Of a stretch of 64,000 nt of DNA, positions 1 through 64,000 are shown piece by piece; the first letter of the stretch is position 1; the number at the start of each line of letters is the position of its first letter. Origin of the DNA: Thiocapsa bogorovii (lineage in GTDB: Bacteria; Pseudomonadota; Gammaproteobacteria; Chromatiales; Chromatiaceae); the NCBI RefSeq assembly GCF_021228795.1, contig NZ_CP089309.1, positions 3,038,001-3,102,000 on the forward strand. The letters run 5' to 3'. A program made the position numbers and the translations under genes. Under the pieces are notes generated by a model that saw only the letters and a program-made list of their open reading frames with translations, searched no databases and was not told the origin of the DNA.

Positions 1-2
1 CC

Positions 3-1316
3 TCGTCCTTCCCGCGCGTGGCCGGACTGCTCCTGACGGGCGGGCTGCAGCCGGCCGAGAATGTCCAGCGTCTGCTCGAGGGGCTGCGCCGGACCAAGGT
101 CTCGATCCTGCGCGTGTCGACCGACACCTTCACCACCGCCATGCGGGTCAACGGGATCGAGGCGACCATCCTCCCGGGCGACGAGCGCAAGATCGCGGCA
201 GGCCTCGGCCTGTTCGAAGGCCATGTCGACATCGAAGAGCTGCGGGGCCGGATCGCGGTGCGACATTCGGACCGCACCACGCCGCTCATGTTCGAGTACG
301 AGCTCGTGCGTCGCGCGAAGACGCGGCGTCAGCGCATCGTGCTGCCGGAAGGCACCGACGAGCGGATCCTGCGGGCAGCGGAGATCCTCACCCTGCGCCA
401 GGTGGTGGATCTCACCCTGCTCGGCGACCCGGAGAAGATCCGCCGCCGGATCGGCGAGCTCGGACTCAAGCTGGACGAGATCCCGATCATCGATCCCATC
501 ACCGCGACGGATCGCGAGCGCTACGCGCAAATCTATTTCGAGCTGCGCAAGCACAAGTGCATCTCCGAGCAGATGGCACGCGACGCCTTGGAGGATGTGA
601 GCTATTTCGGCACCATGATGGTCTATGCAGGCGACGCCGACGGGATGGTCTCGGGTGCCGTGCATACCACCCAGCACACGATCCGACCGGCGTTCGAGAT
701 CATCAAGACCAAGCCGGGGGTGAAGCTTGTTTCCAGCGTGTTTTTCATGTGTCTCGCCGACCGGGTCCTGGTCTACGGCGACTGCGCCGTCAACCCGAAC
801 CCGACCTCGGAAGACCTCGCCGACATTGCCATCACCTCGGCCGCGACGGCATCCGCGTTCGGGATCGAGCCGCGTGTGGCCATGCTGTCCTACTCCAGCG
901 GCAGCTCGGGCAAGGGCGCAGACGTGGAGCGGGTGCGCGAGGCGGTGCGGATCGCGCGCGAGCGTCGACCGGATCTCAAGCTGGAAGGTCCGATCCAATA
1001 CGATGCGGCGGTCGACATCGGCGTCGCGCGCTCGAAGATGCCCGAGAGCGAGGTCGCCGGTCGCGCCACCGTCTTCGTCTTCCCGGACCTCAACACCGGC
1101 AACAACACCTACAAGGCGGTGCAGCGCAGCGCCAACGCCGTGGCGATCGGCCCGGTGCTCCAGGGCTTGAATAAGCCGGTCAACGATCTGAGCCGAGGTT
1201 GCACCGTGACCGACATCGTCAACACGGTCACGATCACCGCCATCCAGGCGCAGAACGATCACGCACTCGCCTCGGCGCAAGCCGACGCCGATATCGCCCA
1301 TGTCACTCGGGACTGA
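3..1316 (+). CDS. pta: Phosphate acetyltransferase, C-terminal part (cut by window edge)
   Basis: Converts acetyl-CoA and phosphate to acetyl phosphate and CoA, the partner step to acetate kinase encoded next. The reading frame is open to the left edge, so the N-terminal part (the cobyrinic-acid-synthase-like P-loop domain of long Pta proteins) lies outside. What remains starts in the DRTGG-type middle domain (around PRVAGLLLTGGLQPAENV) and continues into the PTA_PTB catalytic domain, which begins near RRQRIVLPEGTDERILRAAE and contains the typical DGMVSGAVHTT and ANAVAIGPVLQGLNKPVNDLSRG segments. The stop TGA (1314-1316) lies 13 bp before the ackA GTG start, so the two genes form an operon. 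Confidence 0.95.
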   Translation, partial: SSFPRVAGLLLTGGLQPAENVQRLLEGLRRTKVSILRVSTDTFTTAMRVNGIEATILPGDERKIAAGLGLFEGHVDIEELRGRIAVRHSDRTTPLMFEYELVRRAKTRRQRIVLPEGTDERILRAAEILTLRQVVDLTLLGDPEKIRRRIGELGLKLDEIPIIDPITATDRERYAQIYFELRKHKCISEQMARDALEDVSYFGTMMVYAGDADGMVSGAVHTTQHTIRPAFEIIKTKPGVKLVSSVFFMCLADRVLVYGDCAVNPNPTSEDLADIAITSAATASAFGIEPRVAMLSYSSGSSGKGADVERVREAVRIARERRPDLKLEGPIQYDAAVDIGVARSKMPESEVAGRATVFVFPDLNTGNNTYKAVQRSANAVAIGPVLQGLNKPVNDLSRGCTVTDIVNTVTITAIQAQNDHALASAQADADIAHVTRD

Positions 1317-1329
1317 TCAGGAGACTCAG

Positions 1330-2550
1330 GTGAAGGTACTCGTCCTCAATTCAGGCAGCTCTTCGATCAAATATCAGCTCTTCCGCAGTGAGGATTGGGT
1401 GGCGCTCGCCTCGGGTGCGGTCTCGCGCATCGGCGAGCCGGAGGGCGAGATCAAGGAGGAGTGGTTGGATGCGTCCGGGATCCGGCAATCGGGGCGTGCC
1501 CGAGTGCCGATTCCGACCCACCAAGACGGCATCGATCGCATCGTCAAGGCACTGCACGAAACCAGGGTTCTGGGGGATGTCTCCGAGCTCGCCGTGATCG
1601 GTCATCGCGTCGTCCACGGCGGCGAGCATTTCAAGCGCCCGACCATCGTCGACGATGCCGTCGCCGAGGCGATCCAAGGCGTGGTGCCCTTGGCGCCGCT
1701 GCACAATCCGGCCCATCTCGCCGGTATCGAGGTCGCCCGGCGACTCTTCCCGACGGTGCCTTCGGTGGCGGTCTTCGATACCGCATTTCATCAGACGATG
1801 CCGCGAACCGCCTATCGCTACGCGCTTCCCGAGTGGCTCTATCGGGAGCACAGGATCCGTCGCTACGGCTTCCATGGAACCTCGCACTACTATGTCGCCA
1901 AGCGCGCCGCAGCCGTGCTGGGTCGTCCTCTGGAGACCTGCAACCTGATCACGCTGCATCTGGGCAACGGGTGCAGCGCGACCGCGATCCGCGACGGCAA
2001 GAGCGTGGACACCTCCATGGGGCTCACGCCGCTGGAAGGTTTGGTGATGGGCACACGTTGCGGTGACATCGATCCGGCGATCCACTTCTATGTCGCCAAG
2101 CAGATCGGCCTGGATACCGACGCGATCGAAGACCTCCTGAATCGGCAAAGCGGACTGTTGGGGATCTGCGGCGTGAACGACATGCGCGAGATCGACCGTC
2201 TGGCCGAGGAAGGCAACGACGCGGCGGAGCTTGCCATCGGTATCACGGCCCATCGCATCAAAAAGTACATCGGCGCCTATTACGCCGAGCTCGGCCGTGT
2301 CGACGCCGTCGTCTTCACCGGCGGCATCGGCGAGAATGCCGCCGAGATCCGCTGTCGCGCCTGCGAGGGCCTGGAGAACCTCGGAATCAAGATGGACGAC
2401 ACCCTCAACTATGCGCTCGAAGAGCACGGCGAGCGCTGCATCAGTACGCCCGAGAGTAGCGTCCAGGTGCTGGTGATTCCCACCAACGAAGAGCTGGAGA
2501 TCGCTCAGCAGGCGCTTGCTGCCGCCTCTGAAGCGCCGAGCGCCGGATGA
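1330..2550 (+). CDS. ackA: Acetate kinase
   Basis: Phosphorylates acetate with ATP, or makes ATP from acetyl phosphate; ASKHA-fold cytoplasmic enzyme. The N-terminus VKVLVLNSGSSSIKYQLF is the acetate kinase signature; HGTSHYYV, LHLGNGCSA and VFTGGIGENA are the other family motifs. I chose the GTG at 1330 because AGGAG at 1319-1323 stands 6 nt before it and this puts the signature at residue 1. An ATG at 1300 in the same frame would add ten residues and overlap pta. The resulting 406 residues match the usual length of about 400. Co-transcribed with pta. Confidence 0.95.
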   Translation: MKVLVLNSGSSSIKYQLFRSEDWVALASGAVSRIGEPEGEIKEEWLDASGIRQSGRARVPIPTHQDGIDRIVKALHETRVLGDVSELAVIGHRVVHGGEHFKRPTIVDDAVAEAIQGVVPLAPLHNPAHLAGIEVARRLFPTVPSVAVFDTAFHQTMPRTAYRYALPEWLYREHRIRRYGFHGTSHYYVAKRAAAVLGRPLETCNLITLHLGNGCSATAIRDGKSVDTSMGLTPLEGLVMGTRCGDIDPAIHFYVAKQIGLDTDAIEDLLNRQSGLLGICGVNDMREIDRLAEEGNDAAELAIGITAHRIKKYIGAYYAELGRVDAVVFTGGIGENAAEIRCRACEGLENLGIKMDDTLNYALEEHGERCISTPESSVQVLVIPTNEELEIAQQALAAASEAPSAG

Positions 2551-2808
2551 GCCGCTAGAGGCTTGCCGTCTCGGGTCGGTCGTCGGCCTACAGCACCGTG
2601 GTCAAGCTCGGAGTGCGGGAGTGGCGCCGTCATCCCGAAAGGATGGTGGGTAACCCCAAGGCCTCTCTTGACGCCGGAACCGCTGATCTCCGCAGATTTC
2701 AGGACCATCGGCCGGCGGCTGGCGACCTGCGCGCCTTTCCCGGATAATCGTGCGGGCGCTAAACCCCGCGCTGATACCCGATAACAACGACCGCCTTAGG
2801 AGATGACG

Positions 2809-4662
2809 ATGCCCGATTCCAATTCCTCGTTGGTGCGTCCGCTTGTCTGGGTGCTGCTGGCGGCGCTGATCGGCGTCTATCTGCTCTACGATTGGTATTC
2901 GGGTCATCTTTCGGAACAGCTTGTCGAAAAGGACGCGCAGATCGCGGAAGCGGCCGAGCAGATCAAGGAGCGGGACGTCCGCATCGGCGACATCGGCAAA
3001 CAAGTGACGCAGCTCGAGGAACGGATCACGGCGCTGACCGAGCAGCACACCGGGGAAAAGCAGCAGCTGGCCGACCTGCATTCGCAAGAGAAGCAGGGCC
3101 TGACGGATCGAATCGCGGCCCTCGAGCAGAGTAATGCGAAGCTCGAAGAGGACATCGAGGTGCTGCGACGCACCGACGCGCGCACGCTTGCCGAAGAGCA
3201 GGACAAGACCGCCGCGGCGATCGAAGAGCGTGATCGCGGCATCGCCGCCTTCAAGGCCCTGCAAGGCCAGTACGAGATGGCCGTCGCAAAGGCCGAGGAC
3301 CTTCAAACCGAATTGTCCGGGCTCCAGCAGGTGATCGCCGATTCTGCGATGGAACACCGCGCGCAGATCGAGGAGCTTGAGCGCCACCTCAATGAACGGG
3401 TGAAGCTGGCAAAGTCCACCCCGAAGGACAGCGAGTTGGTGCGTGCTGCCCAGAAGGCCGGCTTGCTCCCTGAGGCCGTCGCCTTGGATGATGAGACGGC
3501 CGCGTTCTGTACGGATCTGGCCGAGACATCGGCATCGGCCCAGACGGCACTCGAGGCCTTGCAGACCGAGTTTGCGAGCGTTCGCGATGCGCAAGCCGAA
3601 CGGATTGCCACGTTGGAAAGCGAGTTGGCCGAAGCCCGCGCGACGCTCGCGCAGTCCGGCGAGCAGAGCGAGTCGACGGAAGCGCCGAGCGCGCTTCAAG
3701 AGCGGCTTGCGCAGACGGAAGCCGAGCTCGAGACGGCAAGAGCCGAGGCCGCCGCTGCGCTGGAAGAGGCCAAAGCGACCGCCGCCTCCAAGTTGGCCGA
3801 CGCGCAGGCGCGTATCGAGACCCTTTCCGAGGAATTGGCTCAGTCGGTTGCGCCGGATGCACTGTCTGCTCTGAAGGCGCGGAGCGAAGCCGCCGAGGCA
3901 GCGCTGGCGCAGGCGAAGGCGGATCTGGCAGGCCGGATCGAGGATGGGGAGGCTAAGATCGCCGCGCTCGCCGCGCAGCTGCAGGGCGAGCAAGCCGAGA
4001 CGGCGAAGGTTGCCGAGGAGAAGGACGCGTTGGCCGTCGAGCTCAATGCGGCGCTCGACACCGCACGGTCCGAGCTGGCCGACCTTCAGGCCGAGTTGAC
4101 GGCGGCACGTGAGTCCGCGACGCAAGCCGGCACCAAGGCGCTGGACGACGCCGAGACCCGGATCGCGGCGCTCGAGGCGTCGCTCGCCGAGGAACGCCGA
4201 AAAGCCGATGCGGTGCGCACATCCGTCCAGCAGGAGGCCGGCCGGAAGTTGGCCGAGGTGCGTGACCTTTACAAGCGGTTCTCGGAGCTTAACGCTGCCT
4301 ACACAGATCGCGGCGTGCTGCTCAAACTCGCCGACACGGAGCTGCTGTTTCAACCCGCGATGGCAACCCTGACCGGCGAGGACCTGCCGACCCTGGATCG
4401 CATCGCAGCACTGCTCGAGACCTATCCCGACCTCAGTGTTCGCATCGAGGGACATACCGACAGCCTCGGCGACGCGGCGGCCAATCTCGCGTTGTCGCAA
4501 GAACGCGCCGAGGCGGTCGAGCAGGCGCTGATCGAACGGGGCGTCGCGCCTGAGCGCTTGACGGCTCAGGGCATCGGGCCGCAACGCCCGATTGCCGACA
4601 ACGCGACGCCTGCGGGGCGTGCTCAGAATCGCCGCGTGGAGATCTATGTCAGCGAGGACTGA
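2809..4662 (+). CDS. Inner-membrane-anchored coiled-coil protein with C-terminal OmpA domain
   Basis: 617 residues. One hydrophobic segment (about residues 10-26, VRPLVWVLLAALIGVYLLY) is followed by some 480 residues rich in Ala, Glu, Gln and Leu with heptad spacing, predicted to be a long coiled coil. The last about 110 residues form an OmpA/MotB-type peptidoglycan-binding domain (LLFQPAMATL, IEGHTDSLGDAAANLALSQ, AQNRRVEIYV). The architecture suggests a periplasmic rod tethered in the inner membrane and gripping the cell wall; the specific role is unknown. TTAGGAG ends at 2802, directly against an ATG at 2803 but 6 nt from the ATG at 2809, so I use 2809. It stands between ackA and ureD without an obvious functional link to either. 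Confidence 0.85.
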   Translation: MPDSNSSLVRPLVWVLLAALIGVYLLYDWYSGHLSEQLVEKDAQIAEAAEQIKERDVRIGDIGKQVTQLEERITALTEQHTGEKQQLADLHSQEKQGLTDRIAALEQSNAKLEEDIEVLRRTDARTLAEEQDKTAAAIEERDRGIAAFKALQGQYEMAVAKAEDLQTELSGLQQVIADSAMEHRAQIEELERHLNERVKLAKSTPKDSELVRAAQKAGLLPEAVALDDETAAFCTDLAETSASAQTALEALQTEFASVRDAQAERIATLESELAEARATLAQSGEQSESTEAPSALQERLAQTEAELETARAEAAAALEEAKATAASKLADAQARIETLSEELAQSVAPDALSALKARSEAAEAALAQAKADLAGRIEDGEAKIAALAAQLQGEQAETAKVAEEKDALAVELNAALDTARSELADLQAELTAARESATQAGTKALDDAETRIAALEASLAEERRKADAVRTSVQQEAGRKLAEVRDLYKRFSELNAAYTDRGVLLKLADTELLFQPAMATLTGEDLPTLDRIAALLETYPDLSVRIEGHTDSLGDAAANLALSQERAEAVEQALIERGVAPERLTAQGIGPQRPIADNATPAGRAQNRRVEIYVSED

Positions 4663-4691
4663 TTCGCACGATTCCAGAGCGAGGCGCCGGC

Positions 4692-5600
4692 GTGCCCCCG
4701 CCGGCTAACCGCACCTCGTCGGGGCGATCGGTCGCTCCGTTCGACGCGGAAGATCCGGTGATCACGGGAGTGCCCGGAACGGCCGCGTGCGCCGGCTGGC
4801 AGGCCCGCCTGCAACTCGAGATCGCCTTGCGGCACGGGTACAGTCGAGTCGTCGCCAAGCATCAGCTCGGTCCCTTGGCGATCCAGCGCCCCTTCTATCC
4901 CGAGGGTTCGCCCTGCCATCTCTATCTCCTTCATCCGCCCGGCGGGGTCGTCGGCGGCGATGATCTCGAGGTCGACATCCGCGTCGGGAGCGGGGCACAT
5001 GCCTTGGTCACGTCGCCTGGAGCCACCAAGTTCTATCGAAGCGCCGGGCCCCGAGGTCGGCAGAGACAGCGTTTCGCGATCGCGGGGGACGGTATTCTCG
5101 AATGGTTTCCGCACGAGAACATTTTCTTCCCGGGCGCCTTCTGCGCCTTGGACACGCGCATCGAGCTCGCCGAGGACGCCTGCTTCGTCGGATGGGAGAT
5201 TCAATGTCTCGGCCGGCCGGCGATCGCCGAACGTTTCCGCGAAGGGCGCGCCGACCTCGCGCTGACCCTGCTGCGCAATGCGAAGCCGCTCATGACCGAG
5301 CGCCTGCGGGTGGCCGGCAACGCGAGCCTGGACGGCCCGGCCGGCTTGCGCGGTTTCCCGGTCAGCGCGACGTTCCTGGCAACCGGCGCCGACCGAGATG
5401 TCTTGGAGATCGCGCGCGGCCGTCTCGCCGACGCTGCGGGCTATCCGGTCGGGGCGACACTCATCGACGACCTCTTGCTGATCCGCGCGCTCGCCCGCGA
5501 GGTCGAGCCGGTGAGCCGTCTCTTCGTCGCGTTGTGGTCCGATCTGCGCCCGAGCCTGCTCGGCCTCGGTGCCTGCGCGCCACGGATCTGGGCGACCTGA
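4692..5600 (+). CDS. ureD: Urease accessory protein UreD
   Basis: UreD scaffolds the UreF-UreG complex on apo-urease during nickel insertion. The family is recognisable from [60 protein letters not shown] and CLGRPA. With the GTG at 4692 the protein is 302 residues, slightly longer than usual. In-frame GTGs at 4758 and 4770 would shorten it, and no convincing ribosome binding site decides among them. It heads a ureD-A-B-C series; ureE, ureF and ureG, also needed for maturation, are not in this window. Confidence 0.93.
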
Positions 5601-5721
5601 GACACGCCGGGTAGGCCCCCGATGCAGGAAGGCGCCTGCAAGAAGCGGATCCGCTTGCTTCGGGATGCGGATCGATGCGCGTATCATTGGGCATCCAGAC
5701 AGCGACGACCAGGAGCCGATC

Positions 5722-6024
5722 ATGGATCTTAGCCCCAGAGAGAAGGACAAGCTGCTGCTATTTACCGCCGGACTGCTCGCCGAGAGGCGCAAGGCAAGAG
5801 GCGTGCGGCTGAATTATCCCGAGGCGATCGCCTACATCAGCTGCGCGATCCTGGAGGGCGCGCGCGACGGCCGTACCGTGGCCGAGCTGATGGACTACGG
5901 CCGAACCCTCTTGACCCGCGAGGATGTGATGGACGGCATCCCGGAGATGATTGACGACATCCAGGTGGAGGCGACCTTCCCGGACGGAACCAAGCTGGTC
6001 ACCGTCCACGATCCGATCATCTGA
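5722..6024 (+). CDS. ureA: Urease gamma subunit
   Basis: Smallest structural subunit of urease, which hydrolyses urea to ammonia and carbamate in the cytoplasm. 100 residues, the normal length, starting [20 protein letters not shown] and containing the family core [15 protein letters not shown] and the C-terminal [14 protein letters not shown]. The ATG at 5722 is set by AGGAG at 5711-5715. The stop TGA (6022-6024) overlaps the first base of a repeat element. ureA and ureB are normally adjacent, but here 217 bp containing two repeat elements separate them. Confidence 0.96.
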
Positions 6025-6110
6025 TGAACCGCGTCCGGTAGAACATGGCCGGTCCGTGTTCGGGATCGACCTTGAAGCGATTCGCTACCGTCTTAGTTGA
6101 CGCGGTTCAT
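6024..6110. repeat. 84-bp-class inverted-end element, copy 1 (A1)
   Basis: Ends are a perfect 12-bp inverted repeat, ATGAACCGCGTC (6024-6035) and GACGCGGTTCAT (6099-6110). It begins on the last base of the ureA stop codon. The interior differs from the other copies, but length and end sequence match the family. Copy A2 follows after 31 bp of AT-rich sequence. Confidence 0.85.
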
Positions 6111-6141
6111 GTGTTTTTCGGATTCGATATTTTTAATGTCC

Positions 6142-6226
6142 TAAACCGCGCCGACTCCCACGGTCATAAAGTCTGCCGGGGGCGATCTCATCCAAAAACA
6201 TCTCATACCGCGCCGGGCGCGGTTTA
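6142..6226 (-). repeat. 84-bp-class inverted-end element, copy 2 (A2)
   Basis: Perfect 11-bp inverted ends TAAACCGCGCC (6142-6152) and GGCGCGGTTTA (6216-6226). Read on the minus strand, its interior (GCGGTATGAGATGTTTTTGG near the start) matches copies at 8260 and 51797 closely over most of the 85 bp, so these three are true homologues. It ends 15 bp before ureB. Confidence 0.9.
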
Positions 6227-6241
6227 GTCAGGAGTAGGCCC

Positions 6242-6562
6242 ATGATTCCAGGTGAGATCATCACGGTTCCGGGCGACATCGAGTTGAACGCCGGCCGGCC
6301 CGGACTGACCATCAAGGTTGCCAATACCGGTGACCGTCCGATCCAGGTCGGCTCGCACTACCACTTCTACGAGACCAACTCGGCGCTCTCTTTCGATCGG
6401 GAGCAGACCCGAGGCTGTCGGCTCGACATCCCCGCCGGCACGGCCGTGCGCTTCGAACCGGGTCAGTCCCGCACCGTGACCCTGATTCCCTATGCCGGCG
6501 ACCGCATCGTCTACGGCTTCAATGCCCAAGTCATGGGCGCACTCGACGGAGATCAGTCATGA
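6242..6562 (+). CDS. ureB: Urease beta subunit
   Basis: Structural beta subunit of urease. 106 residues beginning [20 protein letters not shown], with the family motifs [13 protein letters not shown] and [14 protein letters not shown] and the end [12 protein letters not shown] ribosome binding site (AGGAG at 6230-6234) precedes the ATG by 7 nt, so ureB can be translated on its own even though repeat elements lie between it and ureA. The end overlaps the ureC start by 4 bp, indicating coupled translation with ureC. Confidence 0.96.
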
Positions 6563-8262
6563 GTAAGATCAGCAGGGCGGCTTATGCCTCCATGTACGGT
6601 CCGACCGTCGGTGATCGGGTACGTTTGGGCGACACCGAGCTCTTCATCCAGGTCGAGGAGGATCGCACCCACTACGGCGACGAGGTGACGTTCGGCGGCG
6701 GCAAGGTCATCCGCGACGGCATGGGTCAATGCCAGCGCCAGGCCGACGAGGTGGTGGATCTCGTCATCACCAATGCCTTGATTCTGGATCATTGGGGTAT
6801 CGTCAAGGCCGACATCGGTATCAAGAAGGGCCGCATCGTCGGGATCGGCAAGGCCGGCAATCCGGACACGCAAGTCGGCGTGGACATCCTGGTGGGACCG
6901 GGGACCGAGGTGATCGCAGGCGAAGGTCAGATCGTGACCGCAGGCGGCATCGACGCCCACATCCACTTCATCTGCCCCCAGCAGATCGAAGAGGCGCTCA
7001 TGTCCGGTGTGACGACGATGCTGGGCGGCGGTACGGGGCCGGCGACCGGCACCAATGCCACGACATGCACGCCCGGGCCATGGAATATCCGCCGCATGCT
7101 CCAAGCCGCCGAAGCGCTTCCGGTCAATCTCGGTTTCCTCGGCAAGGGCAACGGCAGTCTGCCGAATGCCCTGGAGGAGCAGGTCCGTGCCGGCGCCATG
7201 GGGCTGAAGCTGCACGAGGATTGGGGCACGACGCCGGCCGCGATCGACTGCTGTCTCGGCGTCGCCGAAAAGATGGACGTGCAGGTCGCGATCCATACCG
7301 ACACACTCAACGAGTCCGGCTTCGTCGAGGACACGATCGCCGCCTTCAAGGATCGCTGCATCCACACCTACCATACCGAGGGTGCGGGCGGCGGCCATGC
7401 ACCGGACATCATCAAGGCCGCCGGCCTGCCGAACGTCCTGCCGTCCTCGACCAACCCAACTCGACCCTATACGGTGAACACGGTCGACGAGCATCTCGAC
7501 ATGCTGATGGTCTGCCATCATCTGTCCCCGTCGATTCCGGAGGATGTCGCCTTCGCCGAGTCGCGCATCCGCCGCGAGACCATCGCTGCCGAGGACATCC
7601 TGCACGATCTGGGCGCCTTCTCGATGATCTCCTCGGATTCCCAGGCGATGGGTCGTGTCGGCGAGGTCATCTGCCGCACCTGGCAAACCGCCCACAAGAT
7701 GAAGGTCCAGCGCGGCTCGCTCCCGGGCGACCCCGCCGAGCACGATAACTTCCGCGCGAAACGCTATATCGCCAAGTACACGATCAACCCCGCGATCACG
7801 CACGGCATCGCGCACGAGGTCGGCTCGGTCGAGGTCGGCAAGCTCGCGGATCTGGTGCTCTGGCGGCCCGCCTTCTTCGCGACCAAACCCAGCCTCATCA
7901 TCAAAGGAGGTCTGATCGCGGCAGCCGCGATGGGCGATCCCAACGCCTCCATCCCCACACCCCAGCCGGTCCATTATCGACCGATGTTCGGTGCCTTCGG
8001 CGGTGCCTTGAGCGCGACCTGCATGACCTTTGTCTCGCAATGGGCCTTGGAGGCCGGCGAGCCGCAGCGACTGGACCTCAAGCGCCTGGTCGGGATTACG
8101 CGCGACAGTCGCCTGGTGCGCAAGTCCAACATGATCCACAACGATTATCAGCCGACCATCGAGGTGGACCCGCAGACCTATGAGGTCCGGGCCGACGGCC
8201 AGCTGTTGACCTGCGAGCCGGCGAAGGTGCTGCCGCTTGCTCAGCGGTACTTTTTGTTTTAA
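6559..8262 (+). CDS. ureC: Urease alpha (catalytic) subunit
   Basis: Carries the dinuclear nickel site that hydrolyses urea. 567 residues, the usual length. Active-site residues are all present: His134 and His136 in GGIDAHIHF, Lys217 (the carbamylated nickel bridge) in GLKLHEDWG, the flap histidines in [20 protein letters not shown] and Asp360 in [12 protein letters not shown]. Its TAA stop (8260-8262) is formed by the first three bases of a TAAACCGC repeat end. No accessory gene follows; the next gene is argS. Confidence 0.97.
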
Positions 8263-8344
8263 ACCGCACCTGGGGCGGTAGGCGATGTTTCTGGATGGGA
8301 TCGGCCCCGACAGACTTGACGATCGTCGGAGCCGGCGCGGTTTA
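8260..8344 (+). repeat. 84-bp-class inverted-end element, copy 3 (B)
   Basis: Ends TAAACCGCACC (8260-8270) and GGCGCGGTTTA (8334-8344), one mismatch in 11. The interior is nearly identical to the copy at 51797 (shared ATCGGCCCCGACAGACTTGA). The left end supplies the ureC stop codon. The right end is followed by an AT-rich tail (GATTAAAAAATAA) of the type also seen at 51882. Confidence 0.9.
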
Positions 8345-8368
8345 AGAGATTAAAAAATAAGTTACTTT

Positions 8369-8451
8369 AGACCGCGGCTCCGCAAAGACCTGTGGATGCG
8401 CCAAACGTCGAGCTCACGCGGAAATCAGCATCTCGCTCGGGACGCGGCGAG
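8369..8451 (+). repeat. Possible degenerate inverted-end element after copy B
   Basis: About 23 bp after copy B a TAGACCGCGG sequence begins, and 83 bp later GACGCGGCGAG stands where GACGCGGTTTA would be expected. Spacing from copy B and total length fit the tandem arrangement seen at 6024 and 58782, but the right end is poor and the interior has no clear match. Confidence 0.35.
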
Positions 8452-8720
8452 ACCTGGATCCGGTAGTTGAACGGCTCCTGGAGTGCCTCCCGCGCGGTGT
8501 CCGGCAAGGCGCAACGCGGCGGTGTAGCAGGCATCGGTGGATTTCGCTCTGGCTCGTCCACCCTACGGGCCGGTCTTGGGAACAACACCGGGTCGGTCGG
8601 TCCCTCCGGGGGCTCGATTCGGTTATTCTATCGCCCTGACGACGCGTCCCCTTGCGGCACGCCACCTGCCTTGCCGGCCTTTTCGCCTGCAGATCCGACC
8701 GATACTCCAATGAAGTCCCT
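8452..8720. other. Non-coding gap before argS
   Basis: I find no convincing gene here. It holds a short palindromic unit at 8536-8562, GGTGGATTTCGCTC followed by GCTCGTCCACC, which recurs in similar form at 38104-38130. An argS promoter should lie in the right part, but no clear -35/-10 pair stands out. Confidence 0.4.
8536..8562. repeat. GGTGGA...TCCACC short palindromic repeat, copy 1
   Basis: The unit reads GGTGGATTTCGCTCTGGCTC then GTCCACC, followed by CTAC. A second copy (38104-38130) shares the ends and the TTCGCTC/GCTCGTCCACCCTAC core. It looks like a REP-type intergenic sequence and has no sign of coding. Confidence 0.5.
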
Positions 8721-10493
8721 ATGAAACAGGCCATCACCGATCTGATCCGCACGGCACTCGCGAGCCTCGTCGACGCCCCGACGGGCTACGCCGACGGGCT
8801 TCCCGCCCCCCAAGTGGATCGAACCAAGGACACATCTCACGGCGATTTCGCGACCAACGTCGCGATGGTGCTCGCCAAGCGTCTGAGCGCCAAGCCGCGC
8901 GAGGTCGCGCAACGCCTCTTGGACGCCCTGCCTCCTTCCCCGCTGATCGCGCGTGCAGAGATCGCAGGCCCGGGCTTCATCAACTTCTTTCTGGCCGAGG
9001 ACGCCTATCGCAGGCTGATCCCCGAGATCCTGAGCGCGGGCCCTGCCTTCGGGCTCAGCCGAATCGGTGCCGGGCGGCGCGTGCAGGTTGAGTTCGTCTC
9101 GGCCAACCCGACTGGACCTCTGCACGTCGGGCATGGTCGCGGGGCCGCCTATGGTGCGGTTGTTGCCGATCTGCTCGCGGCGGTCGGGTTCGACGTGCAC
9201 CGCGAGTATTACGTCAACGACGCCGGACGGCAGATGGACATCCTCGCCAGCTCCGTCTGGCTGAGATATCTCGAGCTGTGCGGCGAGGAGCTGACCTTTC
9301 CGAGCAACGGTTACAAGGGCGACTATGTCTGGGATATCGCCGCGACGCTGCATCGCGAGCACGGCGACGCCTATCGGGTGGATGCGCCCACGGTCTTTGC
9401 CGGCCTTCCGCCCGATGCGCTGCCCGACGGACAGGGCGGCGGCGATAAGGAGGCGCATATCGACGGGGTCATCGCCGCCGCGAAACAGCTGCTGGGCGAC
9501 AACCGCTACCGCTATGTCTTCGAGCTGGGGCTGAACACCATCCTGGACGACATTCGCGAGGACCTGGCTCAGTTCGGCGTCGAGTATCAGGAGTGGTACT
9601 CGGAACGCACGCTCGCCGAGAGCGGGGCCGTCACCCGGGCGATCGAGCGACTGCGCGAGGCCGGTCATGTCTACGAGCGCAACGGCGCGCTCTGGTTTCG
9701 CTCCAGCGCCTTCGGCGACGAGAAGGATCGGGTTGTGGTGCGCGAGAACGGTCAGAGCACCTATTTCGCCTCCGACATCGCCTATCATATGGACAAGCTC
9801 GAGCGCGGCTTCGAGCGCGTCATCGACATCTGGGGCGCGGATCACCACGGCTATGTCCCACGTGTAAAGGCGGCGCTCCAGGCGATGGGTGACGACGTCG
9901 AGCGCCTCGAGGTCCTCCTGGTGCAGTTCGCGATCCTCTATCGCGGGGGCGAGAAGGCGCAGATGTCGACACGCTCGGGCGAGTTCGTGACCCTGCGCCA
10001 GCTGCGCAAGGAGGTCGGGCGCGATGCCGCGCGCTTCTTCTACGTCATGCGCCGTTGCGAGCAGCATCTGGATTTCGACCTGGATCTAGCCAAGTCCGAA
10101 TCCTCCGACAATCCTGTCTACTACGTCCAATACGCCCACGCCCGAGTGTGCAGCGTGCTGCGGCAGGCCGCGGAAAAGGGCATGCCGGTGGAGCCGAGCC
10201 CCGGTGTCGAGAATCTGGAGCGACTGACCGAGTCGCATGAGCTGGCACTGCAGCGTTCCCTGGCGCGCTATCCCGAAGTGGTCGAAGCGGCGGCGCTCAA
10301 GGCCGAGCCTCATCTGCTGACCCATTATCTACGCGAGCTGGCGAACGAGCTCCACACCTACTACAACGCCCATCAGTTCCTGGTCGCGGATGCGGGGCTG
10401 CGCGACGCACGGATCAAGCTGATCCTGGCGGTGCGCGAGGTACTGCGCAACGGATTGGGTCTGCTCGGCGTCTCCGCTCCGGAGGCCATGTGA
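8721..10493 (+). CDS. argS: Arginyl-tRNA synthetase
   Basis: Class I aminoacyl-tRNA synthetase charging tRNA-Arg. 590 residues, typical. The N-terminal Add-1 domain starts [17 protein letters not shown]; the HIGH motif appears as [13 protein letters not shown], the KMSKS-like loop as [15 protein letters not shown], and the end has the DALR anticodon-binding domain ([29 protein letters not shown]). I chose the ATG at 8721, since an upstream in-frame start at 8652 would add 23 residues unlike the family. The next gene starts 1 bp after the stop, as in other gammaproteobacteria where argS is followed by a SPOR protein. Confidence 0.97.
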
Positions 10494-10494
10494 G

Positions 10495-11082
10495 ATGAGC
10501 AGGGATTATCGGCGGGCGAGCCTCGCGCGGGCGACGCCGCGGCGCGGCAAGCAGGGTCGTTCCTGTCTCTGGTGGTTCTTGTTCGGCGGGATGCTGGGAG
10601 CCTTCGGGGTCGGTCTCTATTGGACTCAGAATCCGGACGCCATGCAGACGACACCCGCCGTCGTGCCGGCCAAGATCGAACGACCCGCGGCGGCGCCTCC
10701 GAGCTTCGAGTTTCCCAACCTGCTGCGCGATACGGAGGTCGATATCGCGCCGCCGCCACCGCCGCCGCCCGCCGCGCCGCGTCCCGAGCCTCCGGCCACT
10801 GCCGACACGGTGCAGCCGACCCCGGCGGTACCGACCTCATCGAACGGCAAAGGCTACCTGGTCCAAGTCGGATCCTTCAGGCGCGCGAGCGATGCCGAGC
10901 GACTGAAGGCGGAGCTCGCGCTGCTCGGCATCTCGAGTCGTGTAGAGAAAGCGACCATCCCGAGCGGCGAGACCTATCATCGTGTGCGCACCGGTCCCTA
11001 CGCCGATCAGGCTGCCCTCGACAAGGTTCGCGCCCTGTTGAAACGCAACGGCAAGGATGCGATGACGATCCCGGTCAAGTGA
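10495..11082 (+). CDS. SPOR-domain membrane protein (FtsN-like)
   Basis: 195 residues. A short basic cytoplasmic N-terminus is followed by one membrane segment (about residues 24-42, LWWFLFGGMLGAFGVGLYW), a proline-rich linker with runs of prolines around residues 84-92, and a C-terminal SPOR domain (YLVQVGSFRRASDAERLKAE, HRVRTGPYADQAALDKVRA). SPOR domains bind denuded septal peptidoglycan, so a divisome or cell-wall role is likely. Position directly behind argS matches the place of ftsN-like genes in pseudomonads, but the short length leaves open whether it is FtsN itself. Confidence 0.88.
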   Translation: MSRDYRRASLARATPRRGKQGRSCLWWFLFGGMLGAFGVGLYWTQNPDAMQTTPAVVPAKIERPAAAPPSFEFPNLLRDTEVDIAPPPPPPPAAPRPEPPATADTVQPTPAVPTSSNGKGYLVQVGSFRRASDAERLKAELALLGISSRVEKATIPSGETYHRVRTGPYADQAALDKVRALLKRNGKDAMTIPVK

Positions 11083-11123
11083 GCTTGATCGGCGGCGCCG
11101 GTGACCGATTCCGCCGCGCGGAC

Positions 11124-11789
11124 CTACCCCAGCTCGAGCGTCTCGCCGGAGGCGACATAGATTGCACGCTCGGCGACGTTGGTCGCCCGATCCGCAACCC
11201 GCTCGTAGTTGTGCACGATCCATAGGAGGTAGGTCCCGGTCGCGGCGAAATCCGGATCGGCGCGCATCATGTTCAGCACGCGCTGTATGACGGCTTGCTC
11301 GTTGCTGTCGACCTGATCCTCGCGTGCGATGCTCGCCCGGGCACCCTGCTCGTCTTGACCGCAGGTGAAGGCGTCCAATGCCTCGCCGAGCATGGCGATC
11401 GCATCCCCGGCGACATCCACGATCGCCTCGACCGATTCGCTCGGGAACCGCGTCTCTCCTGCTCTGCGCAGGATGCGAGCGACATCGGCGGCATAGTCCC
11501 CGATCCGCTCAAGCTCCGAGACCAGCTCCATACAAGCGCCGATGGCACGCAAATCCGCGCCGGCCGGCTTGTACGCCGCGAGCGTCACCAGGCATTCCTG
11601 CTCAAGCACACGCCGCTGCTGATTGATCTGCGCGTCCCCTTCGATGATGCGCTCGGCCAGCTCGAGGTCATGTCGGCTTAGGCAAGCCACGGATTGGTTC
11701 AAGGCGGCGATGACCAGCTTTCCCAGGTCGCCGACCGCGCTCTGCAGCTGCGCGCGGCGGCGCTGCACCAGATTGATGTTCTCGCTCAT
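11124..11789 (-). CDS. phoU: PhoU-family regulator
   Basis: 221 residues, all helical, with two PhoU three-helix repeats. Typical sequences are MELVSELERIGDYAADVARI in the first repeat and WIVHNYERVADRATNVAERA in the second; the E..R..D pattern binds metal clusters in the family. PhoU dampens the phosphate regulon by acting on PhoR and the Pst transporter. Here it stands alone, convergent with the SPOR gene and without pst or phoB/R genes nearby, so a paralogue with another partner is possible. Confidence 0.88.
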   Translation of the reverse strand: MSENINLVQRRRAQLQSAVGDLGKLVIAALNQSVACLSRHDLELAERIIEGDAQINQQRRVLEQECLVTLAAYKPAGADLRAIGACMELVSELERIGDYAADVARILRRAGETRFPSESVEAIVDVAGDAIAMLGEALDAFTCGQDEQGARASIAREDQVDSNEQAVIQRVLNMMRADPDFAATGTYLLWIVHNYERVADRATNVAERAIYVASGETLELG

Positions 11790-12062
11790 CCATCGTCCCC
11801 TGTGTCTTGTGTCGACGCCGTCGAACGTCCGAGGGTCTCGGCGCCGGGCCTATTCCGAACGCACGCGGGTTTTTTCACCATTGCACGCGCCGCGCACGCC
11901 GGGCCGGTGTTGCGTCTCCTCGCCCCCAGAGGCCGTGATGCCTTGTCGGCATACCTCACCACACGCGCTCGGGAAACAGCCTGCGTTTTGGAACGCCGCG
12001 CGCGCTCGGTATAACATAAGCACGCCGACCCGCCTAGATTGGAATCCGACGCGCCACCCGAT

Positions 12063-12731
12063 ATGACCCTCACGACCGACATGGATTCCGCGTACGCGCC
12101 GACGACGATCTGCGTGACCCGTCACGGCGAAACCGACTGGAACATCACCGGGGTTTTGCAGGGATGGATCGATGTCCCACTCAACGAGAACGGCCGACAA
12201 CAGGCACTCGAAATGGCCGATGCCTTCAGAGGCTCCGCCTTTTCGCGTGTTTGGACAAGCCCCCTGAGCAGGGCGGCCGAGACCGCGCGGATCGTCGCCG
12301 AGGTCCTGGAACTGCCCCCGCCGATCCGCTGTGAAGGCTTGAAGGAGCGGAATTTCGGCCGGATCCAGGGAATGACCAAACGGAATCTGTCGATACGGCA
12401 TCCGGGTCTGCATGCGAACATCCTGCGCAGAGACCCTGACTGTCGATTCGACGACGGCGAGTCGCCGGATGAGTTCGCCGATCGGGTCGTCCGCGCATTG
12501 CACGAGATGGCCGGCCGGCATCCCGGCGAACGTGTTCTGGCCGTCACGCACGGTTGGGTCATGGATGTCATCACCCGGTATGTCAGACAATTGCCGCGGA
12601 CCCTGGTGCTGGATATGAAGCGCAAGAACGGGGAGTCCCTTTGGCTTTTGGTGACGGCGGGATCGGCCTTTACGGTCTCCGATGCCGGTGGCGGTATGCA
12701 GGTCTCAAGCGGCTCGGGCGATCGAGTTTGA
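12063..12731 (+). CDS. Histidine phosphatase family protein (phosphoglycerate-mutase-like)
   Basis: About 222 residues. The catalytic RHGE motif occurs in TRHGETDWNITGVLQGWIDV, followed by SPLSRAAETARIV and the second histidine in VLAVTHGWVMDV. These identify the branch that includes cofactor-dependent phosphoglycerate mutases, CobC-type and broad-specificity phosphatases; substrate cannot be read from sequence. An internal acidic segment (RRDPDCRFDDGESPDEFADR) is normal for the phosphatase subgroup. Start is uncertain: a TTG at 12039, ATG at 12063 and ATG at 12081 are in frame and none has a clear ribosome binding site. Confidence 0.85.
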   Translation: MTLTTDMDSAYAPTTICVTRHGETDWNITGVLQGWIDVPLNENGRQQALEMADAFRGSAFSRVWTSPLSRAAETARIVAEVLELPPPIRCEGLKERNFGRIQGMTKRNLSIRHPGLHANILRRDPDCRFDDGESPDEFADRVVRALHEMAGRHPGERVLAVTHGWVMDVITRYVRQLPRTLVLDMKRKNGESLWLLVTAGSAFTVSDAGGGMQVSSGSGDRV

Positions 12732-12868
12732 TCGGTGCCGGTGCGCGGATCGATGCTTTTTTGCCCCTGCGACGGGCTCGGTTCGACGGAACCTCAAGCG
12801 CGGACGTCCGCCTGGGGAGCGGTCTGAGAATCAGCCAAGCAACTCGACGTGAGAATGACGGTGGGACG

Positions 12869-12889
12869 GTTGTTGTCATCGACAACGAC
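12869..12889. terminator. Weak hairpin between convergent genes
   Basis: GTTGTTGTC (12869-12877) pairs with GACAACGAC (12881-12889) with one mismatch and a 3-nt loop. It lies between the ends of the convergent phosphatase and GGDEF/EAL genes, where a bidirectional terminator would be useful, but there is no T-run. Confidence 0.25.
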
Positions 12890-12929
12890 AACGACTAGCG
12901 TGGGAGCTCGACGTACTGTTGGCGCGTGA

Positions 12930-15227
12930 CTAAGTCTTTTCCGAGCGATAGCGGGATGTCAGTTCCTCCGCTCCGACCGCTTTGCCAAAGAAATAACCCT
13001 GCGCCTCGTCGCAGCCGCCGCGAATCAGCATCTCGGCCTGCGCGGATGTTTCGACGCCTTCGGCGAGCACGCCCAGTCCCAAACTGCGCGCCAGGCCGAT
13101 GATCGCGTACACGATGGATTCGTCGTCGCTGCCGGTCAGCAGCCGCTCGATGAAGGAGCGATCGATCTTCAGGCGTCGAATCGCCAAGCGCTTGATGCAC
13201 GCCAGCGACGAGCAGCCGGTGCCGAAGTCGTCCACCGCCAGTGCGATGCCGAGCCCGCTGAGCTGCTCCAGATTGGCGATCGTGCCTGCGGGGTGATCCA
13301 TAAGGGATGCCTCGGTCAGATCCAGTTCCAAACGCCGCGGATCGATCCCGGTTCGGGCGAGGATCGATTCGACCTGCACCGCCACGTCGCTGCTCTGAAT
13401 CCTGTGTGCCGAGAAATTGACGGCGAGTCGCGGTATCGAGAATCCGCATCGACCCCAGGCGGCGAACTGTGCACAGGCGTGCTCGAGGACCCAGAGATCC
13501 AGTTGATCGATCAACCCGATGTCGTTTGCCAAGGGCAGGAATTGGGCAGGAGACAGCAGGCCCAGCCTCGGATGGTTCCAACGGCACAGGACCTCGACGC
13601 CACACAGCCGGCTGTCCGCCAGGCGGACCTGGGGTTGATATTCGAGCATCAACTCGTCGCGCGGGAGCGCATTCCGCAACTCTTGCTCCAGGCGCAGGCG
13701 CTCCGCGGCTCCTTCCGACATCTCCGGATCGAAGAATCTGAAGCCGTTGCGGCCGGCCGCCTTGGCGCGGTACATGGCGATGTCGGCGTGCCTGATCAGG
13801 GTGTCGGCATCGGCTCCGTCGAGCGGGTAGATGCCGATGCCGATACTCAAGCTGAGAAAGAGCTCGCGACCTTCCACGTCGAAAGGTGTCGCAAAGAGAT
13901 CGAGCAGACGTCTGGCGAGGATCGCCGCGTCGTTGGGTTCTTGAACATCCTCGGAGATGACGACGAACTCGTCGCCTCCCAATCGTGCGACGGTATCGCT
14001 CGCCCGCACGGCTTGCATCAAGCGTACGGCAACCTGTTTTAGCAGGAGGTCGCCGACGGGATGCCCGAGGGTGTCGTTGACGATCTTGAATCGGTCCAAG
14101 TCCAGGAAGAGGAGCGCCGTCTCGCCGCCGCGTCTGATCGTGCGGGGGATCGCCTCCTCCAAGCGCTGGCGGAAGAGGCTCCGGTTCGGGAGTCCGGTGA
14201 GTACGTCGTGCTGTGCCAGAAAGTGCAGCTGCTCGCGCGAGCGTTTCAGCTCGGTGATGTCGCGATTCACGCCTCGGCGTCCCAGAAAATCCCCCGATTC
14301 GCCGAAGACCGGAGTACAGGAATGCTCGATCCAGGATTCATGCCCATCAAGGTGACGGACACGCAGCTCGAGCGGTGCGATACCGCCCGACGCGTCGCCG
14401 AGATGGGCCTTGAGATGTTGTTCCCAGAGGCGGCGATCATCCGGATGAAGCAGGCGACCGAAGAGGTCCGCATCGGCGATGAAGGCCGCCGACGGATAGC
14501 CGGTGAGGCGGGTGCAGGCCGGCGACACATATCGATACTGCCCGTCCGGCCCGATCCAGTATTCCCAGTCGGAGCTGAACTCGGCGATCACGCGATAGCG
14601 CTCGCGACTCTCGCGCAATGCCTCGCGTTGCACGACAGCCTCGGTGCGGTCGACGACGGCGCAGAGGACGCGCCGCCCTTCGTTCTCGTCGGTCGGCAGC
14701 GCGGCCATGTGGAGGTCGCCGATGAAGACCTCGCCGGCCTTGGTGCGGAACTTCAGCTCCTGAAGATCGATCGGCTCCTCCGGGCACAGATGCGCGAGCG
14801 CGTGAATAGCCGGGCCGCGGTCGGGCTCCTCGATCAGCCGGACGAAGAAGTACTGGTGATAGACCGTGTCGCGAAGACCGAATAGACGTCTTGCCTCCTC
14901 GTTGGCCTCCTTGACGAGCCCCTGTCCGTCGATGACCAGCTCGGCCACGGGCAGGCTATCGAAGAAGGTCATGAAGCGGTTCAGGACGGTCTGGGTCCGA
15001 TGATGACTGCGCTGCAGCTCCTCGTTTTGGATCTCCAGCTCAGCCTGATAAATGCGCAGGCTCTCCACCAGAGCCGTTTGGTCGACGTCCTTGCCGACAA
15101 GGAGTTTTTCGGCCAGATCGAAGTGACCCTGCCGCAGTGCGAGGAGCGCGCGTGTACGCAGCTCCTCGTCGGAAATCTCCAACGGATTGGCGGGGTTCGT
15201 TCCTCGGTGATCGGTTGCCGTCGTCAT
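12930..15227 (-). CDS. PAS-GGDEF-EAL cyclic-di-GMP turnover protein
   Basis: 765 residues. Order: helical N-terminus with a coiled coil (YQAELEIQNEELQRSHHRTQ), a first PAS (LPVAELVIDGQGLVKEANEE), a second PAS with PAC (YRVIAEFSSDWEYWIGPDGQ, RGVNRDITELKRSREQL), a GGDEF domain with an intact RLGGDEFVV active site, and an EAL domain. The EAL signature reads EVL (CGVEVLCRWNHP), while the downstream motifs NFSAHR, LDLTEASLM, VDDFGTG, LKIDRSFI and AEGVET are present, so phosphodiesterase activity is plausible. I chose the ATG at 15227: it lies 4 bp beyond the stop of the upstream CheB-CheR gene and has GAGGG about 8 nt before it. Last gene of the LOV/CheB-CheR operon. Confidence 0.93.
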   Translation of the reverse strand: MTTATDHRGTNPANPLEISDEELRTRALLALRQGHFDLAEKLLVGKDVDQTALVESLRIYQAELEIQNEELQRSHHRTQTVLNRFMTFFDSLPVAELVIDGQGLVKEANEEARRLFGLRDTVYHQYFFVRLIEEPDRGPAIHALAHLCPEEPIDLQELKFRTKAGEVFIGDLHMAALPTDENEGRRVLCAVVDRTEAVVQREALRESRERYRVIAEFSSDWEYWIGPDGQYRYVSPACTRLTGYPSAAFIADADLFGRLLHPDDRRLWEQHLKAHLGDASGGIAPLELRVRHLDGHESWIEHSCTPVFGESGDFLGRRGVNRDITELKRSREQLHFLAQHDVLTGLPNRSLFRQRLEEAIPRTIRRGGETALLFLDLDRFKIVNDTLGHPVGDLLLKQVAVRLMQAVRASDTVARLGGDEFVVISEDVQEPNDAAILARRLLDLFATPFDVEGRELFLSLSIGIGIYPLDGADADTLIRHADIAMYRAKAAGRNGFRFFDPEMSEGAAERLRLEQELRNALPRDELMLEYQPQVRLADSRLCGVEVLCRWNHPRLGLLSPAQFLPLANDIGLIDQLDLWVLEHACAQFAAWGRCGFSIPRLAVNFSAHRIQSSDVAVQVESILARTGIDPRRLELDLTEASLMDHPAGTIANLEQLSGLGIALAVDDFGTGCSSLACIKRLAIRRLKIDRSFIERLLTGSDDESIVYAIIGLARSLGLGVLAEGVETSAQAEMLIRGGCDEAQGYFFGKAVGAEELTSRYRSEKT

Positions 15228-15231
15228 GTCG

Positions 15232-18183
15232 CTAGCCCTCGTTGCCGGCTTCGGTCCACTGACTGACATTGATATGGCTGACGATCACGCCGCCACCGAC
15301 GTGTCGAATCGGTGCGACGTGCATGGAGAACCAGCGTTTCTCGTGCGGAGAGTGGCAGGGGTACTCCATTGCAAAACCGTCGCGTCGTCCATCGAGGACC
15401 GCGCGGATGCCCTCCAATGCGGTCCGCCCCCCGGGGCTATCGTCGCCCGAGCCGCCATCGCACGCGGTGAGATAGTTGGAGCCGACGCCCGAGACCTTCA
15501 GATCGGGGTCGCCGTTGGCGGCAGCGAACTCGCGCCAGGCGCGATTCACCAGCGTGATCACGCCTTTCGGATCCAGCACGGCGACATGCTCCGGGAGTGA
15601 ATCGAGCACGGCCTGCATGCGCTCGACATCGTAGAGCGTGGTGATGTCGACGAAGGTCGCGACCGCACCGCGCGCCTCGTTCGGACGCACCGCGTAGGGC
15701 AAGACGCGCGCGAGATAGACGCGCCCGTTGGCGGCATGGATCTCGCGCTGGAGCATCTCGCCGCTGTCGACGGTGCGATGCAGCTCGTCGATGAAGCTCG
15801 GATACTGAAGCAGGTTCGCAAAATCGTCGATGGGCCGCCCCAGATCACCGTTGCGGATCTTGAAGAGGCTGGTCGCCTCGGGCGTGAAACGCGTCAGGCG
15901 CAGCGACGAATCGACGAAAACGGTGGCGATGGCTGCGGCCTTGGCCATGCTGTCCAGATCGGCATTGAGCCGATTGAGGATCTCGATCTTCTCCTGGTTC
16001 TCGGCGTTGACCGTGTAAAGCTCCTCGTTGACCGATTGAAGCTCCTCGTTCGAGCTTTGAAGCTCCTCGTTGGAGGCCATCAGCTCCTCGTTGGTCGCCT
16101 GCAGCTCTTCGTTTGCGGTCTCAAGCTCCTCGATCGTTGCCTGCAAGCTCTCGCGCGTCGCATTCAGCTCGCGCTCGAGCGTCTCCATACGCTGGATCGT
16201 CTCGCGATCGATGTTGATCGTCTCCATGCCCGCCGTGCTCGCGAACGTCTCGATCGGAAGCGGCTCGGGCTTAGGCTCGAAGGAGAGCAAAAGATGCGAC
16301 TCGCCCTGAATCACGTCGAACGGCCGCACCACGAGACGCAGCCGCTGCGAGGAACCGTTCGCGAGTTCGATGGTTAGGATATCCGAGCGCAAGGGAGTGG
16401 CGCTGCGCATCGCCTTGTGCAGGAGTGCTTGGGCGACCGGTGCGAGCGGGGCCGCAAGCAGCTTGGCGACATCCAGGGTCGCACTGCCCTCGGCGATGCG
16501 TAGATAGTCGCCGACCGCGCCGTAGACGTGGAGCAGCTCGAAGCGATTGCTGAGCAAGAGGCTGGCAGGGGCATAGCCGCGCAGCAGCATCGACTGCCCG
16601 GCGTCGATGACTGCGGCATCGCTGGCGAGTTGATGACCGCGCCGCCCGGGCCGACGCCCCGGGGCGCCGGCAACACGCGCTGCGAGCGGTGTATTGGCCA
16701 GATCCAGCGGCAGCGACAGATGGCGCAGGATCCGGTAGATCTTGTGCTTGGAGCTCACGGCGGTGAAGTCCGACTGGAGCTCGGCCAAGGTCTCGCTCGG
16801 TCCCAGGAAGAGGAAGCCGCCGGGCGCCAACGCATACTGGATGCGGCGCAGCGCCCGCTCCTGGGCCTGGGTGCGGAAATAGATCAGGAGGTTGCGACAC
16901 GAGACCAGATCCATTCGCGTAAAGGGCGGATCTTCGAGCAAGTTATGCTTGGCGAAGACGATGCTCTGGCGGATCTCGTTTTTGACGACGAAGTGGTTGC
17001 CGCGTTTGTAGAAGAAGCGCTCGATGCGCTCCGGGGAGAGCTCCGCCGTGATCGCCTCCGAGAAGACCCCGGCACCCCCGACCTCGACGTTCTGCTGCTC
17101 CACGTCGGTTGCGAACAGCTTGAAGTTCGGCCAGCGTCGCGCACGGTCGAAGGCCTCGGCAAACAAGATCGCCAGGCTATAGGCCTCTTCGCCGGTGGAG
17201 GCGCCCGCCACCCACACCCGGATCGGTTGGTTCTCGCCCCGTTCCGCAACGATGGTCTTCACGACCGTCTCGGCGAGGATGTCGAAGGTCTCCGGGTCGC
17301 GGAAGAAACTGGTCACCGGGATCAACATCTCGCGGCGCAGGACCGCCAGCTCGCCCCGATCGTTGTCGAGCAGCCGGACATAGTTGGCGAGATCCGGGGT
17401 GTGGCGGACCTGCATCCGCCGCTCGATTCGGCGCATCACGGTCGCCGGCTTGTATTCCCGAAAGTTGATGCCGCCCTGATGCTGCAACAGGTGCATCGTC
17501 TCCTCGAAGGCGTCGTCCTTATCGATGCCCAAGCCGCGATCCTCGGGCCGGACCTTGGCGCGAGGGATCTGATGGATGTGCTCTACGATGCGCGGACCCA
17601 GCTCGTCCGGGGGCAGGATGGCGTCGACCAAGCCGGTGGCGATCGCACTGCGCGGCATGCCGTCGAACTTGGCGGACTCCGGCTCTTGGGCGAGCAACAG
17701 CCCCCCGGCGTCGTTGATGGCAACAGCTCCGCGTGTGCCGTCGGAGCCGGTACCGGAGAGCACGACGCCGATGGCATGCTTGCCGAACGCCTTGGCCACC
17801 GAGGTGAAGAAGAGGTCGATCGGCAGGGTGAGTCCGCGCGGGTTTTTCGGGGTCAGGCGCAATGCATCGCCCGAGACGCTCATCATGCTGGCCGGCGGGA
17901 TCAGATGGACCCGGTCGGGCAAGATGCGCATGTCGTGCTCGACCGTCACGACCGGCATCGAGGTGTGGCGGCCGAGCAGATTGGCCATCATGCTCTTGTG
18001 ATCCGGCGAGAGATGCTGGATCACCACGTAGGCGGCGCCCAGATCGGTCGGCAAGGACTGAAAGAAACGTTCCAAGGCATCGAGCCCGCCGGCCGACGCG
18101 CCGATCGCCACCACATAGCCGTGGAACTGCCCCGCACGTTTGAGCTCGCCCTGCGGCTGCTCGGTTTCGATCACCTTCGACAT
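15232..18183 (-). CDS. CheB-CheR fusion with coiled coil and PAS domains
   Basis: 983 residues. The CheB methylesterase domain (about 20-205) keeps its catalytic Ser ([12 protein letters not shown]), His ([10 protein letters not shown]) and Asp ([10 protein letters not shown]). The CheR methyltransferase domain follows ([42 protein letters not shown]). Next comes a region with seven-residue NEELQ-type repeats ([20 protein letters not shown]), visible in the DNA as a 21-bp period at about 16018-16140, and then two PAS-like domains. Such fusions lack the CheB receiver domain and act in sensory pathways outside the classical chemotaxis cluster. It lies between the LOV gene and the GGDEF/EAL gene on one strand. 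Confidence 0.93.
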
Positions 18184-18233
18184 GATGGGTATTCCTTTGG
18201 CTCCTGCGCTGCCGGGTCACGGATGCCCCGGCC

Positions 18234-18695
18234 CTAGCCGGTCTCTTGGTCGGCGACACGCAACATCTCCTTGAGCCGTTCCAATTCTTCCCGAGCATGA
18301 ACCTGCTCGGTGACGTCGTACTGGACGCCGAGGAAATAGATCAGTTTGCCTTGGCGATCGTACAACGGACGAATGGAGAATCGGTTGTAGAAGAGCGCCC
18401 CGTCCTTACGATAGTTGCGCAACGTGACCGTGGTCCGCTTGCGCTCGCGAATCGCCTCGCGGACCTTCTCCAGCGCCTCCTGGTCGCGGTCTTGACCCTG
18501 GAGGATGCGGCAGTTGTGCCCGACGATCTCCTCGCGGCTGTAACCCGTGATCAACTCGAACGCCTCGTTGGCGTAGACGATCGGGTTATCCTCTTGATCC
18601 GGATCGGAGAGTGTGATGCCGTTGATCGAGGTATCGAGGATCTGAGACAACACGAAGGGGATCAGATCCGCATCTTTGTCGGCGACGAAATCCAT
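18234..18695 (-). CDS. Short LOV blue-light photoreceptor
   Basis: 153 residues: a short N-cap, one LOV (PAS) core and a C-terminal helix without an output domain. The flavin-adduct cysteine is Cys62 in GHNCRILQGQDRDQ; the flavin-contacting residues Gln67, Asn94, Asn104 and Gln125 all stand at the spacing expected in LOV domains (for example GVQYDVTE at the end). It should bind FMN and form a cysteinyl adduct in blue light. Short LOV proteins of this kind are known from Pseudomonas putida, where dimerisation through flanking helices carries the signal. The CheB-CheR gene starts 50 bp downstream, so the light signal probably feeds into that pathway. A non-photoactive PAS domain is unlikely given the complete residue set. 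Confidence 0.9.
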   Translation of the reverse strand: MDFVADKDADLIPFVLSQILDTSINGITLSDPDQEDNPIVYANEAFELITGYSREEIVGHNCRILQGQDRDQEALEKVREAIRERKRTTVTLRNYRKDGALFYNRFSIRPLYDRQGKLIYFLGVQYDVTEQVHAREELERLKEMLRVADQETG

Positions 18696-18773
18696 GGCGT
18701 GCTCTCTGCGTTGTTTCGTATCCGCCAGAGGTTAGAGGCTTTCCGTGCGAGCGGCAATGTTTGCACGCCGACC

Positions 18774-20492
18774 TCAACCACCCAACCACGCCACTGTCGC
18801 CCCGAGCAGAACGAACATCGCCAAGGCGACTTCCCAGCGGATCAGCCTTGCCTCGGCCCGACGCGCGAGCGCGCCCGGAGACGCGCTCGACGCGGCTGCC
18901 GCAAGGGTGTCCAGGATCGCGTCGCGCCAACCCGGCAGATGGATCTGCGCGATGCGACGCAGCCATCCGCGCAGGGCGCGCATCCGTTCATGCACGGAGT
19001 GCAGCGGGTTCGGCCAGGCGTTCGAATCGCGCGCGGGGCGATACCGTGCGCGCAGCGACGCGAGCCAACCGAGCGAGACGCCTCCGGCGAGAGCCGCGAC
19101 CGCGACAGCCGAGTTCAAGGACCAGTCGGGCGTATCGGCCTGAATCGGCGACCAAAGGCCGGTCGGGGGGTATCCGAGCAGGCTTGTCGCCGCACCCACG
19201 GCAGAGGCGACGAGTAGGGCGGCGCCGAGGGTGACTCGGCCGCGCGGAGACCTCGGCCGACTCGCGGTTCCCTTGTGCGAGGCCATCGCCCCGACAAACC
19301 GACCGAGCAGAAGCGCCGCCGCGACCGACGGCCACCAGAGCGCAAGTGCGGCAAAGGGCCCGGCATCCATCCACACCGACAAGATCGGCAGTGGTGCGAG
19401 CACGACCAGGACGACGGCGAACCAGGACATCGCCGGGCGCAACGCGCGGGGCCGGATCGGGCGGGCGTCGCCCAACAGCACGAGCGCGGCCAGCGCGACG
19501 CCTGACTGCAGCGCGAGCATCGGCAAGAGGGCCGCGATGGCGTCACCCGACTCGGGGCGTTGCAGCGCCGCAGCGAGCATCCAGAGCCATTGGGCCGTCA
19601 GCGCCATCAGGACGCTGCCTGCACGTGTGCGTTGCCCGGTCTTTGCAAAACCCGAGATGAGGGCATAGACCGCCGTCGCTAACGCCAACCAGCGCAACGC
19701 CATGCCTGCGTTGCCCCAGGCGATCTCGCCCAACGGCAGAAGACGCAACCAGCCGAGCAGGCCGGCCGCGGCGACGAAGGCGATCAGCGCGACGCGCACC
19801 CCGAGGGTCGTCGACCCGAACGCGGGCAACAGCCACAGATGAACACCGAGCACACCGGCCTTCACGCCGAACCCGAGCGTCATGAGCGTCAGGACGAATG
19901 CCGGGCTGTCGGTCGCTGCAACCGCCCCGCGCAGGGCGGTGAAGGAGGTCCCGCCGGCCGCATGGGCGAGGATCAGGAACAGCTCGAACAGCAGCAGATC
20001 ACTGAGCACGAGCAGAATGACCAGCCGTCGGCCGGCGATGCGCGCCGGTCGTGTCGCCGCTTGCAGGATCAACGCATAGGTCGCATAGCCCGCAAGGGTC
20101 CCCGCGGCGAACCACAAGAGTCCGTCGTCCGCCAAGGCGAGAGCGAATCCGGCCCCTGTCGCGAGCAGCGCCGGCACGGCCGAACGCCGTTCGCCGGCAT
20201 CGGCGCGGCGTTCAAGGGCCATCAGCGTACCCGCGGCCAACCAAAGCAGTGCCGTCGTCGCCAGGAAGACCCGCCCGGTCGCATCGAGCGCCAGCCCGCT
20301 TCCCAGCAGGGTCTCGGGCAGCGACAGAGTCAGGTCCGGGACCGACAACGCGACTGCCAGCGCGGGCACCGCCGACCAGGGCAAAAGCCCGATCACCCAT
20401 GGACGTGCCGCGCGGATCGTCCACGTTGCCGCCGCAACGAAGGGCCAAACCAGGGCGAACAGCACCGCGGATTGAAGGAGTCCCGCACTCAC
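18774..20492 (-). CDS. Antiporter-like membrane subunit, third MrpD/NuoN paralogue (divergent)
   Basis: 572 residues with about 13-14 hydrophobic segments. It belongs to the MrpD/NuoL/NuoN family by overall pattern and by GFGVKAGVLGVHLWLLPAF, which keeps the TM7 lysine. The TM5 glutamate that pumps protons in relatives is missing: the aligned segment reads WFAAGTLAGY, with Ala near position 129. A cytoplasmic amphipathic stretch near the C-terminus (RMRALRGWLRRIAQIHL) precedes a last membrane helix. I chose the GTG at 20492, which overlaps the stop of the upstream gene by 4 bp (GTGA). Last gene of the antiporter operon. Confidence 0.82.
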   Translation of the reverse strand: MSAGLLQSAVLFALVWPFVAAATWTIRAARPWVIGLLPWSAVPALAVALSVPDLTLSLPETLLGSGLALDATGRVFLATTALLWLAAGTLMALERRADAGERRSAVPALLATGAGFALALADDGLLWFAAGTLAGYATYALILQAATRPARIAGRRLVILLVLSDLLLFELFLILAHAAGGTSFTALRGAVAATDSPAFVLTLMTLGFGVKAGVLGVHLWLLPAFGSTTLGVRVALIAFVAAAGLLGWLRLLPLGEIAWGNAGMALRWLALATAVYALISGFAKTGQRTRAGSVLMALTAQWLWMLAAALQRPESGDAIAALLPMLALQSGVALAALVLLGDARPIRPRALRPAMSWFAVVLVVLAPLPILSVWMDAGPFAALALWWPSVAAALLLGRFVGAMASHKGTASRPRSPRGRVTLGAALLVASAVGAATSLLGYPPTGLWSPIQADTPDWSLNSAVAVAALAGGVSLGWLASLRARYRPARDSNAWPNPLHSVHERMRALRGWLRRIAQIHLPGWRDAILDTLAAAASSASPGALARRAEARLIRWEVALAMFVLLGATVAWLGG

Positions 20493-21988
20493 GGTCGCGA
20501 GAACTCCTGCTCCGCGATGAAGCGCGCCCACTCCAGCGGACTGAACGGCAGCGCCGCGAAGAGCCCGGCCAATAGGGCGGCCACCGCCGTTACCAGTGGC
20601 GGCCACAGGAGCGCGGGTGCGATCTCGCGACGCCCGAATTCACGCTCTTCCGGCCAGGTTGCGGGTGGCTCTCGGAACCAGGCGGCATGGAGTATCGGCA
20701 GGAAATAGACTGCATTGAGCAGGCTGCTCCCCGCCAGGACCAACAGCACCCAATGTTGGCCCGCATCCAAGGCACCCAGTCCCAGGTACCACTTGGTGAT
20801 GAAGCCGGCCACCGGCGGGGCGCCGATCATCCCGAAGGCCGCGACCGTGAAGGCCACCATGGTCCAGGGCATCCGACGGCCCACCCCGTTCATCTCGCTG
20901 ATCTTGTGGATCCCCAAGGTCTCGGCCAGATTCCCGGCGCAGAAGAACAGTGTGATCTTCATGAGACCCTGGTGCACCAGATGTACCAGACCGCCGACGG
21001 TGGCGATGGGGCTGGCGATGGCGACCCCCAGGACGATGTAGGAGACCTGACTGACGGTCGAAAATGCGAGCCGCCGCTTCAGATCATCCTGGAAGACGGC
21101 GCGAAGCGATCCGTAAAGGATGGTTGCCGCGGCCAGGATGGCCAGCGGCATCATGACCCCGAGCAGGGCCGCGAACTCGACCCCGAAGACCTCGTAGACC
21201 ACGCGCACAATCCCGAAGGCGCCGGCCTTGACGACCGCGACCGCATGCAACAGGGCGCTGACCGGCGCCGGCGCGACCATGGCCATCGGCAGCCAGGCGT
21301 GCAGCGGGATCAGTGCCGCCTTCACCCCGAGCCCAGTGATTAGGAAGACGAAGATCAGGATCAGGGCCGAATGATGCGACGGGTCCAGCTCGGAGACGAA
21401 CCCGCGGGGCGTGAACTCCAGCGTCCCGGTCAGGGTGTAGAGCCAGACGATCCCGAGCAGCATCAGGGCACCGCCGCCGATCGTATAGGCCAGATAGACC
21501 TGACCGGCCCGGCGCGCGACCTCGGTGCCGCGATGCACCACCAGGGGGTAGGTCGCCAGGGTCAGCATCTCGTAGAAGAGCAGGAAGGTCAGCATGTCGG
21601 CGGCCATGGCGACCCCGACGGTTGCGGTCACGCACAGGCTGAAGAACCCGAAGAAGCGGCTGCGGTGCGGCGAGCCCTCGAGATAGCCGATGGCATAGAT
21701 GGTGGTGACCAACCACAGCAGGCTCGACAGAACCAGGAAAAGAAGTGCCAGCGGCCCTGCGCGCAGGGCCAGATCCAAACCCGGCAGAAAGGTGACGCGG
21801 ACCTCGTAGGTGTGCCCGTGGGCGACGCCCCAGAGCATGACCCCGACCAGCGCCAGCTTGGTCAAGGCCCCCGCCAGGTTGAGCGTGGTCCGCAGACGCA
21901 CCCGCGACTCCTCCAGACCGAAGATCAGAAGACCCGGAACCAGAGAGCTGCAGAGGACCAAGAGCGGAACCCAAGCGTCCAACGTCAT
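20489..21988 (-). CDS. Antiporter-like proton-translocating subunit (MrpD/NuoL family)
   Basis: 499 residues, about 14 membrane segments. It keeps the TM5 glutamate (LLFYEMLTLATYPL) and the TM7 lysine with its conserved follow-up (GLGVKAALIPLHAWLP, HAVAVVKAGAFG), as well as a second lysine region (LVHQGLMKITLFFCAGN). It should carry protons or sodium ions across the inner membrane within the Mrp-type complex. The ATG at 21988 overlaps the preceding stop (ATGA) and removes a 94-residue out-of-family extension of the open frame. Its own end overlaps the next gene by 4 bp. Confidence 0.9.
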   Translation of the reverse strand: MTLDAWVPLLVLCSSLVPGLLIFGLEESRVRLRTTLNLAGALTKLALVGVMLWGVAHGHTYEVRVTFLPGLDLALRAGPLALLFLVLSSLLWLVTTIYAIGYLEGSPHRSRFFGFFSLCVTATVGVAMAADMLTFLLFYEMLTLATYPLVVHRGTEVARRAGQVYLAYTIGGGALMLLGIVWLYTLTGTLEFTPRGFVSELDPSHHSALILIFVFLITGLGVKAALIPLHAWLPMAMVAPAPVSALLHAVAVVKAGAFGIVRVVYEVFGVEFAALLGVMMPLAILAAATILYGSLRAVFQDDLKRRLAFSTVSQVSYIVLGVAIASPIATVGGLVHLVHQGLMKITLFFCAGNLAETLGIHKISEMNGVGRRMPWTMVAFTVAAFGMIGAPPVAGFITKWYLGLGALDAGQHWVLLVLAGSSLLNAVYFLPILHAAWFREPPATWPEEREFGRREIAPALLWPPLVTAVAALLAGLFAALPFSPLEWARFIAEQEFSRP

Positions 21989-23457
21989 GGCACCGCAGCC
22001 TCCGCCCGGATCCCGAAAGGGTCGCCGATCTCGAGCAAGGCGAGCGGCTGGGAGACGATCAACCCCATCAGCACCGCCCCCACGGCCAGTGCGAAGGCGA
22101 CCCACTCCATGGTTGCCGGCACCGGCTGCGCCTGATGCGGGTTCTCGGACTGGGTAAAGGCATTGCCGACGACCTTGAAGACATAGGTCGCCGCCAGAAC
22201 GCCGCCGAGGACGATGACGATCGCCCAGGCCCAGCGACCCTCGGTCAGCGCCGCCTCCAGCAATAACCATTTCCCGATGAAGCCGCCGCTCGGCGGCAAC
22301 CCCATGATGCTGACCCCGGCCAAGGCAAAGGCCGCCATGCTCAGCGGCAGACGCTGGACGACCCGATCAAGCTCCGCAATCCGATCATGCCCGCCGAAGC
22401 GCAGCAGATTCCCGGCGACCAGGAACATCGCCGCCTTCGCCAAGGCATGGGAGAGGGCGAGATAGAGCGCACCGCTCCAGGCCGTGATCCCGGTCCCGAC
22501 GGCCAGCGGAAAGGCCAGAAACAGATAGCCGATCTGGGCCACCGTCGAATAGGCGATCAGCAGCTTCAGGCGGGTCTGAACCAGGGCCTGGATCGAGCCC
22601 CAAAGGATGGCCGCCGCGCCGAGCAGACCCAGCAGCGTCGCGACCCCGCCCGCGAGCTCGCCGAAGAGCGCGATCCAAAGTCGCAGCAGCAGATAGAAAG
22701 AGCCCTTCACGACGAGCGCCGAGAGCGCCGCACTGACCGGTGCCGCTGCGCTGGCATGCGCCGGGGGCAGCCAGAAGTGCAGCGGGAAGAGCGCCGTCTT
22801 GAGCATCAGGCCGGCGCTCATCAAGCCCATCGCGGCCCACGCGGCCGGCTCCGCGGCGATCCGCTCGGCCAGCAGGGCGATATCGACCGTCCCGTAGGCG
22901 TGATAGAGCAGTGCGACACCGAGCAGATAGGCGAGCGATCCGAGCAGGCTGACCAGCAAATAGCGCATGGCTCCGACCAGCGCATCCGCACCGCCCGCAA
23001 TCGCCGTGAGCGCCACCGCCGAGAGACCCAGGATCTCGAGCGTCACATAGAGATTGAAGATATCGGCCGAGAGGAAGAGCGCATTGAGCGCCGTCAGCAG
23101 GAACAGCCAGAGCGGCCAGAATGCCTGCCCGCGGGCGGGAGTGCCCCGGAAATAGGCGGCCGCGTAGAGACTGATCCCGAGCCCGACGACGCCGCTCATG
23201 AGCAGCATCGCGATGCTCAACCCGTCCGCATAGAGATCGACGCCCAGTGGCGTACCCCAGCCGCCCACCGCAAGGCGCTGCGGGCCATCGGCAAAGAGGC
23301 TCGGGACCTGGAGGATCACGGCTCCGAGGAGTGCAACGACACTGAGCAGGCCGATCGGGGTCGCCCACCGTCGTATGACGAAGGCGAGCAGTGCGCCGAT
23401 CAGGGGCACCAGGATGGGCGCAGTCAGCCCGCTTTGGAGCAATACAGCCGTATCCAC
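21985..23457 (-). CDS. mrpD: Mrp-type antiporter subunit D
   Basis: 490 residues, polytopic. Closest in pattern to MrpD/MnhD/MbhH: TM5 glutamate in NLYVTLEILGLSAVALTA, TM7 lysine in AGLMLKTALFPLHFWLPPAH, and AYSTVAQIGYLFLAF. The subunit is predicted to form one of the proton channels of the complex. It starts 4 bp after the end of mrpC and overlaps the next antiporter-like gene. Confidence 0.92.
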   Translation of the reverse strand: MDTAVLLQSGLTAPILVPLIGALLAFVIRRWATPIGLLSVVALLGAVILQVPSLFADGPQRLAVGGWGTPLGVDLYADGLSIAMLLMSGVVGLGISLYAAAYFRGTPARGQAFWPLWLFLLTALNALFLSADIFNLYVTLEILGLSAVALTAIAGGADALVGAMRYLLVSLLGSLAYLLGVALLYHAYGTVDIALLAERIAAEPAAWAAMGLMSAGLMLKTALFPLHFWLPPAHASAAAPVSAALSALVVKGSFYLLLRLWIALFGELAGGVATLLGLLGAAAILWGSIQALVQTRLKLLIAYSTVAQIGYLFLAFPLAVGTGITAWSGALYLALSHALAKAAMFLVAGNLLRFGGHDRIAELDRVVQRLPLSMAAFALAGVSIMGLPPSGGFIGKWLLLEAALTEGRWAWAIVIVLGGVLAATYVFKVVGNAFTQSENPHQAQPVPATMEWVAFALAVGAVLMGLIVSQPLALLEIGDPFGIRAEAAVP

Positions 23458-23461
23458 CGGG

Positions 23462-23770
23462 TCAGCGCTCGGTCTCGTCGGGCAAGCGGGCGTGCCCGGT
23501 TGCCCCCGTCACACGCAGCATGAGACTGAGTGCCAGGGCCGTGGCGGCAACCGCCACCACGATCCCGGTAATCACCATCGCGTGGGGCACCGGATCCGGG
23601 ATCCCCGAGGGCGTGCGCCCTGCCAGGCCGGCCAGGACCAGGAAGACGCCGCTGCCCATCACGTTGAACGCCAGGATCTTACGCAGCAGATGGGCATGCA
23701 CGATCAAGGCGTGGAGACCGAGCACGAAGAGCCCGAGCCCCGTCAGGGCATAGAGGACCGCAGGTGTCAT
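23462..23770 (-). CDS. mrpC: Mrp-type antiporter subunit C (NuoK-like)
   Basis: 102 residues with three membrane helices, the size and topology of MrpC/NuoK. The segment KILAFNVMGSGVFLVLAGLA resembles the family core, and the middle ends with DPVPHAMVITGIVVAVAATA, typical of MnhC/MbhG. The ATG at 23770 overlaps the stop of mrpB (ATGA); the longer open frame upstream is antisense to nothing useful and unlike the family. Confidence 0.92.
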   Translation of the reverse strand: MTPAVLYALTGLGLFVLGLHALIVHAHLLRKILAFNVMGSGVFLVLAGLAGRTPSGIPDPVPHAMVITGIVVAVAATALALSLMLRVTGATGHARLPDETER

Positions 23771-24459
23771 GGCTGCTCCTCCGGGCGTCCGCCGAGAAAG
23801 AGCGCCGCCAGCGTCGCCCCGATGGAGAGACTGGCGGTCGCCTCGATCAGCAGGATGAGCGCGCCGGCCCATTCGAGCGGATAGTCCAGCCAAACCGCGC
23901 CGAAGAAGAACGAGACCAGGCCCGCGAGGATGAAGACCGCCACGCCCGCCACCAGGATCAGCCGCAGCGGCCACCCCGCCAAGGCGACCGGCAACCGCCA
24001 GCCCGTGAGGGTCAACACCACGCCGGCCGCACCGAGCACCGCACCGGCCTGGAAGGCCCCGCCGGAGGATGCACTCCCGGCCCACAGGAGATAGCCGGCC
24101 ACCATGAGCATCAGCGGCGCATAGAGCCGGCTCAGCCGGTCCAGCATGGTGCCGGGCCGCCGATCGGCGATGGGAGAGCCCTCGGCCAAGGACCAGACAC
24201 CGGCCAACGCCAACAGCAAGACGACCATCTCGAGCAGGGTGTCGTAGCCGCGGAAGTCGAGCAGCACGGCCGTAACCGGATGCGTTACCCCGGTGTCGGC
24301 CATCGCCGCCTCGACCTGTGCGGAGAGTCCCGGCGCGTCGGACGGGAGCGAGAGGACGGCGAGCGCGAGCCCGCCGAAGATCACGGCCAGGAGCGCGATC
24401 AGGAGCAGATGCCCGGCGCGTGAGGCCGACCCCATTGGTTTCACGTCACAACGCCGCAT
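23767..24459 (-). CDS. mrpB: Fused MbhE/MrpB-type antiporter subunit
   Basis: 230 residues. The N-terminal half carries HPVTAVLLDFRGYDTLLEM, the segment that ends MrpA or forms MbhE in archaeal complexes. The C-terminal half is a MnhB/MbhF domain (RLYAPLMLMVAGYLLWAG, GGAFQAGAVLGAAGVVLT). Two subunits separate in Mbh-type operons are thus one chain here. Another in-frame ATG at 24435 would shorten it by 8 residues; no ribosome binding site decides. Confidence 0.88.
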   Translation of the reverse strand: MRRCDVKPMGSASRAGHLLLIALLAVIFGGLALAVLSLPSDAPGLSAQVEAAMADTGVTHPVTAVLLDFRGYDTLLEMVVLLLALAGVWSLAEGSPIADRRPGTMLDRLSRLYAPLMLMVAGYLLWAGSASSGGAFQAGAVLGAAGVVLTLTGWRLPVALAGWPLRLILVAGVAVFILAGLVSFFFGAVWLDYPLEWAGALILLIEATASLSIGATLAALFLGGRPEEQP

Positions 24460-24471
24460 CGGCGCGGGCGG

Positions 24472-24807
24472 TCATGTCTCGGCATCTCGACGTTCCTTCG
24501 ATGGCGTGTTTTCTGTTTGGCCCGACTCGGCTCGCATCGACATGGGCAGCCGGGCGAGTGCTGCGAGCAACAAGGCGCCGGTCAAGCCCGCACCGATTGC
24601 CGCTTCGGCCAATGCGATGTCCGGGGCGTCGAGCCGGACCCAGACCAGCGCCAGGGTCAGACCGAAGCCGACGAAGAGGACCACGGCCTCCAGCAACCGC
24701 GGGCTCGACAGGGCTCGTGCCGCAAGCCAAAGGAGCAGGAGTGCGAGAAGGCCATCGATGGCCCAGGCGACCGGTGCGATCAGTTCCATGGTGCCGATCA
24801 GGTCCAT
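24472..24807 (-). CDS. MbhD-type subunit (DUF4040, part of MrpA in other systems)
   Basis: About 111 residues with three membrane helices (VAWAIDGLLALLLLWLAARA, LLEAVVLFVGFGLTLALVWV, DIALAEAAIGAGLTGALLL). This short unit corresponds to the region behind the antiporter core of MrpA and to MbhD in hydrogenase and Mbx complexes. The operon therefore has an MbhD/E/F-style split and no full-length MrpA. Start at 24807 overlaps the mrpG end by 10 bp; an ATG at 24789 is an alternative. Confidence 0.85.
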   Translation of the reverse strand: MDLIGTMELIAPVAWAIDGLLALLLLWLAARALSSPRLLEAVVLFVGFGLTLALVWVRLDAPDIALAEAAIGAGLTGALLLAALARLPMSMRAESGQTENTPSKERRDAET

Positions 24808-25094
24808 GGCCGGATCCCGCGGCGCAGCGCAGCACGCGCGACCAGATGGCAGGCAAAGGCCGAGGCGACCAGGACCAGGAGCCAAATCAGCGCCAACTTG
24901 CCCGCCGCTGCCCATGACTCCGCCTGCACCGCAAGCCCGGCCACGATCAACCCAAGCCCCAGGTTGTCCGCCTTGGTCAGGGCATGCAGACGGGTGTAGA
25001 CATCGGGGAAGCGCAGCAGGCCCACCGTCCCGGCGAGGAAGAAGCCTCCGCCGAGGACCAGCAGGCCGGTCGAGACGACATCAAGGATCGACAT
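24798..25094 (-). CDS. mrpG: Mrp-type antiporter subunit G
   Basis: 98 residues with three hydrophobic helices. The family pattern FLAGTVGLLRFPDVYTRLHA followed by KADNLGLGLIVAGLAV is clear for MnhG/MrpG. The ATG at 25094 lies inside the end of mrpF (14 bp overlap), as is common in these operons. Confidence 0.92.
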   Translation of the reverse strand: MSILDVVSTGLLVLGGGFFLAGTVGLLRFPDVYTRLHALTKADNLGLGLIVAGLAVQAESWAAAGKLALIWLLVLVASAFACHLVARAALRRGIRPWT

Positions 25095-25362
25095 GGCTGG
25101 CCTCCTCCTCGCCGCTCCAGCTCCGGCGCACGAAGGCCACCATAGTGACGGCGGCCAGGAGGGCAAACACCAGTGCGACATCGCGCACCGCCGGGTGCCC
25201 GGAAGCCTCGGCGAGCAGCAGCAGAACCGCGACCGCAGTGGTGCCGAACAACTGGGCCGCGAGCATCCGATCCGCCGGTGTGGGTCCGCGCAGGATGCGC
25301 CAAAGCCCGGCGGCCAGCGTGAAGATCAAGACGAGGGCAAGTACGAGATACAAAAGGCTCAT
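25081..25362 (-). CDS. mrpF: Mrp-type antiporter subunit F
   Basis: 93 residues, three membrane helices. WRILRGPTPADRMLAAQLFG is the MnhF/MrpF signature, followed by DVALVFALLAAVTMVAFVRR. It overlaps the end of mrpE by 4 bp (ATGA) and mrpG by 14 bp, showing tight coupling. Confidence 0.93.
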   Translation of the reverse strand: MSLLYLVLALVLIFTLAAGLWRILRGPTPADRMLAAQLFGTTAVAVLLLLAEASGHPAVRDVALVFALLAAVTMVAFVRRSWSGEEEASHVDP

Positions 25363-25880
25363 GATGTCTCGGCATGGGTGCTCTGCGGCGTGCTTGGCGA
25401 AACACGAAAGAGCGCGCCGACCTTGTCTTCCAAAGCCGCCAGATCCGCCTCGCTTGAAGCACGCTGATCCAAAACGTGGACGAAGAGCTCATTCCGAACG
25501 ATCTCGGCGCTCAAGGTTCCCGGCAGGAGGCTGATGACGGCCGTCATGAAGACACGCGCCCGACCGGGCGGAAGGCGAAACCGATAGGTCAGGATGCCGG
25601 GTGCGATGGGCAGAGTCGGCACACAGGCCCGCCAGGCGACATCGACCCCTCCACGCAGCGACCACCAGAGAAAGAAAGGAACGAAGCGGGCAAAACCGAC
25701 CACGGACCAGGGTACCGGACGCGACAGTGCCAGACTCAAGGCAGTGGCCAGCACAACAAAGAGACTGCCGAGCGGCCAAGAACCCGGCTGCCCCTCGGTC
25801 AACACCCACCACAGCAGCGAGAAGAGCGCCAGACGCAGCGCCAGTGTTCGCACAATCGGCAGGGGTCCTTGTAGTCGCAT
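25359..25880 (-). CDS. mrpE: Mrp-type antiporter subunit E
   Basis: 173 residues. N-terminal membrane helices (LALFSLLWWVLTEGQPGSW) and a C-terminal cytoplasmic domain containing RARVFMTAVISLLPGTLSAE and LFVHVLDQRA are typical of MnhE/MrpE. First gene of the nine-gene minus-strand antiporter operon. I use the ATG at 25880; an upstream ATG at 25949 would add a hydrophilic stretch absent from the family. Its promoter should lie in 25881-26081, divergent from the TPR-protein gene. Confidence 0.9.
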   Translation of the reverse strand: MRLQGPLPIVRTLALRLALFSLLWWVLTEGQPGSWPLGSLFVVLATALSLALSRPVPWSVVGFARFVPFFLWWSLRGGVDVAWRACVPTLPIAPGILTYRFRLPPGRARVFMTAVISLLPGTLSAEIVRNELFVHVLDQRASSEADLAALEDKVGALFRVSPSTPQSTHAETS

Positions 25881-26006
25881 CAGTCGTTCCGAAGGGGGTT
25901 GGACGTCTGCATGGTATGAAGGATAACCCTCGGAGTGCATCGTGCGCACCTCCCCCGGGTCTGCGGTGTGGCCATCGCTCGCAATCTCGCGGCGCTCTTT
26001 CGAAGC

Positions 26007-26035
26007 TGAAGGTTGCCGAGGAGTCGATGTATACT
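26007..26035 (+). promoter_or_regulatory. Candidate promoter of the chaperone/SNF2 operon
   Basis: A good -10-like TATACT lies at 26030-26035, 46 bp before the first ATG, but no convincing sigma70 -35 is at the right distance. Read instead as a heat-shock (sigma32-type) promoter, CTGAAG (26007-26012) and CGATGTAT (26026-26033) stand 13 bp apart, each with mismatches. Identification is tentative. Confidence 0.25.
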
Positions 26036-26081
26036 GGCAGGCCAGTCGTCCCCTCCTTTCGCCCCCTTAATTCGATTCGAT

Positions 26082-28697
26082 ATGGCAAGAAAGCAGAAGC
26101 GACCATCGCTCAAGGCTCGCCAGCAGACGTCCGCGGTGACTCCCGAGTCGGCGCGTGCCGATCTCGATGCCGGGCGCTTTCGCGAGGCGATGGCGGCTTT
26201 CAAGGAGCTGCTGAAGCAGGCCCCGGAAGGCAACGACAGGGATGCGCTTCGGGGCGGTCTTGCCGATGCCTACGAGGGACGGGCCCGTCAGCTCGGCGCC
26301 AAAGGCATGCACAAGGAGGCGCTGGTGATGTGGGAGAACCGCGCCGCGTCGGGGACACTCCCTGTGCATCCGGACCATGTCGTCTGCCTGCTCCGTCTGG
26401 GCCGTGTCGCTCAGGTCATGCCGATGCTGGAGGATCCCTCCTTAAAGGCCGATCCGGGATCCGGAGCGCTGCTGCTTGGCCACCTGGCGGCCCAGACGCT
26501 CGCCGGCACCGCCGGGATTGCCGAGGCCCTGCCCGCCGAGGATCCCATCCGTGTCCAAGCGACCGTCGCCGAGGAGGCGCTCGACGCCTATTGTGTCGGC
26601 AACGATCAGGCGCTCGCGCAGGCGCTGAAGGCGATCCCGTTCCGCTCGCCCTATCGTGATCTCGTCCAGATCCTCAAGGCATTGAGCCGTCTCGACCCCG
26701 CCGCGCGCGATCATCGGGGCGACTGGACCGAGGAGGCACGCAACGAGGGGGCCAAGCTCCTGGACCGCGTCGAGGACAACTCGGGCTTCGCCCGACTGCG
26801 CGATGCGGCTCGCCTGGCGCTGCTCTCCGAGATCGAGCTGGCACCCAAGCTCCGCGAGGTCGGCCCGGCGACACGCGATCTGGTCTTCTCTCTGCGCGGC
26901 TGGCCCGCCGAGCGCGCGATCCTCTGGAACGAGCTGCAGACCCTCGGCGATTCGCCGCAACCGAAAGAGCTTCTGCGTCTGATGTTTCGGCATCGCCGGG
27001 TACTCGGCGAGACCTGGGTCCACGAGCGTGGGCTGCGTCTGCTCTTGCCGAAACCGCAGACCGACGCGAAATGGTGGATCGAGGTCAGCGGCAAGCCGCT
27101 GCGCAAGATCGACGGCTACCTTCTGGATGCCTGGGAGAGCGAGGCGGATCCCGATCCGTGGAATGTCGTCACCTACTGGCAGGACTATGCGGACCTCCTG
27201 TTGGATGCCGCAGAACATCGCGTCGAGCCGGGCAGCGAGACCGCGTTGCGGATCGCGCTCGTTCGTCGTCGCGCCGAAACCCTCTTTCAAATCCTCCAGC
27301 GGATGGAGCCGGATTCCGACCCGGAGTCATTGCCGGGAACGATTGCGGCCGAGCTGGAATCCAGCCTCGAGTACGACCCCGACGACCGCGCCACCTATCT
27401 CGGGCTGATCGCCTATTACCTGCGCGGCGGCAAGGCGCTCAAGGACGCCCGCCGGATCCTCAAGCGCGCCCAAGACCACTGGCCGACCGACAAGGCGGTT
27501 CTGGCCGCCGCCATGGATACCGCCATCGCGAGCGGGGCCTTCAAGAAGGCGGCGACCATCGCGGCCGACATCCTGGCGGTTGATCCGATCAACAGCGGTG
27601 TGCGCGAGCGGCTGGTGGAGGCGCATCTCGCCCACGCGCGCAAAAACCTGAGGGATCAGCGGCCCGACTTGGCCATGAGGGCACTGGCCTTGGCCGAGGA
27701 CTGGAGCCGCACCGAGCGCACGCGTGAACGCTTGGATCTGGTGCGCGGTTTGGCCGAGTTGCTCGCGTTCGATCCGCAGGGCGAGGGACGTCTGCTCGCC
27801 CTGGCCGAGGGTCTCGGCAACGGACTGGCTGCACGCCTCATCCTCGTGCTGGAGGCGAGCGCCTGCGGTATTCTCGGGGCCCGGCTGTTGAAGCAGCTCG
27901 GGCTCTCCAAGTCACCCACACCCGACGAGGCCGACCTGCGAGCCTTCTTCTCGCGACTTAGGGCGCATCTGGACACGGGTGCCAAGCTCCCGAGCGAGGT
28001 CAGTCAACAGCTGAACGACCCGCTCAAACGCGCGGCCCGACTCAAGCTCGATCAGGCCGAGATCGAGTCGATCTGCGAAACCCTGCGACGCACCGAGCTG
28101 CACGATGCGCGGCTCGCCTTCGCGGATGCTGCCTTGAAGCGCTGGCGCGGCGAGCCGGTCTTCGAGCTGCATGCGTTCGAGGCCCGTCACCGCGGGGTTG
28201 TGCCCTGGAACATCCCGATGCGCGAGACACTGCGTTTGGAGCGGGCGCTCGAGCGCGCGCGCGACAACGGCGACTCGCGGCTGGTGCATCGGATCATCGA
28301 GGCCCTGAGCGGACCTTCGTTGCCCTTCGGTGGGCCACCGCGCGGTGGCTTCGGAGGCGGCTTCATCGACGACGTCTGGGATGACGAAGACGACGACATC
28401 GACGCCCCGCTCGTCGACGGCGACATGGACGGGAGGTCGATCGCGCTCCTCGCCGACATGGTTCGCACCCTCGGTCCAAGCGGCTTTCGCGCCCTGATGC
28501 AGATGCCGGGTCCGGTCGGCGAATCGATGCGCGCGATGGAGCGCGCAATCGGCAAGGACGCATTGGATAGGATGATCAACGCGCTGGCGGCGGACCTCGA
28601 TCTCGACGATCTGCCCTTCCCGGATTCGGGCATCTTCGACACCGGGCCGTCTCCGAGCACGCGCAAACGCAACCGCGCCAAACGAAAGCGCCGCTGA
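26082..28697 (+). CDS. Large TPR-like helical repeat protein heading the chaperone/SNF2 operon
   Basis: 871 residues, almost wholly helical. The N-terminal region shows TPR-like helix pairs (SARADLDAGRFREAMAAFKE, LADAYEGRARQLGAKGMHKE), and more appear near residues 445-540 (YLRGGKALKDARRILKRAQD). A Gly-rich and then strongly acidic stretch (about 760-790, GGFGGGFIDDVWDDEDDDID) precedes the C-terminal helices, and the protein ends in a basic tail (RKRNRAKRKRR). I do not recognise a named family. As first gene ahead of J-like, GrpE-like and Hsp70 genes it could be a client-binding or scaffold subunit. The ATG at 26082 fits the basic MARKQKRPS start; the upstream extension of the frame looks non-coding. 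Confidence 0.75.
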   Translation: MARKQKRPSLKARQQTSAVTPESARADLDAGRFREAMAAFKELLKQAPEGNDRDALRGGLADAYEGRARQLGAKGMHKEALVMWENRAASGTLPVHPDHVVCLLRLGRVAQVMPMLEDPSLKADPGSGALLLGHLAAQTLAGTAGIAEALPAEDPIRVQATVAEEALDAYCVGNDQALAQALKAIPFRSPYRDLVQILKALSRLDPAARDHRGDWTEEARNEGAKLLDRVEDNSGFARLRDAARLALLSEIELAPKLREVGPATRDLVFSLRGWPAERAILWNELQTLGDSPQPKELLRLMFRHRRVLGETWVHERGLRLLLPKPQTDAKWWIEVSGKPLRKIDGYLLDAWESEADPDPWNVVTYWQDYADLLLDAAEHRVEPGSETALRIALVRRRAETLFQILQRMEPDSDPESLPGTIAAELESSLEYDPDDRATYLGLIAYYLRGGKALKDARRILKRAQDHWPTDKAVLAAAMDTAIASGAFKKAATIAADILAVDPINSGVRERLVEAHLAHARKNLRDQRPDLAMRALALAEDWSRTERTRERLDLVRGLAELLAFDPQGEGRLLALAEGLGNGLAARLILVLEASACGILGARLLKQLGLSKSPTPDEADLRAFFSRLRAHLDTGAKLPSEVSQQLNDPLKRAARLKLDQAEIESICETLRRTELHDARLAFADAALKRWRGEPVFELHAFEARHRGVVPWNIPMRETLRLERALERARDNGDSRLVHRIIEALSGPSLPFGGPPRGGFGGGFIDDVWDDEDDDIDAPLVDGDMDGRSIALLADMVRTLGPSGFRALMQMPGPVGESMRAMERAIGKDALDRMINALAADLDLDDLPFPDSGIFDTGPSPSTRKRNRAKRKRR

Positions 28698-28741
28698 GCG
28701 GGCCGGCGCGGAGAGCCCGGCCAATCCGAACCCTGACCATC

Positions 28742-28825
28742 TGAACCGCGCCCCTGCCGACCCCGCGGGCCCGCGCGAGATCGAACCCAAACGACAGCGC
28801 CGCATGCCCCGCCGGGCGCGGTTCA
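28742..28825 (-). repeat. 84-bp-class inverted-end element, copy 4 (C)
   Basis: Perfect 12-bp inverted ends TGAACCGCGCCC (28742-28753) and GGGCGCGGTTCA (28814-28825). Read on the minus strand the first 25 bp (GCGGGGCATGCGGCG region) resemble copies B and E. It occupies most of the 150 bp between the TPR-like gene and the J-like gene, so it is transcribed inside the operon. Confidence 0.85.
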
Positions 28826-28847
28826 ACAACCACCGGACCCTGATCGC

Positions 28848-29141
28848 ATGACCGACCCCTTTCTCATCCTCGGCGTCCCCTCCGATGCGGACGATGCCGC
28901 CATCGAAGCGGCCTATCTCGCCGGTCTGCACCGCGCCTCCCCGGAGCGCGATCCGGCGGGTTTCGAGGCGTTGCGCGCGGCCTACGAGAAGATCCGCACG
29001 CGTCGCGATCGGCTCGCCTATACGCTCTTCGATCAGACCCCGCCGACCCCCGCGGACATCCTGGCCAAGGCCGCGCCCCTAGGCGAGCCGAGACGCCCGA
29101 AGCGGGCGACGCTGTCCGCGTTGCTGCGCGGCGAGGTCTGA
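28848..29141 (+). CDS. J-domain-like protein without the HPD motif
   Basis: 97 residues. It begins DPFLILGVPSDADDAAIEAA, the usual first helix of a J-domain, and has FEALRAAYEKIRTRRDRLAY matching helix III. The loop that should contain His-Pro-Asp reads HRASPERDP, so the catalytic HPD that triggers Hsp70 ATP hydrolysis is missing. It may act as a regulatory or targeting J-like subunit for the Hsp70 encoded two genes downstream. The stop is 3 bp before the GrpE-like gene. Confidence 0.8.
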   Translation: MTDPFLILGVPSDADDAAIEAAYLAGLHRASPERDPAGFEALRAAYEKIRTRRDRLAYTLFDQTPPTPADILAKAAPLGEPRRPKRATLSALLRGEV

Positions 29142-29144
29142 CGC

Positions 29145-29822
29145 ATGGAGGACGCAAAGGCGGCGTTGCTCGAGCGGTTCCGGGCCTACCTGGAGGAGGA
29201 ACCGAACGCACGCGAGGGCTCGGATGCGGGCATCGACGACACGGACGAGACCGACGCGCCCGATCTCTTCACCCTGCTCGCCGAGCTGGCCGCGCTCAAG
29301 AACGAGGTCAAGCTCGAGTCACGTCAGGTCAAGACCGCGCTCGAGCAGTTTCGCGACCTCTTCGACAGCCTCCGGCAGGCGAACGAGCATCTGTCGGCCG
29401 AACTCTCGCGGCGACAGCAGGATACCCGCGACATCGCCCTGAACGCCGAGCGCGACATCCTGCTCGAGCTCGTCGAGCTGCGCGACCGGCTACGGGACGG
29501 CCGCGGTCAGGCCGCCGCCTATCGGCCGAATTGGCTTGCGCACGCCAGCGGTGCAGCCGAGTTCATCACGGGGATGACCCAAGGCTTGAGCATGAACCTG
29601 CGCCGGCTCGACGAGACCCTGGATCGGCGCGAGGTGCGTCCGATCGAGACCGTCGGGCGGCCCTTCGATCCGCGGATCATGCGTGCACTCGAGGTCGGGC
29701 GCGATCCCGCCCTGCCGATCGGCACGGTTTTGGCGGAGCTGCGCACCGGTTATCGGCACGGCAAGTCGCTCTTGCGTCTCGCCGACGTCATCGTCAACAA
29801 ATTCGAGGACCATCCCCAGTGA
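29145..29822 (+). CDS. GrpE-like nucleotide exchange factor
   Basis: 225 residues. A long helical region (LLAELAALKNEVKLESRQVK to about residue 110) stands before a C-terminal beta domain with the GrpE pattern VGRPFDPRIMRALEVGRDP and LRTGYRHGKSLLRLADVIV. GrpE releases ADP from Hsp70. The sequence is diverged from housekeeping GrpE and its gene overlaps the Hsp70 start by 4 bp, so it is probably dedicated to that Hsp70. Confidence 0.85.
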   Translation: MEDAKAALLERFRAYLEEEPNAREGSDAGIDDTDETDAPDLFTLLAELAALKNEVKLESRQVKTALEQFRDLFDSLRQANEHLSAELSRRQQDTRDIALNAERDILLELVELRDRLRDGRGQAAAYRPNWLAHASGAAEFITGMTQGLSMNLRRLDETLDRREVRPIETVGRPFDPRIMRALEVGRDPALPIGTVLAELRTGYRHGKSLLRLADVIVNKFEDHPQ

Positions 29823-31588
29823 GCGACATCATCATCGGCATCGATCTCGGCACCACCAACTCCGAGGTCGCGGTGGTCGAGGAGGGGCGCGTCCGACTCA
29901 TCCCGGTCGACGGCAACCCCATCCTGCCCTCCGTGGTCGGGATCGCCGACGACGGCGCCCTCCTGGTCGGTCAGAGCGCACGCAACCAATACGTGCTGGC
30001 CCCGGAACGCACCATCCGCTCGGTGAAGCGGCGTATGGGCGAGGACACCGTCATCGCGATGGGCGCGCAACGCTACAGCCCGCAGGAGATCTCGGCGCTC
30101 ATCCTCGGCCGGCTCAAGCGCGCCGCCGAGTCCGATCTGGGCCAACCGGTGAGCAAGGCCGTCATCACGGTCCCGGCCTACTTCTCCGATGCGCAACGCC
30201 AGGCGACCCGCGATGCCGGTCAACTGGCCGGGCTCGAGGTGGTGCGCATCATCAACGAGCCGACCGCTGCGGCGCTGGCCTACGAGGTCGACCACCAGGA
30301 GCCCAAGACCATCCTGGTCTACGACCTGGGCGGCGGCACCTTCGACGTCTCGGTCGTGCGTCTCGCCAAGGAGGTGACCGAGGTCCTCTCGAGCCACGGC
30401 AACAACCAGCTCGGTGGCGACGACTTCGACGGGAGGATCCTCGATCACCTGGTCGCCCATCTCAAGGATCAGGGCACTGACCCGAGTGCGAACCGCGTCG
30501 CGATGGCGCGTCTGACCCGCGCGGCTGAAACCGCGAAGATCGCGCTCAGCGACGCCCCCTTCGTACGGATCGACGAGGAGTATCTGCTCGAGCACCAGGG
30601 CAAGCCGGTCAACCTGTCCCTGGAGCTCTCGCGCGACGACTACGAGGCGATGATCGCGCCCTATATCGACGAGACCATGGACGCGGTGCACACCGCGCTC
30701 GAGGGGGCCGGTCTGGGCATCGACGACCTTAGTGAGGTGTTGTTGGTCGGCGGCGCGACTCGCACCCCCTTGATCCAGCAGCGTCTCGAAGAGCTGCTGC
30801 GGATGCAGCCGCGCAGCGAGGTCGATCCGGATTTGTGCGTGGCGAGCGGCGCGGCCATCCAGGCGGCCGTGATCGGGGGGCAGCGCGTCTCGCGGGTGCT
30901 GGTGGACGTCACGCCCTACACCTTCGGGACCAGCGCGTTGGGCGAGCTCAACGGCGAGTTCTACCCCTTTGTCTATGTCCCTTTGATCCGCAAGAATACC
31001 CCGATCCCGGTGACCAAGAGCGAGGCCTTCTCCACCATCGAGGACGGCCAGCCCGCGATCGATGTGCGCGTCTACCAAGGTGAGGACCCGGACGCGCTCA
31101 ACAACACCGAGATCGGCGCCTTCCGCATTGAGGGTCTGAGCGACGCGCCGGCCGGCAACGTCATCGTCACCACCTTTTCGCTCGACGTGAACGGCATCCT
31201 CAAGGTGACCTCGCGCGAGAAGCGCACCGGACTCGAGCAGCGCATCGTCATCGACAACGCCACCGCCCGCTTCGAGCAGGACACCATGGCCGCCGCACGC
31301 GCTCGCATCGGCGCACTCATCGACGGCGACTTCAGCAGCGAGCCGAGCGATGGGTCTGAGACCCTCGGGGAAAGCGTCGCGGCGAGTGCCGAGCGACGCG
31401 ACAGCGTTCAGGCCACGGCCCTGATCGAAAAGGCCGAGCGCCTGATGGAGACCGCCAATGCGGAGGACCGCGAAGACCTGGTGAACCTGATCGAGACGCT
31501 GCGCGATGCGGTCGCGGCACACGACGATATCGCCATCCACGAGGCGATGGACGGGCTGTCCGATCTGATCTTCTATCTGGAATCCTGA
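29819..31588 (+). CDS. Hsp70-family chaperone (DnaK/HscC-like)
   Basis: 589 residues, against about 640 for DnaK. The nucleotide-binding domain is complete: IIIGIDLGTTNSEVAVVEEG, VITVPAYFSDAQRQATRDAG, IINEPTAAALAYEV, LVYDLGGGTFDVSVV, EVLLVGGATRTPLIQ. A substrate-binding domain follows (VDVTPYTFGTSALGE, VRVYQGEDPDALNNTEIGAF, VNGILKVTSREKRTG) with a shortened helical lid and no EEVD-like tail. GTG at 29819 overlaps the GrpE-like stop (GTGA). The composition is that of a specialised Hsp70 with its own cofactors, linked by operon structure to the SNF2 ATPase downstream. Confidence 0.93.
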   Translation: MSDIIIGIDLGTTNSEVAVVEEGRVRLIPVDGNPILPSVVGIADDGALLVGQSARNQYVLAPERTIRSVKRRMGEDTVIAMGAQRYSPQEISALILGRLKRAAESDLGQPVSKAVITVPAYFSDAQRQATRDAGQLAGLEVVRIINEPTAAALAYEVDHQEPKTILVYDLGGGTFDVSVVRLAKEVTEVLSSHGNNQLGGDDFDGRILDHLVAHLKDQGTDPSANRVAMARLTRAAETAKIALSDAPFVRIDEEYLLEHQGKPVNLSLELSRDDYEAMIAPYIDETMDAVHTALEGAGLGIDDLSEVLLVGGATRTPLIQQRLEELLRMQPRSEVDPDLCVASGAAIQAAVIGGQRVSRVLVDVTPYTFGTSALGELNGEFYPFVYVPLIRKNTPIPVTKSEAFSTIEDGQPAIDVRVYQGEDPDALNNTEIGAFRIEGLSDAPAGNVIVTTFSLDVNGILKVTSREKRTGLEQRIVIDNATARFEQDTMAAARARIGALIDGDFSSEPSDGSETLGESVAASAERRDSVQATALIEKAERLMETANAEDREDLVNLIETLRDAVAAHDDIAIHEAMDGLSDLIFYLES

Positions 31589-31627
31589 GTCGGGATTTCT
31601 TGGTTCCGGCTCTGCCAGGTTAAGGTT

Positions 31628-32005
31628 ATGGACCGTTGCCCCAATTGTCGCGCCCGCGTCGACAGCTCGGAGCAGTGCCGCCGCTGCGGGCTGGAGCTGA
31701 AGCTGCTGCAGGCAACCGATCGAGCAAGCGATGAAGCCGTCGCACGCGCCATCCGCCGTCTCGCCGATGACGACAGGGCCGGCGCCATCCGTGATCTGAA
31801 GCAGGCGCGGGCCTTGTCGGGGGGCGCGTTCGTCTCCGCCCTCCTCGACTTTGCACGTTCGACACCCTCTCGCGAGTCCGCCCATGACACTACACCAGGC
31901 CCTCTGGCTCCTGACTGCCGAGCAACTGAAACAGCGCCGCAACCTGCTGCTGAACGGGAATCGCTCGACCCGCAAAGCGGACATGGTCGAGGCGATCTCG
32001 CATGA
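31628..32005 (+). CDS. Small zinc-ribbon protein
   Basis: 125 residues. The N-terminus MDRCPNCRARVDSSEQCRRC has two CxxC pairs of a zinc ribbon. A helical part follows with TPR-like character (ARAIRRLADDDRAGAIRDLK, LSGGAFVSALLDFARS). From residue 86 on it overlaps the next gene by 122 bp in another frame, and there the sequence looks unstructured, so the last third may simply be read-through of the overlap. The ATG follows the Hsp70 stop by 39 bp with a weak AAGG ahead. Function unknown. Confidence 0.65.
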   Translation: MDRCPNCRARVDSSEQCRRCGLELKLLQATDRASDEAVARAIRRLADDDRAGAIRDLKQARALSGGAFVSALLDFARSTPSRESAHDTTPGPLAPDCRATETAPQPAAERESLDPQSGHGRGDLA

Positions 32006-33716
32006 GCTCTTGTCGGCGGATCTAAGCCAGTACTGGGGGCGGCTCTCCGAGCTCGAGCAGAACGCCGTCGCCGAGAGCGTTCATCGCTGGGGCGGGTTTT
32101 TCGATCGTGCAGGCTTCAAGGCACGATACGGCTCGCTTCCGATCGCCTTCGAGCCGCCGGCCTATTCCTATTCGCGGTCCGACCGCGACCGCCGGGAGCG
32201 GGGTTCGCTGCTGCCGCTCTTCTTCTACGACGGATCGATCCCCGAGGATCTCTGCAAACGACTGGCGTCGATCGTGGCGGTGCCGACGCCGCTCGAGATT
32301 GCGAGCTTCGCCGACGAGGACCTGCCGGCGAGCATTGCCTCGGCAAGCGTCCTGAAGCCCGATGAGGACGTGTCCGAGCCGCTGCGGCGTCTCGCCACCG
32401 AGCCCCTGATCCATCACGACCTGCCCGGCGTGTTGCGCCTGATCGGTCAGGGTCGCATCACGGTCGGCGCCAAGACGGGTCTGCCGAGCAGCGCCTCCAT
32501 GACCAAACTCGAGACCGTCCTGCTCGGCGGTGACTGGTACACCGCGGACGATGACTTGGAGCAGCCCCGCTGGGCCGGTGGTCCGATTCGGCCTATTCGC
32601 CCCTTTGCCTGGCCGCTTCTGCTGCAGGCCGGCGGGCTCGCGAAGGCCGACGGCAGCAAGCTGGTCCTGACTGCCCGCGGCAACAAGGCGCTGTCTCAGC
32701 CGGTCGAGGAGGTGGTCTCGCACCTGTTCGCGCGCTGGCAACAGAAAGGCACACCCGATGAGCTGCGGCGCGTCGACCTGATCAAGGGTCAGACGGCCAA
32801 AGGCGTGCGTCTCAGTGCGGTGTCGGAACGCCGAGCGGTCATCGCCGATGCGATCCGGGACTGCTGTCCGCCGGGTCGCTGGGTGGCCATCGACGAGCTC
32901 TTCCGGCAGATGCAGTTCCGGGGTCGCCGTTTCACGGTCACCGAGAACGCCTGGGGGCTGTATTTCGTCGATCAGAACTATGGCAGCCTCGGATACAACG
33001 GCGCCGACGGATTCGAGATCCTCCAGGGTCGCTACATCCTCGCCTATCTCTTCGAGTATCTCGCCACACTCGGCATGCTCGATGTCGCCTACACCTCGCC
33101 CTACGACGCGCGGTCGGATTACGGCGACGCGTGGGGGGTCGACGAGTTTGCCTTCCTGAGCCGTTACGACGGACTCAGGTACATCCGGCTCAATGCGCTC
33201 GGCGCCTACTCTTTGGGGCTTGCCGAGACCTACGAGCCCTTGCTACCGAAACGAGCCCCGCTATGCTCGATCGGCGCCGATCTGCTCCTGACCGTCGAGC
33301 GCGAGCCCGAGCCGGCCGAGCGGCTGGTGTTGGAGCAGATCGCCAAGCCGCTCTCGGCGATGCTTTGGCAACTGGATCCCGATGCCCTACTGCGGCAGAG
33401 TGCCGACCCCGGCGAGAGAGGACGCATCCGCGCGTTCATCGAGTCGTCGACGGACGCAGGCCTGCCGGCCGAGGTCGGCCAACTGCTCCGCGACGTCGAG
33501 GAGCGCGCCAGCGCGCTCGCCGATGCCGGCCCGGCGCGGCTTGTCACATGCCGCGATCCCGCCATCGCGGTCATGCTGACATCGGATCCCGTCACGGCCC
33601 CGCACTGCACGCGCGCGGGCGAGCGCCTGGTGTGTGTCCCCGAGCCCAAGCTCGCGGCCTTCCGGAAGGGGCTTGCCAAGCTGGGCTTCGTGCTGCCGGA
33701 GACCACCAATGGCTGA
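31884..33716 (+). CDS. Unknown conserved-looking protein coupled to the SNF2 ATPase
   Basis: 610 residues, no family recognised. The N-terminus has a SAP-like helix-turn (LKQRRNLLLNGNRSTRKADM). The middle contains segments that read as winged-helix units (AVIADAIRDCCPPGRWVAID, LFRQMQFRGRRFTVTEN; YILAYLFEYLATLGMLDVAY), somewhat like the helper regions found beside bacterial XPB-type helicases. No nuclease or ATPase motif is visible. The gene overlaps the SNF2 gene by 8 bp, so the two products are likely partners. The ATG at 31884 is chosen over one at 31851 because the family-like helices begin there. Confidence 0.75.
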   Translation: MTLHQALWLLTAEQLKQRRNLLLNGNRSTRKADMVEAISHELLSADLSQYWGRLSELEQNAVAESVHRWGGFFDRAGFKARYGSLPIAFEPPAYSYSRSDRDRRERGSLLPLFFYDGSIPEDLCKRLASIVAVPTPLEIASFADEDLPASIASASVLKPDEDVSEPLRRLATEPLIHHDLPGVLRLIGQGRITVGAKTGLPSSASMTKLETVLLGGDWYTADDDLEQPRWAGGPIRPIRPFAWPLLLQAGGLAKADGSKLVLTARGNKALSQPVEEVVSHLFARWQQKGTPDELRRVDLIKGQTAKGVRLSAVSERRAVIADAIRDCCPPGRWVAIDELFRQMQFRGRRFTVTENAWGLYFVDQNYGSLGYNGADGFEILQGRYILAYLFEYLATLGMLDVAYTSPYDARSDYGDAWGVDEFAFLSRYDGLRYIRLNALGAYSLGLAETYEPLLPKRAPLCSIGADLLLTVEREPEPAERLVLEQIAKPLSAMLWQLDPDALLRQSADPGERGRIRAFIESSTDAGLPAEVGQLLRDVEERASALADAGPARLVTCRDPAIAVMLTSDPVTAPHCTRAGERLVCVPEPKLAAFRKGLAKLGFVLPETTNG

Positions 33717-36700
33717 CGCGCTTGCCGCCTATCGCGCGCTTCCGGCAGACGAGCAGCGGATCCTGCGTGTGCTCTCGGTGATCTGCGAGCCGGTTGCACG
33801 AGACCGGCTGCAACAGATTCTGAACGCCTTGGATTGGCGCGATCGGGCAGGCGCGTCTCTGAGTCGGCACGTCGACGAGGCCCTGATCCGGCGCTTGGTC
33901 GGGTCCGGCCGGATCCAATCGGAACGCAGCGCGCTCGCCTGTCACCCCGATCTGCTCGAACCCCTAACGCGGGAGACGCTCGCCGACGGCACCTTCGAGG
34001 CGATTGTCGCTGCGGCCGAGCGGGTCCTTCCGGTCGTCCCCCCGAACGCCCCGACCTGGCTTGTGCCGAGTCCCGAGCGGCGCTTGCGGATGCTCCGTGT
34101 CGCCCTGTACGCCGGGCGTCAGGATGAGGCGCTGCGGATGTTCGCCTTGAGCGATCAGGTGTCGTTGAGCGGATTGTCCGCGGCCCATGTGATGCCGCTG
34201 ACCCGGGTCATGACGTCCTCGACGGACCTCGCCTGGTTGGAAACACTCGACCCGCGGCTCAAGATCGCCGGTCTGGTTCCGCCGTTGCGCCTGGCGGCCC
34301 GCGATATGATCGAGCGCGACGACGTCTACGCCCTCATCGAGCAGCTCTTCGTCCCGCTCCTCGGCACCCATCCCGAGGCCGCCGACGCCCTGATCGAGCA
34401 GAGACTGCAGCGCGGCCGGCTTGCCGAGGTTCCGTCCTTGCTGGACGGACGCAGCGATCCTGCGGCGTCGGTTCAGCGCGGTTGGCTGCAGTTCCTGTTC
34501 GGCCACTACGAGCAGTCGCTCGACGTCTTCGATGCAGCACGGGAGACCATCCGCAAGGCGACCCGCAAGCGCAAGGTCTATCTCCCCGGGATCCCCGGGG
34601 TTCTGGCGCTGCTGACACGTTTGCGGCGCGGCGAGCGGGAGGACTTCGAGTTTGTGCAGCAGCAGGTTGCGATCGCGCTGCGCGCCGACGTGACAGACCC
34701 CGTCGAACCCGTGTATCGGCTGCTCGGCGAGTTGTCGGCCGTCTTGGCCGGACAGCGTCGAGTGGACGAGTGCGCCTGGCTGGAGCAGCGTCTGGGGTTG
34801 CGCGGCGCCTTTGTGCTCCTGTTCCAGTCCTTGATGCTCCATTGGCTCGGCGAGCGGCCGGCGCCCGAAGCGCTCGACGTGCTCGCCGGGTGGGCTGCGA
34901 AGGCGCATCAAGCCGGCTTCCTCTGGTACGCCCACGAGGCATCGGCACTCCTGGATGCCTTCGATTTCGAAGGTGAGCGCCCACAGCTCGGCAAGCCGCC
35001 CGCGGGTCTGGTGTCGATGTCTGATCTGCTCGCACGCAAGGCGACCTGGGAGATCGCGCTCGATGCGCTCAAGGGACTCGGCGTCCAGGCTGCGCCCGGT
35101 GTCGATGCGCGTGAGGGCGCAGACCGGCGCATGGCCTGGCAGATCCGTTTCATCCAAACGACAGGCATGCTCGAGCCGCGCGAGCAAAAGCGCACGAAGC
35201 GCGGCGGTTGGACCAGCGGTCGTGCCGTGTCGATTCAGAAGCTTGTCGAAGAGCCCGACAGCTTCGGCTATCTGACCCCGCAGGACCGCGAGATTTGTGC
35301 CTGTATCGTCCGCGAGCAGGGATCGACCTGGTACGGCGGATACGACCGTCTGAGCTATCGCTTCGATGCCGACCGCGCCCTGCTCGCCGCGGTCGGTCAC
35401 CCGCTGCTGAGCGTTCGCCGGCGTCAGGGCGACAGTGTCACCGAGCTTCCGCTTGAGTTGGTTGTCGGCACGCCTGTCCTCTCGGTGGTTCGGCGTCATC
35501 AGGATATCCTGGTCACCATCGAGCCCTTCCCGCCGGAAGGGCGTTCGCTTCTGCCGGTCGATGAAACCCCGAAACGCGTCCGTCTGTTTCAGTTTGAGCT
35601 CGCCCATCGCGAGATCGCCCGCATCCTGGGTCCGGAAGGTCTAAAGGTTCCTCAAGGCGCCGAGAAGCGGCTGCTCGAGGGGCTGGCCGCCGTGGCCCCG
35701 ATGGTCACCGTCCATTCGGATATCGCCGGGGACGACAGCGCCGCCGAGACCATGCCCGCCGACGCCCGGCCCCACCTGCATCTCATTCCCTTCGCGACCG
35801 GTCTGAGCCTGGAGCTGCGCATCCACCCGTTCGGCGACAGCGGTCCGCAGCTTCTGCCGGGGGAGGGGAGGGCAACCCTGCTCACCGAGTTCGAGGGGCG
35901 CGCCGTACGCTGCTCCCGCGACCTCGAGGGCGAGCGCACCGCGGCCCGCGAGGTGCTCGACGCCTGTCCCGCGCTCCGCGACAACGAGTCTTGGAGCTGG
36001 TCGCTCGACGACCTTGAAGTGGCGCTGACCACGCTGGAGCAGCTCCATGCGCTCGGCGAGACGGTTGTTCTGGAGTGGCCCGAGGGCAAGCGGATCGGAC
36101 TGACTGCCGAGATGCAGATGGCTTCTCTACGCGTCAAGATCGAGCAGGAAGGCGACTGGCTCGACCTGCAGGGCGAGATCCGGCTCGATAGCGGTCGGAT
36201 CGTCCTCATGCAGGAGCTGCTGGATCTGGCGGCTGCCGCGAAGGGGCGTTTTATCCCGCTCGGCGAGGGTGACTTTCTGGTCCTCAGCCAGGCGTTGCGG
36301 CGCAAGCTCGACGGCGTGCGTGGTCTGACCGACAACGGCCGCTTCCACCCGCTTGCCGCACCGGCCATCGCCGAGGCGATCGACGGGATGACGCTTGATG
36401 CCGACAAGGTCTGGCAAGCCCTGCTCGATCGCCTCGCCGCCGTCGAGGAGCTGGAGCCGGAGATCCCGTCCACGCTGCAGGCCGAGCTGCGCGACTACCA
36501 GGTCGAGGGTTACCGCTGGCTCGCCCGGCTCGCGCATTGGGGCGCCGGTGCCTGTCTCGCCGACGACATGGGTCTTGGCAAAACCCTCCAGGCATTGACC
36601 CTGATCCTGTCGCGCGCGCCCAAGGGTCCGACCCTCGTTTTGGCGCCCACCTCGGTCTGCGGCAACTGGGTCGACGAGGCGCAGCGTTTCGCGCCGACCC

Positions 36701-37860
36701 TGCAGCCGCTGCGCTTCGGCCCCGGTGATCGAGCGGCCATGCTGGACGCCGCCGGTCCCTTCGATCTGATCCTCTGCAGTTACGGCCTCCTGCAAACCGA
36801 AGGGGAGCGTCTGGCCGCGGTGTCCTGGGAGACCATCGTCGCGGACGAGGCCCAGGCGTTCAAGAATGCCCTGACGAAACGCTCCCGGGCCATCATGAAG
36901 CTCAAGGGCGGCTTCCGGATGATCACCACGGGTACGCCCGTCGAGAACCATCTCGGCGAGCTGTGGAACCTCTTCCGCTTCGTCAATCCGGGTCTGCTCG
37001 GCTCGCTGGAAACCTTCAACCGCCGTTTCGCCATCCCGATCGAGCAAAACAAGGACGCGGGCGCGCGGCATCGTCTCCGCCAGCTGCTGCGGCCCTTCAT
37101 CCTGCGTAGACTCAAGAGCGAGGTCCTGAGCGAGCTGCCGCCGCGCACCGAGATCACCTTGAGGCTGGAGCTGAGCGACGGCGAGCTGGCACTCTACGAG
37201 GCGATGCGCCGACAGGCCGTCGAACGCCTGTCCGACCCGGAGGCGGCGGCCAACCCCGGCCAGCAACGCATCCAGCTCCTTGCCGAGATCATGCGTCTAC
37301 GCCGCGCCTGCTGCCATCCGCGTCTGGCGCTTCCGGACAGCGATCTGTCGAGTGCCAAGCTGGATGCCTTCAATGAGATCCTCGACGAGCTCTTGGAGAA
37401 CCGCCACAAGGCGCTCGTCTTCAGCCAGTTCGTCGACCATCTCGCACTGATCCGCGCCCATCTCGACGCCCGCGGCATCCGCTACCAATATCTCGACGGC
37501 TCCACCCCCGAGCCGCAGCGGCGTGCCGCCGTCGCCGCCTTCCAGGCCGGAGAAGGCGACCTTTTCCTGATCAGCCTGCGCGCCGGCGGCGTCGGTCTGA
37601 ATCTCACTGCCGCCGACTATGTGATCCACATGGATCCTTGGTGGAACCCGGCCGTCGAGGATCAGGCCTCCGACCGCGCCCACCGGATCGGGCAGCAGCG
37701 TCCGGTCACCGTCTATCGGCTGGTCGCCAAGGATACGATCGAGGAGCGGATCCTGGCGTTACATGCCGCAAAGCGCGATTTGGCGGATGGCTTGCTCGAA
37801 GGCAGCGAGGGCGGGGGGCGTTTGAGTTATGCGGATATGCTGGCGTTGGTGCGCGGCTAA
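33709..37860 (+). CDS. Large SNF2-family ATPase/remodeller
   Basis: 1383 residues. The C-terminal 460 residues form a full SNF2 motor: LRDYQVEGYRWLARLAHWGA, Walker A DDMGLGKT (about 952-959), LVLAPTSVCGNWVDEA, Walker B DEAQ (1046-1049), TGTPVENHLGELWNLF, LVFSQFVDHLALIRAHL, SLRAGGVGLNLTAADYV and SDRAHRIGQQRPVTVYRLV. The first 900 residues are helical and then beta-rich and match nothing I can name; they contain no visible nuclease or methyltransferase. The motor probably translocates on double-stranded DNA or displaces protein from it. Its stop TAA is formed by the end of repeat copy D. Confidence 0.9.
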   Translation: MADALAAYRALPADEQRILRVLSVICEPVARDRLQQILNALDWRDRAGASLSRHVDEALIRRLVGSGRIQSERSALACHPDLLEPLTRETLADGTFEAIVAAAERVLPVVPPNAPTWLVPSPERRLRMLRVALYAGRQDEALRMFALSDQVSLSGLSAAHVMPLTRVMTSSTDLAWLETLDPRLKIAGLVPPLRLAARDMIERDDVYALIEQLFVPLLGTHPEAADALIEQRLQRGRLAEVPSLLDGRSDPAASVQRGWLQFLFGHYEQSLDVFDAARETIRKATRKRKVYLPGIPGVLALLTRLRRGEREDFEFVQQQVAIALRADVTDPVEPVYRLLGELSAVLAGQRRVDECAWLEQRLGLRGAFVLLFQSLMLHWLGERPAPEALDVLAGWAAKAHQAGFLWYAHEASALLDAFDFEGERPQLGKPPAGLVSMSDLLARKATWEIALDALKGLGVQAAPGVDAREGADRRMAWQIRFIQTTGMLEPREQKRTKRGGWTSGRAVSIQKLVEEPDSFGYLTPQDREICACIVREQGSTWYGGYDRLSYRFDADRALLAAVGHPLLSVRRRQGDSVTELPLELVVGTPVLSVVRRHQDILVTIEPFPPEGRSLLPVDETPKRVRLFQFELAHREIARILGPEGLKVPQGAEKRLLEGLAAVAPMVTVHSDIAGDDSAAETMPADARPHLHLIPFATGLSLELRIHPFGDSGPQLLPGEGRATLLTEFEGRAVRCSRDLEGERTAAREVLDACPALRDNESWSWSLDDLEVALTTLEQLHALGETVVLEWPEGKRIGLTAEMQMASLRVKIEQEGDWLDLQGEIRLDSGRIVLMQELLDLAAAAKGRFIPLGEGDFLVLSQALRRKLDGVRGLTDNGRFHPLAAPAIAEAIDGMTLDADKVWQALLDRLAAVEELEPEIPSTLQAELRDYQVEGYRWLARLAHWGAGACLADDMGLGKTLQALTLILSRAPKGPTLVLAPTSVCGNWVDEAQRFAPTLQPLRFGPGDRAAMLDAAGPFDLILCSYGLLQTEGERLAAVSWETIVADEAQAFKNALTKRSRAIMKLKGGFRMITTGTPVENHLGELWNLFRFVNPGLLGSLETFNRRFAIPIEQNKDAGARHRLRQLLRPFILRRLKSEVLSELPPRTEITLRLELSDGELALYEAMRRQAVERLSDPEAAANPGQQRIQLLAEIMRLRRACCHPRLALPDSDLSSAKLDAFNEILDELLENRHKALVFSQFVDHLALIRAHLDARGIRYQYLDGSTPEPQRRAAVAAFQAGEGDLFLISLRAGGVGLNLTAADYVIHMDPWWNPAVEDQASDRAHRIGQQRPVTVYRLVAKDTIEERILALHAAKRDLADGLLEGSEGGGRLSYADMLALVRG

Positions 37861-37941
37861 ATCGCGTCTTGCGGTCAATCGCGTGGCTTGAGTAGCGGGC
37901 GGGGTCGGAGTAGGGCGATGTCTCGGCGGGGACGCGATTTA
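37858..37941. repeat. 84-bp-class inverted-end element, copy 5 (D)
   Basis: Perfect 11-bp inverted ends TAAATCGCGTC (37858-37868) and GACGCGATTTA (37931-37941); both ends carry the same compensating change (ATCGCG/CGCGAT) relative to ACCGCG. The left TAA is the stop codon of the SNF2 gene. The interior is unlike copies B and E. Confidence 0.85.
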
Positions 37942-38015
37942 GGAGATTAGGATCAGGTTTGTGACTCGCGATTGTCCCGTTTCGGAGTGAGATCGAAAGC
38001 GCGTCGGACGCGTTC

Positions 38016-38050
38016 ACCGGGATAGTCGACTTGCAGTCGACTATCCCGGT
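38016..38050. terminator. Perfect 16-bp hairpin downstream of the SNF2 gene
   Basis: ACCGGGATAGTCGACT (38016-38031) and AGTCGACTATCCCGGT (38035-38050) are exact inverse complements around a 3-nt loop. The hairpin is very stable and lies 156 bp after the SNF2 stop and 89 bp beyond the end of the convergent kbp gene. There is no T-run, so a factor-independent terminator is not certain; an mRNA-stabilising hairpin or palindromic binding site is also possible. Confidence 0.6.
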
Positions 38051-38103
38051 TGCTTCCCATGTACCGCATCCCGCGACGTGACCGGAGCGCCGGCGCAGGT
38101 TTC

Positions 38104-38130
38104 GGTGGCCTTCGCTCTCGCTCGTCCACC
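38104..38130. repeat. GGTGGC...TCCACC short palindromic repeat, copy 2
   Basis: GGTGGCCTTCGCTCTCGCTC followed by GTCCACC and CTAC. It matches the unit at 8536-8562 in its ends and core and is again intergenic. Confidence 0.5.
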
Positions 38131-38138
38131 CTACCTGG

Positions 38139-38576
38139 CTAACCGGCCGACTTGGGAATGCGGATCTTCTGCCCGGGGTAGATGAGGTTGGCGTCTTTGA
38201 TGACCTCTCGGTTCGCCTCGAAGATGCGCGGATAGGCGTTTGCGTCGCCGTAGTATGTCTTGGCGATGGCCGAGAGCGTGTCGCCTTTCTCGATGACGTA
38301 GAAGTCGACCTCGGCGGTCTGGGGCGGTGCGGTGAGCTGATCGGCCTTGACCTCCGCGACTCCCTTCACATTTCCGGCCATGAGCACGGCCTTCTCCATG
38401 GCCTCCGGGCTCTCTGCCTCGCCCGTCAGCGAGACAACCCCGTTGTCGTAATTCACGGTCAATCCCTTGACCCCGGGGTTGTCTTGCTCGATCTCCGCTT
38501 TGATCTTCTCCCCCGCCTCTGCGTCGTTTCCGAAGAGTTTCTTGCCGATGTCTTTCGCGAAATCGAAGAGTCCCAT
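38139..38576 (-). CDS. kbp: BON-LysM protein, Kbp/YgaU-like
   Basis: 145 residues. An N-terminal amphipathic start (MGLFDFAKDIGKKLFGND), a BON domain (VKGLTVNYDNGVVSLTGEAE) and a C-terminal LysM domain (YVIEKGDTLSAIAKTYYGDA, LIYPGQKIRIPKS) reproduce the architecture and length of E. coli Kbp (YgaU), a cytoplasmic potassium-binding protein made in osmotic stress. I start at the ATG at 38576, which matches the MGLF start of the family; the open frame continues 22 codons upstream. A decayed second copy lies about 800 bp away. Confidence 0.88.
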   Translation of the reverse strand: MGLFDFAKDIGKKLFGNDAEAGEKIKAEIEQDNPGVKGLTVNYDNGVVSLTGEAESPEAMEKAVLMAGNVKGVAEVKADQLTAPPQTAEVDFYVIEKGDTLSAIAKTYYGDANAYPRIFEANREVIKDANLIYPGQKIRIPKSAG

Positions 38577-38748
38577 GATGTGCTCCGATGGTGTGATTCG
38601 GTTTAGACTGCGGGTGCCGAATGGCGTCGAAGAGGCTTGCACACGCGACGACTTTCGGCAATCTCGGATCGTTGCAGATCGATGTCGTTGGGGGTCGGAG
38701 GCAAAGCCGGACGATATCCTGCGCGCCGCGCCTATTTAGAGCGCATGA

Positions 38749-39078
38749 TCAGAAGCCGCGGCCACCCGTTACGATGGATTTGACAACTCCGCCGCCGATC
38801 TTAACGCGCGCAATCAAACGGCGTGGGCCGAAGTTGTAGGTCCATATTTCGTAGGGATCGGCAAGTTGCTCGGTGACGTAGGTTTTGGTGAGACGGTCGT
38901 AGCGCTGAACCGCGGATTTGTTTTCGTACCGGTCGATCTGTGTCGGCGCGCCGCAGCGCTGACGCAACAGGAGGGCGGAGTCGCCTTTGGAGACAATATC
39001 ACTGCCGCAACGAAGGTTTTCGGCCAAGACCGGCGCGGTCACCGCGCAGAGGCAGAGCAACGCGAGCGCACGATACAC
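38749..39078 (-). CDS. Small secreted protein of DUF2845 type
   Basis: 109 residues with a signal peptide (MYRALALLCLCAVTAPVLA). The mature part begins NLRCGSDIVSKGDSALLLRQ and continues RCGAPTQIDRYE and DPYEIWTYNFGPRRL, the pattern of the small periplasmic DUF2845 family, whose two cysteines and GD..V..CG core recall SmpA/BamE-like folds. Function unknown. Confidence 0.75.
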   Translation of the reverse strand: MYRALALLCLCAVTAPVLAENLRCGSDIVSKGDSALLLRQRCGAPTQIDRYENKSAVQRYDRLTKTYVTEQLADPYEIWTYNFGPRRLIARVKIGGGVVKSIVTGGRGF

Positions 39079-39296
39079 CTTGAATACCTCCGGGGGATGC
39101 TGTTTTCTGCTTGGTTGGACGACACTCCTTGATCAGCCTAGACGACGTCCTCCACTCTGTCCACGCCGCACACCCCGACCGCGTCCGCGCCTGCCGTCGA
39201 CCAATACTCGTCCCGGCGACGGACGATCGTGGGATCGATCATCTCGGGGACTTGTCCGAATCCCCGATCCCGACCCGGGTCGTATGGCGCATGCCA
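39079..39296. other. Intergenic region upstream of the DUF2845 gene
   Basis: No gene seen. It should hold the promoter of the minus-strand DUF2845 gene. The left end near 39118 has a purine/pyrimidine composition compatible with a ribosome binding region on the minus strand, nothing more specific. Confidence 0.4.
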
Positions 39297-39462
39297 AGCT
39301 GTCTGCCGTAGCGACAACGCCGTTGTCGTAGGTCAAGTTCAATCCCGTGATCCCGGATTGGCCCGCTCGATCTCCTCCTCAGACCCGTTCGCGAGCCTCT
39401 CCCTCGTTTCCGAAGACCTTCTTGCCGACGTCCTTCAGGAGAACAAAGAGCCCCACGGTGTT
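39297..39462 (-). pseudogene. Decayed duplicate of the kbp-like gene (5' part)
   Basis: The minus strand reads VGLFVLLKDVGKKVFGNEGE and then AREKV-like codons ending in a stop, against MGLFDFAKDIGKKLFGNDAE in the intact gene at 38139. After a frameshift it continues EEIERANPGSRD and, after a second shift, GLNLTYDNGVVATADS, against IEQDNPGVKGLTVNYDNGVV. The ATG is replaced by GTG and homology ends in the BON domain; no LysM part follows. Two shifts and a stop make it a pseudogene. Confidence 0.8.
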
Positions 39463-39580
39463 CCTCGCGGTGATCTTCAGTTGTTGCCGTCGATGCGTGT
39501 TGTTCATCGGGGTCTGTCGCAAGCACCCCTCGGGCGCTTGCGAGCGCCACAGCGAGCCGAGTTCTCTTTTGGAAAATGCC

Positions 39581-39880
39581 TCAGCTGAACATCGACTTGA
39601 TCCGGTCGACGGACTCTTTGACACTGACCTTCAATTCCGCCCACTTGTCTTCAGCCTCGTCCTTGATGTCTTCCCATTTGTCGTCTGCGGCCTCCAGGAT
39701 CTCTTGGCGACGAGCTGCGCCCTCGTCCCACTTGGCCTTCAGCTCCGCCATCTGCTCTTCGATGGCCGTCTTGACGTCTTCCGAAGCATCCCCCGCCTTG
39801 TCGCGCAGATGACCCAGATCGGTCTCCCACTCATCGAGTTGTGCCTTCAACTTGGCCAGATATTCGTCTTTCGTGCTCAT
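39581..39880 (-). CDS. Small charged helical protein
   Basis: 99 residues, highly charged and helical throughout with a coiled-coil pattern (YLAKLKAQLDEWETDLGHLR, IEEQMAELKAKWDEGAARRQ, KWEDIKDEAEDKWAELKVSV). No signal peptide or membrane segment. Proteins of this kind are common near stress genes, but I know no function. Its neighbour pseudogene and the Kbp-like gene are on the same strand. Confidence 0.7.
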   Translation of the reverse strand: MSTKDEYLAKLKAQLDEWETDLGHLRDKAGDASEDVKTAIEEQMAELKAKWDEGAARRQEILEAADDKWEDIKDEAEDKWAELKVSVKESVDRIKSMFS

Positions 39881-40349
39881 CGCATCGACCCTCTTCTAAG
39901 TTGGTTTCGGGACGCGCCGCGAATGATTCGCCGGTGGTAGCCGAGACCGGCAGGACATGAGCGTGTCGGCGCGTTTCACGCTCTAAACGCTGCCCGGAGC
40001 GCATCGTCTGGGTTCGAACGAACCCTACAATCAGTGTATTCCAAAATCTCTGAGGAGACGCTGCTTCACGCGCCCGATGGGCTGGCTCGGCTTCGCGCCG
40101 ACGGACCGATCGGCATCGATTCGGGTCGGCGCACGCGTCACCTTCTGCCCGAGACCGGCCATGGGGCGTGCGCTCGGCAACGTCAAGGGATCGGGGCAAC
40201 CTTGAGTGACGGGTCGTTCGTCACCACGCTCATCCATCGGGGCGAAGCGATCGTCGACTCTCGCCGCGCGCCGTTCGATCTCATAATATCCAGAATACAC
40301 AGACCGAACCGTCGCCGAGTCGCTCTCGGCGAGCCCACAGGAGGAAGCC
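39881..40349. other. Divergent intergenic region before the TelA-like operon
   Basis: No convincing gene in these 469 bp. A -10-like TAATAT stands at 40284-40289 upstream of the TelA-like gene but lacks a good -35. A strong ribosome binding site AGGAGG (40339-40344) sits 5 nt before the ATG at 40350. Confidence 0.4.
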
Positions 40350-41582
40350 ATGAGCCAGACCCAATCGATTGCTGCTTCAGCGACGGCGAACGCAGATGCC
40401 ATCGCGACCGCGACCCCTATGCAATATCTGGACAAGGCCATGAACGGCCTTCACGATCTAGGGCTGCTTCCGAACGAGGGCGACCGCCAAGCCGACCCGA
40501 TCGTTGCGCTCTTGAATCAGATCTCGACCCTCGATGAAGGTCGCGTGACCGCCATCGCGAGGACACTAAGCCAAGCGTCGCTCTTCAACGACGTCGTGCG
40601 TCAACAGGTTCAGGCGATGGAGATCGGTAGTCGGTACGAGGACATCACCAACGCCTTCAACAGTATCCGAGACGATGCCAAGACGATGGTGGATCAGATC
40701 GAGGACGGAAAGCTCGACACCTTCGAGCGGATGAGCAACGTCTGGATGAAGGTTACACGCGGTGACATCGCAGCGCGTTTCGACAAAATCAAGAAAAGCT
40801 ATCTGGATGTGACCGCCGCCACCGACGACCAGATTCAGCGCGAGCATCGGATCCTGGAAGCCTACCAAGATTTTCGCGGTGCTCTGAAGCAGTCAGAGGT
40901 GCTGGCGCTCGAGGTCCTTAAGACCGCACAAGGTCGGCTGGACGCGGCGAAGGCGGCGCTGGACGCGTCGATGAAACGGGTCGAGGCGCATACCTCGGGC
41001 GAGCCTGCCGAGCGCGCCCGTCTTGAGTTGGCCCGCGACGAACAGGTACGCGCACTGCAGCTCGAAGAGAAGCGCTATCAGATCGCCAAGGATCTGTCCG
41101 ACAACCTGACCATCTCCTACAACACCTCCGAGGTGGTCATGGCGCGCCTGCTCCAGACAACCAATGCCAAGGAAAGGGTCTATGCTCAGGCCGTGAGCTT
41201 CTTCAGCACCAACGAGGTCGTCCTGACCGCGCTCACCGCATCCTTTACCGGGATGTTCGGGCTGCACGAAGGGACGCAGACGGTGGAGGCGATGAAGGAG
41301 GGCGTCAGTCAGTCGCTCGAGGTCTTGGCCGATATCGGTGGCAAGGTCCAGGAAGCGGCGGTTCGGGCTGGCTATGGGCCGACCGTGCGCGCCGACGCGG
41401 TGAAGAAGCTGGTCGACTCCGTGGTGACCTGGCAGACCCGATCGCACGAGATCATCGAGGAGATGCGCGTCCAAAGCACCCGCAATGCCGAGGAGATCCG
41501 CGACGCGGTGGAGGAAGGCAAACGCAAGCTCGCGCGCCTCGCCGAGGAGGGTAACGGGCTTGAGCTCGCAGTCGACGCATGA
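40350..41582 (+). CDS. TelA-like (toxic-anion-resistance family) helical protein
   Basis: 410 residues, helical, soluble. The segments NAKERVYAQAVSFFSTNEVV, LTALTASFTGMFGLHEGTQT and VKKLVDSVVTWQTRSHEIIE resemble the TelA/KlaA family, named for tellurite resistance though its biochemistry is unresolved. A long charged helix (about 190-250) precedes this part. The strong AGGAGG fixes the start. The stop overlaps the next gene by 4 bp, making a tight operon with the next two genes. The family match is by eye and moderately sure. Confidence 0.6.
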   Translation: MSQTQSIAASATANADAIATATPMQYLDKAMNGLHDLGLLPNEGDRQADPIVALLNQISTLDEGRVTAIARTLSQASLFNDVVRQQVQAMEIGSRYEDITNAFNSIRDDAKTMVDQIEDGKLDTFERMSNVWMKVTRGDIAARFDKIKKSYLDVTAATDDQIQREHRILEAYQDFRGALKQSEVLALEVLKTAQGRLDAAKAALDASMKRVEAHTSGEPAERARLELARDEQVRALQLEEKRYQIAKDLSDNLTISYNTSEVVMARLLQTTNAKERVYAQAVSFFSTNEVVLTALTASFTGMFGLHEGTQTVEAMKEGVSQSLEVLADIGGKVQEAAVRAGYGPTVRADAVKKLVDSVVTWQTRSHEIIEEMRVQSTRNAEEIRDAVEEGKRKLARLAEEGNGLELAVDA

Positions 41583-42535
41583 GCACGGAGACACTCCCGG
41601 ACACCGGTGCGCGACCCGCCGCCGAAACCGCGCAGCGCGCCATGATCGCCGGCAGCACGCATCCGCTCGACGAGGTTATGCTGGCGATGGACGTCGTGGA
41701 TACGCTCAGACGTCGCGAGCGCCTCGCCGAGACCGAGCTCGACGACCTGGGTCGCGAGGAGGATCTCAAAGAGCGTTTGCGTAAGATCTACGCGGCTCAA
41801 GGAATCGATGTCCCGGACCATGTGATCGCGCAAGGCGTGGCGGCACTCAAGGAAGGACGCTTCACCTACTCCCCGCCGCCACGCTCGCTGGCAACCCGGC
41901 TTGCCCGGATCTACGTCAAACGCGGCGACTGGGGAAAATGGGTCGGCGGGATCCTGGGCGTCATGATCCTCGCCGCCGTCATCCAGTATGTCTCGTTCGT
42001 GGCCCCGAATGCCGCCTTGCCCGATGATTTGGCGCGCGTTCACACGGAAGCCATCGCGCTGGCCGGAGACGACCAAGCGCGCGAAACCCTCGAACGCTAC
42101 TTCGGTGCAGGTCTGTCCGCGCTGCGCAACGACGACACCGAAGGCGCCCGGCTTGCACTGCGCGAGCTTGAGACCGCCTTGACGACCTTGGGGCAGGAGT
42201 ACAGCCTGCGTATCATCAACCGTCCGGGCGAGCAGACCGGTGTTTGGCGCGTTCCTGACCTGAATACGAATGCGCGCAACTATTACATCCTGGTCGAAGC
42301 CGTGGATCCGACGGGACGGGTGCTCCGTGTGCCGATCCGCAACGAAGAGACCGGTGAGACCGAGACAGTGGCCGTCTGGGGGCTTCGCGTGGACGAAGAG
42401 ACCTTCAACAGCGTTGCGCGCGACAAACAGGACGATGGCATCATCGAGCGCGACCGTTTCGGCTACAAGGCACGCGGCGTGTTGGTTCCGCGGTACGACA
42501 TGCGCACGACCGGCGGGGCCATCACGCGATGGTAA
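41579..42535 (+). CDS. Single-pass membrane protein of unknown function
   Basis: 318 residues. The N-terminal cytoplasmic part has a helical motif (LDEVMLAMDVVDTLRRRERL) and KIYAAQGIDVPDHVIAQGVA, a proline turn (FTYSPPPRSLATRLARIYVK), one membrane helix (WVGGILGVMILAAVIQYVSF, about 120-138), then an extracytoplasmic domain with helical repeats and a beta-rich end (YYILVEAVDPTGRVLRVPIR, YKARGVLVPRYDM). I do not recognise a characterised family. ATGA overlap with the TelA-like gene suggests that the products work together. Confidence 0.75.
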   Translation: MSTETLPDTGARPAAETAQRAMIAGSTHPLDEVMLAMDVVDTLRRRERLAETELDDLGREEDLKERLRKIYAAQGIDVPDHVIAQGVAALKEGRFTYSPPPRSLATRLARIYVKRGDWGKWVGGILGVMILAAVIQYVSFVAPNAALPDDLARVHTEAIALAGDDQARETLERYFGAGLSALRNDDTEGARLALRELETALTTLGQEYSLRIINRPGEQTGVWRVPDLNTNARNYYILVEAVDPTGRVLRVPIRNEETGETETVAVWGLRVDEETFNSVARDKQDDGIIERDRFGYKARGVLVPRYDMRTTGGAITRW

Positions 42536-42620
42536 GAGCCGGTCCTGCGCCTGCCGGAGCGCGCCGCGCCGCGGCTCGGTCCAACTTCGCGGCAGGAACC
42601 GCTCACTCTGGAGACTGCAC

Positions 42621-44108
42621 ATGATGTCCGGCAGACAAGCCCTCGGCGAGATCGATCAGGCTGTCGACGAGGCACGCGCCCGGGTCGCTGCGGTGGAGGC
42701 CCAGGTCGAGGCCGCAGAGCAAGAATTGCAGGCGCAACGCCGTGGGCAGCTCGAAGACTACAAGGCGCTCGCACAGTTTCGCGTCGGATTGCTTGCCGAC
42801 AACGGGTTGCTCGCACACTTGAACCAATCCGAGCAGCAGGTCGGGGCGTTTCTGGACCAACGCGAGACCGCGCTGACGCTGCTGAAAGAACAGATCCAAT
42901 TTGCGGAGTCCGCGCTCCGAGGCCTGGAATCGGAGCGCAGCGAGCAGGCGAATCGGGTCGACGTCGCGGTTCGGGCGGCGGACGCAGCCGAGGCCCGTAC
43001 GCAGGCCCGGCTCGCCGGCGACACCGCCTACAAGGCTCGGCTCGAACGGGCGACCGAGGCCGAACGCAAGGCCGCGCACGCCGCCGAGAAGGCAGACGGC
43101 AGCAACGAGGAACGCGAATCAAAGGGCGCCTCTTACCGAGAAGATCCGCTCTTCATGTATCTTTGGAAACGCCGATATGGCCAGCCCGACTACAGGTCGT
43201 GGGGGCTGACCCGATGGCTCGACGGCAAGGTTGACGGCTTGATCGGCTATGCGGACGCCAGTGCGAACTACTCCCGTTTGAACGAGATCCCCGAACGCCT
43301 GCGCGAGCACGCCACTGCGCTCGCGGCCGCCGCCGAATCCGAGATTGCAGCCCTGAAGGCAACCGACGAAGCTGCACGTGTCGAGGACGGGATCCCGGCC
43401 CTCGAAGCCGAGATCGTCGAAGCACAGGCGGCGCTCGACGCCGTTGACCAGCGTGTCGCCGAAGCGCAGAGCGACCTCCAGGGTCTGGAGGTGCGCAAAG
43501 CCTTCTACGCCGCCGGTCAGGACGAATACAGTGCCAAGGCGCTCGAGCTCATGACGTCCGAGCTGCAGCGCGAAGACCTGATGGAGCTGCGTCGCGAGGC
43601 ACTGATCACCCCCTTCCCGGAAGACGACCTGATCGTCGCCCGCCTCCTGGAGCGAGAGGACGAGCGGCGTCGACTCGATGGTGCGCTGAAGACGCTGCGG
43701 GAGTCGCTCGTGCAGGCCCGCCAGCGGTTCGACGAGCTCGAAACCTTGCGGACGGACTTCAAACGCAACCGATACGACCGTGCCGACTCCCAATTCGGCA
43801 ACGAGGCCATGATCGCGATGATGCTCGGGCAGTTTCTGAACGGGGTCCTGGACCGACGCAACCTCTGGCGTGTCATGCAGGAGCAACAGCGCTATCGTCC
43901 GGAGCGCTCCGATCCCGGTTTCGGCTCCGGCGCCTTCCGTCGCGGTACCGTCTGGAACGGTGGTCTCGGCGATGCACGTCGCCAAGGCGATATCTTCGGC
44001 GGTTTGGGCCGCGGCAGCGCCGGGCGCGCCGGCGGCAGGAGCGGGGGCGGGGGTGCCGGGAAGCGCGGCGGGAGCAGCGGCGGCTTTCGCACCGGCGGGG
44101 GCTTCTGA
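42621..44108 (+). CDS. Coiled-coil protein with Gly-rich tail
   Basis: 495 residues. Two long coiled-coil blocks (about 8-165 and 225-400; e.g. VEAQVEAAEQELQAQRRGQL, LEAEIVEAQAALDAVDQRVA) flank a compact segment (DPLFMYLWKRRYGQPDYRSW). The C-terminal about 60 residues are Gly/Arg/Ser-rich and end GGFRTGGGF. No signal peptide. The ATG at 42621 is preceded at 7 nt by GGAG (42610-42613). Third gene of the TelA-like operon; a structural or scaffold role at the membrane is possible, otherwise unknown. Confidence 0.8.
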   Translation: MMSGRQALGEIDQAVDEARARVAAVEAQVEAAEQELQAQRRGQLEDYKALAQFRVGLLADNGLLAHLNQSEQQVGAFLDQRETALTLLKEQIQFAESALRGLESERSEQANRVDVAVRAADAAEARTQARLAGDTAYKARLERATEAERKAAHAAEKADGSNEERESKGASYREDPLFMYLWKRRYGQPDYRSWGLTRWLDGKVDGLIGYADASANYSRLNEIPERLREHATALAAAAESEIAALKATDEAARVEDGIPALEAEIVEAQAALDAVDQRVAEAQSDLQGLEVRKAFYAAGQDEYSAKALELMTSELQREDLMELRREALITPFPEDDLIVARLLEREDERRRLDGALKTLRESLVQARQRFDELETLRTDFKRNRYDRADSQFGNEAMIAMMLGQFLNGVLDRRNLWRVMQEQQRYRPERSDPGFGSGAFRRGTVWNGGLGDARRQGDIFGGLGRGSAGRAGGRSGGGGAGKRGGSSGGFRTGGGF

Positions 44109-44184
44109 TGCCATCCCTGCGGCGACGCCTTTAGGTCGCCCGGTATCGCGCCTGTTCCGGTTGTCGTGCTGACGAGATCGTATC

Positions 44185-45057
44185 CTGCTCGAGCGCATCC
44201 TCCTCATCGTCCTGCCGCTGTTCGCCGTCGTCGCGGTCGGGTTTTTCTATGCCCGACGTCACCGCCCGGACATGCGCGCGGCAACCGCGCTCAACATGGA
44301 TGTCTTCGTACCTGCGCTTGTCTTCTCGGCGCTCGCATCGAAGGACGCCGACCTCGCCGCCTACGGACTACTGGCCTTTGCCGGCGTCGCGCTCGTGCTG
44401 GGGTCCGGTCTCATCGCGTGGCCGATCGCCCGACTGAGCGGCATCGCGGTGCGCACCTTCGTTCCGCCCATGATGTTCCTCAACTCGGGCAACATGGGCA
44501 TCCCCTTGCTTGTGCTCGCCTTCGGCGAGCAGGCGATGCCGGCGGCGGTGGTGCTCTTCCTGATCGAGAACGTTCTGCACTTTTCGCTCGGCACCCGGAT
44601 GCTCGACCGATATGCGGACATCCTCGGTGTTCTGCGCACCCCGGTGATGCTGGCCTGCATCGCCGGACTCGCCGTCAACCTCTCAGGCGTTTCCCTGCCG
44701 GAGGTGATCACCCGGCCGGTGGACATGCTCGGACAGGTCTCGATCCCGCTCATGCTCTTCACCCTGGGCGTGCGTCTCGTCGACGTCAACCTCGCGGACT
44801 GGCGTGTCGGACTGCTCGGCGCCGTGATCCGGCCGACCGTCGGCGCCCCGCTGGCCTGGGCGATCGCCCTTGTCCTTGCTCTGCCCCCCGAGCAGGCCAG
44901 TATCCTGATCGTGTTCGCTGCACTGCCGCCAGCGGTGCTCAACGCCATCTTCGCAGAGCGCTATGCCCAAGAGCCCGAGCGGGTCGCCTCCATCGTACTC
45001 CTCGGCAATGCCGCCGCCCTGATCACGCTTCCGGCTGTCCTGCTGTTGGTGCTCTGA
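44185..45057 (+). CDS. AEC-family (auxin efflux carrier-like) transporter
   Basis: About 290 residues with 9-10 membrane helices. Family features are NMDVFVPALVFSALASKD and FLNSGNMGIPLLVLAFGE in the first half, and PLMLFTLGVRL and FAALPPAVLNAIFAERY in the second. Substrates are usually organic anions. The first ATG in frame (44272) would cut off the first membrane helix, whose codons (LERILLIVLPLFAVVAVGFF) are plainly present upstream. No ATG, GTG or TTG starts that stretch; the frame is closed by a stop at 44170-44172. A CTG at 44185 would give the family-like start (M)LERILLIVLP, so I annotate that. Confidence 0.8.
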   Translation: MLERILLIVLPLFAVVAVGFFYARRHRPDMRAATALNMDVFVPALVFSALASKDADLAAYGLLAFAGVALVLGSGLIAWPIARLSGIAVRTFVPPMMFLNSGNMGIPLLVLAFGEQAMPAAVVLFLIENVLHFSLGTRMLDRYADILGVLRTPVMLACIAGLAVNLSGVSLPEVITRPVDMLGQVSIPLMLFTLGVRLVDVNLADWRVGLLGAVIRPTVGAPLAWAIALVLALPPEQASILIVFAALPPAVLNAIFAERYAQEPERVASIVLLGNAAALITLPAVLLLVL

Positions 45058-45114
45058 ACGTCGTCGTGCTCGCGACGGGCGGTGGTCGTCGGACGGCTCG
45101 GATCCAACAGATCC

Positions 45115-45354
45115 AACCAGAGCGGCAGGCCGTGAGACTAGGCGATCTGCGAGCCTGGCAATCACGTCCCGCTGCGGTCGGGTGTCGAGCAACTCGGCCG
45201 GGGTCACCCTCGTGCCGAGCGAAGCGCGAAGGAGTGCGCCGGCGAGACAGGCAACCGAATCCGAATCACCCCGGATCCGCGCGGCCTTCTCGATCCCCAG
45301 ACCCGGATCCTCCGGCAAGAGCCGAGGCCGAGCTGCAATCGCCGACCGCGACAT
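45115..45354 (-). pseudogene. Remnant of an ADP-ribosylglycohydrolase gene
   Basis: The minus strand encodes GLGIEKAARIRGDSDSVACL followed by AGALLRASLGTR, which matches the C-terminal metal-binding GDTDT...GA motif of ADP-ribosylglycohydrolases (DraG type), and then PQRDVIARLADRL. An in-frame stop stands just upstream (45361-45363), and downstream the frame runs on without a family-like end into antisense of the AEC gene. Only a fragment of about 70 codons is recognisable. Confidence 0.5.
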
Positions 45355-45465
45355 GGGCCGTCATGAGAAATACATCCCGTTCGGTCGAGTCAACGAGGAC
45401 AACGGCGCGCTGTAGCTGGCCTTAGGAAGCTCCGCCAACACCAGCGCCCGGGTGTCGAGGTAGGA
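45355..45465. other. Rest of the gap between the AEC and CIA30-like genes
   Basis: I see no gene. The stretch probably contains further decayed sequence of the glycohydrolase remnant (LVDSTERDVFLMTAHVAV in another minus frame). Confidence 0.3.
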
Positions 45466-46077
45466 TCAATCGATCTTTCGATGATAGAAACCGACCTCGG
45501 CGATACAGACATCCGCATGAAAGACCCGACCGATGCCGAGGATCCCGAGCTTGGTCAGTCGGCGGGTATCCAGCCGCTGGACCAGCCGATGTGGCTCGAA
45601 GGAGTCGAAGGGCAGATACACCTCGCGCCATTCGGGTCCGGCGACGAAGGTGGCGCGATAGGATTGCCAGGGCAGCAAGGTCGCCGTGGATTTCAGATGG
45701 AGGTTGTAGACCTCCCGATTGCCGTGTACAAGGAGCCGAATCCCGTCGAATGCGCTCGCATCCAGCCCGGTTGCGGGAGCGCCCGGCGGGGTCAGATCCA
45801 GGATCGCCTGTACGAAACCACCGTTGTTTGCAAGGCTGACCTCGCCGGCGAGACACAGCGCCTGCCGACCATCGACGACGCGCCGCCCGATGGCGCCTTC
45901 GGAGCGCCCGCCCATCACCTGATCGGTCACGGCACGCCAGGGCGTACCCAGTGCCGATAGACCGTCCGGGCGGGTGAAATCGTCGATCAGACCGTCGTCG
46001 GCAGAGGATGGATTGAGGATACCGAGCATGAGCAGCAACCCCGCGATGATGGAACCGAGAGAGTGACCTTGATACAT
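45466..46077 (-). CDS. CIA30-like secreted protein
   Basis: 203 residues with an N-terminal hydrophobic signal (SLGSIIAGLLLMLGILNPSS). The mature part, DDFTRPDGLSALGTPWRAVT and DQVMGGRSEGAIGR, then YNLHLKS, SYRATFVAGPEWREVYLPFD and KLGILGIGR, is the CIA30 fold, a galactose-binding-like jelly roll first known from a complex I assembly factor. Bacterial secreted members have no proven role. The ATG at 46077 gives a normal signal peptide. Divergent from the DUF192 gene. Confidence 0.82.
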   Translation of the reverse strand: MYQGHSLGSIIAGLLLMLGILNPSSADDGLIDDFTRPDGLSALGTPWRAVTDQVMGGRSEGAIGRRVVDGRQALCLAGEVSLANNGGFVQAILDLTPPGAPATGLDASAFDGIRLLVHGNREVYNLHLKSTATLLPWQSYRATFVAGPEWREVYLPFDSFEPHRLVQRLDTRRLTKLGILGIGRVFHADVCIAEVGFYHRKID

Positions 46078-46120
46078 TGACCCGTGAAAAGCTAGGTGAT
46101 TCTTGACATCACCCAACCGG

Positions 46121-46621
46121 ATGGCCCCAATGACCGCCCGACCGAGCTACCTCTACCTCGCTATGCTGTCCGCCGCTGCGGCGCTTTGGTTTTCCATGAC
46201 GCTCGCGATCGGGGATGCGCCGGCGACCGAGCCCCAATACCTGCCGGTCTCGGCTAAGGCCGAGGTGGGCTCCGCGACCATCCTGCTGGAGGTCGCGCGC
46301 ACTCCGCAGGAGCGCGCACGGGGCCTCATGTTCAGACCGACCCTTCCGGACGATCGCGGGATGCTCTTCCCCGCCGATCCATCGCGCCCGATCCGGATGT
46401 GGATGAAGAATGTTCCGGTTCCGCTCGACCTGATCTTCATCTACCAAGGTCGGGTCGTGGCATTGGCAGAGCAGGTGCCGCCCTGTGTCGAGGCGTCCTG
46501 TCCGAGCTACGGCCCCTTCAAGCGAGCGGTCGATCAGGTGCTCGAGCTGCGGGCGGGGCGTGCCGCCGAGTTGGGGCTGCGCGCGGGCGATCCGATTCGA
46601 ATCACCGACATGGCCCCGTAG
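46121..46621 (+). CDS. DUF192-family exported protein
   Basis: About 166 residues. A signal or anchor helix (YLYLAMLSAAAALWFSMTLA) precedes the DUF192 domain, recognised by VARTPQERARGLMFRPTLPD, RGMLFPADPSRPIRMWMKN, VPVPLDLIFI and VLELRAGRAAELGLRAGDPI. Function of the family is unknown. An ATG at 46130 is equally possible as start. Confidence 0.85.
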   Translation: MAPMTARPSYLYLAMLSAAAALWFSMTLAIGDAPATEPQYLPVSAKAEVGSATILLEVARTPQERARGLMFRPTLPDDRGMLFPADPSRPIRMWMKNVPVPLDLIFIYQGRVVALAEQVPPCVEASCPSYGPFKRAVDQVLELRAGRAAELGLRAGDPIRITDMAP

Positions 46622-46704
46622 GCGAAAAGGGCCGATCTAACGTCGTCCGATCTCCTCGAGGCGTTCGAGCCTTGCGGGGCTGTGTCCGGGCTGGACTGCC
46701 GCAG

Positions 46705-47301
46705 TCAGTCTCCTTCACGCCCCCCATGCTCGAAATCCACCTTATCGTAGATCTCCTGCATCGCGACCCGGCACCCGAGAGAGGCAAAGACCACCTCCGT
46801 ATCGAGACCCTCGGTCTCGCTCAGCACCCAACGAGCGTCGGGCTGGCGGGTAAAGATCTCGACCAGCGGCTGATCCTGGCTCACCAGTACGTGTTCTTGG
46901 AGGCTTGGCAGTCGGCGATAGGTCGCGAACTTGCCGCCGCGATCGTAGGCCTCGGTCGAACCGGACAGGACCTCGACAATCAGCGCGGGGTTCAGCAGCA
47001 CATCCTGCCGATCGTCATGGAACCGAGGCGGTTCGCAGAGTGCGGTCAGATCCGGATACGTCGCGGCATTCGCCGCTTCGATGCGGACCCGCATGTCGCT
47101 CGGCAGCACATGACAGGGTCTGCCCTTCAGCCGGGCGCGCAGCTCGCTTCCCAGATTGAGCACGAGCAGGTTGTGATTGAAGGAGGCGCCCGTCATCGCG
47201 AAGACCTCGCCGTTCACATACTCGTGCTTGGCGCCGCGCGCCGCACGCTCGGCAGCGAGGTAGTCCTCGAATCCATACTGCGACTGGGTCTTAATCGTCA
47301 T
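46705..47301 (-). CDS. Uma2-family putative endonuclease (DUF820)
   Basis: 198 residues. FEDYLAAERAARGAKHEYVN and GEVFAMTGASFNHNLLVLNL, followed by YPDLTALCEPP and NPALIVEVLSGSTEAYDRGG, FATYRRLPSLQEHVLVSQD, define the Uma2 family with a restriction-endonuclease-like PD-(D/E)xK core (D in YPDLTAL, E in IVEVLS). These genes are very frequent in cyanobacteria and occur scattered in purple sulfur bacteria; their targets are unknown. No partner gene is adjacent. Confidence 0.88.
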   Translation of the reverse strand: MTIKTQSQYGFEDYLAAERAARGAKHEYVNGEVFAMTGASFNHNLLVLNLGSELRARLKGRPCHVLPSDMRVRIEAANAATYPDLTALCEPPRFHDDRQDVLLNPALIVEVLSGSTEAYDRGGKFATYRRLPSLQEHVLVSQDQPLVEIFTRQPDARWVLSETEGLDTEVVFASLGCRVAMQEIYDKVDFEHGGREGD

Positions 47302-47342
47302 CGACCTTGGTCCGTTCGGTTGTCGCCGCCTGATCCTTCAGG

Positions 47343-48419
47343 CTACAAAAGTCCGGTCAGAGCGCTTAGAAAGGCGGCGTTCTCCTCGGCCCGACCGACT
47401 GTCACCCGCAGACATTCATCCAGCGTGGGGTGCGCGCCGTTGAGGTTCTTGATCAGGATACCCTGAGCCTTCAGCCCCTCGAAGAGGATGTCGGCGCGAC
47501 CCTCGCCGACACGCATCAGGATGAAATTGGCCTCGCTCGGATAGGCGTGGACGCCGTTCAGGGTCGAGAGGGCCGTCTGGAGACGCTGGCGTTCGGCTCG
47601 AATCATCCGTGCCTGCTCGTCGAGGAGCGGTTTGTGTCTCAGGGCAAAGGCCGCGGATGCCTGGGTCAAGACGTTGATGTTGTAAGGCAGGCGCACCTTG
47701 TCGATCTGCTCGAGCCAGGCCGGCGGACCGACCAGATAACCGAGCCGGATCCCGGCCAGCCCCATCTTCGAGACCGTGCGCATGACCAGGAGGTTCTGCC
47801 AGTCGCCGAGTAGACCCAGGAAGCTGCAATCGGTGAAGGGCGCGTAGGCCTCGTCGACGATGACCAGGCCCGGTGCCGCCTCGATGATGCGCACCATGTC
47901 GTCTGAATCGAAGCGATTGCCGGTCGGGTTGTTCGGATAGGCCAGATAGATCAACGCCGGCTGCTCGCGCTCGATGGCGTCGAGCATGACCGGAAGATCG
48001 ATCGAGAAGTCGTCCGAGCGCAAAGGCACGCCGACATAGTCCATGCCGGCGAAGCAGGCGATCATGCGGTACATGACGAAGCCTGGGTCGAGCGACAGGA
48101 CCTTCCGACCGGGCTGGGCGACCGCGATGGCGAGCATCTGGATCAACTCGTCGGAGCCGTTGCCCAAGAGCAAACCCATGTCCGACGGAATGCCCATCGC
48201 TTGGCGCAAGGCCGCTTGGACCGCCGTACCCTGCGGGTCCGGATAGCGGTTCAGGGCGAGGTCGTGCATGCCCTCGAGCCATTCGGCCTTAAGTGTATCC
48301 GGCCAACCGTAGGGGTTCTCCATGGCATCGAGCTTGATCAGTCCCGCCGGATCGGGGACATGGTAGGCCGACAGGGCACGAATATCGGGACGAATGAGCT
48401 GGGTGATCAGGTCAATCAT
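47343..48419 (-). CDS. hisC: Histidinol-phosphate aminotransferase
   Basis: 358 residues; PLP-dependent step of histidine synthesis (imidazole-acetol phosphate to histidinol phosphate). Motifs: LDAMENPYGWPDTLKAEWLE, LLGNGSDELIQMLAIA, YLAYPNNPTGNRF, VIVDEAYAPF and the PLP lysine in MRTVSKMGLAGIRLGYLVG. Its start lies 18 bp after the hisD stop, so the order hisG-hisD-hisC forms an operon behind murA. Confidence 0.95.
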   Translation of the reverse strand: MIDLITQLIRPDIRALSAYHVPDPAGLIKLDAMENPYGWPDTLKAEWLEGMHDLALNRYPDPQGTAVQAALRQAMGIPSDMGLLLGNGSDELIQMLAIAVAQPGRKVLSLDPGFVMYRMIACFAGMDYVGVPLRSDDFSIDLPVMLDAIEREQPALIYLAYPNNPTGNRFDSDDMVRIIEAAPGLVIVDEAYAPFTDCSFLGLLGDWQNLLVMRTVSKMGLAGIRLGYLVGPPAWLEQIDKVRLPYNINVLTQASAAFALRHKPLLDEQARMIRAERQRLQTALSTLNGVHAYPSEANFILMRVGEGRADILFEGLKAQGILIKNLNGAHPTLDECLRVTVGRAEENAAFLSALTGLL

Positions 48420-48437
48420 GGGCGTCTCGCGAAGATC

Positions 48438-49766
48438 CTAGGATAAACCCGGCTCGGCCGCCGGCTCCACCGCGCCGCGATATTCGGCGGAGCGTGCATG
48501 TGCGGTGAGCCCCTCCCCTCGGGCCAAGACCGAAGCCGTCTTGGCCAACTGCGCCGCGCCGGCGGCCGAGGCCATGATGAGGCTGGATCGTTTCTGAAAG
48601 TCGTAGACGCCCAGGGGGGATGAAAACCGTGCGGTGCGCGAGGTCGGCAAGACATGGTTCGGCCCGGCGCAATAGTCGCCGATGGCTTCGGCGGTGTAAC
48701 GCCCCATGAAGATGGCGCCGGCATGTCGGATCCGGCCCACGATGGCCTGTGGGTCTTCGACGGACAGCTCCAGATGCTCTGGTGCGATCCGGTTGGCGAC
48801 GGCGATGGCATCGTCCAGGTCTCGCGCCAGGATCATCGCACCGCGCCCGCGTAAGGCGGTCGCAATGATGGTCTCGCGCTCCATGCTCGGCAGCAGCCGT
48901 TCGATGCTCGCGGCGACCCGATCCAGGAAGTCCGCATCCCAGCTCAACAGGATGGATTGAGCATCCTCGTCGTGCTCAGCTTGCGAGAACAGGTCCATGG
49001 CGATCCAGTCCGGATCCGTCGCGCCGTCGCAGACGACCAGGATCTCCGAAGGACCGGCGACCATGTCGATGCCGACCTGCCCGAAGACGGCGCGTTTTGC
49101 CGTCGCCACATAGATGTTGCCGGGCCCGACGATCTTGTCGACACCCGGGATGGTCTCGGTCCCGAAGGCGAGTGCGGCGACCGCTTGCGCCCCGCCGACG
49201 GCGAAGGCGCGATCCGTTCCGGCGACATGGGCCGCAGCCAGGACCAGCTCGTTGAGCTCCCCATCCGGTGTGGGGACGACCATGATCAGCTCGCCGACAC
49301 CGGCGACCTTGGCGGGGATGGCGTTCATGAGGACCGAGGAGGGATAGGCGGCCTTGCCGCCCGGCACGTAGAGCCCGACACGATCCAGTGGCGTGACCTG
49401 CTGACCCAGCAGGGTCCCGTCGGCCTCGGTGTAGCTCCAGCTTTCGAGCTTCTGGTGCTCGGCGTAGGCACGAATGCGCGCGGCAGCTGTTTCGAGTGCC
49501 TCGCGTTGCGCCGCCGGAATGCGCCCCCAGGCCGCTTCCAGTCGCGCCCGCGGGATCTCGAGATCGGCCGCGCACGCCGGTGTCCAGCGGTCGAAGCGCG
49601 TCGTGTAGTCGAGCAGTGCGGTATCACCGCGGGTGCGCAGATCACGGATGATGGATGCAACCGTCTCCTGGACCCGGTCGTCCGAGACCGAGTCCCAGGC
49701 GAGCAAGCCATCCAAGACGGCGTGGAAGTCAGGGTCCGTCGTCGAGAGACGTCTGATGGTGCTCAC
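48438..49766 (-). CDS. hisD: Histidinol dehydrogenase
   Basis: 442 residues; zinc- and NAD-dependent oxidation of histidinol to histidine, the last two steps of the pathway. Motifs include [69 protein letters not shown] and [15 protein letters not shown], with the zinc-ligand residues of the family. Starts 6 bp after the hisG stop. Confidence 0.97.
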
Positions 49767-49772
49767 GGATGC

Positions 49773-50474
49773 TCAACTCCCCGGTCCACGCGACCGATCC
49801 GAATGGGTTTGGGCCGATTGGTTTGGTGTCGATCGGCCGGCGACGGCCTCGCGCAGCGCGCCCAGCAAGGCCGTCACCGCCCCATGTTTCATCTTCCAGG
49901 ATGCCTTGTTCACTACCAGGCGCGAGCTGATGTCGGCGATATGCTCGAGCGGGACAAGCCCGTTGGCCTTCAGGGTGTTGCCGCTCTCGACCAGATCGAC
50001 GATGCGATCCGAGAGCTGGACCAGGGGCGCCAGCTCCATCGAGCCGTAGAGCTTGATGATCTCGACCTGCTCGCCCTTGGAGGCGTAATAGCGCTCGGCG
50101 CTCTTCACATATTTGGTTGCGATGCGAAGCCGCCGTGTCGTCGGTGCCGCAACGTCCGGCAGACCGGCGACCATCAGCCGGCAGCGCGCGATACCCAGGT
50201 CGAGCGGCTCGTAGAGCCCTTCGCCCCCGTGCTCGAGCAACACATCCTTGCCCGATACGCCCAGATCCGCAGCGCCGTATTGGACATAGGTGGGCACGTC
50301 GCTCGCGCGAATAATGAGAAAGCGTACGTGCGCCATGTTGGTCTCGAGGATCAGCTTGCGGCTGGTCTCGGGGTCGTCGAGCGGCTCGATCCCGGCATGG
50401 GCCAAGAGCGGCAGGGTCTCGTCGAAGATTCGGCCCTTGGAGAGCGCGATGGTAAGCGGCGTGTCGAGACTCAT
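49773..50474 (-). CDS. hisG: ATP phosphoribosyltransferase, short form
   Basis: 233 residues; first step of histidine synthesis, condensing ATP and [44 protein letters not shown] and [15 protein letters not shown] mark the catalytic domain. The length lacks the C-terminal regulatory domain of long HisG, so this is the short form, which needs HisZ as regulatory subunit; hisZ is not in this window. The last about 20 residues are a polar extension. Confidence 0.95.
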
Positions 50475-50516
50475 GATGTCGCTGTCCTTATTGGCGCCTG
50501 TGGCCCCTATGGGTTC

Positions 50517-51881
<1,365 letters not shown>

Positions 51882-52048
51882 AGATATTAAAAAATATAAT
51901 CATTTTAAATAGCGTCCCCGCCGAGAGCGATGGATACACAAGATGAAGGCCCAGGAACGTTTGGGTGACGAGCTCGGAGGCGGGATTGCACAACGCGCGT
52001 TCTCGGGGCAAAGCCACCCGGCCATCGACCCCGAGCGGCTCCGGAGCC

Positions 52049-52363
52049 TCAGCGACCGATGGCGGATTCCATCGGCAGGAGTGTGGCGAGGTTCGACACG
52101 GCAGCGATTCGCGCCAGCGAATCCGGCAGGTTTCGATAAGTCACCCGGGCGCCGCGCGCACGGGCAACGTCAAGCCACTCCAGCAATAGGGCGAGCCCGG
52201 CGCTGTTCGCGGACTCCACGCCGGCGAGATCGATATCGACCGACGCATCACGTTTGAACAAAGCGATCCCGCTGACGGCGATACGATTGACTGTGGAGAA
52301 GTCCAAGACGCCGTTGAGAGCGTAACGCCCCTCGCCGAGGGGCGTCAGTCGCGCCTCCTTCAT
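52049..52363 (-). CDS. mlaB: STAS-domain protein MlaB
   Basis: 104 residues with the STAS fold pattern: LDFSTVNRIAVSGIALF, SVDIDLAGVESANSAGLALL and VTYRNLPDSLARIAAVSNLA. MlaB binds the ATPase MlaF in the inner-membrane phospholipid transporter. The start overlaps the end of mlaC by 4 bp. In many relatives an ibaG/bolA gene stands between mlaB and murA; I see none here. Confidence 0.9.
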   Translation of the reverse strand: MKEARLTPLGEGRYALNGVLDFSTVNRIAVSGIALFKRDASVDIDLAGVESANSAGLALLLEWLDVARARGARVTYRNLPDSLARIAAVSNLATLLPMESAIGR

Positions 52364-52977
52364 TCTCGCGTCCGTGTGTTCATCTCGCCGAGCTTTGCGA
52401 TCAGGCCGTCGATCCCGCCTTGGCGGATCTCGTTTGCGAAGCTCGTGCGGTAGTTCCCGACCAGGCTGGCGTTGTTGATGACCACGTCGTACACCTTCCA
52501 GTTTCCGGCGTTGTTGTGCATCCGATAGTCGACCGGGATCGGCGCGGAACCGGGCGAGAGGATCTCCGTGGAGACGGTGACGGTGGAGGGCTGGCGACCC
52601 GGCTTGATCGGCAGGTAGCGGATCTCCTCACCCGAATAGCTCAGGATCGAGCGCGCATAGGTCCGAATCAGCACCTGTTTGAAGCCGTTGACCAGCGCAC
52701 GCTGCTGCGCAGGTGTCGCATCGCGCCAGGATTGCCCGACCGCGCCTTGCGTAATGCGCTCGAAATCGAAATGCGGCGCGACCCCGCTCTCGATCATCCC
52801 GAAGATCAGCGAAGGATTGCGGTCGACCTCCGAGCGGCGCGCTTCGAGCGTCTTCAGCATAGTCTCGGTGGTCCGTTTGACCAGAGCCGTCGCGTCGTCG
52901 GCATAGGCAAATGAGGCGCCCGACCAAAGCACTCCAAGTAAGGTCAAGAGAAAGAGGAAGGAACGTCGAATCGGCAT
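52360..52977 (-). CDS. mlaC: Periplasmic phospholipid carrier MlaC
   Basis: 205 residues with a signal peptide (FLFLLTLLGVLWSGASFAYA). ITQGAVGQSWRDATPAQQRA, RSILSYSGEEIRYLPIKPGR and WKVYDVVINNASLVGNYR are the MlaC family core. It ferries phospholipids between MlaA at the outer membrane and the MlaFEDB complex. It abuts mlaD (1-bp overlap). Confidence 0.94.
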   Translation of the reverse strand: MPIRRSFLFLLTLLGVLWSGASFAYADDATALVKRTTETMLKTLEARRSEVDRNPSLIFGMIESGVAPHFDFERITQGAVGQSWRDATPAQQRALVNGFKQVLIRTYARSILSYSGEEIRYLPIKPGRQPSTVTVSTEILSPGSAPIPVDYRMHNNAGNWKVYDVVINNASLVGNYRTSFANEIRQGGIDGLIAKLGEMNTRTRE

Positions 52978-53450
52978 TAGTCGCCTCCGGCTTTACTGAA
53001 TAGGAATTGTCCGATCATTTGCTCCAAAATCAGGGCCGACTGGGTCTGGGCGATCTCGTCGCCGTCGCGCAGAAACTCCATGCTTCCGCCGGGTTCGAGG
53101 GCGACGTACTGCTCCCCGAGCAGTCCGGCGGTGAAGATGTTCGCAAAGGTGTCGTCCGGGATGGTGTCGGTCGCTGCATCGATGCGCATGGTGACCACCG
53201 CCTCGTAGGTGTCTTTGTCGAAGCTCACGTCCTCGACACGCCCGACACGCACGCCGGCCATGCTCACCGGCGACCTCGCCTTGAGGCTGCCGACGTTGGA
53301 GAAACGTGCGGTCAATCGATAGCCTTCGCTGTTGACTGCCGCGCTCAGGTTGCTGACCTGCATCGCGAGGAAGAACAGGGCCACAAAGCCCACCGCCATG
53401 AAGAGGCCGACCAGGATCTCGATGCCGCGTTGTTTTCCCATACCGATCAT
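52977..53450 (-). CDS. mlaD: MCE-domain protein MlaD
   Basis: 157 residues: one N-terminal membrane helix ([20 protein letters not shown]) and one MCE domain ([52 protein letters not shown]). Forms the hexameric periplasmic ring of the transporter. ATG at 53450 overlaps the mlaE stop (ATGA); an ATG at 53441 is also in frame. Confidence 0.95.
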
Positions 53451-54229
53451 TCCCCGAACATCAAGGCCGTCAAGACGAAATCGAGTCCCAACACCGCGAG
53501 TGCGGCGAGGACCACGGAGCGTGTCGTCGCCCGGCTCACGCCCTCGGACGTCGGAATCGAATCATGTCCCTGAAAGAGTGCAATCCAGGTCACGACGACA
53601 CCGAAAACGACGCTTTTGATGACACCGTTGACGATATCCTCGTCGAAGTCGACCTTCGACTGCATCTGACTCCAAAAGGATCCCGAATCCACACCGAGCA
53701 GACCGACACCGACAAAGTAGCCGCCGAGCACGCCGACCGCGCTGAACATGGCCGCGAGCAGCGGCATCGCAAGGACCCCGCCGAGAAAACGCGGGGTCAG
53801 GATTCGGCGCACCGGATCGACCGCCATCATCTCCAGGCCCGAGAGCTGCTCGGTCGCTTTCATGAGACCGATCTCTGCGGTCAGGGCGGAGCCGGCGCGT
53901 CCGGCCACCAGTAGCGCCGTGACCACAGGGCCAAGCTCGCGCACCAGTGAGGCCGCGACCATGACGCCGAGGCTTTCCGCCGCCCCGAACTGGGACAGCA
54001 CGTAATAGCCCTGCAGACCCAGCACCATGCCAACGAATAATCCCGAGACCCCGATGATCAACATCGAGAGCACGCCGATATTGAAGACCTGCGCGACGAG
54101 CAGCCCCGGGCGTCGCAGCACCTCGCCGATACCCAACACCATACCGGCGAGCAGCAGGTGCGCGCGCCCGAGTCGCTCCAGCGTGCCGAGCCCGCTGCGT
54201 CCAAGCCGTGCCAAGCCGTCAAGAAGCAT
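53447..54229 (-). CDS. mlaE: Phospholipid transporter permease MlaE
   Basis: 260 residues, permease of the Mla ABC transporter. [60 protein letters not shown] and [20 protein letters not shown] are characteristic of MlaE. The start overlaps the mlaF stop by one base (TGATG). Confidence 0.96.
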
Positions 54230-55158
54230 CAGGCGATTCCCCGCGGCAGCAGATCATCCGTCAAGGGCGGTGCCGGGTAGTGGAAATGCACGGGTCCGTC
54301 CGGCAGCCCGTCCATAAACTGACGCACCCAGGCCGAGCGGTCGGCGGCAATCTCCTGCGGTGTTCCCTGCGCGATGACCTCTCCGTGCGAGATCACGTAC
54401 AGGTGATCCGCGATACTCGCCGTCTCCTCCACGTCGTGGGACACCAATACGCTCGTCAGACCCGCTGCATCGTTGAGCTGTCGGATCAGGGTCACCAGCA
54501 TCCCCTTGGAGATGGGATCCTGGCCCGTGAAGGGCTCGTCGTAGAGGATCATGTCGGGATCCAGCGCAATTGCGCGAGCCAGTGCCACGCGACGCGCCAT
54601 CCCGCCCGAGAGCTCACTCGGCATCAGGTCACGCGCGCCGCGCAGACCAACCGCCTCGAGCTTCAGCAGGACGAGCTTGCGCAGCATCGAGGGGCCCAGG
54701 TCCGTATGCTCGCGCAGCGGATAAGCGACATTGTCGAAGACATTCAGGTCGGTCAACAGGGCGCCGCTCTGAAACAGCATCCCCATTCGCCGGCGCAGCC
54801 GGAACAACGCCGACTTTCCCAGCGTTTGAACGGGCTGGCCGTCGACCTCGATACTGCCGGCGTCCGGGCGCAGCTGTCCGGTGATGAGTTTGAGCAGGGT
54901 CGTCTTGCCCGTGCCGCTCGGACCCATGACGGCGGTGACGGCGCCGCGCCGGATATCCATATCGACTCGATCGAGCACGACCTGCGTCCCGCGGCGAAAA
55001 GAAAGCCCGCGAATCTTCACCAAAACATCGCCGTCGGGTCGCGAGCGTCTCTCCGGCGAAGGGCCGGAGCTTACAGCATCGGGTTGATCCGCGGGCTCGG
55101 GGGAGCCGGGCGCGGAGACTGCGGCGGGGCGCGTCGCTCGGGGGCGTCGACTTCCCAT
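54229..55158 (-). CDS. mlaF: Phospholipid transporter ATPase MlaF
   Basis: 309 residues. ABC ATPase with Walker [16 protein letters not shown], signature [16 protein letters not shown] and Walker [19 protein letters not shown]. The first about 45 residues are Pro/Ala-rich and look like an unstructured extension not found in E. coli MlaF; the ATG at 55158 was chosen, but the true start may be further in. Heads the mlaFEDCB set. Confidence 0.93.
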
Positions 55159-55220
55159 AGATCGTATCGCTGTCGGCGCGGGTGGAAAACACGCCATTCT
55201 GGCGGGCTTGCGTCGGAGCG

Positions 55221-55796
55221 TCAACCGCCGGATCGCCAACCTAGGCCGAGCAACTCCACGAGTGACTGCCAACGACGCACGTCCTCGAATCGCGCCCTGC
55301 CCATCAACGCGAGCGCGGGGCGACCCTGGGCCGCCGACGCAAGCTCCTCCAGCCAGCGGCGCGCCGCGCGTAGATCCCGATCGAGCCCGGCGGGTACCGC
55401 ACAGGCAAGGGCCGATGCGCGAGAATCCGCTGCCGGCAGGGAGTCGAGCAGCAGGTATGCGGGCTCGTAAAGGCTGCCGGCGGCGGCTTGACCCGGACGC
55501 AGGAGCCAGCCGCCGAAACGCTCCCCGAGGAGCGCTTGAACCCCGGCAGACGTTGCGAGCACCTCTGCGGAGGGGTCAAGGTGGAGATAGAATGCGAAGG
55601 ATGCCGGCACGTCGCGGGACCATTGTGCGACGCGTCCCGCATCGGCACGTCTCCAGGCGTCCGTGTCGAGCGCAATCGCGTTGAACGCGTTGGCGAAATA
55701 GGTCAACCGCCAATCCTCGGGGAGGTCGTCCGGATAGAAGTCGTCGTCGCCGGGCGACGGATTCCAGCCGGTTCTGACGGGGAGAATGCCACTCAT
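55221..55796 (-). CDS. Conserved small protein upstream of mlaF
   Basis: 191 residues beginning MSGILPVRTGWNPSPGDDDF and YPDDLPEDWRLTYFANAFNA, a start that recalls the substrate-pocket strand of DUF72 (YecE-like) proteins, but shorter and without the rest of that barrel. The C-terminal half is helical (DRDLRAARRWLEELASAAQG, ARFEDVRRWQSLVELLGLGW). No function assigned. The stop lies 62 bp before the chosen mlaF start, so it may be the first gene of the mla transcript, and it is divergent from kdsD. Confidence 0.7.
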   Translation of the reverse strand: MSGILPVRTGWNPSPGDDDFYPDDLPEDWRLTYFANAFNAIALDTDAWRRADAGRVAQWSRDVPASFAFYLHLDPSAEVLATSAGVQALLGERFGGWLLRPGQAAAGSLYEPAYLLLDSLPAADSRASALACAVPAGLDRDLRAARRWLEELASAAQGRPALALMGRARFEDVRRWQSLVELLGLGWRSGG

Positions 55797-55975
55797 GTTC
55801 TCGATGTGACTCCGGTTGGATCGCCTTGGGTCCCGGCGCAGCGCTGCCGTGCCGTGATGCACCCAGCCACCCACCCACGGCGATCGCCCGGCGGGACACC
55901 GGGGCGCTCATTGGTGTATTTTGCAACGCGCCGTCGCCGATGCGGATAGGGCACGATGGAGGACCTCGGAGCAGC

Positions 55976-56995
55976 ATGACAGATCCACGCAGACTCGGCA
56001 GCCCGCAAGTGCAGCTTGCGCTTGGCGAATCGGCCAAGATCAAGGCGCTCGGGCGCGCCGTCGTCGAGACCGAGGCCGCCGCGGTCACCGCGCTGGCCGA
56101 GCGGATCGACGAGGGGTTTGTGGCCGCGTGCCGCTACATGCTGGCCTGCGAGGGCCGCATCGTCGTGCTCGGCATGGGCAAGTCCGGCCATATCGGCGGC
56201 AAGATCGCGGCAACCCTGGCAAGCACGGGCAGCCCGGCCTTCTTCGTGCATCCGGGCGAGGCCAGTCACGGGGACCTCGGCATGATTACGCCCCGAGACG
56301 TGGTCCTGGCCCTGTCAAACTCGGGCGAAACGGCCGAATTGCTGACGCTGCTGCCCCTGCTCAAACGGCTCGGCGTGCCCCTGATCAGCATGACTGGCAA
56401 GCCGAAGTCGACCTTGGCACGAGAGGGTGACGTCCATCTCGACGTGAGCGTCGCAAGCGAGGCCTGTCCGCTCGGGCTCGCCCCGACCTCGAGCACCACC
56501 GCAACCCTGGTCATGGGCGATGCCTTGGCTATCGCCCTGCTCGAGAGCCGCGGCTTTACCGCCGAGGACTTCGCCCGCTCCCATCCGGCCGGCAGTCTCG
56601 GACGGAGGCTCTTGCTGCATGTCGGAGAGGTCATGCATCGCGACGAGCAATTGCCGTCGGTCCCGTTGGGTACGACCCTGCGCGAGACGCTGGAAGAGAT
56701 GTCGCGCAAAGGCTTGGGCATGAGCGCCGTCGTCGACGACGCGGGCCGTCTTGCCGGGATCTTCACCGACGGCGATCTGCGACGCGCGCTCGACCGCGGG
56801 ATCGATGTCCATCGCACCGCCATCGACGCCGTGCTGACCCCCGACTGCATCACGATCAAGGCCGATGCCCTCGCCGCCGAAGCCCTGCGGCTCATGGAGT
56901 CGAGGTCCATCAACGCGCTGCTCGTCATCGACGACACCGGCCGACCCGTCGGCGCACTGAACATGCACGATCTACTGCGCGCCGGGGTCATGTGA
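55976..56995 (+). CDS. kdsD: Arabinose-5-phosphate isomerase
   Basis: 339 residues; makes arabinose 5-phosphate for KDO synthesis. An N-terminal SIS domain (VVLGMGKSGHIGGKIAATLA, FFVHPGEASHGDLGM, ALSNSGETAELL) and two C-terminal CBS domains (VGEVMHRDEQLPSVPLGTTL, GIFTDGDLRRALDRG, SINALLVIDDTGRPVGAL). The ATG at 55976 begins the family-like part. First gene of the LPS block. Confidence 0.95.
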   Translation: MTDPRRLGSPQVQLALGESAKIKALGRAVVETEAAAVTALAERIDEGFVAACRYMLACEGRIVVLGMGKSGHIGGKIAATLASTGSPAFFVHPGEASHGDLGMITPRDVVLALSNSGETAELLTLLPLLKRLGVPLISMTGKPKSTLAREGDVHLDVSVASEACPLGLAPTSSTTATLVMGDALAIALLESRGFTAEDFARSHPAGSLGRRLLLHVGEVMHRDEQLPSVPLGTTLRETLEEMSRKGLGMSAVVDDAGRLAGIFTDGDLRRALDRGIDVHRTAIDAVLTPDCITIKADALAAEALRLMESRSINALLVIDDTGRPVGALNMHDLLRAGVM

Positions 56996-57012
56996 GAAAA
57001 CCGCCGGCCGCC

Positions 57013-57078
57013 AGCCGAAAGTTGATACCCGGAAGCTGAAAGCTGATGGCAGGAGGCTGGAAGCTAGAAACCGAAGGC
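57013..57078. repeat. Short degenerate AAGCTGGAAGCTGA-like repeats
   Basis: The kdsD-kdsC gap contains several imperfect units of the form GGAAGCTGAAAGCTGATGG and GGAGGCTGGAAGCTAG. They have no open frame of interest and look like a short degenerate tandem array. Confidence 0.4.
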
Positions 57079-57118
57079 TCCCCCGCCCCCCGACTCGACA
57101 CCAAAGAGGACCGATCCC

Positions 57119-57640
57119 ATGCAAGACATCCTCGAACGCGCCGCGCGGATCCGCCTGGTCATCTTCGACGTCGACGGAGTTCTGACCGACGGCAGCCTCT
57201 ATCTCGGCGACGACGGCCAAGAGTATAAGGCGTTCAACTCGCGTGACGGACACGGTATGGTGATGCTCCAGGAGAGCGGGGTGCAGATCGGAATCATCAC
57301 GGGCCGAACCTCGCAGGTGGTCAGTATCCGCATGAAGGGCCTCGGAGTAGAGCACCTCTTCCAAGGTTGCCGCGACAAGCTTCCGGCCTACGAGGCGCTC
57401 AAGCAGGAGCTGTCCCTCGGCGACGAGGCGATCGCCTATGTCGGAGACGACCTCATGGATCTTCCCGTCATGCGTCGGGTCGGACTCGCCGTTGCGGTCG
57501 CCGACGCCCACCATCTGGTGCGCGGTCATGCCCATCTCTGTACTCAAGCGCGCGGTGGTCGTGGGGCTGCCCGCGAGGTCTGCGAGCTGATCATGGAAGC
57601 TCAGGGCACGTGGGCGCGGATCATCGCCGGGACGCAATGA
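57119..57640 (+). CDS. kdsC: KDO-8-phosphate phosphatase
   Basis: 173 residues; HAD phosphatase giving free KDO. Motif I is VIFDVDGVLTDGSLYLGDDG, followed by FNSRDGHGMVMLQ, IITGRTSQVV and the last motif YVGDDLMDLPVMRRVGLAVA. Overlaps lptC by 4 bp. Confidence 0.95.
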   Translation: MQDILERAARIRLVIFDVDGVLTDGSLYLGDDGQEYKAFNSRDGHGMVMLQESGVQIGIITGRTSQVVSIRMKGLGVEHLFQGCRDKLPAYEALKQELSLGDEAIAYVGDDLMDLPVMRRVGLAVAVADAHHLVRGHAHLCTQARGGRGAAREVCELIMEAQGTWARIIAGTQ

Positions 57641-58263
57641 GCGGGCGTGTCCGGGTCAGCGATCTACCGGTCTGGTCCGCACGGCAGTGGACGCTCGCCG
57701 CCTTCTTCGTGACTTCAGGGCTGCTCGGGTGGTGGCAACTGCGCCCCGAGCCCGAGCCGCCGGCACCTGAAGTCGAGCGTGCTCGGCTGCCGGATTATGT
57801 GGTTTCGCGCTTCAACGCCGTAGAGACCGACGACATGGGGAAACCGAGCCGGAGCCTGGTCGCCGACCAGCTGCGCCAGTATGTCGAAGAGGATGTCTCG
57901 GAGCTCGATCGCCCGCGCATGACCCTCTATCAGCGCGAGGGCGATACCGCCGTCGAGCCGTGGCGCGCACGCGCCGACACCGGCCTCGTCCTCCCCGGCG
58001 GCGAGGAGGTTCTGCTCGAGGGGGCGGTGGAGCTCGAGCGCAAGGGCGACGCGAGCCGGCCCGACACCCACATGGAGACCGAGCTGATGCGTATCTGGCA
58101 CAAGAAGGCTTTCGCGGAGACGGACCGGCCGGTCCAGGTCACCAGTGCCTTGGATCGGCTGAACGCCACCGGGATGCGCCTCTGGTACGACGAGCCCGTG
58201 CGTGCCCAATTCGACGGACGCGCATATCTTTATATTGCGCCCGAGCAGGACGAGGAGCCATGA
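57637..58263 (+). CDS. lptC: LPS export protein LptC
   Basis: 208 residues: one membrane anchor (WTLAAFFVTSGLLGWWQLRP) and a periplasmic beta-jellyroll (LPDYVVSRFNAVETDDMGKP, LVLPGGEEVLLEGAVELERK, FAETDRPVQVTSALDRLNAT). LptC hands LPS from the LptBFG pump to LptA. ATGA overlap with kdsC and 4-bp overlap with lptA confirm the start. Confidence 0.93.
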   Translation: MSGRVRVSDLPVWSARQWTLAAFFVTSGLLGWWQLRPEPEPPAPEVERARLPDYVVSRFNAVETDDMGKPSRSLVADQLRQYVEEDVSELDRPRMTLYQREGDTAVEPWRARADTGLVLPGGEEVLLEGAVELERKGDASRPDTHMETELMRIWHKKAFAETDRPVQVTSALDRLNATGMRLWYDEPVRAQFDGRAYLYIAPEQDEEP

Positions 58264-58778
58264 GCGAGAGAGGATTCTACGACCGGCGGCGGGACACCGT
58301 CACGGCCGCGACCCTGGCCTTCGTCATTGGCCTCGCGAGCGCCCCGGCGGCAGCGCTCGAGGACGATGCGAACCAACCCATCTTGATCGAAGCAGACGAC
58401 GTCGAGGTTCTGGAGGCGGAGAACACCAGCATTTATGTCGGAAACGTTCAAGTCGACCAAGGAAGCATGCGACTCCTCGGAGATCATGTGACCGTTTATC
58501 ATCGCGACGACCGCCGCCCGCGTTTTATTATCGCACTCGGCGCCCCGGCGAGCTTCAAACAGCTCCTCGACAACGACGAGGGCGAGGTCCTGGCCTTCGC
58601 GAAGCGGATGGAATACGACGCCGACAAGGACGAGCTCACCCTCATCGAGGACGCCTTGCTGATTCAGGGGGCCGACCGCGTCGCGAGCGAGCGCATCGTC
58701 TACGATCGCGCGCGCGCCCATTTTCGCGCGGGGGGCAGCGGACGGGTCAAGATCACCATCACCCCGGAGGAGGAATGA
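58260..58778 (+). CDS. lptA: Periplasmic LPS transport protein LptA
   Basis: 172 residues with a signal peptide (VTAATLAFVIGLASAPAAAL) and the OstA-type repeat strands (QPILIEADDVEVLEAENTSI, YVGNVQVDQGSMRLLGDHVT, EVLAFAKRMEYDADKDELTL). Forms the bridge of the Lpt machine across the periplasm. Three repeat elements, not a direct junction, separate it from lptB. Confidence 0.93.
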   Translation: MSERGFYDRRRDTVTAATLAFVIGLASAPAAALEDDANQPILIEADDVEVLEAENTSIYVGNVQVDQGSMRLLGDHVTVYHRDDRRPRFIIALGAPASFKQLLDNDEGEVLAFAKRMEYDADKDELTLIEDALLIQGADRVASERIVYDRARAHFRAGGSGRVKITITPEEE

Positions 58779-58781
58779 GGC

Positions 58782-58865
58782 TAAACCGCGTCCGGGGCAG
58801 ACGATGACCTTTGATCGGAGACCACCCTTGAACAATCCCGAGAGCCTAGGCGGCGACGCGGTTTA
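58782..58865. repeat. 84-bp-class inverted-end element, copy 7 (F)
   Basis: Perfect 11-bp inverted ends TAAACCGCGTC (58782-58792) and GACGCGGTTTA (58855-58865). Starts 3 bp after the lptA stop. The interior shows no clear match to copies B and E. First of three units in a row. Confidence 0.9.
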
Positions 58866-58901
58866 GGATGAGCGATCTTATCGCGGATTCCGACTCGGAC
58901 T

Positions 58902-58987
58902 TAAACCGCGCCCGGTGCGGTATGCGTCGTTTGTTGGGGTGGCTTGGCTGCGCCAGCTCCGACAACTGTCTGAGCTGGAACGGTTTA
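58902..58987 (+). repeat. 84-bp-class inverted-end element, copy 8 (G)
   Basis: The left end TAAACCGCGCC and following GCGGTATGCGTCGTTTGTTG match the B/E type; the right end is degenerate (GGAACGGTTTA, 58977-58987). It is followed by the AT-rich tail TATTCAGAATATTTGATT seen after other copies. Confidence 0.8.
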
Positions 58988-59010
58988 CGGTATTCAGAAT
59001 ATTTGATTCC

Positions 59011-59092
59011 AAACCGCGTCTTCTAAAAGGTCGAAAAAATCCTTGAACCCGACACAACATGAAAACGACGCGTTTCACTCTGGACGCGGTTT
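59011..59092. repeat. 84-bp-class inverted-end element, copy 9 (H)
   Basis: Perfect 10-bp inverted ends AAACCGCGTC (59011-59020) and GACGCGGTTT (59083-59092). The apparent start codon of lptB (TTG at 59043) lies inside it, so about 17 codons of lptB are read from repeat sequence. Confidence 0.85.
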
Positions 59093-59828
59093 AGGGTCGG
59101 GCTCGACGACGCTGCGCGCGGAGCATCTGAAGAAGAGCTACCGCGGACGCCAGGTCCTGCGGGACGTCAGCGTCGGTGTGGATGCCGGCGAGGTCGTGGG
59201 CCTGCTCGGACCGAACGGCGCGGGCAAGACCACCTGTTTTTATCTGATCGTCGGCCTGATCCCGGCGGACGAGGGCCGTATCGCGCTGAGCGGGCAGGAC
59301 ATCACACTAAAACCGATGCATGCGAGGGCACGCTCCGGCCTGAGCTATCTGGCACAAGAGCCCTCCGTGTTTCGTAAGCTCAGCGCGCGCGACAACATCC
59401 TGGCCATCCTGGAAACACGCCGCGATCTATCCCGGGCCGACCGTAACCTGCGCTGCGAGCGCCTCCTCGAAGAGTTGGGAATCGCCCATGTCGGTGGATC
59501 GCTTGCGCTGAGCCTCTCCGGCGGGGAGCGGCGCCGCCTGGAGATCGCACGCGCGCTCGCGGTCGACCCCCTGGTGATGCTGCTCGACGAACCCTTCGCC
59601 GGGGTCGACCCGATTGCCGTCGGAGACATCAAGGCTATCGTTTCGCATCTGCGCGATCGCGGGATCGGCGTACTGATCACCGACCACAACGTGCGCGAGA
59701 CGCTCGATATCTGCGACCGCGGTTACATCATCAGCTCGGGGTGCGTCATCGCGGCAGGCACCCCCGCCCAGCTCTTGGCCGATCAACAAGTGCGCGACGT
59801 CTACCTGGGCGCAGATTTCTCCATGTGA
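59043..59828 (+). CDS. lptB: LPS transport ATPase LptB
   Basis: Up to 261 residues. ABC ATPase with Walker [20 protein letters not shown], signature [20 protein letters not shown] and Walker [16 protein letters not shown], then [18 protein letters not shown], all typical of LptB. Residues matching the family begin at [20 protein letters not shown]. In this frame there is no ATG or GTG before that point; the first usable start is TTG at 59043, inside repeat copy H, with a weak ribosome site (AAAAGG). A CTG at 59112 is the only later alternative. The enzymatic part is intact. Confidence 0.9.
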
Positions 59829-60010
59829 GCGCAAGCCCGCCACTTCACCGGCACGCGCATCCGTTGGATGCTCTTTCCGAGATGTTGGGTGTAAGATGGC
59901 CGGCATGCCTCGGCTGATGACGCCTTCACCGGACTCAAACGGCTGGAATCGAGCAGAATTGGCCATGGCCGCTACCTGATCGAACACATCGAAAAGCGCA
60001 TCCGCGATCC

Positions 60011-61495
60011 ATGAAGCAATCCATCCAGCTTCGGCTCGGCCAACACCTGACCATGACGCCTCAGTTGCAGCAGGCGATCCGTCTGTTGCAGCTCTCGACA
60101 CTGGAGCTCCAGAAGGAGATTCAGGAGGCGCTGGACACCAACCTCATGTTGGAGGAGGGCGACGAAGCGGACCGATTCAACGTCGGCGAGCAGCCGCAAA
60201 CGGGCACCATCCAGAGCGAGGATATCGAAACACCGCGCCTGGCGGTCGAGCAAACCGTCGACCGCGAGATCCACGCCGAATCCAACGAGATGCCCGACGA
60301 GCTGCCCGTCGACACGCTCTGGACCGATGTCTTCGACTCCTATCTGCCGAGCACGTCGCACGGATCCGACGACGGCTCGGACTACGATCCCTTTGCCCAA
60401 CAGAGTCGCCCTCAGACCCTGCTCGACCACCTCGCTTGGCAGCTCAACCTCTGCAGGCTGAGCGAGCGCGACAATATGATCGCCCAAGCGGTTATCGATT
60501 CGATCGACGCCGACGGCTATCTGCGCATCGATATCGACGAGCTGCTCCTGACCGTCGACCATCCCGAGATCAGCGCAGAGGAGGTCGAGGCGGTTGTTCA
60601 CCGCATTCAATCCTTCGACCCCCCGGGCGTGGGTGCGCGCAATCTCCCCGAGTGCCTGCTGATTCAACTGAGCCAGCTGCCTGCCCAAACGCCTTGGCGA
60701 AACGCTGCGATGGCGATCTGCCGCGACGGGTTCGAGTATCTGGCGAAGCGCGACGTCGCTTCCCTGGTCCGTCAGCTGAAGGAATCCGAGGAAGCCGTTG
60801 CCGGAGCGCTGGCCCTGATCCGACGTCTCAATCCGCGACCCGGAAGCCTGATCGCCGGCGCACCGGCCCAGTATGTCGTTCCCGATATCTTCGTGCGCAA
60901 ACGCGAGGGCCGATGGTCGGTCGAGCTCAATCCCGAGTCAATGCCTAAACTCAGAGTGAACGCCGAGTATGCGCGCCTGATCCGGCGCGCCGATCAAAGC
61001 GCGGACGGCGTCACCTTGAAGAGCCATTTGCAGGAGGCACGCTGGTTCATCAAGAGCCTGGCCAGCCGCAACGACACGGTGCTGCGCGTCGGGGCGAAGA
61101 TCGTCGAGATGCAGCAGGAGTTCTTCGAGCACGGAGACGAGGCGATGAGACCGATGGTTCTGCGCGATGTCGCCGAGGCTTTGGAGCTTCACGAGTCGAC
61201 CGTATCGCGAGTGACGACACAGAAATACATGCACACGCCGCGGGGAACCTTTGAATTCAAGTATTTCTTTTCCTCGCACGTCAACACCGCTTCTGGCGGG
61301 GAATGCTCGTCGACCGCGATCCGTGCCCTAATCCGCAAGCTGATCGCCGGCGAGTCCGCGAGAAAGCCCATGAGCGACAGCAAGATCGCACAAGAACTCG
61401 CCGATCAGGGGATCAATGTCGCGCGGCGAACCGTCGCCAAGTACCGCGAGGCCATGGGGGTTCCACCCTCAAACGAGCGCAAGCGCCTGGATTAG
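60011..61495 (+). CDS. rpoN: RNA polymerase sigma-54 factor
   Basis: 494 residues. N-terminal activator-interaction region (MKQSIQLRLGQHLTMTPQLQ), acidic linker, core-binding region and the C-terminal DNA-binding domain with TASGGECSSTAIRALIRKLI and the RpoN box ARRTVAKYR (471-479). Directs transcription from -24/-12 promoters with enhancer-binding proteins. Standard position between lptB and hpf. Confidence 0.97.
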   Translation: MKQSIQLRLGQHLTMTPQLQQAIRLLQLSTLELQKEIQEALDTNLMLEEGDEADRFNVGEQPQTGTIQSEDIETPRLAVEQTVDREIHAESNEMPDELPVDTLWTDVFDSYLPSTSHGSDDGSDYDPFAQQSRPQTLLDHLAWQLNLCRLSERDNMIAQAVIDSIDADGYLRIDIDELLLTVDHPEISAEEVEAVVHRIQSFDPPGVGARNLPECLLIQLSQLPAQTPWRNAAMAICRDGFEYLAKRDVASLVRQLKESEEAVAGALALIRRLNPRPGSLIAGAPAQYVVPDIFVRKREGRWSVELNPESMPKLRVNAEYARLIRRADQSADGVTLKSHLQEARWFIKSLASRNDTVLRVGAKIVEMQQEFFEHGDEAMRPMVLRDVAEALELHESTVSRVTTQKYMHTPRGTFEFKYFFSSHVNTASGGECSSTAIRALIRKLIAGESARKPMSDSKIAQELADQGINVARRTVAKYREAMGVPPSNERKRLD

Positions 61496-61525
61496 CAGGC
61501 ACTTTGAACAATAAGGAGTCAGCAG

Positions 61526-61861
61526 ATGCAGATCAATTTGACGGGTCATCACATTGACGTCACCGACGCGCTGAAGGGCTACGTCGACACGAAGTTCGAG
61601 CGGCTTGCGCGGCACTTCGACCACGTCATCAACGCGCACGTCATTCTCAGCGTCGAGAAGCTCGCCCAAAAGGCCGAAGCGACACTGCATATCAACGGCA
61701 ACAAGCTCTTCGCCGACTCGGTCCATGAGGACATGTACGCTGCGATCGACGGTTTGATCGACAAGCTCGATCGCCAAGTGCTTCGCCACAAGGAGAAAAA
61801 GAACGATCATCGCGCTACGAGCCCGAAGATCAGCGAGGGCGAAGAACCCGATCAGATCTGA
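61526..61861 (+). CDS. hpf: Ribosome hibernation promoting factor, short form
   Basis: 111 residues, the short HPF/YhbH type: MQINLTGHHIDVTDALKGYV, FERLARHFDHVINAHVIL and HEDMYAAIDGLIDKLDRQVL. Binds the 30S decoding region and helps form 100S dimers in slow growth. AAGGAG precedes the ATG. Co-located with rpoN and ptsN as in most gammaproteobacteria. Confidence 0.95.
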   Translation: MQINLTGHHIDVTDALKGYVDTKFERLARHFDHVINAHVILSVEKLAQKAEATLHINGNKLFADSVHEDMYAAIDGLIDKLDRQVLRHKEKKNDHRATSPKISEGEEPDQI

Positions 61862-62096
61862 TGCACCAGGCGTCGCGAAGGCGCCTCCGAGACCCCCGAT
61901 GGGCGCTCTTGCCCGTCGGAGGCATGATACGAACGGGATCGGTGAGGGTTGGCAGGCGGAATCGCCGACCCCGTCCAGACATCCGAGGATTCTCAGGATC
62001 CATGATCACATATTCTCGCCCGCCATCGCTGCGCGGGCCCCGTTTCAAGAGCCAGCCGAAGCGCCCGTTACCCGCGGCGCACGGGAGCCGATACCG

Positions 62097-62546
62097 ATGC
62101 TCAGCCCGGAACTGATCAACGAGGCCCGAATCGGTCAGGGGCTTGAGATTTCCAGCAAGAAGCGCTTGCTCGAGACCCTTGCCGAGCTGCTCGCCAACGA
62201 CCATCCGCGCTTGAGTACGGAGAACGTCTTCGAGCGCCTCCTCGAGCGCGAACGCCTCGGCAGCACCGGTCTCGGACACGGCGTGGCCCTGCCTCACGCG
62301 AGGATCAAAGAGGTCTCGCAGGTGATCGGGGCTTTCGTACAAACGACTCGGGGGGTCGATTACGACGCCGCCGACGGCGAGCCGGTCGATCTGGCCTTCG
62401 CGCTCTTGGTTCCGGAGACGGCGACCGAGGAGCACCTCCAACTGCTCGCCTATCTGGCAGGCCGCTTCAGCGAGTCCGCAACGCGGTCGCAACTGCGCGA
62501 CGCCGACTCGCCCGCGGCGATTCTGGACCTTTTGAAGGCCACCTAG
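62097..62546 (+). CDS. ptsN: Nitrogen-PTS EIIA protein
   Basis: 149 residues. EIIA-Ntr with the phospho-accepting histidine in GHGVALPHARIKEV and the family run RLLETLAELLANDHPRLSTE. Takes phosphate from NPr in the nitrogen PTS and regulates potassium and nitrogen functions. The ATG at 62097 matches the family N-terminus. The preceding 235 bp show nothing I can assign. Confidence 0.94.
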   Translation: MLSPELINEARIGQGLEISSKKRLLETLAELLANDHPRLSTENVFERLLERERLGSTGLGHGVALPHARIKEVSQVIGAFVQTTRGVDYDAADGEPVDLAFALLVPETATEEHLQLLAYLAGRFSESATRSQLRDADSPAAILDLLKAT

Positions 62547-62568
62547 CGGTCAAGCCGGGCCGCCAGCG

Positions 62569-63531
62569 ATGATCGAAAGCCTTCAATCTCTGATCGCTCA
62601 GACCGGACCCCGGCTGAAGCTGCGCTGGATCACGCCGGAGCCGACGGCCGCGCGTCCGCTGCGCGGCGACGATCCCGGAACCACCCGGCAGTCGCTCATC
62701 GGCTCACTGAACTGCATCCACCCCAATCGGCTGCAGGTGATCGGCAATGCCGAGCTGATCTATCTGGCGCACCTGGGCCGGACCGCCTTCGGCGAGACCG
62801 TGGAGAAGCTCTTCGGGGATCATCCGACCGCCGTCATCTTCTCCGACGGTATCGAACCGGAGCCCGCCTTCCGCGAGGCCGCCGAGCAGACACGCACGCC
62901 GCTCATCGGCTCCTCCCTGGGCGACGAAGAGCTGATCAACCACCTTCGCTACTTCCTGACCCATGCGCTCGCCGAGCGCCGCACGGTGCACGGCGTCTTC
63001 ATCGAGGTCTTGGGCATGGGCGTCCTCTTGGTCGGTGATCCGGCCGTCGGCAAGAGCGAGCTGGCACTCGACCTGATCTCGCGCGGCCACCGGCTCATCG
63101 CCGACGACGCGCCGCGTTTCGCGCGCATCGCCCCGGAGACCTTGGAGGGGACCTGTCCCGAAGCCCTGCGCGATTTTCTCGAGGTTCGCGGTCTGGGGAT
63201 CCTCAACATCCGCGCCATGTTCGGCGAGGGCGCCGTCGTGCGCAGCAAGACGCTGAACCTCATTATCGATCTCCAGCCGCTCGACCAGCAGCAGTTGGAG
63301 TGCATCGATCGACTCAGCGGCAGCCTCTCGGTACGCAACATTCTCGGGGTCGCCGTCCCCAAGATCACGATGCCGGTTGCGCCTGGCCGCAACCTGGCGA
63401 TCTTGGTCGAGGCGGCCGTGCGACACCAGATACTGCGCATTCGCGGCTACGATGCCGGTGTCGACTTCGTCGACCGCCAGGCGCGCGCCATCAGTATCGA
63501 TCGACCCGACCCGCCGAGATCACCGTTATGA
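62569..63531 (+). CDS. hprK: HPr kinase/phosphorylase
   Basis: 320 residues. N-terminal domain with PNRLQVIGNAELIYLAHLG; kinase domain with P-loop VGDPAVGKSELALDLISRGH (about 156-164) and the signature EVRGLGILNIRAMFGEGAV. Phosphorylates a serine of HPr. In proteobacteria it stands with ptsN and rapZ and probably controls the nitrogen PTS. Overlaps rapZ by 4 bp. Confidence 0.95.
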   Translation: MIESLQSLIAQTGPRLKLRWITPEPTAARPLRGDDPGTTRQSLIGSLNCIHPNRLQVIGNAELIYLAHLGRTAFGETVEKLFGDHPTAVIFSDGIEPEPAFREAAEQTRTPLIGSSLGDEELINHLRYFLTHALAERRTVHGVFIEVLGMGVLLVGDPAVGKSELALDLISRGHRLIADDAPRFARIAPETLEGTCPEALRDFLEVRGLGILNIRAMFGEGAVVRSKTLNLIIDLQPLDQQQLECIDRLSGSLSVRNILGVAVPKITMPVAPGRNLAILVEAAVRHQILRIRGYDAGVDFVDRQARAISIDRPDPPRSPL

Positions 63532-64000
63532 CCGGACCACCCGCAGAGGAGCACGGGCGCGAACGCGCACAGTCCGTCGGCAAGCCGATGAGGCTGGTCA
63601 TCCTCAGCGGCCTGTCCGGCTCGGGAAAAAGCGTCGCGCTTCACACCCTGGAGGACGTGGGTTTCTACTGCATCGACAACCTGCCGCTCTTCTTGCTGCA
63701 GGATCTCGCTCTCGGACTGCACGAGGGGCTCGACGATGCCTTCACGATGACTGCGGTCGGGATCGACGTGCGGACCAGTCCGGGCAGCGGTCCCGAGGAG
63801 CTCCGACACCTTCCCGAGCTGGTTCGCTCGGCACGCGAGCGCGGTATCGGCTGCGACGTCCTCTTCCTCGACGCACAGACCGAAACCCTGATCAAGCGCT
63901 TCAGCGAGACCCGTCGCAAGCACCCCTTGACCGGCGGGGACCGCTCGTTGCCGGAGGCGATTGCGCTCGAGCGTCGCCTCCTCGAGCCGATTCGCAGCTG
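63528..64000 (+). CDS. rapZ: RNase adapter protein RapZ, N-terminal part (cut by window edge)
   Basis: 157 codons, open at the right edge. P-loop VILSGLSGSGKSVALHTLED, then YCIDNLPLFLLQDL and IDVRTSP, CDVLFLDAQTETLIKRFSET RRKHPL mark RapZ/YvcJ. RapZ directs a small RNA to RNase E and thereby controls GlmS in enterobacteria; outside them the role is less clear. The ATG at 63528 overlaps the hprK stop (ATGA), giving a 20-residue extension before the usual MRLVILSG start at 63588, which is the alternative. Confidence 0.93.
   Translation, partial: MTGPPAEEHGRERAQSVGKPMRLVILSGLSGSGKSVALHTLEDVGFYCIDNLPLFLLQDLALGLHEGLDDAFTMTAVGIDVRTSPGSGPEELRHLPELVRSARERGIGCDVLFLDAQTETLIKRFSETRRKHPLTGGDRSLPEAIALERRLLEPIRS

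Follow-up and report, generated by a model that had tools for sequence, protein, structure and literature searches.

Do the seven genes between positions 26,082 and 37,860 constitute one system, in which an Hsp70 machine serves a SNF2 motor? We analysed a stretch of 64,000 nucleotides from Thiocapsa bogorovii (hereafter, the window). In the table, rows represent the seven genes and a segment that is missing from another Thiocapsa genome. The original prediction described plus-strand genes lying head to tail and these are present, with all reading frames open. The 4 bp overlap of the GrpE and Hsp70 genes, and the 8 bp overlap of the genes for the 610-residue protein (p610) and SNF2, are also there. 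The 3' end of the Zn-ribbon gene overlaps p610 by a further 122 bp, which was absent from that account. Every gene has orthologues in other genomes. Hence, the reading frames are not chance occurrences. A promoter scan of positions 25,700 to 38,400 found none. Since shuffled sequences are expected to yield 0.9, the scan was uninformative.

Features of the window between positions 26,082 and 37,880
Feature	Position	Strand	Length	Description and basis
TPR-repeat protein	26082..28697	+	871 aa	Cassette gene 1; Pfam TPR_19 5.6e-10; relatives; C-termini
J-like protein	28848..29141	+	97 aa	Cassette gene 2; SPE in place of HPD; Pfam DnaJ 0.0021
GrpE-family nucleotide exchange factor	29145..29822	+	225 aa	Cassette gene 3; Pfam GrpE 3.2e-19
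Hsp70	29819..31588	+	589 aa	Cassette gene 4; GTG start; Pfam HSP70 1.3e-145; tree
Small Zn-ribbon-like protein	31628..32005	+	125 aa	Cassette gene 5; CPNC...CRRCG
p610	31884..33716	+	610 aa	Family encoded next to bacterial XPB or SNF2; C-terminal part resembles Helicase_C_3, weakly in this protein
SNF2 ATPase	33709..37860	+	1383 aa	N-terminal part of ~900 residues; SNF2-rel_dom 2.4e-61; Helicase_C 1.1e-24
Segment missing at the same locus of G254 (Thiocapsa, L124)	31976..37880			blastn

The stretch consists of two separable units. These are a five-gene Hsp70 cassette, encoding the TPR, J-like, GrpE, Hsp70 and Zn-ribbon proteins, and the p610–SNF2 pair. Of 68 stretches retrieved around TPR matches, 52 held the complete cassette with its genes in this order. 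The cassette occurs in Chromatiaceae, in Accumulibacter and others, and in another class of the phylum. Chaperone genes adjoined only 2 of 27 p610–SNF2 loci, both from Thiocapsa. One (L156) has all five cassette genes and the other (L157) has the Zn-ribbon gene only, at a contig start. Searching from the cassette side, the p610–SNF2 pair was also present in 2 of 70 stretches, some of which end at contig ends. Again, both (L039 and L051) are from Thiocapsa, a genus of purple sulfur bacteria; L039 is the T. marina locus already counted as L156. Overall, the two units are joined in the window, in G306 and in G322 (the T. marina contig), while a fourth Thiocapsa record has Zn-ribbon, p610 and SNF2 genes. 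Where both units are on one long contig they are megabases apart (for example, in G290, G259, G288, G211 and G783). We therefore rejected a single conserved seven-gene system, since the units were joined in Thiocapsa only among the loci compared. The original prediction named separate occurrence of the units in relatives as evidence against it, and this is largely what we observed. It also proposed looking for variation between close strains. Another Thiocapsa genome, G254, lacks the pair but retains the cassette. In this genome, sequences matching positions 31,451–31,975 and 37,881–38,041 are contiguous, and ~92 nt of the p610 start are left.

It is somewhat unlikely that the units are unrelated and abut by chance in Thiocapsa, the pair having landed 3' of the cassette to share at most transcription. 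The restricted adjacency and the G254 locus are consistent with this explanation. So is the behaviour of each half of the pair elsewhere. SNF2 residues 440–890 recur in plasmid-borne homologues lacking p610; homologues were found on 20 plasmid records, and p610 relatives on 14, with no record shared by the two sets. In 2 of 6 plasmid contexts, the homologue lies behind recombinase, transposase and AAA ATPase genes. For p610, relatives adjoin XPB or neither partner in 53 of 80 loci. A TPR match was absent from 5 of the 15 genomes that carry an SNF2-type pair (p610 at 40–45% identity), and G311 has the pair (58%) with no cassette match. In TPR-positive genomes of the other class, p610 was found in 0 of 20, using a search run without a positive control.

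Co-occurrence of the unlinked units argues against chance. In the family survey, p610 was patchily distributed (25 of 146 genomes). A cassette TPR protein, or cassette-type GrpE, was present in 22 of these 25 genomes versus 40 of 146 overall. The association held with genome size in the model and kinship ignored (LR p = 2e-5), while single genome-size bands gave p values of 0.16, 0.03, 0.10 and 0.22. The cassette was found in 9 of the 11 genera with p610. In Accumulibacter, all three genomes with a close p610–SNF2 pair have the cassette TPR protein, compared to 11 of 28 in the genus (chance 0.05, calculated by hand). The earlier idea that the chaperones serve the SNF2 motor draws support from this co-occurrence but not from gene order, which was seen in Thiocapsa alone. 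Tentatively, we favour the cassette as a dedicated Hsp70 machine that is brought to DNA or to the replication clamp and may have the SNF2 pair as a client.

The 610-residue protein, originally described as unknown, is no longer wholly so because its family is found beside XPB. Of 80 p610 loci, 27 have an adjoining SNF2 gene, 20 others have XPB within 500 bp and none has both. Helicase_C_3 was detected in 38 of 50 family members at an E value of 0.1 (best 2.7e-12). This was the sole Pfam match of the window protein and was weak (0.022). Similarity of the N-terminal part to SAP was also weak (2 of 50 members, 0.055). No solved relative of p610 was found at an E value of 1, and a single-protein scan confirmed no viral carriers. 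For the N-terminal part of SNF2, there were six weak matches to solved structures (best 0.054). An archaeal pair, XPB–Bax1, is named in PMC3353954. That source states that a bacterial XPB partner complex had yet to be identified. The p610 protein resembles that encoded beside bacterial XPB, but its neighbour in the window is SNF2.

The chaperone components were compared with known families. In the window Hsp70, residues 5–581 match PF00012, spanning the nucleotide and substrate domains, and the protein belongs to this family. GrpE is similarly clear (69.7 bits against a Pfam cut-off of 25.8). The Zn-ribbon protein had no Pfam match above a cut-off. The closest other Hsp70 in the same genome, which is encoded elsewhere and is presumed to be DnaK, shares 41% identity with the cassette Hsp70. 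In a phylogenetic tree, cassette Hsp70 sequences separate from DnaK and HscA (branch 100/98). Scores for the NCBIfam DnaK equivalogs were below the cut-offs (prok_dnaK, 521 bits against 822.55; PRK00290, 536 against 648). The cassette resembles DnaK–DnaJ–GrpE as a set of Hsp70, GrpE and a J-type protein, but differs in its Hsp70 and in its short J-like protein.

The J-like protein of the window scored 18.6 bits against Pfam DnaJ, below the cut-off of 27.8. A profile search matched it to solved J domains (best 2e-08). Even so, it is not a canonical J-domain protein. The HPD motif occupies the loop between helices II and III, and its histidine was absent in 62 of 62 aligned sequences. At this position, 61 have P or S; in L290, the alignment is shifted by one residue and shows PPE. 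Four sequences have HPE a few residues further on. According to PMC13254874, HPE is a tolerated HPD variant, so loss of function is not certain in those four. A related known system is HscC with DjlB and DjlC in E. coli K-12 (PMC13254874), where a specialised Hsp70 and HPD-altered (HPE) J proteins are encoded nearby. In contrast, the cassette protein lacks the histidine itself, and GrpE, TPR and Zn-ribbon genes are added. HscC forms a very long branch in our tree and its kinship to the cassette Hsp70 is unsure. PMC13254874, a 2026 review, asks if J proteins with a replaced HPD are recruiters that enrich Hsp70 locally without stimulation. The cassette is a bacterial case, in which an HPD-less J-like protein is conserved together with an Hsp70 of its own, a GrpE and a presumed scaffold bearing a candidate address tag. 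Hence, the question could be tested with purified proteins.

The candidate tag lies at the C-terminus of the TPR protein. We took as canonical a beta-clamp-type motif that reads Q-phi-x-[L/M]-[F/L] at the C-terminus, or the version of it with six residues. The canonical motif ends 22 of 67 cassette TPR proteins (background 1 of 388) and a relaxed motif ends 39 (background 2 of 388); the proteins are related, so these counts are not independent. The tails were inspected before counting. Types among the TPR tails include QLDLF, QFELF, RQLEMDL and RQKGLFDD. An earlier, now superseded count with broader patterns found the motif in 14 of 32 and 16 of 20 proteins; shuffles reached 0.4%, and the background, in which TPR reading frames were still included, was 39 of 1582. 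The canonical pattern agrees with the clamp consensus in PMC11139829. Clamp-type tails occur in three lineages, in the third as the relaxed form only. Among 11 proteins from Accumulibacter and the mixed set, none has the canonical motif and 10 have the relaxed form. Of the 36 Chromatiaceae proteins, 20 lack even the relaxed form. The motif was also absent from the window protein and the other Thiocapsa proteins counted. The window protein ends instead in a basic tail, RKRNRAKRKRR.

Could the cassette simply be a general proteostasis duplicate of DnaKJ–GrpE, with no DNA or clamp role? TPR proteins are common scaffolds for chaperones. In addition, Hsp70 and GrpE keep their normal family signatures, and 28 of 67 TPR tails lack even the relaxed motif. 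However, a machine for general proteostasis would require a functional J protein, and the missing histidine and recurrent clamp-type tails make this explanation improbable.

Returning to the dedicated machine, we infer that the cassette may act on DNA-bound complexes. The TPR scaffold would keep the machine at DNA, using a sliding-clamp-type tail in many species and perhaps the basic tail in Thiocapsa. The J-like protein may bring Hsp70 to the scaffold without stimulating its ATPase, as J proteins usually would. GrpE would recycle Hsp70, and the Zn-ribbon protein could be a small adaptor. The p610–SNF2 pair is a putative translocase on double-stranded DNA and would include an accessory subunit like those encoded next to XPB. 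The cassette would then probably load, remodel or remove p610–SNF2, or other motors, at sites of replication or repair. The Thiocapsa arrangement would bring one such client into the operon of the cassette. Within this scheme, attachment to the clamp, recruitment by the J-like protein and the relation to the client are inferred. Its most specific form is doubtful. Here, a chaperone would ride the clamp; the clamp-tailed TPR protein and a non-stimulating, HPD-less J-like protein would recruit Hsp70 so that motors, p610–SNF2 among them, can be loaded or stripped. In Thiocapsa, the pair would share the operon and the basic tail replaces the motif. If the clamp tag holds, a dedicated Hsp70 would be placed at the replication or repair machinery.

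An anti-phage system, in which SNF2 is a DNA-targeting motor and the chaperone set does the arming or sensing, is very unlikely. PADLOC models for DpdE match SNF2 residues 446–1383, including the motor domain (642 bits at most), and those for ZorD match the motor part (347 bits). The distribution of p610 is patchy, and on two plasmids its relatives have Wadjet and Hachiman genes nearby. Against this, NCBIfam cut-offs were missed, and no partner gene was found in the seven reading frames or ten further ones flanking them. DpdE of the 7-deazaguanine system scored 35.1 bits (cut-off 500) and ZorD 232.9 bits (cut-off 1500), with ZorA and ZorB absent from the frames scanned. For DISARM, DrmD_b scored 86.5 bits against 950 and DrmD 48.3 against 610, with no other Drm protein in the same frames. 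Motor-domain similarity extends to SCO1167/SCO6262 and pilus-regulating Snf2 helicases, but scores for SCO1167 (480 bits) and pilus_reg_Snf2 (395 bits) were also far below the cut-offs (1200 and 1100). PADLOC had no match to the TPR, J-like, Hsp70, Zn-ribbon or p610 proteins and three weak matches to GrpE (best 0.0063). In the ten flanking frames it found one weak match, of LmuB to a coiled-coil-like frame (2.4e-06, 25 bits). None of 50 p610 family members had a PADLOC match at 0.01, and Pfam detected no nuclease family in the seven frames. A defence function, suggested originally, is unsupported.

Two described neighbourhoods share parts of the cassette. As outlined in PMC7159879, GAP1-N2 GTPase-centred conflict systems have HSP70, GrpE, DnaJ or TPR fusions, and so resemble the cassette in combining Hsp70, GrpE and a J or TPR protein within a neighbourhood. 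Pfam matched no GTPase family in the seven frames of the window. Type III CoCoNuT systems have an Hsp70-like protein in a multi-gene neighbourhood, possibly with SWI2/SNF2 ATPases (PMC11090510). McrB-type GTPase and McrC were unmatched by Pfam in the seven frames, which sets the window apart. The paper also considers CoCoNuT Hsp70-like proteins to be likely poor ATPases, whereas the HSP70 match in the window is full-length. The cassette is apparently an undescribed, conserved Hsp70 chaperone set; no published description was found in the literature searched, which left out most subscription journals. Cassette-type GrpE had no plasmid match at 1e-4. Clustering of neighbouring reading frames, cassette genes aside, identified groups recurring near cassettes at 22, 21, 12 and 6 loci. 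By eye, the 22-locus group has an antisense look and the 21-locus group has a transporter-like beginning.

All seven open reading frames lie at the places and on the strand claimed earlier, and the 4-bp and 8-bp overlaps are present. In addition, the zinc-ribbon and p610 frames overlap by 122 bp. The original prediction placed the seven genes in one operon. A single conserved system of all seven was not upheld. The p610 and SNF2 genes (the pair) occurred in 2 of 70 stretches containing the five chaperone-type genes (the cassette), both from Thiocapsa; the 70 comprise 68 stretches around TPR matches and two from Thiocapsa. In the 25 stretches fetched around p610 (L039-L063), SNF2 adjoined p610 in 23, the others being a short contig (L061) and an other-family locus (L063). 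Chaperone genes were beside p610 only in Thiocapsa genomes G322 and G306. On long contigs carrying both units (G290, G259, G288, G211 and G783), cassette and pair are megabases apart. The window's genome is a single contig of 5.65 Mb.

Features of the locus and its surroundings, in window coordinates
Feature	Position	Strand	Match or observation
Cassette, five genes	26082-32005	+	
TPR protein		+	TPR_19 family
J-like protein		+	DnaJ, below threshold
GrpE		+	GrpE family
Hsp70		+	HSP70 family
Zinc-ribbon protein		+	Family search, none above cut-off
p610 (610 aa)	31884-33716	+	Helicase_C_3, weak
SNF2 ATPase (1383 aa), seventh gene	33709-37860	+	SNF2-rel_dom and Helicase_C
Segments contiguous in G254	31451-31975; 37881-38041		
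25-base partial palindrome	38017-38041		Just 3' of SNF2; 22/25 vs own inverse
Three-gene set adjoining the locus	40350-44108		Includes DUF6384 protein (400 bits)
5' ureB sRNA	6708-6994	-	Rfam, 131.9 bits

The cassette merits attention in its own right, apart from the pair. Searches for its TPR protein matched 38 of 146 Chromatiaceae genomes, 37 of 147 from the order and 27 of 398 from the phylum; all but the window's own genome among these 27 belong to another class. All five genes were present on one strand, in the order TPR-J-GrpE-Hsp70-zinc ribbon, in 52 of 68 stretches around TPR matches. These were 26 of 32 from Chromatiaceae, 12 of 20 from the other class and 14 of 16 from a mixed set (ten genomes of the genus Accumulibacter, two others and four more Chromatiaceae). 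The 16 incomplete stretches reflect contig-end cuts, masking, decay or TPR-J-GrpE only or, for some of the other class, a TPR gene with or without J and nothing further. Among the latter, L292-L299 encode TPR alone or with the J-like protein, with no GrpE or Hsp70 found nearby; their TPR proteins retain a QLEMDL-type tail.

The p610 gene was detected in 25 of 146 Chromatiaceae genomes and 2 of 185 drawn from the class, the window's own included. TPR was present in 21 of the 25 p610 genomes of Chromatiaceae versus 38/146 overall (22/25 versus 40/146 if cassette-type GrpE is also counted). By genus, the corresponding figures were 9 of 11 versus 17 of 61 (Fisher 6e-5). Regression with genome size, for 128 genomes of listed size, gave LR 18.2 (p = 2e-5, uncorrected for kinship); within four genome-size bands p was 0.16, 0.03, 0.10 and 0.22, again uncorrected. 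In Accumulibacter, 11 of 28 genomes had TPR and 3 of 28 had the close p610 type adjoining SNF2; all three had TPR (chance ~0.05, a hand estimate). Across 15 genomes with SNF2-type pairs, several also in the Chromatiaceae set, five had no TPR match and a p610 at 40-45% identity; another, at 44%, did have TPR. In genome G311 a close pair is present, with no match to the cassette. For other p610 types, TPR matched in 2 of 13 genomes. No p610 was found in 20 TPR-positive other-class genomes, by a search run without a positive control. Therefore, among the genomes searched, the cassette occurs in genomes lacking the pair, and a close pair in a genome lacking the cassette is rare. The observed run of genes stands and a weaker functional link survives, but one conserved seven-gene system does not.

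The pair appears to have been lost within Thiocapsa. In G254, which has the same flanking genes, 5,905 bp are missing and ~92 nt aligning with the start of p610 remain. We infer that an ancestor of G254 carried the pair and later lost it, keeping the cassette. The right-hand breakpoint is common to G206, which has masked bases. A further inverted copy of the 25-base palindromic stretch occurs near this breakpoint in G254, G206 and G322. In G306 (C1:3337820-3339648; L019, L031), p610 is split into two overlapping pieces in different frames, a frameshift or sequencing error; SNF2 matched over its full length.

Neighbours of p610 were counted at 80 named loci, chosen as the best of 205. SNF2 followed p610 at 27, an XPB helicase lay within 500 bp at 20, none had both, and 33 had neither, partly through contig ends. 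XPB-type loci include Competibacter relatives and cyanobacteria; SNF2-type loci are chiefly from Chromatiaceae and Accumulibacter. Helicase_C_3 matched 38 of 50 p610 family members at E 0.1. Given these neighbours and matches, p610 seems to be a partner protein for helicases, accompanying two kinds of motor. Twenty plasmid records hold relatives of the SNF2 middle part (residues 440-890); the 14 records with p610 relatives are all different ones. In two enterobacterial contexts of the six read (L303, Serratia; L304, Klebsiella), the SNF2 relative comes after genes for a recombinase, a transposase and an AAA ATPase, as though carried by a transposon. Separately, two plasmids, from Cupriavidus and Polaromonas (L032, L034), carry p610 relatives close to genes of the Wadjet and Hachiman defence systems.

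The J-like protein has profile matches to solved J domains (best 2e-08). However, none of 62 rows has histidine at the HPD position: the residue is P or S in 61, and the remaining row, off by one, reads PPE. Four rows have HPE a few residues further on. According to a review (PMC13254874), even conservative HPD changes abolish stimulation, and HPE alone seems tolerated, in DjlB/DjlC with HscC. The window's Hsp70 is 41% identical to its genome's presumed DnaK. In a 54-row tree, a strong branch (100/98) parts cassette Hsp70s from E. coli DnaK, own DnaK and HscA. Once HscC is included, the split between the two sets has just 58/88 support; the rows of HscC and HscA are both very long.

TPR tails, noticed before counting began, frequently carry a beta-clamp-type motif. 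We scored the last 15 residues for the canonical motif, as defined in PMC11139829, and a relaxed form, Qxx[LM]. The canonical motif occurred in 22 of 67 TPR proteins and the relaxed form in 39, versus 1 and 2 of 388 other long frames from the same stretches; these were picked by length and some may not be genes, and the TPR rows are related, so the counts are no significance test. Canonical and relaxed counts were 10/36 and 16/36 in Chromatiaceae, 12/20 and 13/20 in the other class, and 0/11 and 10/11 in the Accumulibacter and mixed set. No Thiocapsa row, the window's included, has the motif; hence, this motif predicts no clamp link for the window's organism. Four Thiocapsa rows, again including the window's, end in a K/R run, as do L135, L139, L352 and L357; the fifth (L144) is broken.

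From this anatomy, we favour a model in which the TPR protein would place a dedicated Hsp70 machine on DNA-bound complexes, in some lineages perhaps by binding the clamp. The J-like protein would be a placing, not stimulating, partner. The pair would be a translocase and one client of the machine. Gene content and order, conservation, the absent HPD, the tail motifs and the separability of the two units are observed, whereas clamp binding, the recruiter role of the J-like protein, the client relation and any direction of remodelling are inferred.

The DUF6384 three-gene set also lies beside the locus in Thiocapsa stretches L124, L144 and L156. The 5' ureB sRNA match perhaps merely mirrors a conserved urease coding stretch.
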